Program-made: the position numbers and the translations under genes
Shown here: positions 1 through 64,000 of the stretch, piece by piece
How positions within the stretch are numbered: position 1 is the first letter of the stretch
Layout: each line of letters starts with the position of its first letter
Notes under the pieces: model-generated
Told to the model about the DNA's origin: nothing
What the model saw: only the letters and a program-made list of their open reading frames with translations
Databases searched by the model: none
From: Pseudisothecium myosuroides
Taxonomy: Eukaryota > Streptophyta > Bryopsida > Hypnales > Lembophyllaceae
Direction of reading: 5' to 3'
Assembly: GCA_951799445.1 (NCBI GenBank)
Contig: OX637287.1
Span: forward strand, 36,237,724-36,301,723
Length of the DNA stretch: 64,000 nucleotides

Positions 1-161
1 CAGACACAATCTTCCTTGATATTCAGTGATATTGATTCAGATGAGTCAATAGAGTAGTACATAATATATAGTAGTTCACTTTGACATCAGATGGTATAGC
101 TACTAGAACTACTCATCATTGGGAAGGATTCTAGAGACCTACCTCTCTGTTTTTTTTGTAG

Positions 162-1453
162 CTACAATTTCTGGACTAGATTTGCCATATGAACATCCAT
201 CCTCTGTAGTAATTCAGTAGTGGCTTGGAATGAAGCCACAAGATTTTTATTGTTGTCTATGACTTGCTCCATAAATCCTTCCATTTTGTCTACCTTTGTC
301 TTCTTCTTTTGAGGTTCAGATGGCAATGTAGAAGAAACATTGTTTGTATTGGATGAATTTACAGTGTTTTCTTGAGCACTAGCAGGGATCTGGTTCTTGA
401 CACTTGCTCTAGATCCATGCCATAAGTCCATTTGCTCATACCACTTGCATTCCTGATGTCTATCATTGCCACTAATTTCATTGGCCCTTTTATCATTTTG
501 AAATGCAGTCAAGATTGTCTTGTATTTCTTCTTGCATGATAACCATGATCTGTTAAAACCACGAAGAGCTGAGAGCATGCGGGTCTGCAGTTTAATCCAA
601 GCATTTTGCCCTGCATATGGCCATACCACAAAACATTTATCAATATCCATTCATTTTGCCAGAACATGTATCAACAACCACATAACATGGCCATACCACA
701 AAACATATGAACATCAATGCATTCTAGCCAGCAGATGATACATTACAGAGCATGGATGTGATCATAGCTCAAAGAGGATTTTGAAATTTCAGATTATGAT
801 TTTCAAATGGAACTGAACAGCCATGATCTTCAAATGGAATTGAATAAACTCTGAACATGATTTCAAATGATTTTCAAATGGAAGTTAATGAACAGAAGGT
901 GTGTGGTAATTGGGATGGTATGTGATAACTGAAAACATGCCTTGCACTTAATTATGGACCATCAGAAATTGACAAATGAAACAGAGATCAATGCAACATA
1001 AGACAACCAAGAAAATCAATTGAAAAATTTGTCAAACATTCACTTACCTTGTTTCTTTGCACTTTTTGAGAATTCTTCTTCCATTTCTCCTCTGATAGCA
1101 ATCAAGGTCTCCACCTCATAATCCTTCCATTTAATGGAACTCTTTTCGTCATCCCCTGAATCAGATTCTCCTTCAATTTGTTCAACACTTTTCTTCTTCT
1201 TTTTCTTTGCCTGTGACTTTGGAATTTTTGACTTCACAGCTCCTTTTGAAGATCTCCCCCTCTTTTTGCCCAAAGTCTTGGCAGTGGCTTCTTGTTCTTC
1301 TTTTTTCACCTTCATTAACAACCTAGTTTTGTCAAGTATAGTGCCAGGACTGTCAGGTAAACCATCAGGGGATGCTGCACCTAATTCTTGCACATCTTCA
1401 TCACAATATGGCAATCTCATAGGTGGACATGGAAATTGAGAATTTTGACCCAT
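162..1453 (-). CDS. Trihelix / Myb-SANT-like DNA-binding protein, 5' end uncertain
   Basis: The gene has two exons. Exon 1 (to 1048) ends at donor CAAG|GTAAGTG and exon 2 (610 to 162) starts after TATGCAG. The join is in phase (G|GG) and completes one trihelix-type domain: WKDYEVETLIAIRGEM, then KSAKKQG, then a segment with W, GFNRSW and CKKKYK. The third helix is followed by WYEQMDLWHG and RASVKNQIP. An acidic and Lys-rich tract (a run of six K) precedes the domain, as in nuclear proteins. The C-terminus (MEGFMEQVIDNNKNL and onward) looks helical. I chose the ATG at 1453 because it opens a plausible N-terminus (MGQNSQFPCPP). The frame stays open to 1822, so an earlier start or a further upstream exon is possible. 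The role would be sequence-specific DNA binding. Such proteins occur both as host transcription factors and as companions of Harbinger-type transposons, and the sequence does not settle which. The fold is clear; gene limits are less sure. Confidence 0.65.
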
Positions 1454-3780
1454 TGACAAAAAACTACTACCCCCGATGTATGCAATGAAGGTCCCTGATT
1501 TTGAGAGTGTAACATTGCAGCATTCATAATCCATGGAGACTCCTGGCTCCACACTCCTGTTTGAGAGAAATTCCTCCTGGGTGAGTGGTCTTCCATTGTG
1601 CACAAGCAGAAACACAACTTTAATATGGACAACAAAAGAATTATGGACTAGCTCTAGATACGAATTGCAACAGATTGGCTTGCATACAACAAAATAACTT
1701 GAACATGAACTAGTTTGCATATGGACTGTTTGACTATGTGAAGTTCCTTGAACTTGTAAAGTAGCCTTCTGTGCAAGCTTCTCAAGTTCTTGGCTACTGG
1801 CTACTACTATTCTTGATCTCAACAGTAATATTCAGTGGGACCTTGCCCATACTTTTTCAGAGTACCGTTTCTAAAGCAATAATATTTTAAGGCTTCTATT
1901 TTATATTTGTCATGGTCCCACGTGATATCCGTTAGGCCTACCTCTTGGAGGTGGTCAAGAATCTCTCACTTAAAGACCATGGCACTACTTTCTTCAAGGT
2001 CCAGGTAGAATGCCATGTAGACTTATCATCCACCAAATTTTCCTTGGGCTATGGGCCTTGTGTAAACCGAAGTTGGACCACTTCTTCATTATCTACCAAT
2101 CACATGGCATAGAATTGGAGTGGTCACTGGGCTTGGTCTCGGTGTAAACCGGCCCTTAGTCCCACTTGCAGTTCTCTGACTGATTAGTAGTAGTTACTAA
2201 TTGCATTTTGAATATACCACATCATTCCATCTAACAAGAGGCAATACCCAAGTTGACTACTGAATGTTATGCACATCTAAGCATGAATAGAAAAAACCAA
2301 TCTAAAATTAGGAGATTGAGTCTAAAAATTAGAAAAAGCAATGTACTGAAAGTCAAGAAATTCAAATCAAGTTGTCGAATTGTCGAATTGCAAAAAGTAA
2401 CCTAGCTATTTTGGCAATAAGGTGTCAAAACTGACCTATACGTACGGTACACCTTTGGTACAATGGAAATTAGAATTGCCTTGCAAAATTATTTTTATTC
2501 TCAGAAGTGATTATTAAGATGTAAATTAGTGTAAAACATTCAGAAATTAGAATGTGGCAACTCATCCCTAAATGCCTAAGCCTTTCAAGTGCGTTTTTTT
2601 TAATGAAAAATGAGCATGGGCTTATAGTTATCCCCATGAAGCAAATTGTTTTTTTTTCAAAATCAAACCATACAGATGTTAAAAAGATTACTTATTAGTA
2701 TGCATAGTAGTTTTGAATGTGAAATTGCTTACGTGTTGTCAAATTATAACAAGAGAACTGTACATGTTCTATATTTAGTATATCGTTCCTCCCTACAATG
2801 TTTGAAAAACAAGGTTTTGGAATTTTAGGTGACGTAAGCAACTAGAAATTGTGTTAGTATACTAAAATACACTTTCAAAAACCTTAAATTCAAATGAAGA
2901 GCTATTAAACTCATTCCACAATCCATCTTGCAAATTATTGAAATGCAATATTTTTTATTAAGTAGAAATTGCTAATAACTCCAAATGAACACTTATATAT
3001 AAGTTCAATTTTTTAGTTTTCAAATCAAGTGAAATTGGCAAGTTTTGATCAAAGCTAGGAAATCAAGTAAAATTGGCAAGCTCTATTCTTCCACTAATGG
3101 TACATATATGCCTTTGAAGACCTCTCAAAAATCAAATATATTTTTTTAGTGAAAAATAAAAAATTTCTAATAGCTAACCTTTAATATTGCATGTAAATTT
3201 TTTTTAAAGAGTTAAAAGAATTTAACTACCCATACACAAATAAGCTGAAATTTTGAAGCTACTATATATGGTCATTGAGGTAGTTAAGGGTTAAAAACAT
3301 TTCCATTGATTTATCTTAGGATTGTAGAATGTACAATGACTCTCAAAATGTTTTATATACTTACGAAAATTGCCATAACAAATTTAGGGATTAGAGATTT
3401 TCAACAAAATTTAGACACGTTATATCACAAGTGTACTGAGAATTCTTTTTGGAATTCTTTTGACAAAAATTTAAAAAAATTTAAAAAAATTTAATTGAAT
3501 GAAATATTGTTGACAATAACACGACTCCATATATTTAGATTTTTAATAATTTACAACAGAAATCTCCCAAAAATTATGAAAATTTTGAAAAGTGTATAAA
3601 ATGTTTATATACTATTATCAGTATATTACTACCCAAAAATTGGTGGTGAAGAGGATAGTCAGGATACTTGACAGATACCACATCCATGGATGGATGAGTT
3701 TCAGTGAGGCGGCGGATCCTGAACAGAGCGCGGGAGGCTGACGAGCTACAGAAATGAAATTGGCGGCAGTCCATTGTCAT
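1454..3780. other. AT-rich region without a recognisable gene
   Basis: Only short chance frames are seen. Around 1,980-2,170 the phrase GTGTAAACCG occurs twice in a transposon-like context, but no ends could be placed. The rest is AT-rich, with long A and T runs around 2,940-3,560. Confidence 0.5.
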
Positions 3781-4066
3781 CCAAATTCAAATTCCCGCCC
3801 TTCTATTTCGCCTACTGAACAAACCCTAGGGCGGGGACCCCAAGGCGGGCTGACCTCTCCTCTCAACTGCTACTTCCTGGTGGCATGAACTGATTTCATT
3901 CCCCATCAATGTGACGACCACCGCTCCGAATGTGGAAGAAGAGCTAACATCATTTGCAGCGGCGATGATCTCGGACAACAATACCTGCGTCGATCGAAGG
4001 TCGTAGGCTCTCTCGGCACACGCTCTGGATTCTCAACGAGAGCGCACTGACGGTGTTGATTTTCCT

Positions 4067-4720
4067 GTGAATGCGTTCGTTTTGTAAGGCAATTACGGGA
4101 TTAAGTTCAAGTTAGGAATACAACGCGCGGCGCTGCCTTTTAAGGTAATGCGGGATTTGGATTAATTTTGTTTTGGAGCAGATCTTGATTCTTGCTTTGA
4201 ATCGTGGTGGAGTGGTGGATGGTTTTGAGTATTTGTAGGAGCCGTTGTAGTTTGGCGACGAGTGCGCATTGATGGTGTGTTGCGAAGGGAAGCGATTGTA
4301 GTTACCGGAACACGAAAATGTTCTCTTTCTCACAAAAAATTTAACGCGTTTTTCACTGTCTGATCTTGCAATGCGTATTTTGCGATTCTGTTTTTAGACA
4401 CTCGGTTCTTAACTGTAAGTCACATACAACGATTGAAAAACGTTAGAGAACGTTCGGATTGTGGCCGCACTCGAAAATGGAGAACTAATATCTTTCGTTT
4501 TCACGTAAGGAAGGAATTGCCGAGATAGTTTTTCTGCGAATGCGCTTGTCTACGAGGCAATTGCGGGATTTAGCTTAGGAACACAATGGCGCTTGCTTTT
4601 CGAGGAAATTGCGGGGCGTGGATCAGTCGTGGTTTGTAGCCATTATCTTCGAAGTTCCTTTGAATTGCGATGGAGAGGTTGATGAATTGAGTGTATTTGA
4701 GGGACTGCTGAAATTATAGA
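4067..4720 (+). repeat. Diverged local duplication, spacing about 475 bp
   Basis: The stretch from about 4067 (GAATGCGTTCGT, then GGCAATTACGGGATT) recurs from about 4540 (GAATGCGCTTGT, then GGCAATTGCGGGATT). Both are followed by a GGAACACAA/GGAATACAA segment, a GCGG(G) stretch and a GTGGAG/ATGGAG-GTTGATG segment. The two copies are clearly related but well diverged. Function is unknown. Confidence 0.5.
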
Positions 4721-4808
4721 AACTCTCCAGGGAGTTCGTTGTAGATTAATTATGTTGGCATTGCGCTAAGGGTTGCTCTGTGAGTTCATTCTCCCGATCC
4801 GATGGTCT

Positions 4809-4958
4809 CTGACCCTATAACATACAAATTTCTACCATTCAAAAGAATCAAGAATCCAATCATCATTTGGTCGGCAAATAACGGCGTCATTTGCCGAACA
4901 AATGATCATTGGCATCTTGATTCTTTTGAGTGGTAGAAATTTGTATGTTACAGGCCAG
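4809..4958. repeat. 150-nt near-perfect foldback (hairpin)
   Basis: The left arm, starting CTGACCCTATAACATACAAA, pairs with the right arm ending GTTACAGGCCAG. The stem is about 65 bp with roughly ten mismatches around a loop near AACGGCGTC (4880-4888). Both arms contain the block ACATACAAATTTCTACCA. This could be a MITE (GATGG lies on both sides) or a plant microRNA precursor. Stem length and scattered mismatches fit either, and the sequence alone does not decide. Confidence 0.75.
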
Positions 4959-6199
4959 ATGGAGTGTTCTCTCTGTTAATATCTCTCTTCGTTTCACATG
5001 TCCGCTCCACGTTGAGCCTGTGAACTTTATGCGGCTGGCGGTTGAGTTCTTGCACGGAGCGATACACCTCTTGCACACTGCCGTGTCTTTTGGTAGAACT
5101 GACTGTTTAATCTCTCTCTCACCTCTGTAGCCGTGATTCGCCTTTTAGTGAAAACTTTGTGTTTCCCATGCCTGATACAGTAATTGATGCCGGAATAAGT
5201 TTCAATTTCTAGGAGAGTATTCTTGTCTCTTGCTACGAAGCTGCTTGGAATTATTGAACGGCTGTAATTCCATCTCGTGTACTCCGCTGGGTAGAGAACT
5301 TTTATTTTTCGCGTTACATGCGTTCCTTTTGACCCTTCCCAACCCGAACCGGTTGCGTTCTTGGGATAAGAATGGTCCTTCATATTTCGTATGGACGAGG
5401 CCCACTTCTATCACCAAGGCTGTTCTTCAGCCATTTTTTCAGGAATAGCGTGAATTAACGGATTAACGGATTTTGCACGCACTCTGTTTTCTATGCAGAA
5501 GTGATATGTTTCTGGTCCTATGGCGCAAAAAGAAACACCAGACCTTTATCGTTAGCGGAAACAGAATTCTCTTAATCTATCATTACTGAGAAGCAAACAC
5601 CATTCAATGTAGTTTGAATGCTTTCAGCAGGTGGAAATGTGCCAACTGTAGTAAAATTTGAATTCTCTAGAGGCTTTCGGGAGCTTATTTTCTTGGTTAG
5701 AATATTGTTGCGTAGACCACGGGGTATGACTGTTCAGAAAGCAGCTGTTCAAATCTCTATTTCTCTGCTGCCATTGAAGATGCTGTCTTGAGATCTTGGT
5801 CCATACACCTGCTTGGAAGTTTTGTGTTGATGTACAAACGCAGGAGGAAGCAAGGGGTCCTCCCAGCAGATTCATTGCTGCCTACATTCAAGGCTCCTGG
5901 CAACGAATTCAGATGTGAATTAGTCGCTGGGCTCTTGGGGCAACATCCAGATGTGAATTAGCCTACCCGTTCAATCTTTAGGCATTCAAGAGATACTTTG
6001 CTAGTTTAAACCTGCCTGTTTACCCTCTCTTACCGTCGTGCTGTTGAAACAGTCGTCAGATTTTTCTGATTTTTTCTGTGGTCGCGTATTACATTATAAA
6101 TTCATCCAATCAGAGTTAGTTTTGAACCGAATAGGGGTAGTTACAGCAGATATTTGATCATTAGCGGCTGAGCGGGTCAAGAACAATTTGGAGGTCGAT

Positions 6200-9100
6200 A
6201 TGCCACAATCTAATGTAGCCTCTTTGTCATCTTCCCATGTGAATCAGGGCCCTTTGACGATATATCCATCAGAACTCAAAATCATGGCCGCTCCCTGCGA
6301 ACCTTCAGTTGGTGTGGCACCACCAGCCGCTGGACCAGTACCTGGTCGAGGGCCCATGAGAATGCCGAGAAGGCAACGCTGGGTGCCTAATGGAATATTG
6401 GCAAAATCTGACGAAGTGGTCAAGCCCGTGGCTCCTCCTCCCCAGTATCAGGTTAGTTTATCTGCCATATCCCACTAATGAAAGATACATGGGATTGCTG
6501 GAGGGTGCGAGAAGTTGGCTGCCAGAACAGGATACAGACCTCGTTCGGGTACTTGGTCAAGAAAGAGCTCAAGCATAAATTTCATCTTTGGAGATTTTTT
6601 TCTCTTAACTGAACAAAATGAACTTCGTATGTTCAGAAGAAAGTTGTGGTGGAGGTACAAGAGGAACCCGAAGAAGAAGAGGTTTTACTACCAGAGGGCA
6701 CTCCATTATTGACAGTTGCCGGTGTAGAGCTGCCGGAGAGTGCAGTTGGACCTGCATTGGAATTTCTTGAATTCTGCGCTGCATTCTACAAGGTGTGTAT
6801 ATTTAACGATTCTCAGCAAACTTGTTTTTCGCTGTGGCTATTGCAGGGCATCTTTTTAGCGACTGCAGACTAACTAATGAGTGAATCAGACTTACTGCCT
6901 CGTACGTATTCTCCATTTCTTATGAATTTGTATGATGGTTTGCAGCCGCTTGGAATGAAGAAAATAGAGGCAGAAAAAGCACTGCTCGAGGCTGGCAAAG
7001 GATGCAATTTGAAAAAAGGTGGCCAGTGCCAAATTGTGCAAGTCCATGTGCGTCTTCTGTCTGTGATACTTTATGAAAGCGATGAACCGTAAGTGTATTT
7101 ATTCATGCCCAATGTCTGCTATACTTCCACTCTAGGTTGTTATCCTGGTTCTCATGGAAGTGCTCATATTACTGACCTTTTATAGCTTGAATTTGGTCTC
7201 ATGAGTTTTTTCCTATAGGAAAGTGTAGGATGCAGATTTTCTAAGGGTGTTTCTAGTTAGTAAAAGTAGGATGTTGACCTTGCAACCTCAGTGCCGGCCG
7301 TGCACTTGTGTTTTTAAGTATGATGTAATGTTTATTTCATCGGATTGACATTCAGTTTTCATACTTGGAATTCTTGCAGGCAAAATATTTCTGTCAGTGC
7401 CAAGTGCAAGAGTTCATGGCTTGAAGTCTTAAAAAAGTATTTGTACAAGAAAGCGCACTCTCATCTCAAGGTTCCACAGGTGAAGGACACAGAAATTGAG
7501 GAGGGTAATGCTAAGGAAGCAGAAGCTGAATGCTCGTCGAAACCATCTCCACCACTGTCAGAATCAGTGGCATCTCCTTCTAATGGTGTGTCAAAACTCT
7601 CTCCGCTTCAAGAATCAATGGTCAAATTTGCTACAGCCCTTGAGAGTGGAGCTGATGGTTATCAATCCCTTGCTGTCGAGGAGAAGCTGCAACTCCTCAA
7701 TTTGCTTTGCAACGATGTTCTCAGCACGGCGTACGTGAAAATCCTTTCCTATCCTAATCCTGAGCTACTAAGTCGGGCTATTACTTCATGTTATTCTATT
7801 ATGTCTTTTTCATTGTCCATCAGTAGCATTCCACATAATGCACTTGCAGAGGTGGACCAGGACAGTTTATCGTTAGATTCTATGTAGTTGGGTTGTTAGG
7901 AGTGGATTGGGCCTACTAACATGTAATTGGCAGCGCAACTACATCTTTGTGATTTTTCTATAAGATTTGCAAAACAATTGATGTGCTTCCATCAATGCTG
8001 GAAGTTGTGTTACATGCTTTGGTTCGAAAATATTTCGCGCTTTCAGCTTTCGCTGCCACTCTATCTGACGTTGAAAAACACGTATCGATTTGAATGTGTA
8101 CGCAGGGTATTACGGGGGCATATCGAGAGGGTGATGTTTGAGTACGACGAACACAGAAGGGAAGAGAGAGAGAAGTCCAAGGCTGCCAAGAAAAAGGTAT
8201 TTGCATGGGCTTTTGGTGTCTATACTGTAATTATCTGCCATTCCTTTGAGACTGTCCCCTTTCAGCTCGTTTTGGCAGCTGCATGTAATTTGCGTCGATT
8301 TCTCCTGAACAGTTTGCCTGATGGCTTGTTGTTCCTCCTGATGCAGATAAAATTGGAACAAGAGAAGCAGAAGGAGAGCTTTTTGACAGGCGCTAAAAGT
8401 TTTGTTCAAGAATCTGAAAATTTTGCAAAGCTTAGAGCTGATGCGTTGAAAGCTTCAACCGCAGAACCCAGCAATACAAAAGAGCCTGCTTCTGAAGGTG
8501 CATTTTCTGTGTCCTCTCCTTGTGGTTCATATTTTATCTTTCTTCATTATGAGCAAGTTTTAGGAAAGTGCTAAAGAGACTCCAAAAACATTTACATTTT
8601 TGACAAGTTACTAGGTGTAATATTACATAATTGACCAGATAGTTGAAACCCACTAGATCTTAAAGCAAACTCCTAATATCTGAGCCAGAGTAGTTTCATG
8701 CCTTTGATCTGGCTGATAGAAACAAACTGCTGACTTGAGACTTTTCTGGGATCAGGTGACAAAAGATGTGATGCAATCAAGACTGAGGCAATAGTGTGGG
8801 ATAGCGGAGCACGTGCAATCTGGAAGCTGAAGGGAGGAAACGATCGAACATCTCTAGCCCTTCAGGGTATGTTGGAATTAGGACTTCTATTGTCCTCTAA
8901 TGATGCTGAAGTAGTTCTAACTAATGTGATATTTCCGCGTGACGAATCTTAGAAAGTTAAATGCTTAATGTTAGTTTTGGTCTCCTACAATTTGTTTCGT
9001 AAATCTTTCGCACCTGAAGGGAATACTACTTACTTCCTCCTTCTAGCAATTTTCCTGAAGTCCTATGGTATTTTCAGACTTGACATACGTTGACGGCATC

Positions 9101-9391
9101 CCCAAAGAGAAGTGGATGGTATACTCTGAGAAGGACAAGGAAGTGCTTGCAGTTTATCTGAATCAGAAGAAAAATGGCCGAAGGCGAGCCAGCAAGCGAT
9201 ATCGACTGAAAACATTAGATAGCCATCCATTGAAGGCCGCGGATGCTGGAAATGATGCCATGGAAGTATCTCCTGATGAAGCCGATATCAAACAAGAACT
9301 GGCCTTGGATGAAGACAGGAATCTATCATCATCTTCAGATGACAGCGGATCTGACCAAGAGTCTGAGCCCGAGCCCGAGCCTGAGGAGTAG
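6200..9391 (+). CDS. DDT/WHIM-type chromatin-associated protein (plant DDR family-like)
   Basis: There are eight exons: 6200-6451, 6637-6792, 6946-7088, 7380-7730, 8106-8196, 8347-8497, 8756-8866 and 9078-9391. All introns are GT-AG and all phases agree, giving about 522 residues. The Pro-rich N-terminus (PMRMPRRQRWVPNG) is followed by the DDT domain, encoded by exons 2-3, with VAGVELPE and the hallmark ALEFLEFCAAF. Exon 4 carries a WHIM1-like motif, YQSLAVEEKLQLLNLLCNDV. Exon 5 is a charged helix (RREEREKSKAAKKK). Exons 7-8 hold a WDSGARAIWKLKGG segment and the tail ends in a run of D, S and E. DDT/WHIM proteins act in ISWI-type chromatin remodelling or histone-binding complexes, so a nuclear role is expected. 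I see no 4CXXC zinc finger like that of some relatives. The start is the first ATG after an in-frame stop at 6155. Confidence 0.85.
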
Positions 9392-12300
9392 ATCGCATCA
9401 CCGTGGGTCATCCACTAGTGAGCATGGCGAGAACCTCCTTTCGTGAAGTGATTGGAGTTTTAATTTGGAGCTGTACTTCATTCTCAGGTTTCCTACTCGA
9501 TCAAAATTGAATCTGCAAGTGGAATTCAGTTTTGACGAGTTCCCAATTTTGGAGGATGTAAGGAATAGTTAACTATTTAATGACATTGGGTTTGCAGTTG
9601 CGTAAGGTGTTTTAACTCAATATCTAGAGAGCCCGAGTATTTATCTCACGGGAGGTGAACTTACCCGACGTCATGCTGTTAGCAAAGCTGGCACAATAGA
9701 ACATTATATCAAACCTAACTGTGTTAGGGCAGAGTAGAATGTGCGGCGCACAACGGTACTGATTGTAAAGATGATGAGAAACGATGTGGAGGGCTGAGAG
9801 AACGGTACGTAATATTTAGTTTGACGCGCATAATGCGCACAACGCGCACGACTACAATGTGTTTTGATTACATTCTTGAGTGTGTTATGAACACATTCAT
9901 ATTTTATGTGTTTCTTGAACTGTGTTTGAAAACTCTTCTTACTCGGATGAAACAAGGACTGATTTGATGCCGACAAAAATTTGAATAGTATTACTTGAGC
10001 TTTTGACTGGATTTGATTTTTGTCAAGGGGGACTGGCTGTCCGCTTTCTTAGATTCTTGCTCCCTTTGACAAAATGAAGCTTGGGTTTGTTACGCTCTTC
10101 CATTAATGAAGTATAGCCTCAGAAAACGAACATATTGACTGCCATTGATTTGGTAGGGAATTGGTCGCTTGCTACTATTGTAGTATTGTGTGTATACTTT
10201 GCACGTATTTGAGGCTTGTTGTTTAAACCCTTGCATCACAATTTTAACTTGGTTCTTATTTGCTTAAGGTAGAGTCAACTATAACTGACCGAATAAGCAA
10301 TTCCGTCATGATTTGGAGTACCGTAGTGCAAGGTAAAACAAATAATTTCAGAGGTGCATCGATAGAAATGATAGGAATTGCAAAAAATTTGGTAATTTTA
10401 TTGCTTGAACTGAAATTACTATGAATTTTGGGAGGCAAAAAGTGCTCCCAACCCATCGCCAATGTCCAATTCCAATCATTCAAACACTATTTTTCTACTC
10501 ATTATTTCCTACTTTTTTTCTCACAACTTGGGACTTGTGTCATAAACATATTAGTTCCAATCTTGAAAAGGAAAAAAAATTACTCTAAGCTTCAAAAAAT
10601 CTAGTGTAGCCTTGGTTGGAAATAATTGCATCTATAGATTAGGTATGGGTCACTGGTCAAAAATGGATGGCTCTATTTTATCATAACTTGCCACCATGTT
10701 GAAACTTGCTTGCATTATGGCCTCTATTAAGTTTATAATTCATGGTCTTGGTTTGGCTTAAGATTGACGATAGTTAACTCAAGTTGTTTTCTTGGTGGGC
10801 TTGCCATTTAATAATGAAACAGTCTTGGCATCTACACCATTTCTAGGAGAGTTTTATGAGATAAACTATTATGTATGTGTAGAAGGTTTGCAAAAATAGA
10901 TTTGTCATTGAGAGACAAGGATATATGATTTTTAATATACAGTGTATTGTCTATCATCAAGTTTTACAAATATATTTCTAAAAAAGCTTTTGATACTTTG
11001 AAATTTGGTGTCCTTAACATCTTACTCCCTTTTATTAAATATAAGAGAAGGTACCCAAACTTGAATGATTAAAACAAAATGAAAGATTGTCATTTATTAA
11101 TTGTTACAAGTTTAATCCTTCAATGGTTGTAGCTCCTATGGATAATTTAAAAATTATATGCTAAAATATGGCAAAACATACACAATTGGATTGATAATTA
11201 TCACTTTAACACTTAAACTTTATCATGTTCAAATATGGCACCATATAGGTAGAATATGCCACCCTGTTGTAGCTTTTCAATATACAAGAGGTGTAACAAT
11301 GATTCAAATTGAAATTTGAAAATGTCATATATCATTGAATCTAGCTTAGTGTAAGGACAAACTTTTGTTTCTACTATATATTTCAAATCATACATCTACA
11401 TCAAATAGACTAAAAAACCATGTTGTGATTGCAATTGGGTTCCCTTAGCATTCTATGGATAATCCTTTGACAAATCTCATCTAAATGATCCAATGTTTGG
11501 CAAATTTGAGTTATTGTGGCTTGATTTAAGGTAATAGTGAAATACAAGCACTTAACTTATATTTATTCATATTAATTTTAGAGAATATGAGTAGGTTAAA
11601 TACAATGTAGTTCAAAAGTCTATACAAGTATGGGATGAATTCCCTATAATTCACTTGCTTGTGTACAATTGTCTCTTTATTCTACATCTTCCAATGCTTG
11701 TCATCTAAAATTAACTAGATATATTTAGTTTTAACAAAAACCATCAATTATATTTGCTAGTATTGTAAGGAATGAAGAATTGAACTTGATAATTCACCAA
11801 ATGTGATCTGGATCTACCTTCTAAACACCTCATTTAACAATTAAGACTACTTGAAGCCAAGCACAAGCTTGAATCCAAAGTTTGTCTAAGGTGGGTTTTT
11901 ATAAGACAAGGATAGAAAGATTTGAACATTTGTCTTGTTAATTCATTATTATAACCATCATTTATTTATACCGTGCCAATGGAATTATAGAAGTTTTCTA
12001 TAATGTTGTGATTGTCAATTGCTTCTTGAAGTAGCTCCAGTGACACCTGTGATGAAATATGGAGACACAATAACAATGTTTGTTAGCACAAGCAAGTCTT
12101 TTAAATTACAAGAATTCAAATTTAGAGAAGTTTTCTATTTGTAGTCTTTTAGAGATTTGTTTCAAACAAGAAACTTAACTATTCTGTAATCTATATTACT
12201 CATTGTGCTTTTGACTCATATATATAGTTGACAATTGAGTTCATAATCTAGGCTATATTTAAGTGAAATTGGATTAGCAATTTGTCGTAATAATAATGAA

Positions 12301-12909
12301 GCAAGATTTTAAGATGACATGTAGAAGCTATGATCGTAGATAGATTGGAATTATGCTAGTTTATACGATTTTTGGGTGAAATACAAATAATTGAACCTAC
12401 AGCTCATTACTCTGTGATTCAATAGTGAACATCAAAACTTGATGATGGAAAGGGGGTTGAAAACCTAGTTTTGGCTTCCTTTGAAGGGTAAAGGAGGCAC
12501 ACTACAAACTTAGATTCCTCAAATTCCAAGGATGCTCAAAATCCAACCCCTAAAGTTGGATTTTGAGAATCTTTGAAATTTTAGGAACCATTTTTGTGAT
12601 TTGCTTGGCTCTCCTTCAATTCAAAGGTGACCCAAACTTGGTTTACCAAGTCCCCACCATCATCCACTACAACTGTGTTATTTGTTTGAACAAGGCTTCA
12701 CTCTACTTAGGCCACGCTGACATCAGCAGCAAACGGTTTGAACTTACTCCCCATCGGAGAGGTGCTATTCAGTATGTTTTCGCTATTGTAAAACTAATGC
12801 AAATTGCAAAGGCGATCAGCTCCAATGCAGCAGCATTCAAGAAAGAATCAAATCTGAGAAGAATGGGCATTAGTAAGAACATCTCACCATTCCTTTCCTC
12901 AATTTCTTC
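9392..12909. other. AT-rich intergenic region, no gene seen
   Basis: The 3' flank of the DDT gene is followed by about 3 kb of AT-rich sequence. There are no long frames, no recognisable domains and no tandem repeats I could define. A plus-strand frame at 12563-12997 overlaps the DMP exon and looks like chance. Confidence 0.5.
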
Positions 12910-14266
12910 TCAAGGAACGCCGACAATGGAATGTGCAGGGGAATGCCCCGGCTCGCCCTGCAACAAACTCGAATGCGTCGTACCAGTGGAATCATGAGCG
13001 CCCGCGTCCACCCGGAATCCATAGCCATTCCGCGCGGCAGGCGCAAACGTAAGCAGGAACGAGATCACCACACTTACAAGAAGCGGCACCGACTTCACCA
13101 CCGTCGTGCTCAAGTGCTTGAAGTAACAGCTTGACACGGGATCCGTGAGTAACGACAGCGCAGCGAAAGCCGCCAAGGACATCACCGCGTTCACAAAATC
13201 AAATCCCCGAAGCTTGTAATTATTCCCCCTCGAAGTGTAATAGGCGCCCTCGACTCCGGGCATGCCCGCCCCCTGGAAGGCGGGGCTCCATAGCCCCTTG
13301 GTCGTCACGAGCCCGTAGTGCACCTTACACAATATCCATTAAATCATAGTTACGAAGAACGGAAAGTTTCTATTTTAATGTCAATGCTTTCTTCTATCGT
13401 TTTTCAATTACATCTGAGAGGTTACAGCTCAAGAAAACAGGATGTTGAAAAAGAACAGAAAAAAATGCAACACTAGTTAGCAAACGCCCTTCACAAAACT
13501 TGGATATGGAATATTTGATCGATGTTGTTGTCACAATTTTGTCACAATTGCCTGAAATGTGATGCACAAGTCATTCTTCCTTTAAAGAACTAAAACTGCC
13601 TTTAATTTCATTAAAAATGCCGGTATTCCGCGACTTTGGCACTTTCAGAACGCGCGGCCTGAAATATAAATCTATACAAATCTATGCTTGTTCTGTCCTA
13701 ATTTGTAGAGCTCTTGTAGACTTGTGTCAAAAATTTTGCGCCGGAGTCGCGCCAATCGAACGAGGTTAACGATTACAGGATTTGTACTGCTGCACAAATT
13801 TTTGCCATTTTAATGGAAGTTCGCATACCTTGCCCGTGCTCGAAATCTTCACGCTGTCCGTGAAGCTCGAGATCGCGATGATAACTCCAAAGACGCCGAG
13901 CAGCGTCCCGGTCACGATTTTCTCCGTGGATCCGCAGTGGCCGTTGTTCGTGGCGAGTGGCGCAATGATCTGGAACGTCATGAAGGTGCTGGTCGGAAGG
14001 AGGTTGGCAAGCTGCGTGAGGAAGTCTTTCGCCGTTTTATTGGAAGTGGCGCCGACGCTGCGGGCGCTTGATGAGCTTGACATGCCCATGCACTTTCTGA
14101 TGAGTGGAATGATCTCTTGGATTAAATCGTACACCTTCTGGATAACGTCTAACCACGACCCGGAGTCGTCGTCTGAGCTCCTCCGAGTCCTCCTCCTTTT
14201 CACGGTGCTAGAAGCTGCAGCAGCATCCTCTGCCGCAGCTGTACTCAAAGGTGTTTCCGAGCTCAT
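12910..14266 (-). CDS. DMP: DUF679 domain membrane protein (DMP family)
   Basis: There are two exons, 14266-13829 and 13323-12910, joined at GGCAAG|GTATGC ... GTGTAAG|GTGCAC in phase 0. The product is about 283 residues. After a polar, Ser/Arg-rich N-terminus comes the family signature: LLPTSTFMTFQIIAPLATN, then NGHC, then SSFTDSVK. Exon 2 continues with VHYGLVTTKGLW, LRGFDFVNAVMSLAAFAALS and SVPLLVSVVISFLLTF. Four hydrophobic segments are visible, which is normal for the family. The N-terminal extension is longer than in most members I recall. DMP proteins are small plant endomembrane proteins; some flowering-plant members act in sperm cells at fertilisation and their loss gives haploid induction. 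Which branch this one belongs to cannot be told here. The intron (13324-13828) contains part of a dispersed repeat also found near 17.5 kb. Confidence 0.92.
13617..13760 (+). repeat. Dispersed repeat, copy 1 (in the DMP intron)
   Basis: This segment (TTCCGCGACTTTGGCA ... CCTGAAATATAAATCTATA ... TTGTAGAGCTCT ... CGCGCCAATC) has a diverged same-strand relative at about 17,545-17,690. The order of the shared blocks is kept. The element type is unknown. Confidence 0.5.
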
Positions 14267-14410
14267 GTCCGCTTAATTACGATCTACAAATTTAGACCTG
14301 ACACATTTCATCCAGCAAAGACGAGATCAAAGGAGTAAACATGCATCAAAATCACCGCAAGTAGATTAAGACTAAAAACAGCATCACTACCTAGTTCAAT
14401 TCGATTCGGA

Positions 14411-14960
14411 CGAAATTGATGGCCGGCCACGATGAGCGCATTACCAGAGTTTGCATAATCCAGGATTATTTCAATAGGTTTCAACGAAAGGAAACTTGAA
14501 TTGTATTGCTGTAATCAACTCAAACGTCACAGAACACTACGAAATCGGAATACATGAAAAGACTTGATTCAACCGAAATTGATGGCCTGTGATGATGAGA
14601 GCAATATCAGAGCAGGCATTATCTATTAAAACTAGATCAATTAAGAACGCAAACGTGCTTGAATTGAATCGCTGCAATCCGCAAATTCAAGTGGAGCCTA
14701 TGAATTGCAAGGCCCCTGATAAGGTTTGATTCAACCGAAATTGATGGCCTCTGACGATGAGAGCATTATCAGAACAAGCATTATCTATCAAAACTAGATC
14801 AATTAAGAACGCAAACGTGAATTGAATCGCTGCAATCCGCGAATTCAAATGGAGCCTACTATATGAATTGCAAGGCCCCTGATAAGGCGGTTTGATTCAG
14901 CCGAAATTAATTGCGATGAGAGCATTACCAGGAGCAAACGAGAGAGAGAATGGCAATTGC
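14411..14960 (+). repeat. Tandem repeat of about 163 bp upstream of DMP
   Basis: The phrase CCGAAATTGATGGCC recurs near 14411, 14574 and 14735, with a degenerate copy near 14902. Each is followed by a GATGAGAGCA/TTATCAGA block. The later units also share ACTAGATCAATTAAGAACGC and TGCAAGGCCCCTGATAAGG. The array starts about 150 bp upstream of the DMP start codon, so it probably lies in or next to that promoter. Confidence 0.7.
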
Positions 14961-17900
14961 AACGTGACTGAAGAAGGTGCAGTACAGTTTTTATGAAGGA
15001 TTAGGAATTTATACAATGCGGGGATGCGAATTGAAGACTAAAGAGGATTGAGGGTGGAGAATCAGGGACCATGCCTTCGAGAGGGTCTTGACTGCCGTGT
15101 ACGCAACTCTTCATTCGTCCAAGAGGACGACATTCATCCAATCATTTGAAACAATGTTGAAGTCACCGAACCTCATATCGAAGTTCAATTAGTTTTTTGA
15201 TTTCAAAGGAGTTTGAATTAGATTGCTTTGGATAACATTTATAGAAATACGTATTTGGTACACTTGGAATCAAAAATCATTATAATTGAACAGTATTTCA
15301 TAATCAAATTTGGATGTTTCAGGTTCAAATGTTCACACCTCAATCAATTTTTCATTAGAAAATTTTAGCAGATGAACAGTTTTGGGTATCAGGGTTCCCA
15401 ATTGTCTGAATTGACTGAAATTGTTAATATGTGGCATCAAGTTTAAGTTTTGTGAGTACCCTAAACCCCAATAGATCTTTTGGGCATTTTGGATTTCAAC
15501 TATGGCATATTTCAATAACATTAGCGCAGTTTCAGTTGCCCCAATTTCAGCCTTAGATCTATATCACTCCTAGTTCTTATAACTGTAGGCACACTTGTTG
15601 ACACTGACAGGCCACCGTTCGGTTCAAGTCTCACCAGCTCAAAGACTTGAGAAGTGGGGCTTCTTGGCTAAGATTATTTAAAAGTTAATGGGATGAATTC
15701 ATGCGTCAGGGACCTTGAACGTGGTTAAAGTTAACGTAACATCACAATGCTGGATTTACACAATATTTCTTGTTCAGCTACTTGGTTAGTGCATCAGCAA
15801 GCTACAATAATTTAGTATATGTAACTCTTCTCATATTAACCCTCCCTATCATTTTCATTGCCACATGAAGCAATAAGGTCGGTTGGAAAGGAGAAGGGTT
15901 TAAGTTAGAGGCATAATTCTATCCTTCCCGAGAGTTTTAGATCGTCAAGCTTTGGCAGCTTGGAGGAGAGGGTTATGTCACATATGTGTGTTAGTGTCAC
16001 GTTTCCTTCCATTTGAATAGTCACATATTCGTCTTCACACATTTTCATCCCAAATTTGGAAGTAGTCGTGAGTATAAAATCCAGTTTTGACAAACTAAAG
16101 AAATACTATTTTTCTTATGCAACAGGGGTGTTGTTGCAACGGTTGTAATATTAGTATTAGACCTAATGCAGAAAGATTAGCTGGGTAGGTGCCACCATCC
16201 ACACATAAGTTCCGCTGGGGCTTTGGAAGGAATATGGGGAACCTGGCAAACCATTGGCAATCAACTTGTAGTGCACAATACTCCAGCTGTGCTGACTGGA
16301 CTCCAAAGCAAGCTTCGAAGTTGCTCACGTACTAAACATGACGCCATTAGGTCGGGTCACCGTGTCGTATTGATCTTTGTCTCGATGTCTTCAAAATCAT
16401 CAAGGGAGAACACCTTCCTTTACATCTTGCTTGGAGTATGCATAATTATAAATCTGATTTAATCTGCCAACAGTAAGAAATTCCTCTTTGGTGTACTCAG
16501 CGTTTTCGATTCTCTCAAGGAAACAACGTAACTGTTGAACTTCTCTCAATTTGGATGTTACAAACACAGTGATTAATTGCAGTTCTGATCATAAGCTTGC
16601 ATCCCTCTGCCTATTCTGATGAATTCCTGTGTCTGGCATTTTCCATTAGGGAGTCATGGTTGTGTACTACCCCATTCTCCTACTCCCCTTATTGATGGAT
16701 GGAGGTAGTGGTAGAATTCTCTGCTTCGAACTTCCAACAAATTGGTTGAATTTAAAATATATTGGACACTGGAGGTGACAATGGGAAACAAAGAAATTGC
16801 AATGAGGTGACTACGTGGGAGGTGAATATATATAATTTGTGTGAAATTCATCTCCTGATGTCAATGCAACTCAAATTAAAAGAGGTGGTCTTCCATGCGT
16901 TGTCGTTCAGTCGTCAATACGCTAAGCAAATTCTTCAGGGGCTGTCAGTAGTCTTGTGCTGATGCTACTCACAAGGTGTCTGAACTCAATGTTACTCTCA
17001 GACTTCGAATTTGAGCTTAGCAGTGATTGAAAATTGCAGATTCTACCATGAAAGTACTGAAGTAGCAGTTCCAACACACTCTCCTGTTGCTATGACAGCT
17101 ACATGGCGTACAGCGTTTGGAAAGAGGAGAGTCTCAGTCTCCCGGCCATTAACCAGTTACTCCGTATCTAGTTTACAGACATCATGCTTGACCTATTTCC
17201 AGAGTGTCACTAACTTGCACATATTCAGCAATAATCTAAGGCACATTTGACACAGGAATCATCGCGTTAGTCGCAGCTTATAGAGAGGTCCAATTGAACC
17301 TGAAGAGAGCTTGAGAATTTAGGAAAGAATGCTCTCTCAAAGGAGGAGGTGGCCTATATTCTTCAGTCTTCACTGGTGTTTTGAAGACCCCTGCAGACTA
17401 GTTCATAATGTTATGATTGCAAAATTCGCAGGCCCTGTTCACTGCTTAATGATGTTTGCACGTCTCTGTAGCAATCAATTCCTTCGGAACCCTAAACTGC
17501 AAAATCTGTGTCGAACACTAAAATGAAGTTCAATTTCGGTGAATTGGCGGAGTTCCACGATTCTGGCAAGTTTCAGGGTGCACAACCTGAAACAAAAATC
17601 TATAGCCGGCTTCGTTTTACTTTGTAGAGCTCTGAGCAAATGAATATCACGCCCAAAATCGCACCAATTTCATGACATTGACGACGGATTAGTAATACGC
17701 ATTGCTTCCCAACTTTGTTCGCCGTTGACACATTAAGAGTTCGTGCCGACATAGGTCAAGATCCATGATGCTTTCAAATGAGATGTACAGTACAGTGCGA
17801 GACGAAGGCCTTCAATTGATAGGCACTGAACATCGTTGCCAAACCCCTAAATAATTCACAATAATTTCACAGAAGCTCATAATTACAAAAATAAAAAGTT

Positions 17901-18178
17901 TGTTAAAACTCGAGCAGAAGCCTTTCAAATCACAAATTTAAAGGTTGACACAACTACATATCACTCCAGCTCCACACTGAAAGCACCAGTTGTAAACCGA
18001 TCGATGGCACGAGTCGACTATGCGGCTATTCATCTAAATACTGCCAGTATCAAGAATGTAATGATGTACCCATCCCATCAACTTCGTATAGGTTGACAGA
18101 AACGAAAACAAAACTTGAAAACAAAATCTTAGCATAAGGTTTTTTGAGGCGACAGCTTTGCCGTCAATCTCTGATCTT
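14961..18178. other. Intergenic region, no firm gene
   Basis: Only short frames occur. Minus-strand frames at 15905-16328 (for example LPKLDDLKLSGRIELCL) have a faint leucine-rich flavour, but nothing supports a gene. The second copy of the dispersed repeat lies at about 17,545-17,690. From about 17.7 kb the sequence belongs to the LOR duplication block. Confidence 0.4.
17545..17690 (+). repeat. Dispersed repeat, copy 2
   Basis: This matches the segment in the DMP intron at 13,617-13,760. Shared blocks are TTCCACGATTCTGGCA, CCTGAAACAAAAATCTATA, TTTGTAGAGCTCT and CGCACCAAT, in the same order and strand. Confidence 0.5.
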
Positions 18179-19650
18179 TTATGTGCCACCGCCGCCGCCG
18201 GCGCCGCCGGCGCTTCCTCGGTGGTGGTGACTATGGACGTAGAGTTTGTCCATGATGACGATGAGGGAGAAGATGAAGGCTGTATCTACGCCCGGCTGCA
18301 CCAGCACGTGGAAAATGCTCTTCTGAGTCAAGATGTTCTTCAACGATGCTTCACGTACCACCTGCTCCATCAATTGATTTGTCAAACATGTTTTAAGTCC
18401 ATTCCAAATTCCACTATATCTGAATAATTTCTAATCATCATCTCTTAAAACATTAGCTTGAAAAATGTTGTGGCAATCATATGTTCTAGCATATCTATGT
18501 TTATTTAAAACCTGAAAGCAATTAGGAATTAATGTTTGTCTCTCAATTCAACTCGAAAATTTAATGCAAACAATGTTCTTGACGTCAAGTTAAATGAGAA
18601 GTTGGGACGAGGCAGGATTAAAGATTCTTTTATGCAACGTACCTCAGCTACTTTTTGCTCGCCGAAGTAGATAATGGATTTCTTACATAGAAACTCGCCT
18701 TTGATGCTGTAGTCCGGGATCTTTCGCTCAGTGTTTGAGGGAAGGAAGATTGCCATCCGTGGCCTAAAACTACAGAATTTTAATTTCTTAAGCGTCCAAA
18801 GTGGTGCTTCTTGGTTGCCAGGTTCAAATGCTCTCCAGGTTCTCTTCCATGTCCATGGCTGCACACATATCAAGTACACTCAACCATTCAGACAGACATA
18901 TCGTAGAAAGCATTGACTTTCATCACACGATTGCCAGATTATATATCAAAAGCATTCATATCTACTTTAATTTTCATGAGTCAAAATAATGAAAAGGTCA
19001 GTTTGAATTCTAATGCACAAATATGAATTGCTTTCTGATACGATAGAGACACAAATAAGCTAAAGCCAATCCCTTCCCTCTAAATTCTCACTCAATTTCT
19101 CAAGATCTGCATTCTTCATGATTGGATTCCCCGAAATTGAAACAGAGACCCTCGTTGAGATTAAGCGAAGAAACTCAAATTTGGAGCATGGTAGCGGAAA
19201 ATGTGCATCCATTGCCAGTTTCCCACTTCTGCACCTCAGCACTACTCTTATTCACACCCAAGCTCTAGATTTGAGTTACCTAGCAAATTCCATGGGTGAA
19301 AGGAGAAGAGTCAGTAGCGAAACTGTTCCCAGTGATTGTGTGAAGATTGATGATGTTTGGAGGAGTGGGATTGACGTTCTCACCTTTTCTTTCATGAAAA
19401 CAATGGGGTTCCCGTCCAAATCCACCAACTCCCGTTTGGGTGCGCAAAAATCCACTCGCTTACCACGAACTCGATAAACCTCTTGACTGTTGGCGTCCGT
19501 GATGGACCAGTCTTTGGTGAAGATGGCATTGTCCAGAGTGAACTGCTGCGCTTTCTGCAAGCAGTACTGTGACCCGACCACCGCCCCTGGTTCCCGGCCC
19601 TGAAGCGGCTCGGTCAGGCCACCGTCATCCTTAATCGGTTTGTAGTCCAT
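18179..19650 (-). CDS. LOR: LURP-one-related protein, copy 1
   Basis: There are three exons, 19650-19384, 18858-18643 and 18361-18179, all joined in phase 0 at good GT-AG sites. The product is about 221 residues. The start is MDYKPIKDDGG. The LOR (tubby-like) domain can be followed as a chain of strands: FTLDNAIFTKDWSITDANSQ, VYRVRGKRV, LVDLDGNPIVFMKEK, then WRAFEPGNQEAPLWTLKK. Next come IFLPSN and DYSIKGEFL. It ends in the hydrophobic C-terminal helix typical of the fold (TAFIFSLIVIMDKLY), followed by a His/Gly-rich tail. LOR proteins are widespread in plants; the Arabidopsis founder LURP1 is a pathogen-induced defence gene, and biochemical activity is not established for most. The closest relative in the window is the copy at 24-25.5 kb. 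Confidence 0.85.
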
Positions 19651-20399
19651 CGTGTTGACGACTTATATTGTCGGCAGGAATTCCGTGTTGCACGCCTTGA
19701 ACTTCAATTTCTTCCAGACTGCATTGACACGAGACCAAAGAAACGATGGATTAAATAAATTCCTCTTGCAAACTCGACTGAGCGCAGACACGGACTTGAA
19801 GTTACTTCCGTCGTTGGAGAGAGCACTCTATCGTTGTCACCTACTCAATGAATGAAGTAGGGAACGATTTTCTACATTGCAAATGAATCTTTGTGATTGG
19901 AGACTCATCCTCGATCACGCTGCCTCTAGTTACAAAATTGAGAGAAGATGGTCTGGAGTTTCGAAGTACCCCACACCTCACCCCCCTTCCTATTGATCCT
20001 TCCATTCCAACATTGCAAGCTCTCAACATTCAACAGTTTGCCTCTTAAACTAATCTGCTACCCACTTGAATACGGGATGCAGGCACACACTAGCCGGAAA
20101 ACGAAGTCTGAGAGTAAAGTAGGAGACAGTCGGTGAATCCAAAATTCAAGTACCTACTCCGAATTAAGCCATAGCTAGGTCCTTACCTGTACTCAATCGT
20201 GTTAGCAACAAGTCTCACACCCACTAGCACATCTAAAAAGAAACAGAATTAATTACACATCAAAATCTTTTTTGAAGCAAAAATCAAAGCGCGACGGTCG
20301 TACTCCAGTTCTTTGTCAACTCACCTCAACCTTGCAGCTCAGAAGCAGATTGCTTCAGAAGGTTTGCATTCACAACTAAAGCATTAGCGCAATTCCTTC

Positions 20400-23300
20400 A
20401 GGTGGATTGTATATAATGAAGAGGAAGGACATCAAACCGTGCAACCCACGTCACACGGCGACTACCTTTCCTTCGCAAACTTCGGAGGCGAGGAAAACGT
20501 CAGGCAGATGCCTCCAATCCCTCGGTCAACCCAGTATACGTGTCCAAATCCCGACTGAATTCTTTTCATTATTAATCCCGTGATCCCGACTAATTGGATT
20601 CGAACGTCTCGAAGATACTTTGAAGTGCCGCCAAACGGCGTTTCAGCGGCAAACCGCAGAAGAATGGCACTTGTAAACTGATTTTTGTCGAGGAAATTTA
20701 CTCTAAGACTTCAGGAAGCTTGCAGGAGTGCGGCACTGACTTCTGACGGACCCAACGTGGTTCAGCCGCATGATTTGGGGGGAAAACTTGAATCAGCAGG
20801 CGAGATGCCGAGATGATATTCCAACCTTTGCAACTCCGGAGTTCACGGAGCGGGTGGGTGAAAATCAGAAGCAGAAACTTAATTTCTCAGTGGATTGGGA
20901 AGTTGCAACGTTGGGGCTCCGTCCCGCTATTGGGTTCAGTGAACGTACGTTTGATGTTGGTGTGAGAGGTGCAATGCTTGGCTGGCAGATGTCGATGGAG
21001 GAGTTTCCCTGTTTGTCAGTGTTGGAGAGTCCGTCAGCTTTCACTGTCGCTCTGCCCCTGCCTCCAATTTCTTGACATGTTCGAGGATCCTTGCGTCAGT
21101 GCTTCTCCGAAGCTTTCTGCCTCCGTGTCTGGATTGGACGTGAAACACGGACACAAACGGCGTTGTGAGCGTATTAGTCAGCGTATACGATAAGGTGGGA
21201 ACCCCCCCAAACCGCCACTTTTATTACACTGGTCTAAATTTCGTATTTTCTTGTTGGCAAATGAAAGGAGAAGAATCCAAGTTTCCAACGCACCAGAGAA
21301 CGCAACTTTTGGATATTATATGCAAAAGTTATGAAAGGTCAAAGTTTTTTTGGTAGATGTTCTAAAATTGTTTCTTCAATATAGGTATATATTGATTTTG
21401 GAGATGTATACAGAGTGAAGATGGCGGTTTTAGGTAGGGTGCAATTTTGGGTGTATCTACCTTAACAAATTCTATCAAGTGGGCTTATTAGAGCATCTTC
21501 AATGGATCATTCTAAACTACTTATTGAATATATTGCTTGGTGCAAATTAGAACTTGTGATTACTATCATTGGAAAGGCATTAAGTCTGGTTGCGTTTTTT
21601 TTGGACCACTATAACTTTTGCTAAAACTTTTGATTTATAGGTTCAATGCCAAAACCAAAAAAAATCCTTCCTAGATGTCCTGATTGTAATTGTATCCCTT
21701 ATTTTTCAGAAATTAAAAAAAATTAATTTATATTTAAAATTCAACTTTGTTAATTTGTCACACTTTGACGTTTAGGGGGTTTTAGTACTATTGAGCCGTT
21801 TAAATTAATGATTTTTAGTTGAAATTTCTATGATATATTCCCCTAGTAGGTAGACATATTCCTACCCAAAGATCATTTAAAAATACATTATTTTATATCC
21901 TCCACAATTGTGCAAATAGGCCTCCTTTGTGCGCGCACTTCTAAATACTAGAGATGGTTTTGACTTCATTTTTTTGGTCAAATCTCATCACCAAGAAGTC
22001 CTCCCAAATGGCCAATTTTTAGTTTTGTTCAAAATTGTTTTTCCTATTTTCTACAAATTAAAATGTTGAAGGATGTATTTCCCTCTTCCCTAGAATAGTC
22101 TACAGAATTTTCCCAAAAAATACATCCTTCTCTTATATGCAATCTTCTCTTATTTTCTAAACAAGATAATTCACACTAACTATATACAAGATACATATAG
22201 ATAGAGAGTGAGATTAGATCCTTGAATTTGAAGGTGGATTGAACTTGTACTTTGAAGAGCAAATGTAGAGGCTTGGACTAAGACTAGTTGTAGTAGATCG
22301 TGATTCAACTCCTATATGTGATACTAAAATAAAAAAAGACATTTCTTTATGGGATTCCTTGTAGGGATTTATATGAAGGTAATTATCAATCAAGCCTACA
22401 TCAAATTAGTACGTCTTTCAAGATTAGAATATTGTATTTTGATTATTTTAGTACAATAATCATATTGCATATCAAGAACTAAAAGGGCCCTTGCAAGATT
22501 ACCTCGGTATGTTATGTATAGTGAATAGTTATAAATTTGTTTTTCTTGGTAGAAGCACGATATACCCCCTTGAATGTAAGTAGGCCAATCAAATTATCCA
22601 ATTTTGATCATCCATCTACAACATATCTTAAAAATAATAAACTTCATCCAAATATTGGTGAGTCTCATATTTCTTAGAGATGGATTCTTTAGAAGAAACC
22701 CGATTGGTCTAAACAAAAGATGTGGGTTGAAATTTGTTGAGAACCATGTTTCCAACGCAAAATTCTTGGAATTCAGCGTTGGAAATATGATTCTCAACAA
22801 ATTTCATCCCACATCTTTTGTTTATACCAATGCATGTTTCTTCTAGTGATTTGACAATTTTATCCACTATTTTTTGCTTTTTTTCTAGTGTACAATTTTC
22901 ATAAGGAACATTTTTAGTATCCCCTATAGGCACCGTATTTGAAATCCTTTGCTACAACTACCTTTTTAGGAGTTCAAAATATTAGTAATATGCAAATTTC
23001 ATTTGTTTAAACATTTTACAATCTCATATATTGTAAAATTTCTAAAGTATCTAAAATATACAAACTCTAGGAATGACTGAATTCTATGAATAGAATTCAT
23101 TGCTTTGGAGACCGACAACTTGCAAGGCTTATATGTCCAACCTCACGATACCCTTGACAATATGAAACAATTGCATCTTATAAGATCTACCAAATATTAG
23201 GTGGAAATAACATTGAAATGTAAAATGTGTCAATGTGCTGTAAAGTCAACCAATTTGGATTGCACATGGGGGATTTGGGGAGAATTAGTGAAAATACGTA

Positions 23301-23600
23301 TAAAGAAAATCCAATGATCTTCTTCATTAATAGGGAATTCCAAACAACTTTGTTTGTTAAAATGAAGAAATTCCTCCAAAGAAACCCAACATTTTTTTTT
23401 CGTTCAAGAATTCTTTGAAGATCAACTCCACATAGACATTACAAGACCGGAGAACATAAGAACTGCCCAAAACCATCAGGGACAAACTACAGAATCTCCA
23501 AATGTCATAGGAATTCCAAACAAGTCCGCTGTGATATTTTGAGCGATAATTCACGAAGTAACTTGTTTACCTTCGACGCATTAGAGTATTGAGCCAACAG
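20400..23600. other. Region between the LOR copies, no firm gene
   Basis: An open frame at 20770-21075 (101 codons) has no recognisable motif and may be chance. From about 21.2 kb the sequence turns AT-rich. A strong hairpin lies at 22692-22843 (listed separately). This block separates the two halves of the LOR duplication. Confidence 0.4.
22692..22843. repeat. 152-nt near-perfect foldback (hairpin)
   Basis: The left arm GAAGAAACCCGATTGGTCTA continues into AAACAAAAGATGTGGG, TTGAAATTTGTTGAGAA and TTTCCAACGC. It is mirrored by the right arm ending CATCTTTTGTTTATACCAAT, then GTTTCTTC. The stem is about 63 bp with few mismatches; the loop is near AATTCTTGGAATTC. The hairpin is flanked by TA on both sides, as expected for a Tc1/mariner- or Stowaway-type MITE. 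A small-RNA precursor is the alternative. Confidence 0.72.
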
Positions 23601-25900
23601 TTAGGTCATGATTCATGATGCTTTCAAACCACATCAAACGAAACGTAGACCTTCATATGATTGCCACTGAAACACCGTTGCCAAATTCCTAAATTTCACA
23701 GAAACTCACTGGAAGAACAAAACTTGAAGCTCGAGCAGAAGCCTTCTGAGTCACAAATCTAAAGGATGCTTCCACTCCATACCACTGCAGCAAAGCTCCA
23801 CAGTGACAGTACCAGCTGCAAATCTATCTATGGCAAATCTATCTATGAGTCTGGGTGTGCAAATTTTCAACTAAGGACTGTCAGTAGCAGGAATAATGTG
23901 GCAAGACTGTCTTCTTGCTGTCACGGTCATATAGATTTACAGAAATGGAAGCCTAAACTTCAAAAAAATCCGCATAATATTTCTCTACTTTTAGCATAAG
24001 AAACTCTTGCTGATACAAAGCTATATTGGAGAGATAAGTTAGAGAGGAAGAGAGAGATTTGATGTCAATTGCTCATCACTTATCAGCCGCCCCCACCTTG
24101 GTTAACATTGTTATGGATGTACAGTTTGTCCATGATGACGATGAGAGAGAAGATGAAGGCCGTGTCTACGCCCGGCTGCACCAGCACGTGGAAAATGCTC
24201 TTCGATGCCAAGAGGTTCTTCAACGATGCTTCTCGCACCACCTGCACGATCCAACAAGTGCAGCAGAGAAGATTAATAAACTCTAATTGCAGCTCAAGAC
24301 AGGTTTGATGAAGACTTGCTAAATATTTTCCCCGTGCTTAACATCTTTACTACCACTAGCTTGAAAAAATTGCGGAATTATATACAAAAGAACACCAAAA
24401 CCTAATAGGCATTCAGGAATCAAGTTTTTTCGTCTCGCAATTCAACTCGTGAATGTGATGTTATCGTCGTTCTCGCAGTCAGGTTAAATGAGGAGTTGAG
24501 ACGAGGCGAGTGAAGTACCTCAGCCACTTTTTGTTCGCCGAAGAAGATCGTGCACTTCTTACATAACCAGTCGCCTTTGATGGTGTAGTCCGGAATCTCT
24601 CGCTCCCTGTTTGAGGGAAGAAATATTTGCAGCCGTGGCCCCCTGCTGCAGGAGTTTGATTTCCTAATCGTCCAAAGCGGCTGTTCTTGATTGCCAGGAT
24701 CAAACGCTCTCCAAGTGGAATTCCACGACCATTGCTGCGCGCATATCAAGTACGATCAGCAATTCAAACATACTTAATCCTAGAGGCACTCTCATCTCAT
24801 GCTTGTCGGAATTATTGATTTTAGTGCAGTTGTGGAAGATTTCAGTGAGTCTTAATCAATGAAAAGATATGCGCAACCATCGGAAATTCTAGCACACAGA
24901 TTTGGATTATACTCTGACGAAACAGAGATCGGAGCTTTCTATAAGTTATAATCATTTCCCTCTTCCTAGAACTTTTCTATTCTGAAACAAAATTTCTTCA
25001 CCACTGGTTCACTCAAGATTGTAACATGGCATCCTCATAGAGATTATGCTCAGTAACCCGAATTTGGATCATGGTATGCCACTAACTTGTGCTACTTGGC
25101 ATGTGCTATTTCCCATAACCTAGCTCTACTTTCGAGTAGCTTAATACATAAAGAAGGGGGCTCTCGCCCCCCGCCCCGCGCCCTTCACTGGGTTTCACAA
25201 GCTTAATACATAACATTTGTGAAAGGAGAAGATCGAATCAGTCAGCCAGTAGAGGTAAACGTGAAGATTGACAATCTTACCTTTTCTTCCAATATAACAA
25301 TGGTGTTCCCGTCCATACCCACCAACTCCCGCTTGGCTTTGCCCCACTCCACTCGCTTACCACGAACTCGGAAAACTTCTTGCCCGTTCGCATTCGTGAT
25401 GGACCAGCCTTTGGTGAAGACGGCATTCTTCAGAGAGAATTGCTCCGCTTTCTGTAGGCAGTACTGTGCCCCAACCACCGCACCAGGTTTCCGGCCCTGA
25501 AGCGGCTCCCTCAGGCCACCGTCATTCATAATCGGTTTATAATCAATCGCACGTATTGATGATGGAGAATTGTTGGTACTAGAGCTTCAGTGTTGCAAGC
25601 TGTACACTTCACGAGCGCTTTGCTTTCTTCTAGACTGCACGGTGCTTGTAGCAAAAACGTAGCTGCAAAACGTTGCTAAACCCTTCAAATTCTAGTCATG
25701 GTACTCCAGTGCATCGTCCACTCACCTCGATCTTGAAGGCTTTGACCACTTGAAGTTTCACCTCGATCTTCAAGTTTCACATCCATTAAACCCAAATCGT
25801 TACTAGTCCTCAGCGTCCTTCAGAGTTAAGGAAAGAGAGAGCTCCGCAGCCGAAGCCGTGCAATACAAGCCATGAACGAGGAAAATGTCATGTAAGTTAC
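23600..25900. repeat. Segmental duplication carrying the second LOR gene
   Basis: This block is a diverged copy of about 17.7-20.4 kb. Similarity is not limited to exons. The 3' flank shares CATGATGCTTTCAAA, then GACCTTCA, GCCACTGAAACA and CCGTTGCCAAA, and then CTCGAGCAGAAGCCTT. The copies are in the same orientation, about 6 kb apart, so a tandem duplication later opened by inserted DNA is likely. Confidence 0.65.
24083..25529 (-). CDS. LOR: LURP-one-related protein, copy 2 (shifted start)
   Basis: There are three exons, 25529-25281, 24734-24519 and 24241-24083, with the same phases as copy 1. The product is about 207 residues. The same LOR strand order is visible: AEQFSLKNAVFTKGWSITNA, VFRVRGKRV, LVGMDGNTIVILEEK, WRAFDPGNQEQPLWTIRK, IFLPSN and DYTIKGDWL. 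It has the same terminal helix, TAFIFSLIVIMDKLY. The codon that aligns with the ATG of copy 1 is ATT here, so the homologous N-terminus (DYKPI) is no longer opened. The next in-frame ATG, six codons on (MNDGGLREPL), keeps the whole domain. The tail is shorter than in copy 1 and ends in a Gly run. It is probably still functional, as exons and splice sites are intact. Confidence 0.8.
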
Positions 25901-26288
25901 TCCGTACTAGAGTAGGAATGCAGTTTCCTCTGAGCAGTCCTCATGGTCAACCAAACTTCTAAAGATTGTTGATGAAATTGCAATTGTAATTCCCCAACTG
26001 ATAATTTATTATTATTATTATTATTTTAGAAAACAGAAGTAGGTCTGTTGATTCGTTCTCCTGGAGGATATTGGGGTGAAAGATGTCGGCTTGCGGCACA
26101 CGGTTGGAAGCAGATCTCAAAATTCCCAGTAGATTACGAACAAGTGCCTCCTGTTAATCAAATTCCAAGAAGCTCAAAAAAGGCCTTTTTTCATGGTTTG
26201 CCATGGTTGTGTTAGGTCTATCTTAGCTGCGGCCTTTGAAGGCTGTATGTTTAAAAATTACGAAAAAAGGGCCTTTGGCATTTGAGGG

Positions 26289-26292
26289 TTAA
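26289..26292. repeat. TTAA target site, left end of piggyBac element
   Basis: TTAA followed by CCCTTAAGCG. The same TTAA plus CCCTTAA arrangement occurs inverted at 53,751-53,755. TTAA target duplication and a CCC start are diagnostic of the piggyBac superfamily. Confidence 0.6.
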
Positions 26293-27561
26293 CCCTTAAG
26301 CGTAGCTGGTCTTTCGGAAGAGTGAAACCACGAAGAAAACGTAGAAATGTTTGAGGTCCTCAGAAGTGATTTGGAAGTTTATGGAGAACTAATGAACCAT
26401 ATGATTTTCTCAGTAGTCGTCGCTGGCATGGTTCGGGAGAAACTTCAGTTGGAAATGCTTTGCCGATTGACTGATTATAAGCTTTGACTGAGCATTTTCG
26501 ACCGTTGACTTGCATGGGCAGTGCTACAGACGTTCTCTTCACATCAAATACGAGGAACCTGGACGGCTTCAAAAAATCGTGAAAAATCGTCAAACTGAAG
26601 CTCCGACTATGTACAATCCGAGGATGTTTACAGAGTAACAAATCAGAGCACCGATTGGTGGAGGGCCAGCTTGCAATGCGATGCAAGTCATGTCTGTGTC
26701 GAAACAATGGCTGCTGCCCTTCATCTATGCTGAGGTGTCGACGTGCCCGAGCAAAACTGTGGTAAACAGGATGGAGTTGCCCCACTGACCGATTCCTTTC
26801 TGCGCAGGCAGACCGTCACAAGTGGGACAAAATAGATGATGTCAACGTCCTCCCAGTCGACGTTTGATCTGGACAACTACCACTATTATAATAGTGACGC
26901 TCGGAATCATGTACTGTACAGAATGTGGTCGAAGGAATGTGCTTCGGAGCTCCCACTCCTCTGATTTCTCACAGCTCCTCTGTATCCCACGTGAATGTCG
27001 ACGCCAAAGAACAACAATCGCAGCTCATCAGAGCTTGCCATGCATCGATACCATGACAAATCTAGGACACAGCATGTTTACATAAACAAAATTTTATATA
27101 AAATATGCACTGAGGCGTTTACAAAATGAGAGCGTCACACTGCTTCGGAGCAATGCAGACTATGCTCGGAGAACAGAAAAACGTAACCACCTGGGACAGT
27201 GTCCACGACGACACTCAAAAAAGAGAACGTCGTCCGCATCCACTCCACCTCTACTTAGATGATGAGCTATGTACAAAATATAGATTCGTATGTGCAAGAC
27301 GGAAAGGGAAACACTGTACGCTGCCTCTCTATGACACAACTGAACGACCCATCTGCCCAACTGAATGGGATACCCCACTTCGTCTGCACTGTGGTTCAGA
27401 GGAAAATGAACTACACTGGACTCGTACAGTTGCATTCCGACAAAGAAAATTAAAGCCTTGAAACTGAATTATGTAACTGCCGCTTATTCACATGCTGTCT
27501 GTACAAGTGCTGTAAGGGCCTCCGAAGTAGCATGGAACCCTTTCTTCTCAGTTGTGGCCAT
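26293..27561. other. piggyBac 3' internal region, no gene seen
   Basis: This is sequence between the left piggyBac end and the transposase stop. Short frames on both strands show no domain. Confidence 0.45.
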
Positions 27562-30061
27562 TCACCTCCGGAGGTTGTAGTGGCTTCGTTGAAAGCAAGC
27601 ACCCGCATGCAAAAACACACCTCCACATTGTGGATAGACTAAACTTATGCGTCTTGGGCTCTTGCAGAAGCGACACTTCCAACGGCGTGCTGTCCTAACA
27701 AGGCCGTGAACTCCATGCATTGCCAACCGAAATTGAGACATAGTCCCACGTTGCAACCTCCAGGGGCGGCTCAATTCGTCTGCAAGCTCGAACTGAAACT
27801 GCAAGTGTGATACTGCATCCTTACCAAGTTGATGTGCTGCGACTTTGTTTAGAATGAAGCTGTTCACGGCAGAAGTGTCCACAAGGAAAAAAAAAGACTT
27901 TATGCCACCACTTGTGGCTCCTTGTTTGGCACGAGTAGTTGCTGCGGAGGTGGTCCGCCACATCGACTCCACGCATGAACTCTGTATAGGCTTTGTGAAT
28001 AGGAGACGTCTCCAAATCCGTCAATATCCCATCAATGTGGCATGGAACGACAGGCCACTCTTTGTTATCAGCCGAGACCGGTGGAAAACATGTTGACGAC
28101 AAACCTACTGCTTTCCGATCAACAAAGATTGCACTCGCTATCTGACCACTAGTGTGCATTCTCCAGACTAGAGTACCTTGCAGTTCCTTACTCAACGTCT
28201 TCATGTTGCGAAAGCAATTGGGCAAATCCATTCGGTTGCTACGAACCGTCCCCACGCCATAGGTTCCATGCATTCGGAGTTCCACCAACAACTTCACGGA
28301 CGTGAAGTAATTGTCCGTGCAAACTATGTGATCCAAGCTGTGCGAATCGTTCATCAGCTGAAGAACAATATCGTGTGCTGTCTTCGCGTCTTGTGCTGGT
28401 CTTGCTGCCAACGACTCTTTGCACTAGGAACCCGTATAGATTTGAAAATCGTATACGTACTTATCCCGAGCGTCTGCAATACACCATACCTTCACTCCCC
28501 AGCGCGTAGGTTTTCTGGGCATGTATTGATGGACTGGGCAGTATTTCCCTTTATATGGGACCATCGTCTCATCAATTGTCACCTCCTGGTGAAGGTGCCA
28601 GTTCCTTTTACAGCAACGCTTCAACTCGTTCACCAACCATCTCATTTTTTGAAGCCTGTCAAACTCTACATTGTCCCCTGGAATAACTGGCAAACTGTCG
28701 TCAGCGATGTGGAGGCCCCTCGTAATGTCTTCGTAGCGTCTGCAGGTCATGATTGCTGAAATATTGGGACAATAAAGAAACTCATTACTCCGACTCCAGT
28801 GGCTTCTATAGTTTGGCAACTTCTTAATTCCCATTAGCAAATTGACGGCAATGAAGGCCTTCAATTCCTGTTTGTCAAGTGGCCACCAATTGGCCCCCCC
28901 AGCCAATGCATTGGGCCGTCCAGTGACTTCACCCGCGTAGCGATTGGTATCGGCACAGATCCGTTGAAGGGTCTGGTCACTCCAGAAACAAGCAAACAGG
29001 AAAGCCTTTGAAGGCATTCTGAGGATGGAGAAGTTAGGGCCTGCTGTTGGACCTTTGAAGGGGCGACGTTGCTCCGCAAAGCTCGTCTGGTCCATGCGCC
29101 ACTTCTCATTAGTGAAGGCTTCCAGGAATGCGAGTCTGGCCACGGCAGCGGAGACCCGACCACCTCGTGGAACACGACGACGCCTTGCCGAAGGCTCTTC
29201 TGCTGACTGCTGAGTGCACCCGTTTCCCTGTCGCGGCGTCAACGCCGTCGGAGAGTCGACTAGAATGATTGCCAGCATTTGCTGGTCGTCTTGTTCATGG
29301 CGCGCGCTTGAAGAAGGACCCGCCTCTCTGATAACAACAGGAGCCCCATGCACAATGATGGACTGGCGCGGATTGCCACGCACCGGGTTTGCCGCGCCTT
29401 GCGTGGGCGCAAGAGGCGTATCGGTCGTCACTGGGAGTGCCGGTAGCTCAACAGCTTGGGCGACGACGTCCGCAAATACTTCGGGAAAGGGCCACCTTGT
29501 CGTCGCCATGGGTCCCAACAGAGATTCCTCCGACCCGTGGATTGCATTTGTCGATGCACGTTCTGCTCCGTCAGGGGCGACCTCGTCTTCCGCAAAGTGG
29601 GTCCACGACAGCCACGAGTTGTCGACATAATCCTCGCCGTCTGAGTCCTCCGATGTCAGCATCCGCATGGTCGCTGCATCAAAGCTCTCTAGGGACGGTC
29701 CACTGTCGACCGGCCTTTCTTGGGATGATGCATGGCCTCCCGATAGCCTGAAGTCGGAGTCCTCCACGATGTTTTGGAATTTGTCTTCCTCCCAGTATTG
29801 GTGTAAGAGGAGAATGTGCTCGACGTCGATGCTCCTGATATGCAACTCCTTACCACCTCCAAAACAACAACGTGAACGAGTTGTCTGCTGCCGCTCTGGA
29901 CATACGAGTGAATCACCAAGCCCAGCATCCACTCGTCGGCGTCGTGACCACCATCGGCAGCTGCAAGTGGCATGAGGACTGAGGAGCGGAAACGAACAGG
30001 CATGGGCGCTGATGCTCCTGGAGGCGTCGCCTGTGCGCATGTACTTGGCTGCACAGCCCAT
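27562..30061 (-). pseudogene. piggyBac transposase (DDE_Tnp_1_7), with one stop and one frameshift
   Basis: The long open part (30061-28427) starts with an acidic, low-complexity N-terminus. The catalytic core follows: PNYRSHWSRSNEFLYCPNIS, WHLHQEVTIDETMVPYKG (first D at 28571-28573), CTDNYFTS (second D at 28313-28315) and FMRGVDVADHL (third D at 27962-27964). The tail has the Cys-rich zinc-binding end, WKCRFCKSP to CGGVFLHAGACF. Two breaks are visible. One is an in-frame TAG at 28424-28426, where the reading frame continues on both sides (YTGS / CKESLAARP). The other is a frame change in the A/T homopolymer near 27,890-27,900. TAG is one C-to-T change from CAG. The homopolymer change could be a sequencing error. 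The first ATG of the frame is used; an upstream exon is possible. All three Asp are kept, so loss of function is recent if real. Confidence 0.85.
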
Positions 30062-31133
30062 TTCTGACCTCGCCAGCGGAGTGTAGTGGTCGTCGGAGCG
30101 CCATGCTCAGGAGTCGGCAACGTCGAGGGTCTGGTGCCATCAGCCGCTGTTGGAGAAGCGGCTGCATCTGCGGGTGTATGAGATAAGTGCCCAACAGTTG
30201 CTGACGTTTCTCCGCGCTTGGCCGCCCTGTCGCCAACAGAGCTCGTTTTTTTTTTTTTTTTTCCGCTTCCGTTCCTTGTCCACTACGAGCGCTGAGGCTG
30301 TGTCAGTGTTGTCCAGTGTCGCAGAATGACTACAGCTGTGGGTCTGAGACCTAGTTTGCGGACGCACCCGAGAAGCACTAGAAGCGTTCATTATGACTGC
30401 GACGATAGTTTCCAGGTCCGACGTTGTGGATGACAGTCGCAGCAGCTAAGCTCCAAAATCAACGTGAGGATGGCGTGATCGCAATGCAGATGCGACACAG
30501 ACGCCGCTGCTCCGACGTCGGGCTAGAGGAGGACTCGCAACGCGTGGTTGACTTCGTCAATGAAACCTCAAGGATGCCCTTCAGGTAGTCGCTCCCTCCA
30601 CCCTAGAATCCATGCACTATGATGTCTGAACAAGAATCGTAGACCTCGTGCCGTGTCCCTTCTCTTGATGCCCTTCTTTACACTCTTACGTAGTAGTTGT
30701 CGCCTATCGAGGAGACTAACGATTCGCTGTGTCTGATTGTCGGAAGCTCCTATGGACGAGCACCAATGTCTGACTGTGTCCCGGATGTATGGGAAGCTTG
30801 ACAATATCTATTCACCGCAGTGGAAGGATGCGGCCATGACAAGGGGCAATCATTCTATGAGAGTGTGTGATACTGACGTGAATGATGCAGTGAGGTCAAT
30901 CCTGTTGCACAGAGCAGTGGATACAGTCACTGACTATTGAGAGAGCATGAGCTCTGCTTTCCCTACCTACCCATCCACAAAGAAGCTCTAGAAGTCTACG
31001 TGCATGGAATTGAACAGTAGAAACTAACTATCTACAGAGTTTGTCCTTGCCTCGTGGAAATTTGTAGAAAGAAATTAACCCTGAGGGCATGCTCACATGG
31101 ATGACAACATGTGCAGACCAGGACGAATTGCTC
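30062..31133. other. piggyBac 5' internal region up to the MULE insertion
   Basis: This is probably the promoter and leader side of the transposase. It has a T run at 30247-30262. Short minus-strand frames here may be leader or unrecognised exon sequence; none shows a domain. Confidence 0.4.
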
Positions 31134-31144
31134 AGAGGAAATGG
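31134..31144 (+). repeat. Left target-site duplication of the giant MULE (AGAGGAAATGG)
   Basis: The 11-bp sequence AGAGGAAATGG sits directly outside the left terminus and recurs at 52470-52480 directly outside the right terminus. MULEs typically make 8-11 bp target duplications. Confidence 0.8.
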
Positions 31145-31625
31145 GGGAATGCTGGGGAGCGAGCGTAGAGCGGCGAGCAGGAAGCGGGGATTGGTGAGCG
31201 GGGAGCTGAAATATTAGAATGAAAACCAAAAAAGTGGCAAAAAATTGAAAGAAAAGTGGATGAAAGTTGACGGAAAAATGGATGTAATTTTAGAGAAATT
31301 CCTGAAATTCAATGGAAGAAATGGAAGAAAGTTGTTGGAAAAAATGGATGAAAGAAATTAGAGGAATAAGATGAAAATTATGGATGGAAGTGGATGAAAA
31401 ATATGGATGAAATGGATGAAAAATACGGCTTAGGGTAGTGGATGAAAAATATGGATGATAGTGGATGAAAAATACGGATGATACTGGATGAAAAATACGG
31501 ATGACAGTGGATGAAAAATATGGATGGAAGTGAATGAAAAATTTGGATGAACACTGGATGAAAAATACGGATGGAAGTGGATGAAAAATTCAAATGACTA
31601 TGGATGAAAATTTTTGGATGGATTA
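31145..31625 (+). repeat. Left terminal inverted repeat of the MULE
   Basis: The outer part (31145-31210) is G-rich with repeated GAGCG/GAGC. From about 31255 it passes into imperfect tandem units of about 22-24 bp of the form GTGGATGAAAAATACGGATGA. The right terminus carries the same two-part structure in reverse. Confidence 0.75.
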
Positions 31626-31785
31626 TAATTTAGCTGTTGCAAGAGGACTTTTCGCCATTAGAATTGTTGGACCTCTCATTTGCGGCTTCCCAGTTCACAA
31701 GAAAGAGCATGGCGCTACTTTTACTAAATCATGCTTGTGTGGCGACAAGGGTTGAATGCGGTTTAGGTGTAGGAGGATCATCTTG

Positions 31786-32335
31786 CAACTTCATCTACAA
31801 GAGACTAGGACAAGCAAACGAAATTAAATTGCATCAACACAGTAAAAACATCGGATTATTTTATCAACTTCATCTACAAGACGTTTACCAAAGAGCAAAC
31901 AAAATTAAACTGCATCAACACAGTGAGAACATCAGATCACCCTATCGACTCCATCTATAAGACAGTAGGACAAGCAAACAAAATTAAACTACATCAACAC
32001 GGTGACAACATCGAATCATCCTACCACCTTCATCTACAAGACAGTAGGACAAGCGAATAAAATTAAATTGCATCAATATAGTGAGGACATCAAATCATCT
32101 GGGGTCATTTTGTCTAGAAGAGACTACGACAAGCTAATGAAATTAAACTACGTCAACAAAATGACAACATCATAAAACTACGAACTTCATCTACAAGACA
32201 GTAAGACAAGCGAACAAAATTAAATTGCATCAACATAGTGAGGACATCGGATCATCCTACCAACTTCATCTACAAGAGACTAGGACAAGCAAATGAAATT
32301 AAATTGCATCAACACAGTGACAACATCGAATGTTT
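31786..32335 (+). repeat. Tandem array, period about 78-80 bp, seven units
   Basis: Units start near 31786, 31865, 31945, 32025, about 32103, 32181 and 32260. Shared blocks are CAACTTCATCTACAAGA, TAGGACAAGC, AAATTAAA, TGCATCAACA and GTGACAACATCG. Short open frames through it are repeat artefacts. Confidence 0.8.
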
Positions 32336-33297
32336 TATGAAAGTGACTAAACATTGTGCCTGTACTCTTGGAGTTCCGATTTCTTCAATTATTTTGCGGT
32401 ACCTCTTACCTTTTTGCTGAAGTCTTCTAAGATTGCCTTCCAAGAACTTATTGGTTTAGGCGCTTCTATCCGCTTCAGCCTTCATGGTATAGATAGCACT
32501 TGGAGCATCATCGCTTCATTGAGCGTTGCAACATCTCCATTCTGGCTAGACTCTTGTGGGCACTATTTCAGGGTCTAGTTCCGATTCAACATTCAAAGCA
32601 TCATGTTCCCCTTATTATCATTACATGCCAACTAGCTCACCATCTTCGTGACATTCATCGTACATCCTCTATAGCAGACGACGCACTCATCCAAAAATAC
32701 CCTAGAACTAATGAGACGCCTGTCCAATCGACCACAATCTCACATGAGCATGCTTTTGTGGTCGCAAGGGCAAGCAAGTCAGAAATTCAGGAGTGCTAAT
32801 CGAGGAATATGTAGTCTGGCTAAAGAAGATGCACGATGAGTGTCACAAAGATGTCAAGCGTGTTGGATAATGATTGTAGTACAGATCACTAGTACTAATA
32901 CTTCGGTAACAACGACACTTAACACTCCAAATGACTAAGGCAACTCTAAATTCAAATGAGAACTGAAGTCTTCAATAGAGCTATCAACTACATGCACTCA
33001 AACTACTAGTGTAACGTCACGTAATACTACTTCCACTACCTGCGGCACTACCCTTGCTATTTGATGTCTTCGACTGAAGCTGTACAACACTATCCTTATC
33101 ACAACTATATGCATGCGGCCATTCTTAAGGGCAACATAGACCACCTCATCCTCTTTACATACACAACACGGCGACGCGTGGCATGAATAGATAAGTTTAC
33201 CAACGATCACCTTCTTTGGTTCTAATGGGCAAAGTACACAACACGTGTCATGAAACAATAAGGGGAGGGGAGGTAGGCTTATTCTCCTCAAAGTTCA
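32336..33297. other. Non-repetitive stretch between two arrays, no gene seen
   Basis: Short plus-strand frames (32354-32578 and 32500-32799) read like fragments of coding sequence but match nothing I recognise and have no start or splice context. Confidence 0.35.
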
Positions 33298-34930
33298 GCA
33301 GGGGGGGCTGGGCAGCCCCCCCTACCGGGCGGTTTTGGATGTCTAGTCCCTCGAATTGGGCAGGGGGGCCTGCCCAGCCCCTCAATTTGGACAGGGTGCC
33401 TACCTAGCCCCTTCAGTTGGGCAAGGGGCATTGCCCACCCCCTCGGCTTGGGCAAGGGATCTGCCTAGTCTGTCGAGTCGGGTAGGGGGGGCTGTCAAAC
33501 CCCTCTCATCGGCTAGGGGGGCTGCCGAACCCCTCGAGTCCACCGGGGGGGTCTGCAGAACCCCTTCAGTTGGACGGGGGGGGGGGGCTGCAGAACCCCT
33601 TCAGTCGGATGGAAGGGGCCGTAGAACCCCTCGAGTCGAACGAGGGGATTGCTGAATCCCTGAAGTCCGATGGGAGGGGGGGCTGCAGAACCCCTCAAGT
33701 CCGACGGGAGGGGGGATGCAGAACCCCTCGAGTCCGACTCGAGGGCTGCAAAACTCCTAGGTCGAACGAGGGGGATTGCTGAACCCCTGGAGTCCGACGT
33801 GAGGGGGGACTGCAAAACCCTTCGAGTCGGACAGAGGGGGCTGTTGAACCCCTTCAGTCAGACGGGGGGGCTGCTGAACCCCTCGAGTCCGACACGGGGG
33901 CCGCAGAACCCCTCGAGTTGAACAAGGGGGATTGTTGAACCCCTTGAGTCCGACGAGAGGGGGGGCTGCACAACCCCTCGAGTCCGACGGGAGGGGGGAC
34001 AACAGCACCTCTCGAGTTGGACGGGGGGGCTGCTGAACCCCTTGAGTCAGAAGGGGGTGCTACAGAACCCCACGAGTCGGGAAGGAGGGCTGCTGAACCC
34101 CTCGAGTCACGCAAGGGGGGCTGCAGAATTCCTCGAGTCGCACGGGTGGGCTACTGAACCCCTCGAGGTGGACAAGGGGCGCTGCTAAACCCCTCGAGGC
34201 GGGCAGGAGAGCGGTCCAACCCCTCTGGTTGGGCAAGGGATTGCCAACCCCTCTAGTTAGACAGGGGAGCTGCCAATCCCCTCGAGGGTAGCAGGGAGCG
34301 TTGGGCAGCCCCTAGAGTTCGGCGGGGGAAAACCCCTCGATTTGCGGAAGGGGTGCTAGGCAGCCCTTTGAGGACGACAAGAGGGGTTGCCTAGCCCCTC
34401 GAGTTGGACCTCGTGGAGGGCTGCCGAATCCGTCACAGTGGATTAGACTGGTCGGGCAGCCAAACCCTTATAGCTGGGCATGCTGGCGACCTGCCCATTC
34501 CGTGGAGTTTGGCTGGGGGGCTGCCCAACTCCTTGAGCTCGGCTGGGTCGGAAGTTCAAGGTCCCCTTATCGAGCTGAGCTAGGTGACCCTAGGGCCCAG
34601 CCCCTCAAGGGAGAGAGGATTGACGGGCTGGGCAAGGAGGCCGGACTGCCAACTTGTCCAGTCGGGTTGGGCAGGCCAGGGTTGACAGGCTGGCAGCCCT
34701 AGCGGTTCAGGTGGATAGGAAGGTGTCTATGAGATGCCACCCTCTACAGTTCAGCTGCGCAGAGCATGGAAGCCAGGCTACTAGCCCTCCAGTTAGGGTG
34801 GGCAGGGCAGGGCAGGAAGGCCTGCCTGCCGAGCTTCTCGAGCAGAGCAGGCCACCTTAGCTGCCCAGCCCCTCGAGCAGGGAGGCCAGCTTAGCTGCCT
34901 AGCCCTTTGAGCTAGGTAAGGCAAGCAGGC
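33298..34930 (+). repeat. GC-rich minisatellite, unit about 30-36 bp
   Basis: Roughly thirty units of the form GGGGGGCTGC-GAACCCCTCGAGTC-GAC run from about 33.3 to 34.4 kb, and decay to about 34.9 kb. Each unit has a G run on the plus strand, a C run (ACCCC) and usually the palindrome CTCGAG. Units can fold on themselves, and the G runs could form quadruplexes. The long frames here, on both strands, follow from the repeat and are not genes. Confidence 0.85.
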
Positions 34931-35733
34931 CGGGCTGCAAACGCCCGTAAGGTACACAGGGTAGGGAGGCAAACTTCAGCTGCCCCTGCAGGTTGTGAGG
35001 GCAGGGCAGCCCTTGAAGTTTGGTTAGGGAAGGCAACCCCGGAAGTTGAATTCGGGTGGGTTAGGGTAGGTTAGGGTGGGTTAGGGCGGGTAAGGGTGGG
35101 TTAAAGCGGTTTAGGGTAGCGTGGGTAGGGTTGCGTCCGGCAGGGCAGTTTGGAGGTACTACCAGCCCCTCCAATTGGGTTGGGCAGGGCACGAAAACCA
35201 AGCTCTCCAGCCCCTACAATTTGGCTAAGTACGACAGGGTAGGGAGGCCAGCGTGCCCAGACCTTACAGTTGTGGGAGAAGGACCCCGACCAATCCATTA
35301 GGCATGGCATGCTAGGGTTTAAGTTTCATTGGTTTAACCTTTTAAAATTTGTGATGACGTGAAAACATAACATACTGAAGTCTGCAAGATTTGCATTTGC
35401 GACTGACGACATTTAGGAAACAGTTGTCTTGTAGGTTCAGGATTTAGGGTTTTAGGATTAAGCATGCATGCCAAATATAGATATGGGGCTAAGAGCATAT
35501 TGATTCCGAGAATAACATCAAACACAAAAATAATAGAAAATGAAGATCCTGAAATGGGAGTTCATGCACGGCATCCATGCACAGAAGTGGATACGAGAAA
35601 GTCACATAGACTGGGCTGAGGTCGAACTACCCTCACTATCTGATGACTGCGGGTCGGACTCTACGACACAATCATCTATGAACTGCAGAGCACGAGGATC
35701 TACCGAGTAGGCCCTAGAACTGGGTCTCGGATT
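34931..35733. other. Decayed minisatellite, telomere-like tract and 3' flank
   Basis: This holds scattered GCAGGGCAGG/CAGCCC remnants and a (T)TAGGG-rich tract at about 35045-35135. The 3' flank of the ParB-methyltransferase-like gene follows. No gene was seen. Confidence 0.5.
35045..35135 (+). repeat. Degenerate telomere-like repeats (TTAGGG/GGGTTAGGGTAGG)
   Basis: About a dozen imperfect GGGTTAGGGTGGG-type units. It looks like a local product of the neighbouring G-rich satellite, but resembles interstitial telomere sequence. Confidence 0.5.
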
Positions 35734-38700
35734 CTAAGTTACAAAATCCCTCGAAATTGCCTCAGCATACACGGGTAGCTGAAATGGTTTCGGAGGGCTA
35801 CAAAAGAAACCTGGATTGGCATAAAAAGGCACTTGGTGTGAGAATCTCAGTTCCTTGGCTTTCCTACAAACACCAAGAAACAAGACATTAGAATATAAGA
35901 AAAAAAGGTCCATCGCAGCCAAAAAAACAAGTAGATTAAAGTGAAACTTACTTACTAAATCTGGAGGTCTTCTTCACAGGCTGCGCAGGAACATCTTCTT
36001 CTTCCGAGTCGAGAAGCTCCACCTCTGCTCGTGGTGGTGGGCGAACGACCGCAGTAGTGCGCATGCTTGGAGCAATAAGGGCATCGAAGATATCATTGTT
36101 CTCCTCAAATGCTAGTAGATGACGACGCGTGGCGCGGCAAGCTTGAATGGTGGAACCTGCGATCATGTCGAGAAAATATTAGAACACTCCATCCAAAAAA
36201 GAGCTTCATGGCATAGTACTCGAGATCTGCAAGTAACTATGAATCAAAATTACCAGTAGCCGCTGTGCAGTCCACAACGACGTCTCCTGGTTCCGTCAAC
36301 CCCTCCACTAGCATCTGCATAAATTGTCTGGCCTTCTCCCGAGGGCCTTGCCAAGGCACGTTACCATTCATGGAGAGTTCTTCTTTGAAGCAGAGGTTGG
36401 TAAGGATGTCATCCTTGCCCACGGCAACACCAACTGCGTGATGGGATGGAACAAATTGGAATGGAAAATCCATGGGAGTCTTGGGGCCACAGTCCTTGAC
36501 CAACAAAGAGATGGAGAAGCGCTTAGTCTGCAGAATAACGGAAGTTAGAATCCTCTGCATGAAATAAATTTGTTGATATTGAACAAAGAAGATGCTAGAG
36601 TAGTGTGTACCGTTTTTGTTGGATCTACTGCTGATGTGAGATGTAGATGATTGTTGCCAAAGTACGTATCGAGTATGCGAAAATGATATTCCTCAAGTAG
36701 GCCCTTAATCTTGCTCCGATGATCCTTGGAAAGGCTAGGGTATATCAGTAGTAACCCGCCTTTGTCATGGAGGTATTGATCAGCAAGGTCAAACACGCCT
36801 AGAAGACACTCTGACTGCAACTCATTCCACTTGGGAATGGGTGCAGGCGGTGCGGAAATGGTTGGCATGTGGAGGCCTTCTGGAATGTCGACGATGATCA
36901 AGTCGACAGCGGATTGCGTGCTCCTAATACCGCCGAAGAAGCGTTCCTTGTCACTAGAATGCTGCCAAGGACACGCAGAAGAGATAATATTAGAATTTTA
37001 TGAAATCTAAGGTCCATGTGAAATTCCGAACATGTGACGTACTTAGGAATCACGATTAGAAAGAGAATCACCGAAAGACAATGCAATAAACCCCGTAGTG
37101 AACTAACCATGGCCAAGAAGGCATCGACCTTCTCATGGTCCTTCGCATGATCTGCGAGACTGCTCAAGGAGAAGTTCAGTATACACTCGTCAACGTCCGC
37201 AACGGGGTTGATGTTTGGAGCAGTCGGAGTTAGGCCGTGCACCAATCTCTCTTGAGTAAGTGAAAAGCCAGAAGATGTATCCTTCATGTCGGCGGCGGCG
37301 CTCGTAGCAGGTTCCTCTAATGGTGTCTCGGCCTTTCGCTTCATTCCCTTGTTTCTGGCCTTCTCCGCCCCTTTCTCCGCCTTTGCCACCATCTTCTTCT
37401 GCTTGGATTCTTCGTTCTTCTTCTTAGCCTCCTCCAACTTCTCCGTCTTTTTCTTGTCTGCCACATCTCGTTTGGCGACTGCCTTCGCTTTAGCCTCGAG
37501 ATCCAAGCCTGTGAATTCATCAAACTCCGACTCCACGCCTGCAGCCTCCTTCAATCTCGCAAAGAGCTCCTCCTCTTCAGGAGGAGTGGTGCCCATGTTG
37601 CACTCCAGGTACCAAGGGCACGCCTGTAGATGGGGAGAGGGCCACTTCTGCAGCTGCGTCGCAGAAAACATGCACTCGTCCAAAGATTTGTCTAACCAAG
37701 TGGTCAAGAAAGGCGGTAAATCCGTCTTCTGAATCGCCTTTTTTGCATATAACTCGAGCTTGAAATACCTGGAGAAGACAGATATAAGAAATAGCTATAA
37801 AACATTTGAAGATTTCTGACAACAAAGTAATGATGCATAAGAAGACCTCACTGAAGACCCCTTTCGATACCGTGAGACGATTGAAGCTCCTTACCACGTG
37901 GCCATGTATGTCCTACTTATCCCAATTAAAAAAACAGAGTCACCAAAGTTAAATGCATGTCGTTCAAGATATCGCAGAACATCAAAACCCTTGCAGGGCC
38001 TCTGCAAAACGACGGCCTCCACCCTTGTCAAATAAGGATGTGCGGGACCGAATTGGAATAACCTGTACTCAATTGAATGACCTTGTCAAACTACCCTTGT
38101 CATTAGCTGCCTAATGAAGTACCAGAAGAAGCAGTTAGGCTGCCTAATGCTTGTACAACATGATTTAGAAAACAAAGTACCTAGACGGGAACTTGTGACT
38201 ATAATACCTGTAGATCAGTCGCTTCACTGCGAGAGTAGCTCCTCTGAAGTCTTTAAAAGTGTCTGACTTCTTAAATGAGTCCAATCCCTTGATTAGGCTA
38301 GTATAGGCCAAGTCCCACAACTTCATTCTCCAATCCTCAAGATAGTCCTGCAACGTTTGCGGCTCGGTCGGAACATCCATATTGATGGGGATGTTGTCAG
38401 CCTTGCAGACGGCATCAAAGAGTGCCACAGCTGACTCCTCCAGCTGCAAAGGAAACAGAATTATGGTTTCAGTGTAACAATGTGTGCGAGGAGGTTAAGA
38501 TACATGAACACAGAAGAAATGAAACTGAAATTGGTCAATAACGCTGGAGTCCTCACCCCAGCATACCAACAAGCCTTTCCAAGAAACAGCATCAACTTGT
38601 CCTCGTTCACAGGACGAGGTGGGAATTTCCGAGCCTCTCTTGTTGGGGCAGATGCGTTCATCCACTTCAGCCACTTCACTTTGTGTGCTGCAGGGGCGTT

Positions 38701-41485
38701 TGCAGATGATATCATCTGCAACTTCTCTAGGGTTAATTCCGGTACTACATTTAAAGTGTAGTGCCTCTCGATCTGCATTGACCGCACAGGAAGCACTTAT
38801 TAGACACAGTACATTGGGTTCTGAACACAATGGACCAACCATGTGGTGCAAACTAGATATTTACCTCCTGCAAAAACTCAGGGCCAAATGTCGATGTCGC
38901 CACGGAAACAATTTTGGACAGCTTCTGTCGGTTGGAGGCTTTCGCCTCTTTGATGGACTTCCTCATAGCAGCTGCAACTCCATCAGGTGTGACGTCCTCT
39001 TCAGGAGTATCCTCATGATACTTACGAACAGCAAGGTCAGCCGTCGCCGAGATCTCTTGCTGCTCCACATCAAAAATGAGTATTACTTGAGAAGACTTCC
39101 AAAAGCAATGTCATTCTGAAATCACTCGCACTGAAGACACAGAATGGTTTGAAACATACCTTGAAAATAAATGATGTAAACACGTCGAGAGGCATGGAGT
39201 ACCAGGACGGTCGGCTGTACTGCTTGCATGTCTGGAATTCCTCGGGCGTCAAGAGCTCATGAAATTTCTCGACGTCCATGACCCCATACTTCTGCACACA
39301 GTACAGTGTATGCACCAGGTTTCTCTTGACGTGAGAATTCTCTGTTTGCCTACAGAGACCAAAAATTCATTGTGTCAAATACCATAAGATAGTGTACTCC
39401 CGCACACTGAATAATAATAAAATTGAAGGAACAGAATTTGGAATAGTGGAAGGTACTTACTGGTTAATATCGTGCATAGCTTGCATGGCGGTGCTAATTT
39501 GACTCCTCGTATCTAGGACAATCGTGTCCATAGCATAGTGCCAATTAATATCCGCGGGGTGCATTCGCTGGATATGGTTCATCCATGCGATTCGGCGGTG
39601 ATTGCCGTCACAGACAAAGAACTTCTGGTCCACTAAATACTTCAAGGCAGTGTGAGAAAGAAGATGGGCATTGAACTTTTCGTTCACTTGGTTCCACAGA
39701 GGTCCCCATTCTTTCTTCTCTGAGGCCGAGAACACTCCAGTCTGACCGGATTCATCAGCAATGGACACGTAGAACACTCTTGCTCCCTCCTCGTACCCAT
39801 ATGCGAACTGGTTCTCCAGCTGCACAAGGTCACACTGTAGTGTTGGCCGGACCATTGGCATAGGAACCATTCGGCATAACGGAATACGCATTCTGGAGAG
39901 ATCGGATGAGGTAAGCTTCAGGCTTGCAATAGTTGATACAGTGTCCAGCTTCTGAGTCTTCCTAATATCGTCCTCCATCATGTCCCGACCAATTCCAGGG
40001 AGGCCATCATCTTCCAAGTCGTGCACCTCTGCGAACTCAACCGGAGGTATTGGCACATCATCCACCACAGTGGGAACAGGCGACTTCGTAGGAGAGCCCA
40101 CTTGACTCTCACTCTGCGTTTCCTAGACATGGGATGCACAACAATAACCATTTCACGAGAGTGAGGACCATGTCAATTGAGAATGGTATATGCATACAAG
40201 GAAGTGACATCAGGCATTAGATTGATCTTGCGAAATGAAATTATAAACCATACGATACCAAATATCCAACCTTCTTCACTCTGTAACATAGGGCAACCTC
40301 AAAGCCCGCAAGTGCATCTCTGTGTGATGGGCATGTAATTCCCGCAACAAAATATGAGAATGTCATCATCGGAAAGAATGCGGGATGTCACATCTACAGC
40401 TCCTTGCTCACAGGTGCAATAATCTACGTTATATCCAGGAGAGGAGTTAAGCTCCTCTAGATGATTTTCTCCGACAGAAGTGCACGTAGAGTGTGTACGG
40501 GATATGCTTTCACATTCCCGTATCGTCACACGGGTCGAGGGAAACTCTTGCTGACATCCATGTTGCCTTACCGGAGGAATCTCCATGACAGCGGACTGGG
40601 TCAGCTGTGGGCGTTCCACATCATCTGCAGCACATTGATTCTTCTGAACATCCACTAGCGGCTGTAGAGAAACCAAATAACCAAAAAAACCATCAGAAAT
40701 CCACGCAGAAGCATATGTTACAATTAAAATGAAACCCAGAAAAATATAAAGTGATAGAAAGGACAATAAAGCCTCTCCCGAGGAGAATACGGTGAATTCC
40801 AAGATGACCCCTCTCGAGACCCGGCATGAACAACATGAAATCACACCACCAGCAAATCAAATGGGGAGCGGGAATAGATCCCAACCCCGACCGAATCAAA
40901 CCTTCATGCTGCCGGCCCTCCGAGATGACCCCTCTCGGTGCCGAGAGGCCACCCCGGGGGTCCTGGTCACCGCCATCAAGCTGAACAGCGAGTCCCTCTG
41001 GGCACTGGGCCGCTCTTTTTTTTTCAAACAAATTTTTTTAAAATGTGAACACCAGGCCTGACCTCTCTGGACGTGAAACACGAGAACGCACACCAGAATA
41101 AAAAAAATGGGGAGGGTGACCAAATCCCCCCCCGACTGAATTCGACCAAGATCATACTGGCCCTCCAAGATGACCCCTCTCGGTGCCGAGAGGCCACCCT
41201 GGGGGTCCTGGTCACCGCCATCAAGCTGAACATCGAGTCCCTCTTGGCGTTGGGCCGCTCTTTTTTTTTCAAACAAATTTTTTTTAAATGTGAACACCAG
41301 GTTTGATCTCTCTGGACTCGAACAACGAGAACCTAATTGGCATCCAAAAATCCCGCTCACTTTAGCGAAAATGAAATCTAATGGGAGCCTCATACCTCGT
41401 TATGAACCTCCTTGTCTTTGCTTGAAGGCGCGCTAGCACCTCTTGCTCCTTGCTGCGCCTTCTTCGATCTCGTAGCCGGCTTCAT
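35734..41485 (-). CDS. ParB-like / DNA-methyltransferase-like fusion protein of the MULE
   Basis: Exons from the 5' end: 41485-41396, 40661 to about 40271 (unclear 3' end), 40122-39461, 39349-39160, 39062-38865, 38772-38557, 38443-38181, 37999-37895, 37768-37108, 36961-36611, 36554-36254, 36156-35952 and 35863-35734. Every junction outside exon 2 is GT-AG and keeps phase; total about 1,240 residues. Exon 3 holds a ParB/Srx-like domain: GARVFYVSIADESGQTG, then WGPLWNQVNEKF, then KFFVCDGNHRRIAW (the DGNHR box). Exon 9 is a Lys/Glu coiled coil. Exons 10-12 form a methyltransferase-like domain: DLIIVDIPEG (motif IV position), then GGLLLIYPS, then VEGLTEPGDVVVDCTAATGG and RATRRHLLAFEEN (SAM-binding motif I plus the following acidic residue). 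Motif IV before motif I is the beta-class order of N6/N4 DNA methylases. The catalytic DPPY reads DIPE, so activity is doubtful; binding DNA or SAM is inferred. Exon 2 has a frame break near 40,305-40,330, either a mutation or a missed intron. Confidence 0.7.
40830..41325. repeat. 245-bp tandem duplication in intron 1 of the ParB-methylase-like gene
   Basis: Two units share GATGACCCCTCTCGGTGCCG, the next block AGAGGCCACCC-GGGGGTCC, then TGGTCACCGCCATCAAGCTG, and end in GGCCGCTCTTTTTTTTTCAA. The repeated palindrome CCTCTCGGTGCCGAGAGG is at 40931-40948 and 41176-41193, exactly 245 bp apart. Confidence 0.8.
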
Positions 41486-43211
41486 GATTCCGCCTGCTAG
41501 GATGCAAACTCGAAGTTTTCCGATGGAACTTAATATGCTGGAGAACATGAAGTGCTTTCTCACTTGACTGAAATTACTATTGCGAAGCAACCAAAAGTAT
41601 GAGGAAGAGGTGGGTGGACGGGCCGTACCTTCCGATGGCGTCGACAAGTTCTCAAGAGGCTCCGAGAACGATCCCCGCACGAATACGATTTAGGGTTTGA
41701 GGATGCGGCGGGAGAGTTCTGCGAGGTCTTGCGACCTGACCAGCCGGTCACTCGAGGTGGGCGCCCGGTTGCTTGATTGATTTTTGAGGGTCTTGAAGGC
41801 AGTCTGGAAGCCTTGTTTTGGAGAAGCCCTGGAATGTGGAACCTCATATTTTATTTGATAAAATGGTTAAATTGATTTTCTGTATTGGATACCGGACGGC
41901 TTGCATTTGGATTGACGACTTCTTCTACTCGGGGTTGTATACAATTGCCTTTCTAGATTGGACAGCTTTGATGCAAACCATTTGAATCAGGTGATGAGAG
42001 GTATGGAAATCTATGTATATATTTCTCTTATTGTACCATCATGCTACTGAGACTGGACTAATGCATTACGAGAATTCAATGTAGTGTGATGTTATAATAT
42101 AATAGACCCAATTTCTATGGTGTCATACTTGAAGGAACTCTAATGCATAACAAAATTTATGAATTTGCTTGTCCTGTTGTGGTTGTGGCCGTACGGCTAT
42201 ATATTTCCAGTACAATTTCCTGCACGTCATTTTTATCTATCCCGCCCTTAATCCTAATTAGTTTCCTACATTTTCTCCTAGTTCTTCAGAAATATACTCG
42301 TCTAAACTCCATGTCATAGATCTTACACGATGCATTTTCATTGAATGTCAGATAATATTCATATTCATTTTCCGTTCACGAAGAAACCCGTGTGAGAGTC
42401 ATGTACTCAATCTCTGGAATTGTGGGTTAATCTTCATTATTCTGCAATATTAAGATTCCATACATAACTTATTTGTAATAGTACATTTCTGTTTCAATGT
42501 AGACGTCTTCCCCTTCAAACCTAGAGGAGCATATGTAATCAGTATTTACCACTGACATATTCATTATTAGTGACCCCCTCAAGTGGTAGATGCTTCTATA
42601 TATGTGGATTCTTCTTTATGGCGCATAATGAAAATCATAATCATGAATGTACTTTGTCGAAGACCGTTCATGACCAATTTCATAAATATGGCGCTTGTCG
42701 CAATGTGAATTTTTGGTTTTTTGTAAGTTATCTAAATATTGGAACGGAAACCGTGATCTGGGATCCGGATTCAAGCAGGGGGTAATTGATAACCGGAAAT
42801 TAACTACGGAACGGAATAGGTGACAATCCGGATTTGATCTGAATCTAAACCGGATTAGAGTTGGAGCGGATCTAAGTTGGAACAGATTGGGTCAAGAACG
42901 GATTTGGTCATGATGACAGATCAGACTATATATAGACTGACCAATCCAGTTGCCACTCTTTTTCAAATTTCTTTTGCGGAAATCTCGCTCCAGCTTGTAC
43001 TTAGCTTCTCTTCCCAGCGCTTTGCTTTCTTGTTTTGTGAGTTGGTTTGTGTGTGCGTGTTAGTGTGTTAGAGCGCGCAGCGCTTTAGCGTGTGTTGCAG
43101 GTTTAGAGGTATTCCGGTTTAGGGTTTTAGAGCGAAGGTGAGAAACGGGACGTGCGGCTAGGAGAGGGAAAGGTAGCCTCAGTGAGAATCCGGTTAGAAC
43201 AGCTCGTGTCC
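41486..43211. other. Intergenic region of the MULE between divergent genes
   Basis: The upstream regions of the ParB-methylase-like gene (minus) and the gag-like gene (plus) lie head to head here. A TATA-like box is at 42927-42934. CCGGA-rich sequence begins at about 42,730. No further gene was seen. Confidence 0.45.
42927..42934 (+). promoter_or_regulatory. TATA-like box (TATATATA) before the gag-like gene
   Basis: ACTATATATAGACTG lies 285 bp upstream of the first ATG (43212), in a spacing that allows a leader of about 250 nt. Confidence 0.5.
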
Positions 43212-44980
43212 ATGCCTCAGCTCCGCAAGAGTAGAGCAGGGCCGTCTAGTTCCTCCGCAGCAGAAGTGAAACTCCGGAAGGTGTGTCCGGTCATTCCAAC
43301 AGACGAGAAGGAGGAGGACAACCTGATAGAGGATCTGGCCAAGATGGGCTGCGGAGGACTGATTGATAAACCCTGGGGGTTTAGGGAGGAGCAGATGATC
43401 CGAGAGTTGTTGGGCAGACTCTCGAATCAATTCGACAAAACCATCCGCGGAAGTCCGGGCAGTTGGACGGAGAAGATGTGGAAGGCTGTGTCCGAATTCC
43501 GGTCAGGAGGTCGAGGGATGGCCTCCTCGAAGGAAGGATACACTCGGGGGAAGTTCCGGTGCAACGTGGACTCCAAGGACGGGCATGCGGTCGCGGATTG
43601 TCTGGACGACCGGCATCGGAACCTCCTACAGTTCCTGGTTCCGATTATCCACCCGGATAAGCCGACGAGGGTGACCATCGCCATCGGAAACTTGATTTTC
43701 GGAGCCCTGAGCGGGGAACGAAAAGTAGACTGGGCCAGGATTTTATTCGACCTGGTCAACCGTCTGATTCCGAAGACGGAGGAAGTAGACCGACTCCGTT
43801 GAATCCCTACCTCGTCCATCTGTACAAACACAATCAACTCCTCACGGATACGGAGGAGAAGGAGTGGAAGATGCAGGAGTCGCTCCTGAAGTATGGGGAA
43901 TCGGAAGAAGAAGAAGAAGAACAGGAAGAAGTATCCGGTTCCGAGGAGGAAGAAGAAGAAGAGGAGGAGCAACTCTGGCCGCAGCACAAGCGGCAGAAGA
44001 CGACGCCTCCTCACCGGAGAGGAACCCCAATCCCTCCGGGTGAGACCTCCAACCTTGGGAAGAAACCGGTTTCTGAAGAACCGGGTCCTTCCGGATCGGA
44101 TCCGACGGATCCATTCAACCAGCTGATCAACATCCTGAGCAATGTGCGAGCAGACTGGACAATGAAGAAGCTGGTTCTGAACCAGATCAGCGAGCTGGTG
44201 GGAGCACCAGCAGACAGCAACCTGGCGGGAGTGGTTGCAAATTTCATCTCCAGCCCGGATGAGATCCGGAAGCAAGAAGCGGAGATACGACGACTCCAAG
44301 AGGAGAACGAGTCGTTGAAGACAGAAATGTTGCTCCTCAAGGAGGACATGGCTACCACCCGGGAGATGGCAGAAGCTACCCGGAAAGTAGCGGAGGACGT
44401 GAAGGCCACATTCGGAGCAACCGGAGAGGCCGTCACCAAGTCAAAGCTGTTTGACGAGGGAGTCCTCAAGGAGCAGAAAATATCCGGGACCAGGTTGGTC
44501 CGGATTTTGACGGACTACTCCGAGAAGGTGGAGTTAGTCATGATGGAAGCACGAGAGGCTGCAAACCAGATGGAGGAGAGCAGCAGGAAGCTGAACGGAG
44601 TGACGTTGTCACGGTCATTCCATCTGTCCGACCTTTCGATGCCCGGGTCTTTTCCGAACGTAGGCATTCCAACGGAAGGAAAGGATCGGACTCCCCAGTC
44701 AAAGAAGAGTGGGAGGAAGCTCGCGCACACCATCAACTTGGATTTGTCACCGGATCTCCCAGAATGTGAAACAGGGGAGCGGAACCGGAACTTGACGGAC
44801 GTCTTCGAGCAGCTTGGAACGGACCCACCCAGAAGTCCTACACTGAACCCGGGGAAAGATCAAAGTATGGATCTGACCCCAGATCAGGGTGAGGATCAAG
44901 ATCAGAGCGTACACCAAGGCGAAGACGAAGTCATGGACGAAGGAACGGATCAAGGAATAGATCCGATTATGATAGGATAG
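43212..44980 (+). CDS. gag-like coiled-coil protein, read in two frames
   Basis: Part 1 (43212-43802) begins MPQLRKSRAGPSSSS and has a compact domain with IRELLGRLSNQFDK and DKPTRVTIAIGNLIFGALSG. Part 2 (open from about 43772 to 44980, in the -1 frame) continues that domain with PLNPYLVHLYKHNQLLTDTE. It then has a long run of Glu, a Pro/Arg-rich link and a coiled coil (RKQEAEIRRLQEENESLKTE). The tail is acidic, with repeated DQ. The natural continuation VNRLIPK to PLNPYLVHLY lies across the frame change near 43772-43799. A base loss or gain is the simplest reading; no classic slippery heptamer is visible. It resembles gag-like or plant-mobile-type proteins of plant retroelements, but no protease, reverse transcriptase or integrase follows. 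Codon use is dominated by CCGGA/CGGA words, unlike its neighbours. Function is not known. Confidence 0.55.
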
Positions 44981-46914
44981 GTAGGATTAGTTTTGTAAAT
45001 ATTTGTTAGTTAGGACCGGACCGGATTTGATCCGGATGTGTCTGGTCTGGATCGGATGTTTTCCGGTCTGGCCGGCTCGGCGGGGACCGAAAGTTCCGCG
45101 CGGACTTTTCGGGCCGCTTTGTGTTGACTTTTTGAGTTTTAAAATGTATATAGTCAGTCTCTGCGAAGGAGACTGGGAGTCTTTTCCCTTGAGTTTTTTG
45201 TGCATTTTCTATTGATTTCTTGTTGTACGTCTCTCCCCCGTGTGGCAGAGTTGTTTTGGTGAGGAGTTAGGAAGATGTGTGCAGATTCTAGAGAGATTTC
45301 TCCCCTTGGTGTGTTTGTTTTGCTCTTATGTGCATGTGAGTGGGTAGTCTAAGTGTTGGGAGCGGATTTCAGTTCCTCAGCACCTCTTCAGTTCACGATT
45401 CCGGGCGAGAAAGCCGTTGTTAGGCTAGGCGGATAGGGAAAGAGTCCTTAGTCGCGCTAGAACTCCTGGATAGGAAATCCGGTTGAGTGCCCGATCTCCC
45501 GTGAGGTCTCGCTGTCCTAGTTGGTAAACGGAAGAACTTTAGTTGATGTTGAAACGGACGGGTTCGCTTGTAACCACCTAACTTTGCGCGGAGGGAACTT
45601 GGCATCAAGGTCGTTGTAGTATGAAAAGATCGTACGGGGGGTCTTTGTGTGACCTACCAACTGGATCGCTGTACGGGTGGCTGTGAGAGATCAAACCGGA
45701 TCCGCGCTAGTGTAGGAAGTAGTGGATTAGAGAAGTGGGTCTTCAGCCACTATAAGTCACGGAAGGAGTGGCGGGCCTGCCACTCTCAAAAGCAAGTGGC
45801 GAACCCTCTGATGGTGAAACAGAGGCAAAACTAAACCGGAGTGGAGTGATAGTACGTGTGAGAGGACCGGATCGGATCGGTCCAAAGAAGTTCCAGGATC
45901 AGAAGTTGTAGGATTCTGGGTGGTGGAAGTTTTACAGGACCGAATAGCTTGACAGGCCGGAAGAAATAGAGAGAGGTCTGGTCGTTGTTTTCGGTGTGTT
46001 GTTGTTTCCGGTTTTAGATCTAGGACCGGAAAGTAGAAATTGGATACTGGCTGAGCTTAAGTTGGGAATAGAGCTAGACACTTCACAGAATCTCGTGGGT
46101 TCGATCTTTAGAGTCATTTTGTTATGCTTTAGAGTGGTTTTTGGGAGTATAACAGGGAATTCACTTACTCTGTGCTGCGACAGCGCTATATTGATATTTT
46201 CGATATTTCAGCAGTTCTGAGCGCTTAGTCTAAACTGTTTCTATTCTTCAAATCTATACCTGCAGTAGTAGTTACAAATCTACAACTATCCTAGATATTA
46301 AAATTCTAGGCCAATCCTAGATTCTTCAGCCTGCACGGTTCGATAATTTTGTAGATCCCACATTGTTGATAGTTACTAAGTATGTAAATGTACACTTGTC
46401 CTTTACGTCACAGGCTTATAACCCAAACCGAAAGTAAAAATGGCGGATTTCATTTTCCATTCCCTCGAAATTTAAAATGAGGTTTGATGTAATGCAGTAA
46501 ATTGGAGTCTCTTATTGCTTCCAAAGCCATCTTTGTCAGGTCCGCAATTCATTAGCTTGTACATTATAGAATGACAGCTAGGACCAATAAAGATCTGACT
46601 TCAGGAATATTGTCTGAACTGTCATTTTAAAATTGTCGTCAACCTCATTTCTAGAATTTGTCCTTTCTTATTGGTCTTCACACTCGACTTCATGATTTCA
46701 AATTATCTCTTCTAGGGCATACTTATTGTGATTTTCATGAAGTTCAACGGCCGCAATGTATCATGCTCCACTTCCACCCCCACTCAGGCATTCTCTTCAC
46801 CAGCAGACCCATAATCCAGTTGCTTAGGTCGACGTCCTTTATCATTCTCGTCTTCACATTGATCGGCTGTTTTCATATGCACGATTTAGGGTCTCCAATT
46901 AGTGATCATTAGCG
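44981..46914. other. Downstream region of the gag-like gene, no gene seen
   Basis: CCGGA-type words continue in clearly non-coding DNA to about 46,030, so the bias is regional rather than codon-driven. I looked for long terminal repeats that would mark 42.7-46.1 kb as a nested retroelement and found no convincing pair. Confidence 0.45.
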
Positions 46915-49900
46915 ATGGTGGACTTCAAGGATATGATAGTGGTCAGTGCATTCGGGGATGAGGTTCCAATCATTTTTCCCGCAGGTCAAGATGGAGTTGC
47001 GGTCGTCCTAGCATGTAGATTGAGCTTAAGGTTTAATTTGAAAGTAGAGTCAATTCATCTCGATGAAGATATATATGACGCCAACACTGGTATCATCACT
47101 CACAGCGTAGGACAAGTTCTTGCTTCTGTCTCTGAGGATCGGTACTGGCATTTGAAACCTGGAAGATTTAAAGCGTATGGAGCACTCGAAACCATTCGTT
47201 CCATTTCGTTTGATGAGGTCACACCCCATCGATCCTCCTCATTGTCCTTTCAAACCCCTCTCTTTGCTGGTGTAAAGAGTGAGCCCTTTCCGGAACTTGT
47301 CACCGTTCTCAGTGATGATTCCGATGTTGATCCTCCTCTTGACGACAGGAACGTGGACACTCCTTTACAGTCAAAATTAGTAAGCCCTATTTCACTGACC
47401 CCTGGAGAGACCAACAAGAAATCTAAAATTGCGGTGTCCGGAGTATCTGTAATAGACTGTTTGAGGGGACTGCGTAACTTGAAGGGATGTAGAAATGTGT
47501 TGTCAAAACTAGATTACGATACAATTCCCATCGAGATTGTCCAGGCATTGCCTTCGAAGTTCAATGGGAATCTTATATTCGAGTTGCCTGCACTTGAGTC
47601 TTATTCTACTCAATCCGAAGCAAAAAACATGGTTGGTATGGATAGGCAGTGTGACGGTCACGTCTGGTCTAAGATGGTAACCACAAATATCTGCAACCCC
47701 ATGGGGTTGTCATTCCGCACCGCTTTCTGTCTAGGTCATCTTCGATGCGTAAACTCCTCGTGTGAGTTCCTCAATCGCGTCCATCGAACTAATCCCTTGA
47801 ATGAAATGGAATGGGAAGGGCTATCACCTACTCCACTCGTTGTTGGTGAAGTCCATCCTCCAGGGTCATCTCTTGTTTGTAAAATTTGCAAGCATCCTCC
47901 CTCGTGTATTGCCAGGTGTAGTGTCAAGGTCTATTACGTTATTGGAAATGAGTCATGCACTCGTGCTTTTGTACATCTAGGTACTCACGATCATCCGGTA
48001 AAAGATGGGGAACTCCGCGACATGAAGGAGAGAACTTGGACCCTGATCGGAGAACAGATGGAGAGAACACCGACTGGAACTAACTCATCAATAGTCATGG
48101 AGGCTACGAAGGAACTGTTGGGCGAGCTTATTTTACATCCGGATGGTGGGCAGACAAAGACTCTAGACTTGGAGGACCTTATCCCGGTGCTAGACAAATG
48201 CAAATACTTCAGCTCCCCGAGTATTCAAAACGAGGTGACATCATTCAAGTATTTCAGGAGATTTGGTGTGATTGACAGCATTACCAAGTTGAGGGGGTCA
48301 AGCACATGGGCATTTGTTCAGGAGAGTAAATTTCCAGGTCAAGGAACAGATGTGGACAAAGTTTTCGTTTTTAAAATGTCAGAAGTAGGACCTGGAAGTG
48401 GAGTGGACCTCGTGAAGCGAATGCAGAGTGGAGGTGACCTTCAGGATGCTTGGCTCATGTTCGATCATGTCAAACGCGTCAAGGGGTGGACAACCATGGC
48501 ATGTCATGTGTATGACTCCGTGTATTGTCGTGTAATGACCATCGCCGTTTGTGACATGCAATCCGAAGACGGAGATGCTCAAATTCTGTTCTGGAAGAAT
48601 CTTAATTCTGTTCTTCAACGCCACGGGGTAGGCGAGCCGCAATTCAAGGGATTCATGGCAGATAGTGCACAAGCAAATTGGAATGCTGTGCGAAAGGTCT
48701 ACGGATCTGGGGATAGTAACGTTCCGATGGAAGACCGTGAAAGAACGTGCCTCTTCCATTGGACACAGTCCATGGAAAAACATACCAAGGCAGACATTCG
48801 TGCAGACTTACAAGATCAACATTGTCTCCTCTGTAAGCAGTATAAGAACGCCTCTACTTCTGAAGAATCCGAGACTCGTTACTTGGCCATAAAAGCATGG
48901 TGGATATCATCAGGGGCAACCACGGAATTGGGACTGCACCGACTTGAGCTGTGGCTTTCTTTCTGGCATTTTTGGTATCGTCAGTGGGGTGGATTCATGC
49001 AACTTGTAAGTCTTCATTCTACCTGCTTGTCATTTTTCTCAATGCATAGTTTTGGTACCTAAACTTGTTTTCGGCGGTCCTTATTACCTTTCTACTTCTA
49101 TAACTACGATTGGTAATCCTCTCCATGCTAGCTGGTCGTAATACATTCATTTGGCTGCCATGGGGTTCTCTGCTGAACACGTCCTTCGGACTTCTTATAT
49201 ATCATTTGGAATACTCCATAGAGATTTCTTGAGCAACATACGGCCTATGAATGTTGCATGTCTTCGACACGTTGGAGACCCCTCTCGGTACCGAGAGGGG
49301 TCTCAAGAGGGATTGACTCTTGCGCATTTCTCGTGTATTTGGTGGACAACTGTGGACTGCTGTTGCTGAGAATATAGAAGTGATGCATGCTATTTGTACC
49401 TCAAAGGGTCCTCTATGTACCTAGGGGAGTCCTAGTCTGGTCTACCTCTTTAAATTTCCTCATTATGCATTCAACTATTTTGGTATGCAATACTGAAATA
49501 GTTGACTGATTCACGCTGGAGGTACCTCTTGGGTCCTCTCGGTCCCAGGTGAAGGTGCTTGTATACGTTCTCTTTTTAGACATACATTTCTTTTTTGGAA
49601 GTATACTCTAAATCCTAAGAATATCTTCTGAGTAAATGTGTTTAGGCTGCAAAATGATTGTGGTGTATGGATTATTTTCCTTTCAGGATCTCAGCGAGGC
49701 AGAGCTAGCAGAAATGCCATCGTGTAACCTTGCAGAGACAGTGCACAACAAGTGGCTCCAACAATCTGGAAATCGGGGGAACGACCTGTACATTGCCACG
49801 GTAGACGATTTCGTCAGAGCGTTCATGCAGATGGTAAGGTATTACCAATATCTGAAGGGAAATGACCCTGGTACGGGACCAGGAAAAGAAGAGCTAATGT

Positions 49901-51156
49901 TGCGCGTGGCCCAGCGTTCAGCAGAACGGACAGGTAATCCGAAGCCGCTTACAGAAGCTATTTCAAATATTCCTAGTGTAGAAGAATTCTTCAATAGAGA
50001 GCCTCATCTTGAAGGTGAAGAAGTGTTTGGATCACAGAAGAGGAAGGCAGACATGCCACTTGGATGCGAATACGACTCGCATAGACCAGACAAAGTGAAT
50101 TTTTCTCATCCACGAATCCAAACACGGTTGTGGAGAGCCACAACCAGTGCATCGAATTTAAACACAATTCTGGAGGACGTTTCTCAAGGTGTGGACATTG
50201 ACCTTCCACTGCCAACGTCATATGATGACATTGGAGGGCAAAGTAGTTTTCCGAATTCGACTCATGTGTCAGCTATTCAAGAGAGCAATTGCGACGAGGG
50301 GCATTGGCACATAGCACGTTTACCAAAAACATCTGCAAAAGCATGTTTTGCATTGCAGGCAATTACAAAGAAGAAGTGCACAGCACAAATAGTCCTGAAC
50401 AACGTTGCTATTGCTGCGCCAACGTATACTGGTATGATGGTTAATTACAGGAAAAATCAAAATGACCGTATGCAGTTTTTCTTCTGCAACGACGATATTG
50501 AAAGATGTATTAAAGGTACTTGACGAAAGTGGGTGTTATCAGTACCACCTGTTCCTGCAATTTGGCCAGTGAAGATGGGAACCAAACTGTCGAAGGCCGA
50601 GATTCTGGCATTAGAAGGGGCAGGTTTTGAACTTCCGCAACGTCAAGTCATTTCGCCCAGGAGACTGTTCGGTGGAGAAGCTGGAATACAAATTGTGCGC
50701 GCGTATCCTGTTCTGTCTTTACCAGATGAACATCCCACAACTCGAACAGGAAAGGTTGTCCGTCGCAACCCGAAGGCCCCAACTGTGAAGCACCAGAATA
50801 ATTGTGCATCGGCCCTAACTTTGAATGCACGCATTGAAAGGATGACGATGGTTCCCCACCCTGGATTTGGTTGCATAGTGTCACTCATCTCTGGTGTTCA
50901 GCCTCGCCATGAGAAATACATGCTCACTATATCCTCGTTTCCGGACTGCACTTGTCCGTATTTCAAGGAGATGAAACTGAAGTGCTTGGGCAAGAGAGGA
51001 ACGTGGGCAAACTGTAAGCATCTTTATTTTATTTTCAACGTTATCTGCAATCTACAATCCACATCGGAGGCCTTCATTCACGCGGCAAGTTTCAGTTTCA
51101 ATGAAGTGAAGCAAGTGCTTCTTAGCGGGGTACTGAATCATTTGGAATCAAACTAA
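46915..51156 (+). pseudogene. MULE-type transposase with SWIM zinc finger, one in-frame stop
   Basis: There are two exons, 46915-49005 and 49687-51156, joined CTT|GTAAGT ... TTTCAG|GAT in phase 0; about 1,185 residues. A zinc-binding block with CLGHLRCVNSSC and CKICKHPPSC lies at about residues 274-340. The DDE core follows: WLMFDHVKRVKGWTTMACHV (D at about 517), IAVCDMQSEDGDAQILFW, FKGFMADSAQANWNAVR (D at about 583) and CLFHW. A third acidic residue, the E of SEESETRY (about 650), is a candidate. The C-terminus has the SWIM motif C-T-C ... C-K-H (50946-51020) that is common in MULE transposases. The frame is broken once, by TGA at 50521-50523 between CIKGT and RKWVLSVPPVP. The next codons continue the same protein in the same frame, and no intron of workable size is available. 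A CGA-to-TGA change would explain it. This is the likely mobilising enzyme of the 21-kb element, functional only if the stop is recent, suppressed or an error. Confidence 0.82.
49275..49304. repeat. Perfect 30-bp palindrome in the transposase intron
   Basis: GAGACCCCTCTCGGT followed by its exact reverse complement ACCGAGAGGGGTCTC. The core CCTCTCGG-CCGAGAGG also occurs at 40931-40948 and 41176-41193 in the same element. Confidence 0.9.
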
Positions 51157-51689
51157 CTTGTCCATGGGTATACTAGGACGCACTCTATGTTTGTTGAATA
51201 CATGAATGGAAATGTACTGAGACTAAAAGGGCCAGTATTTGCATTTTCTCGGAGCCAGTTCCAGCACCTTTGGAAATTGTTTCTAGCATCATTGTATTGT
51301 GCATAATATTCCCCTGTATGAAGTCGTATCCTTCATATGTTTTTGTTTATTAGTCTCTGGCATTATGACACAACCTGAACCTAGGGGCCAACACATGGGG
51401 CAAGTGATGTGTTTTCCGAGTTTGAAGTTTCGTCTAAACCTTGGACAAATACGGAGGCCTATGTCGAAGGTGCTCTATATTTCCCTGGTAATAGATGTAT
51501 TTTAATTCAAATGATCTGTGTGCGCAAAATAATGCTAAGCCCTAAACATTGGTCATAGGCCCCCCTGAATCCGCGGTTATAGGTCCAATAGTCTAGAAAT
51601 ATGAATTTCTGGAGGACAGTGGATTCGTGTCACCCATTTTTTCCTCTTCATAGCATTGTATCCTTGTTTATTCAAAGAATGGCAGAACT
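51157..51689. other. 3' flank of the transposase, no gene seen
   Basis: No domain or repeat was recognised before the right terminal array. Confidence 0.4.
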
Positions 51690-52469
51690 CCTATTGGAGA
51701 AGATTTCATCCAATATTTCATGTACTTTTCATCCATTGTTTCATCTACTTTCAAGCAGAGGTTCATCTACTTTCATCCAATAGTTAACCTACTTTCATCC
51801 AATATTTCATGTACTTCTCATCCAATGTTTCATCTACTTTCATCCAATAGTTATCCTACTTTCATCCAATATTTCATGTACTTCTCATCCAAGTTTTCAT
51901 CTACTTTCATCCAGTAGTGAACTTACCTTCATCCAATATTTCATGTACTTTTCATCCATTGTTTCATCTACTTTCATCCATTGTTTCATCTACTTTCATC
52001 CAACATTTCATCTACTTTCATCTAGTAGGTCACCTACTTTCATCTAATATTTCAAGTAGTTTTCATCCAGTATTTCATCTACTTTCATCTAGTAGTTCAC
52101 CTACTTTCATCCAATATTTAAACTACTGTCATCTATTATTTTTCCTATTCTTCATCCAGTATTTCATCTACTTTTCATCCAATATTTCATCTATTTTCAT
52201 CTTATATTTAATGTACTTTCATTTGAATTTTTCATCCGCTTCCATCCAATTTTTCCATCAAAAGCTTCTCATCCTTATGCTTTATTTTATAATCTTGTCA
52301 GCATTCACTAAATATTTTGGGGCTTTCAACAAATTATTTCCAAAATTTCATTCATTTTTATTCTCAAAATTCCAAAATTATCTTTATTTTTCCATTTCTC
52401 ATCCAAGATCTACGCTCACCGCTCACTATTTCCCGCTCCCCGCTCCCCGCTCGCTTCCTAGCAACGTTG
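51690..52469 (-). repeat. Right terminal inverted repeat of the MULE
   Basis: Tandem TTTCATCTACTTTCATCCAATA units of about 22 bp run from about 51,700 to 52,260. An AT-rich spacer and then CGCTCACCGCTCAC ... CGCTCGCTTCCTAGC at 52411-52462 follow. On the other strand this mirrors the left end: outer GCGAGCG block first, TGGATGAAA repeats inside. It is longer than the left repeat. Confidence 0.75.
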
Positions 52470-52480
52470 AGAGGAAATGG
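52470..52480 (+). repeat. Right target-site duplication of the giant MULE (AGAGGAAATGG)
   Basis: Identical to 31134-31144 over all 11 bases and directly adjacent to the right terminus. Confidence 0.8.
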
Positions 52481-53751
52481 AGTTTGCGTACCAGTGTTGT
52501 GACGTTCACTGAGGAGCGACTGCAGGAAGCATGCAGTGGTCGAAGTCAAAATGGAATCGCTTGAGATAGTTGAAGATGTTGACTGAAGAAGTCAGTGCTC
52601 AGCGTTCAAGCAAGTGCAGCGAAGTCGTTGTATATCTGACTACAATGAGAAGGAAGTCGCCTTGACTACAGTAACTGTCTGACGGAGAAGCAAAGTTACA
52701 AATACGTTGCTTGTGTACTTACTGAAATCACATGCTCTAAGGTGTATAAGATTATGAATTCATTATCTGACGGAGAAGTGAACATACAAATATGTTGCTT
52801 CTATGCTTACTGAAATCACATGCTCTGAAGTGTAGAAGATGATGAACTCATTGTCTGAAGATGTGTGTAGAGGAATGATTGTAGTGAAGTTCATGGATTA
52901 TTATCTCACATGCAGGAGTGCTCCGCAAGGTGCACAAGTGCACCTCCATGAATGCAGGTGCCGGCGTTTTTTTGTTTTGGGGAAAAAAAAGGTAGGCTTC
53001 CATCTGAGGCACTAGAAGTGAAACTTAGTTTATTGATAGAGTAATCTAGTTGAGGCGGAGCAGTTTCTTGCAATTACTTTCATTGAATTAGTTGTCACTG
53101 TTTAGTAATGCAGCATTCAATGTGCACACAACTACACTATAGAAGGAATTACAGTATAGTCATCAGTAGCCATAGGCACTGCTACTTTGTTTAGAGTTCA
53201 TGGAAGGGAGGCACCATAGCAAAGCCTACAATCTTCTAGAATTAGCAGGTCCCTGCATTCATTCTCCTGCCGCCGTTCTAATGCATATGGAGGTATATGT
53301 GGAAGCTCCTTTCTTGGGAAGCGACAAGTGTGTGCCTTGGAAGAGAAGGCGCAAATTTTTTAAGTTGGAATTTGCCAAAATTACCCACCGCATTCCTAGT
53401 CAGCTAAATTGGTGCTTATAAAATGTGACTGCACGGATACATGCTGACGTCTGCAATCGGCACAGTCACACCCTGCCCGACAGCATGGAGAGCTTCTCCA
53501 AAATAGCCACGCTGCCCTCATTTGCATCACTGGGCACTCTAAAATTTCTGCACTTCCAGACATGTGTGGTCCCTTCAATTTCTGGAAAAATCAGAGTGCC
53601 GTGTTCCACTGTCGCATTCTGAATTCCCAATACAAAAGCCAAACACCAATGTATAGGAAAAAATACGGATGAAAAAAAGACGACAGAGATGAAATGATTG
53701 AACTTCAACTCTGTCCATCGTCCACAAAACGGACGCTGGCGCGTTTAAGGG
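52481..53751. other. piggyBac right arm after the MULE insertion, no gene seen
   Basis: This continues the piggyBac element to its inferred right end. A duplicated segment is visible near 52,680-52,850: CTGACGGAGAAG, then GTTGCTT-TGT/TAT-CTTACTGAAATCACATGCTCT, twice. Short frames have no recognised domain. Confidence 0.45.
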
Positions 53752-53755
53752 TTAA
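53752..53755. repeat. TTAA target site, right end of piggyBac element
   Basis: CGTTTAAGGG then TTAA; on the other strand this is TTAA followed by CCCTTAAACG, mirroring the left end at 26289. Confidence 0.6.
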
Positions 53756-56700
53756 GGGTCATTTTATACTATAGTAAAGAAGTGCACCCGTCAATAATTG
53801 TAGGGAAATGGAGCAATGTCATTGGAGGAAATTTTGTTCTTTACTAGATTGGGTTAACACTATGGCCAAGACTTGTCGGGTGGGAAACTTTGAGCATGGA
53901 TGAAAAAATGACATGGCTGCTTGTGTTACAATACTTTTTTAAGGAAAGTACTCAAGAGGTCAAGTTTTTTAGGTGGCCTTTAACTCCTGGACAAGAAATT
54001 TGGCCTTCAGAGAATTCCAACCTCATTTACTGTCTTTTCATTGTGGCATATTTGATATTTCACTTGTAAAGTATTTGCAAACTACATTATTTGCCTCTTC
54101 TTTCACTCACTTCCTCTATTGGCCTTGTTGTAGAAGACTAAACACAAAATTTGTCATAGTCTTGCTGGGCCTTGGTCTGACCAACAACACTAAATCTCAT
54201 CCCACATTGATACTAAACTAATTATTTTTAAAGCTCAAATTGATTTCTAAAAAACACATAACAATAAACTAATAGATGAATGTAATGAGTGTTTCGGAGG
54301 ATTTGAGCTTAAAAGATGCCTAAAACAATTCTCATGAAAATTTTGGATCTACAAAATGCTACTTTCCCCAGTCGACATGCTGGTGGATAGGTGGAAATAT
54401 TGTAGGGATTGAATTCATCACCACCTCATTGGTGTGCCAAGGCCACATGTACCTTTCCATCCCGGCACATATATTGGAACAAATGACATTTCCATATATG
54501 CAAGCTACATCCCTCTTATGAATGAAAGTAAATCTATTAGAACAAAATTGGGATCTAGGGATGCCCAAATTGGAAGGCACATTTATGGCAACAAAAATTA
54601 GGAAGAAATGTTGACATGGCCATTGCCAGCATGGAGCCTAAGGTGATAATATCAGATTTTGACAGCATTGCCACTAGTAAGGAAACAAGTGAAGATAAAA
54701 TAATATACTACTAGAGCATCATTTGCTTGTCTCCTAGGATTGAGTTAAAAAATCATGACAACCTCATTGCTTAGAGTGCTTTGTTGCCAACATGGACCCT
54801 GTTAGATAGCAATGGGGCACATGGCTATTGCCACATCGAATTGGCATGAGTGCACTCAGTGCCAACTCGGCATGTACAACATGTCTTCATCTATTTCCAA
54901 TTGGTCCACAATACTGATAGCAACCTTGACAATGACAATAGAAATGGTTTTGCATGCATTTATAATTACCAAAAAATTAATTTCAAGGCCAAAAGTACTA
55001 GGCATCCAGACATTAGGCGACATTTGAGGGTTTTGGAGGTCCGTTTTAAGGTTGTTCCCCTGTTCTGAACCAGCAGTAATGCTTTCAGGAAAAAAAAATT
55101 CAAAAAAATTCAAATTAAATTTTTGGGCAAAAGTGAATTTTTTTTTTAATTATTATTTTTTTCAAAAAATATGACGTGGCACTCACTCGACCATGTCAAA
55201 CTGCGCATGTGCTAGAGTTCCTAGGCTGGGAGCGCGCTGAGAACTCACACTCTTCTAATGGCCCCCAGGTTTGCTCTACTGTCATTCTAGTAAACTAGGC
55301 TCTAGTTTGTCTCACCATGAGAGGCATTCAAACCATTTGCTTGGCCAGGAAGCTCATTCCAATGTTGGTTATCCTTGGACAAAAAAGGAACAACATGCAA
55401 GAAGTAACAATTGTACTCCATATTTAAAGGTCTGATTTGGCAGTCAAGTGCTCAAATTGAATTTCCACATGGATTCTTAGGAATCCACGTCACCTCCCAC
55501 CATCTGTTTACAAAATGCACTTTTTTTTTTTAAATGACTTAATTTCTGCCGAATTTGACCTTCACATAGGGTGGGATGTTCAAAACTTATCCCTGCCGCA
55601 GTGGGTTTCCCATTTGTTCAAAAAAAAAAAAAACTTATCCCTGCCGTAACAGCATCCTCACTAACACATGAGTACACATTGGAGTTTTGAGAATCCTGAT
55701 CTGAATTGAAGATACTGTAGTTTGCAGCTCCCACGATTATTGGGAAGAGGCAAGATTCCAATTTCAGCGAAAGTTCCATTTGAATTTCTGTCGACATTGA
55801 TCTTTTGCGCTGTGACATTCTGCAGTGTTTGAGCTCATCTTCAAGGTTTCGAAACTCAGTGTATACTTGGTCCCGCCAATGCTCTTGCTTCGTGGCGGAG
55901 AAGCAACTTTGCGAAGATCATTCACTCAATTGAAGCTCCATGAGTTTATGCGAGGACCCAGACCAAAGGAAAGAGAAGAATTGTCAGAGAAGGCGTTTCA
56001 CAATCATCTTACCATTTCGCAATGCAAGGAATGGGAGGCGAGTCAGAGCTTTCTGCCAGCAATTTGATTCTTTTGATGCCACAAACAATCGGGAATGTCG
56101 AGGGATCAAGAACAGTTTCGCTTTGGAAATTAATGTGTTGGTGGGAAATCGCAGCCCTAAAACCTAGTTCTGTCGTGAAAGTTCAATGTACCTCAGATTT
56201 CCGTGAGTGCGAGCAATGCTGCAGATAATGTGCTGAAGAAGGAGCACTGTGTGCAAGGAGAAATTTCGGTAGGATGAGGAATTGGGTGATATTTTCCAAG
56301 TATCTTGGACCAGGAGGCTGGCTTATTTGTGAGAGATTCTTGATGGAGGCATTGTAGTTTGTGTGATGGTTGCCTGGTGTTAATTTGAAATTTAACAAAC
56401 CGCGTTGAATAGGCTGTGGGCCTTGTACAGTAAGGGATGACAACGACGCGGGTGATGAACTCGATTGCCCCAGCCATTTTGTTTCCTCAAACTGACTTGC
56501 TCTGGAATTTGTTCTCTATTGCTGCCCGTCACCACGAGTTTACTTGAGAAAGCGTTCTAAGTCATCGAACCCGACGTGGAGAAGATTGAGAAGAGGTTAG
56601 CGTTTCAGCAAGGAGCCTGTAATGGCCGTCACCGTGAGGATCTCAAACATGGTGGAAGAATGGTTGGAGAGGCTGAAGGACGCCATTCAGCTGGCGAACA

Positions 56701-57086
56701 GCGACGTGCACAAGTACAACTCGATTGTTCAATTTCGACTCTAATTTGTCGGTGAGGATCACCTCCATGATCATAATAGGTTAGAAGATATCACTGTGCT
56801 TCTCTCTTTTCAGCTTTACTTCGAGGCCATTGTTACAGTTTGCAATGAGTACACCAAAATGTGAAATTATTATGGGTCCATTACACTTCACGAATTACAC
56901 ATAAATATAGCTACACGAAATCCATTAAATTTCATTCGAATGAAATTTAAAAAACAACCTTGAAGCTACCCGGATCTCAAACATCACTTGTGACAATTTG
57001 TTATGATGAATTCAGTGTTAGAATGAACTGCAAATCCATTGTTTGAGATTGAAAATTTACATGTAAAAGGTGTGTCGCGCATGCAG
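53756..57086. other. AT-rich intergenic region, no firm gene
   Basis: Low-complexity A/T runs occur around 55,080-55,160 and 55,620. Between 55.6 and 56.8 kb composition is more even and a short frame opens at about 56,622 (MAVTVRISNMVEEWLERL). It is not recognised and closes after about 40 codons. Confidence 0.4.
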
Positions 57087-59208
<2,122 letters not shown>

Positions 59209-60911
59209 TTAAATGTCTGCATACTGATGAACCTCAGAAGTGCAAGATATATCGCCTTTACACTGGGGGAGATCCAGAGGCACAGGGGCTGGTACTTCTT
59301 CTGTAAGCGCAGCCGAAAGTGACGCGTTGTTTTGAAAGAGAACATCCTGCAGGAAAGCCACCATTATGCCTGCCGAAAATTGGCGCATGGGCTGCCGGGA
59401 GGGGCCATCCTTGCAGACGGGGAGGCACCGCATTGCAGTAAACTGATCCAGCCCCCTGCAATCGTCGGTAAAATCCATGTGGCCATTGTTGGTCGCCACA
59501 AAATGGAAGGATGCAGGCTTAAGATCTGCATAGAAGTTGATGTGGCCCAGGTCCTTTGGGGCACATGGTGGAAGCAAGCCTCCCTTCCGTTGGGACCCGA
59601 GCCCTGTCCCCACAATGAGAGTGGGCACACCAACATCCATGGAATTATTTTGATGCGTCAAGATGGTGGGAGTAAGTGGCCATTTTGCATCCACAGGATC
59701 TAGCCCCACAATAGCTGAGTAGGGTCGTAATGCGTTGCCGTCGCTGAGTGCAAGGCCAAATACAACCAGGCCCCCGCGACTGTGACCTGCTAGTGCCACT
59801 TTATCAAAATCAGCTTGATGGTTTGCGAATGCGTTTGGCAGCGATAGCGATAGCGATGCTATTAACCCCGTCTTCATCCAATTTAATATGGATCTTGCAT
59901 TGTTGATCTCAGTTTTTGCATCCGTTGGTATGCATCCATACATCTGGAGAGCACAAGAAAGCGACGATTAAGTCCACTCAGTAACTCACCTTGGATAACA
60001 GAATGAATATCGATTACTGTTGCCAATACATCACACTGACTAAGTGGGAATTGCTTTACAGTCCTGTGTGACAACACTGAAGGCTGGGGTACAGAGGATT
60101 CTACAGAACGAAAACCTTGTATAACTAAAAAAACAAATCTTAACGAAATCAACTCCCATATTAATCTTGAATAGGAAGGCGGGGTCCTTCGATATAGATT
60201 TGAGATTCTAGACAGGCTCAGATTAGACAAGGACTATTATTTTTGTCAATCTATTGCCTATCTGGCTAACTCCCTAGGATTTTGAAATTTCCGAGGGTCC
60301 CTAAAGTGCAAAGTTCTAGCTACGGGTAAACATTGATACATTGAGAGCCTGAAAAAGCGAGGATTGTGAAAAGAGCTCACCTGAGGAGCCACAACGATGA
60401 AGCCCCAAGACGCAACCTGAGTAATGAGTCCCGTGTAATCGGTGTTCTGAAGCATAAAGCCATGTTGGAATTGCACCACAGGATATCGACCTGCTTCTTC
60501 TGGGATTGCCACCCACAGAGAGCAGCAAAGTGCTCCCCGTTTCTCCACTCTGACAGTCGCTACGGAGTAGGATCCATTGTGGTAGATGTCTCTCACAGTC
60601 TCCGTTACTGCACAAGCCGTCTGGAACCACAAAACCACAAATTTAACATTTCAAGGTTCAATCTAAACGAGATGCAATCCATGCTAGTTTCTACAGCATG
60701 AAACTAGACTTTTCTACTGATGCTCCATTCTCATAGAAATTAAAGCCTTGTATATGATCTATATTTCTGTCTATAATTCTGAATGTGAAAATGAAGCCAA
60801 GGAGCAATAAACAATTAAACTGTCAGAAAACAAAAACAAATGGAGGATCAGTACCTGGCTCAAGCAGCACACGAAGCTGAGCAAAAGGAGGAATCGTGTC
60901 AAAATCCCCAT
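59209..60911 (-). CDS. CLH: Chlorophyllase (chlorophyll chlorophyllido-hydrolase)
   Basis: There are three exons, 60911-60855, 60620-60381 and 59943-59209, with GT-AG junctions in phase 0; 343 residues. Exon 1 encodes a hydrophobic N-terminus (MGILTRFLLLLSFVCCLSQ) that looks like a secretory signal peptide rather than a chloroplast transit peptide. The alpha/beta-hydrolase core shows YPVVQFQHGFMLQNTDYTGL, the nucleophile elbow AGHSRGGLVVFGLAL (Ser), GLDPVDAKWPL (Asp) and VATNNGHMDFTDDC (His). These are the triad positions of the family. The enzyme cleaves phytol from chlorophyll to give chlorophyllide. The start is the first ATG and sits about 145 nt downstream of a TATA box. No lesion is seen. 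Confidence 0.93.
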
Positions 60912-61054
60912 CGATGGAGCTAACAGGATGATTGAGTGATTGAACTAAGATTCTCAGCAGCAGAGCTCTTGAAACTTCTACTTCTACAAACGCACTCGTC
61001 CACTTCGTGATGTTGTATGCATCTCTTGTGCTTCTGTGAGTGAGTGTGGGTTCC

Positions 61055-61081
61055 TATTTATATCCAGAAGACCAGCACGTG
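61055..61081 (-). promoter_or_regulatory. Chlorophyllase promoter: TATA box and G-box
   Basis: On the minus strand a G-box CACGTG (61076-61081) precedes TATAAATA (61062-61055), about 145 nt before the start codon. G-boxes are bound by bZIP and bHLH factors in light and stress responses, so such control is plausible but not shown. Confidence 0.65.
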
Positions 61082-61089
61082 ATTGAGTT

Positions 61090-64000
61090 CTCTGACAGAT
61101 CACATGATTTACCGAAGCCAAAAACAGGCAACCATGATCGACTCTGCGGTAGCCGTGTTTTTTCACAGTACGGGGAGATTATCCTTACACGGGTATCAGA
61201 AGTTTACCAGCTGATTTTTGTACCAGGAACGTGGGGAAATAGCGGCCATCAGGAAAAAAAAATAGAGACACGTTGTTTCCGTGTTGGTAAACTGTAAGCT
61301 AGGAATTAATAGCAATCCGGGAATCAGAGATAACCTCCCTGCGAAGTAGGTCAAGTCCTCAACTGGTTGATTGACATGCCCTTGGTTAACTTTGAAGCCT
61401 TACAATTGAGTGATCTCAAGGGTGTTGGTGGGGTGCTTATCATCATAGTTCACCCAACTATTGTGGGATCAAATGACCTCAAAGTCATATGGGGACTTGA
61501 GAATTTCTCTGGAAAAAAACATGTCGGATCTTTATAAGATCTACCTTCTAACAAAGACATTAAGGATGGAATTTGCCATCTAAGTCCATGAGGTTTAGAT
61601 AGTTGTTTCATCCCCAACATATGCTTCATTCACTCTGGTCTTTCAAACTAGATCTAACCTTCTTGTTCGATCTCAAGTATCTCAAAGGAGGTTGTAGAGC
61701 ATGAAAGTTTAATGTAATAGCATGGTGCCTTGGTTCCAAAGGCCCATGTGGACACTAGCTTAGTGTTCATGTGGTCCTTTGACACCAAATTCATTCTGAG
61801 CATCACTAGTAGAAACACATTGGGCCATACATTAAAGAGATGTGCTCAAAAATACCCACAAGTGGTTTGGTTTGTCATACCACTCCTTTATTAGATAGAC
61901 TACACATTTAGAAACCAGTCAGTTTAAATTGACCTCCTACCTATTATTGATCCACTTGATACATCAGTTGAGATCAACGCGTTTCTAACAATTTACAGTG
62001 TGTATTTATGAACCACACCAAACGCCGAGTAAGTGAGTGATATGATTCTCGTCTACAGGTGTTGAAGAGCGCACATGTTTGAGAATTGAGACACCTTGTG
62101 TGAGAAATGGGCTCACTCATCAGTCTGTCAGTCACATGTTCATTGCCGGATCGTGATCTGCTACAGTGAAAGGCCGGCCTCAGGGTGCCGAAAATACTCT
62201 TCAAGTACAGACTACAGACCACTTCACGACATTATAACTTAATTACTGCAATACTGACTTGCTAAATGAGAGCATGCCCAGTTGCCCACCGCCCTTGTTC
62301 AGTAAGTTAATGAATCTGACTCGGACGCTTGGAATCAATAAAGTTAAATGTTCTCCTGTGTTAAGAGGTCCAGTACAGTAAGGTAGGAGGTCCATAAAGC
62401 GATCATCTAAGCGCTGAAACTGAATTTTAGGGAGGTAAAACATCTTGAAATATTTTTCAGTAAATTTTCCTTGAAAGACAAGAGGAAATGGCATCTAACC
62501 CAAGTTGTTTCATATTTTTTGGAGCTTTGTGGAATTAGTTATGCAATTTTGAAGTTGAAATGCCATAGGGCTCTAAAAGCAACCACCTCCTAGAATGTAC
62601 ATTGTTTGTACATTTTGGTACATTGAAGAAAACAAAATGTACCTCTATGTCACGTTTGGTTCAAAATGTCCAATCACAGTTCGAGCCTCCTACCTTATAG
62701 TAACTTAGAGCTTGACCATTAGTCTTAGGGAATTTCACCTTGGCAAATCTTACAACAAATTTTCATGTTGTGTTACAAATGGAAATGAATTTCCAAGTTT
62801 TTAGAGTTGGAATCGCCTATGCCAAGTTTCATGATACTACAAGTCATTTGAAGATGGAAGAAACTACATTTTAGGAACTCACTGTGGTTTTGTCTATTGT
62901 CAAACTAATAGAAAACAAAAAAGTCCAAGTCCAAAGGTTAGAAATTTTTTTTTTATAAGTTGGAAACTTGCCTTCCTCCACTTTTCATGAATCTCCTCCA
63001 AAAAATTTGACGGATAACAATTTTGATTCTCCTCTTGCAACTATTGCCCCATTCTACGTAGAATTCCAAAATTTCTTACCTTAACCCCTAACTGAGGATA
63101 AAGGGTGTTTTGGAAGAGGGAAAGTTCCCAAACTACCAATATTTGATGCATTGTCCGAAATCAAAAATTAATTAATTTTTTTTAAATTTCAACCATACAA
63201 AAGTGTATTAAACACGTAAGGCAATGTGTGGAAAAAAAATTCAGCCCATTTGACTACATGGATTGAAAGATTATAACATTTGCAATTCCAAAAGAAGTTT
63301 ATAATTTGGCCTTGCCCACCAAGGACAATAGACTTTGATCCCCCTTGGCTAAATGTTTTTGCTCTACACAAAAATGAGGATTTTCACCATTCATTAATGT
63401 ATGATGTTAGGTTCACTCATGCAAATTTTAGATGCAACTAAGATGTCTAACTTACTCTAAATCAGCCGAGAATACAAGGTGGTTAAAGAAAACAACCACA
63501 CAATAGCCATTTTTTAGAAATTTCTTGCATGTCATAAAGTCATTTTTTCACAAATCCAAACGGTGAAATGATATAACCCCATGTCTTTTGCAAGTAGAAT
63601 TTTTTGAAGGAAAAAAACCCTAAAACCCACTAACTTTTGCTAATTCAACCTTTGCCACTGTCCATTGCCTTGAAATCTCCTTCATAAATAAAACAAGGTA
63701 GAAAGGAAGATTAACTTCGTCCTAGTCCCTAAATGTCATTTTCTTCATTAAAAAGAATGCAATTCTTAGTCCCATGCTTCAACAATAAATCACCATCATC
63801 ATATTTAGTAGAGATCTAAACAAATTGCTAGTTGCTAAAAAAATCCACAATTGATTGCAAATGGTTTGAATACCACCTTCCAAAAAATACTCAGCATGAA
63901 AAACTAAAAATTAAAAAACCTCTCACATTTTCTTCCCTTTGTGGGTGAAGATTGCCTTGATATCTTTTAAAACATCCTCTATAAGCACACATATGTTTCC
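61090..64000. other. AT-rich region without a recognisable gene
   Basis: Only short frames occur on both strands. I found no tandem repeat, domain or element end. Confidence 0.5.

Follow-up and report, generated by a model that had tools for sequence, protein, structure and literature searches.

The closest described counterpart of the gene reported here is an accessory gene of Sola1-1_Ec32, a 21.5-kb element of Ectocarpus, which combines a ParB domain with an N4/N6-methylase (PMC12477816). In the consulted parts of that article, ParB-methylase genes are reported from brown, red and green algal transposons, with the green and red algal relatives cited from earlier work (Iyer et al. 2011; Petroll et al. 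2025), and their role there is a proposal only. Judged by titles and abstract openings, this article and the two works cited in it are the only ones among those listed to name a ParB-methylase from plant or algal transposons, and others may exist. The first-pass annotation of our locus knew of no prior description, a claim that falls because the same architecture is already present in the Ectocarpus element. Anti-silencing has been shown for the VANC proteins of VANDAL elements in the excerpted parts of two reports (PMC5735166, PMC10398659). Charophyte and dinoflagellate retrotransposons with captured C5-cytosine methyltransferases, reported in a further study (PMC5890265), are likewise eukaryotic elements carrying a DNA methylase and differ from the moss element in both methylase class and element class.

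The DNA analysed here (the window, 64,000 nt) comes from Pseudisothecium myosuroides, positions 36,237,724-36,301,723 of the forward strand of contig OX637287.1. A mobile element occupies positions 31144-52469 of the window (21,326 bp). Both of its ends are common to five further complete copies, and several near-identical copies of the 21.3-kb element are found in the host genome. It is flanked by identical 10-bp target-site duplications (AGAGGAAATG) at 31134-31143 and 52470-52479; among the six complete copies the duplication is exact in four, carries one mismatch in one and is missing from one. The shared ends and flanking duplications bear out the original placement of the gene inside a transposon. 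The terminal inverted repeats (31144-31208 and 52405-52469) are imperfect: aligning the 65 bases of either end gives 45 identical positions. Subterminal minisatellites in opposite orientation were detected by TRF at 31204-31620 (23-bp unit, GATGAAAAATA) and 51700-52290, with an inverted match between the two arrays (E 5.6e-31), as was a G+C-rich array of ~30-bp units at 33401-34300 that contains three TCGnnnnCGA sites. The stretch at 42696-46182 is a nested later insertion and not the element's own, since it is missing from five further copies that can be aligned to either side of it (C8, C2, C1b, C10 and C3); the ORF at 43131-44980 was dropped as an element gene because it sits inside this insertion. 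Rfam and tRNA scans of the 64-kb window gave no matches.

The predicted ParB-methylase gene lies on the minus strand and has 12 exons with a spliced product of 1,099 aa. Exon 1 (41396-41485, start codon at 41485) is placed by the splice model, as are exons 4 to 7 (39160-39349, 38865-39059, 38557-38772 and 38208-38443), exon 8 (37108-37768), which contains a charged linker, and exon 12 with the stop codon (35734-35863). Both splice sites of exon 2 (40572-40661) are intact in copies C8, C2, C1b, C3 and C4, and its donor in C10, as mapped, is not GT. The ParB/Srx-like domain lies in exon 3 (39461-40122) at about 39461-39900; the methylase-like domain has its N-terminal half in exon 9 (36611-36961), continues in exon 10 (36254-36527) and ends in exon 11 (35952-36156). 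Each of the 11 introns has GT-AG ends, and splice phases are consistent along the chain, so the agreement of phases noted in the first pass stands, with 12 exons instead of 11. The motifs quoted there are all present in the spliced minus-strand product: DGNHRRIAW at residue 232 (window 39609-39583) in exon 3, as originally placed, and DLIIVDIPEG at residue 800, GDVVVDCTAATG at residue 978 and RRHLLAFEEN at residue 999 in exons 9, 10 and 11, respectively, rather than in exons 10-12. Exons 3 to 11 stay co-linear in a relative that is ~38% identical in exon 3. Genome-wide, 110 of 150 exon-3 matches have an exon-9 match downstream on the same strand (median 2,849 bp), and for none of the 150 is the nearest exon-9 match otherwise arranged within 15 kb (random mean 0.7). 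This linkage, together with the predicted fold of exon 3 and the methylase profile match described below, upholds the proposal of two domain types in one intron-rich gene.

A protein search with the exon-3 ORF matched 501 proteins, of which 120 were listed. In 121 sequences, N174 and H175 of the DGNHRR box are invariant and D172, G173 and R176 occur in at least 90%; we take this to be the G-x-x-R-type nucleotide-pocket box of the ParB/sulfiredoxin superfamily. The predicted structure of the domain shows an alpha+beta fold of the kind seen in ParB-N and Srx. A Foldseek search with this model gave a best E of 0.0095 and no match at 0.001; the nearest solved structures are CTP-binding ParB proteins, and a methylase of phage Vincenzo is among the fold matches. 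Profile searches gave little: no Pfam ParB family (PF02195 was the one first suggested) matched any of the 121 members, the ParB-related DndB matched two of them (best E 0.032), a PHROG ParB-like profile reached only E 0.31, and a profile search of exon 3 against the PDB returned no ParB. Exon-3 profile matches to KMP11 (PDB E 0.022; Pfam, 6/121 members), DUF1015 (8/121 members, best 0.002) and some other families were put down to chance, as was a match to NCBIfam RecJ (E 7e-4), which scored 18 bits where the cut-off is 550. The exon-3 domain is predicted, on its modelled structure, to belong to the ParB/Srx fold, in line with the initial reading.

In the methylase-like part, the PF01555 match spans the exon 10/11 splice junction. 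It exceeds the curated cut-off of 26.7 bits for the domain piece (E 3.4e-6, 27.6-27.7 bits) and falls below it for the whole protein (E 5.2e-5, 23.7 bits). DIPEG in exon 9 precedes DCTAATG, the motif I position, which is interrupted by intron 10, so that motif IV comes before motif I in beta-class order; this order and the match above cut-off agree with the beta-class reading of the first pass. As the profile alignment reaches only the C-terminal 56 positions, the assignment of DIPEG to motif IV rests on its position. The canonical beta-class catalytic motif IV is (D/N/S)PP(Y/F/W) and the canonical motif I is DPFxGSG. Four spliced members instead have DIPEG, NIPED, DVPEG and DIPDG at motif IV, and further members have DVPEG or DIPEG (P0121-P0124) or DVLEG (P0125), the variants in aligned members being without an aromatic residue; motif I here is DCxAxxG. 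An AlphaFold2 model of the exon-9 half was uninformative (pLDDT 46). Five proteins matched the spliced methylase, and tblastn against phages found distant methylases only, the best-covering of which aligns with 86% of the query at 25% identity (E 0.07). No match came from a full-length protein search (7,992 candidates scored), and viral contigs held no relative of the exon-3 part or the methylase part. The SAM pocket of the methylase-like domain looks kept, and its catalytic motif is altered.

The likely transposase is encoded on the plus strand, head-to-head with the ParB-methylase gene, by a first long ORF of 718 aa (46906-49062), which has no convincing Pfam match, and two more ORFs (49636-51156) with a SWIM-like stretch (PF04434, E 0.41). 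The two genes are head-to-head in 48 of 52 linked places, and the ParB-methylase gene travels with the transposase-like gene inside one element. MULE target-site duplications measure 8-11 bp (PMC6446971), a range that includes the 10 bp seen here. Of 57 candidates in the genome, 41 matched PF10551, the MULE transposase domain, none of them at the element's transposase, and no Pfam family matched the core piece of the latter. A SWIM zinc finger behind the core is a further MULE trait, for which the PF04434 value of E 0.41 is what the search gave. The MULE label given earlier is only partly borne out: the duplication fits and the Pfam model has no match.

The first intron of the ParB-methylase gene contains a satellite with 245-bp spacing (40910-41332). 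It has two units in the window copy and is expanded in several others, so that near-identical elements have from 2 to ~50 units. Each unit here holds the palindrome CCTCTCGGTGCCGAGAGG, a candidate operator (40931-40948 and 41176-41193), with 342 exact sites genome-wide. A perfect palindrome of 30 bp that shares this core lies at 49275-49304, in the gap (presumed intron) between transposase ORFs; CCTCTCGGnnCCGAGAGG or near forms occur both in satellite units and in the gap that follows the first transposase ORF. The class-B array has a different palindrome and the class-C array no clear one, and the gap palindrome is missing from 4/4 class-B and 2/3 A2 transposase gaps. The TCGnnnnCGA core occurs 13 times in the window against 6.7 expected, a count reached by 2 of 100 shuffles; since the core was picked after inspection of the data, this excess is only a lead.

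We propose that the ParB-methylase protein binds the palindromes in non-coding parts of the element itself and so keeps the element active, a reading whose chances we put slightly above even. The gene moves together with the transposase-like gene, and the variable satellite and the gap supply the palindromes. The ParB-like domain, perhaps an NTP-driven clamp, would load at these sites and spread or accumulate over the element like ParB at parS. Host silencing would then be opposed, or transcription of both genes tuned, as by VANC from VANDAL tandem arrays. Least certain of all, the methylase-like domain might sense or modify the bound DNA. Counting against the proposal are the lack of ParB matches in profile searches, the modest Foldseek values, the non-canonical motif IV and the incomplete association of the palindromes with the gene, including the class-B and A2 gaps and the class-C array. 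In a bolder and tentative form, to which we give a minority chance, a bacterial chromosome-segregation clamp would have become a self-coating device. It would load at parS-like palindromes (TCGnnnnCGA core), which the element would amplify as the intron array and also carry as one perfect copy next to the first transposase ORF. From these it would spread and shield the element from silencing, with protein and operator co-diverging by class.

Competing explanations differ in what they assign to each domain. An active methylase-like domain could place N4-methylcytosine or N6-methyladenine on element DNA, the ParB-like domain only aiming it. Besides the PF01555 and phage-methylase matches, this agrees with the proposal of own-DNA binding and modification in the consulted text on Ectocarpus (PMC12477816) and with dN/dS for exons 9-11, which is 0.18-0.29 in all of five comparisons, although copy C3 gives 0.68. 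Motif I and motif IV depart from the canonical forms as described above, and because a DxPEG-type motif replaces (D/N/S)PP(Y/F/W), DNA marking, one of the roles first suggested, is doubtful on sequence grounds. We consider this explanation, in which the mark would flag the element for its own transposase or conceal it from its host, unlikely. A nuclease role under NTP control is another option for the ParB-like domain, which would then nick the element's DNA and so aid transposition or replication-coupled copy gain. Bce_0392 of Bacillus cereus, a ParB domain plus adenine methylase, is described in the consulted excerpt as nicking non-specifically (PMC5512222), and the DGNHRR box is conserved in our proteins. 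However, the nearest solved structures are CTP-binding ParB proteins rather than nucleases, a fold match that does not show activity, and repeated palindromes suggest specific binding, which makes a nicking role improbable.

Alternatively, the palindromes may be a transposase site, RNA hairpin or passive satellite that the ParB-methylase protein does not bind. One of them sits in the transposase transcription unit, satellites commonly hold palindromes, and some sites lie away from listed exon-3 matches (three single C1 sites and, at 8.82 Mb on C2, a cluster). Against this, the gap palindrome and the satellite unit share only ~22 bp (by eye), and class B, whose transposases are 84-86% identical to the window's, combines gaps without the palindrome with another palindrome in its array. 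The latter point is weak because class-B gaps gave no alignment with that of the window. We hold this explanation to be rather unlikely, with a real chance of being right. Finally, the gene could be a captured passenger with no role for the element, as transposons do capture genes and stop codons occur in copies C1b, C3, C10 and C4. This reading is disfavoured by constraint and seems very improbable: dN/dS is below 1 in every whole-gene comparison, the exons remain co-linear in the very diverged relative, and the two domains are linked in 110 of 150 places.

If the ParB-methylase protein does bind the element's palindromes, the gene would be a plant counterpart of the algal transposon accessory genes, whose set of features recurs here: a giant DNA transposon with a single gene that combines ParB-like and N4/N6-methylase-like parts and runs opposite to the transposase. 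As far as the excerpted description goes, Sola1-1_Ec32 resembles the moss element in protein length (1,104 against 1,099 aa), element size (21.5 against 21.3 kb), the two domain types and the strand of the accessory gene opposite to the transposase, a likeness of architecture. It differs in its Sola1 transposase, whereas the moss element has 10-bp target-site duplications, a transposase unclassified by Pfam and a green-plant host; the moss element has palindrome arrays, and the consulted parts mention none for Sola1-1_Ec32 (PMC12477816). The phage and bacterial fusions, such as Bce_0392 in the excerpt seen (PMC5512222), share the ParB domain and DNA methylase in one protein; the moss protein is unlike them in the ~500 residues between its domains, its 11 introns and its altered catalytic motif. 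With VANDAL elements, on the excerpted reports, the moss element shares an element-encoded accessory gene beside the transposase, fast-changing tandem arrays in that gene's own intron and class-specific sequence motifs (PMC5735166, PMC10398659). The likeness is one of arrangement, with anti-silencing demonstrated for VANC and proposed for the moss element, and the VANC analogy drawn in the first pass gains strength from the variable palindrome-bearing array in the first intron. VANC is not known to carry a ParB or methylase domain. In one class of the moss elements the ParB part is down to ~40% identity, and in 21 of its 23 places the linked transposase still has 80-87% identity. The candidate operator, with its many exact sites and arrays of varying length, offers a handle on the role of ParB-methylase proteins, and the diverged ParB part beside well-conserved transposases is a further one. 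Operator sites, variable arrays and a diverged class make the choice between a eukaryotic ParB clamp and a 4mC/6mA self-mark directly testable.

The ParB-methylase gene runs from 41485 to 35734 on the minus strand as 12 exons in a single frame and encodes 1,099 aa. All 11 introns of the spliced model in the window have GT-AG borders, which bears out the splice chain proposed in the first-pass annotation, and the motifs it had noticed were found in exons 3, 9, 10 and 11. In P0123, a protein in another record, the reading frame at the corresponding position continues from exon 9 across the intron and into the beginning of exon 10. In a relative whose exon 3 is about 38% identical, exons 3-11 are co-linear, with some stops within the aligned stretches.

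The host genome (388 Mb, 222 contigs) was searched with exons 3 and 9, and each gave at least 150 matches (150 of 404 candidates scored for exon 3 and 150 of 288 for exon 9). At 110 of the 150 exon-3 places the same strand carried an exon-9 match downstream, the median distance being 2,849 bp; random expectation for this pairing had a mean of 0.7 and a maximum of 3 in 200 shuffles. Among the matches listed, none of the 150 places had its nearest exon-9 match within 15 kb in another arrangement, and 40 had no exon-9 partner. Exon-3 identity was at least 94% at seven further places, and copies were fetched from six of them (C8, C2, C1b, C10, C3 and C4; the partial C3:2962463 was excluded), together with part of an 83% copy, C11. 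Splice sites were mostly conserved across these copies. As mapped, C10 departs at the exon-2 donor, C3 at the exon-10 acceptor, C4 at the exon-5 donor, and C11 at two sites, the exon-9 donor and the exon-11 acceptor. In-frame stops were present in C1b, C3, C10 and C4 and absent from C8, C2 and the fetched part of C11. Against the window, the five complete copies gave dN/dS values of 0.406, 0.314, 0.246, 0.307 and 0.381, the C4 part 0.389 and C11 exons 7-11 0.228; exons 9-11 of C3 alone gave 0.68. We conclude that the ParB-methylase gene is one gene and that it appears to be constrained. Public records hold 501 exon-3 relatives, the best 120 of which (P0001-P0120) are at most 72% identical. The source contigs of P0006, one of these, and of P0122, a relative of the exon-9-to-11 methylase part, are equally long (4,168) and are perhaps one contig with both gene halves.

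The methylase-like part was examined with PF01555, the profile proposed in the first-pass annotation. The spliced product matches it over exon 10/11, with an E value of 5.2e-5 for the whole protein, under the curated cut-off, and 3.4e-6 for the domain piece, which alone exceeds it. The profile is matched by all four members of a set made up of the window gene and relatives 86, 53 and 36% identical, and the four-member profile matched DpnA (E 1e-4) and CcrM (E 0.0088) in the PDB. A PHROG methylase was matched with an E value of 5.7e-9. These methylase matches fall chiefly in the C-terminal part, and the exon-9 half owes its assignment to its position and motif. The sequence at motif IV is non-canonical, being DIPEG in the window gene and DVPEG or DIPDG elsewhere, in surroundings that read VDxPEGLHxPTxSAPPAPIPxWN. 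Binding of SAM by this part, a putative methylase, is plausible.

The gene had been described as lying inside a transposon, and both ends of the element, 31144 and 52469, are indeed common to five other complete copies. The six complete copies range from 18.4 to 26.3 kb. In four of them the 10-bp target-site duplication is exact and differs in sequence from copy to copy; a fifth has a 10-bp duplication with one mismatch, and the sixth has none. The fetched stretch of the seventh copy, C4, stops short of its ends. The terminal inverted repeats are imperfect (45 identities in 65 bases) and are followed inward by inverted minisatellites. The 3.5 kb at 42696-46182 are not part of the element; they are a later insertion, absent from the five other copies. 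It includes a charged ORF, and to the eye its ends resemble inverted GCGCTTGTCGCA / TGCGACAGCGC. A short telomere-like GGGTTAGGG-type array lies within the element at 35054-35117. About 1 kb beyond the left end of the element, two ORFs share the sequence of a piggyBac-type transposase (27821-30106, minus strand; PF13843, E 1.2e-38 and 3.9e-22). Elsewhere in the window, direct repeats at 17903-19652 and 23724-25549 (78-90% identity, about 5.9 kb apart) are perhaps a local duplication, and a chlorophyllase gene (59209-60650, minus strand; PF07224, E 5e-58 and 6.7e-20), a plant-host marker, and a DUF679 gene both fit a green plant.

The transposase-like gene occupies plus-strand ORFs at 46906-49062 and 49636-51156. 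The element had been called a MULE, and its 10-bp duplication is within the MULE range of 8-11 bp (PMC6446971), but a genome search with PF10551 found 41 places, none at this gene, and the element is therefore not classed as a MULE. A transposase match lay within 30 kb at 52 or more of the 150 exon-3 places (random mean 3.7, maximum 9), a lower bound because the transposase matches used were 144 of 624 candidates. The two genes were head-to-head in 48 of these 52 places, including all eight with exon-3 identity of at least 90%. Divergence from the window was unequal between them. Where exon 3 was 37-41% identical, the transposase was 80-87% identical at 21 of 23 linked places (75 and 62% at the other two); where exon 3 was 45-47% identical, it was 63-64% at eight of nine and 76% at the other. 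These identities suggest that the accessory gene may have been swapped between elements, or may be evolving much faster in one line.

The candidate operator is a palindrome in intron 1, where 245-bp satellite units, two of them in the window, carry CCTCTCGGTGCCGAGAGG or a close variant of it. When up to two mismatches are allowed, sites number 9 in C8, 7 in C2, 37 in C1b, 6 in C10, 7 in C3 and 53 in C4, counted over the whole fetched stretch and so including sites beyond the satellite. A 30-bp perfect palindrome sharing its core with CCTCTCGGTGCCGAGAGG lies between the transposase ORFs (49275-49304); of five other copies, three have it unchanged and two with a single-base difference, and the C4 stretch ends before this position and so gives no match. 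The window has three exact CCTCTCGGTGCCGAGAGG sites versus 0.08 expected, an expectation that allows up to three mismatches, and the genome has 342 palindrome sites versus 0 for the pattern read backwards. On contig C1, for which the list is complete, 32 of 35 sites, in four of seven places, have an exon-3 or transposase match no more than 15 kb away; among the sites listed for contig C2, one adjoins a transposase. At 8.82 Mb (G000:C2:8817548-8827304), at least 20 sites of mixed spacing have no listed exon-3 or transposase match within 15 kb.

Arrays also lie upstream of exon 3 in other classes. The fetched stretch L036 has 18 units of 149 bp carrying CTCTCGccacCGAGAG, with partial likeness by eye to the window satellite; L034 has eight units of 79 bp carrying CCTCGTtgACGAGG, one of them altered on both arms to CCTCATtgATGAGG; and L035 has three units of 46 bp without a clear palindrome. 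Ten transposase gaps of other copies and classes were compared. A 28-bp palindrome with the core seen in the window is present in L046, and L044 has two shorter ones; in L042 the palindrome is 34 bp long and its core is TCGGATCCGA, and L041 has an imperfect palindrome. Such a palindrome is missing from the other six (L037-L040, L043 and L045).

The first-pass annotation knew of no description of such a protein. PMC12477816 reports the same domain pair in the 21.5-kb Ectocarpus Sola1 element, which encodes a 1,104-aa ParB-like and N4/N6-methylase protein opposite its transposase, and mentions reports of similar proteins in green and red algal transposons (Iyer et al. 2011 and Petroll et al. 2025, refs 50 and 51 of that paper); this kind of protein is therefore already known. 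VANDAL elements contain motif arrays in their non-coding DNA, the introns of VANC and VANB included; VANC proteins bind the motifs of these arrays, which evolve rapidly (PMC5735166, PMC10398659). The layout of arrays and accessory gene is similar here, whereas the protein parts differ.

What we have found is a mobile element with a constrained ParB-methylase gene and palindrome arrays in the intron of that gene. We propose that the protein may bind the palindromes and, once bound, would act on the element's expression or silencing. As far as we have seen, the additions to what is known are the host lineage, an element with 10-bp duplications, an altered catalytic motif and candidate operator arrays.
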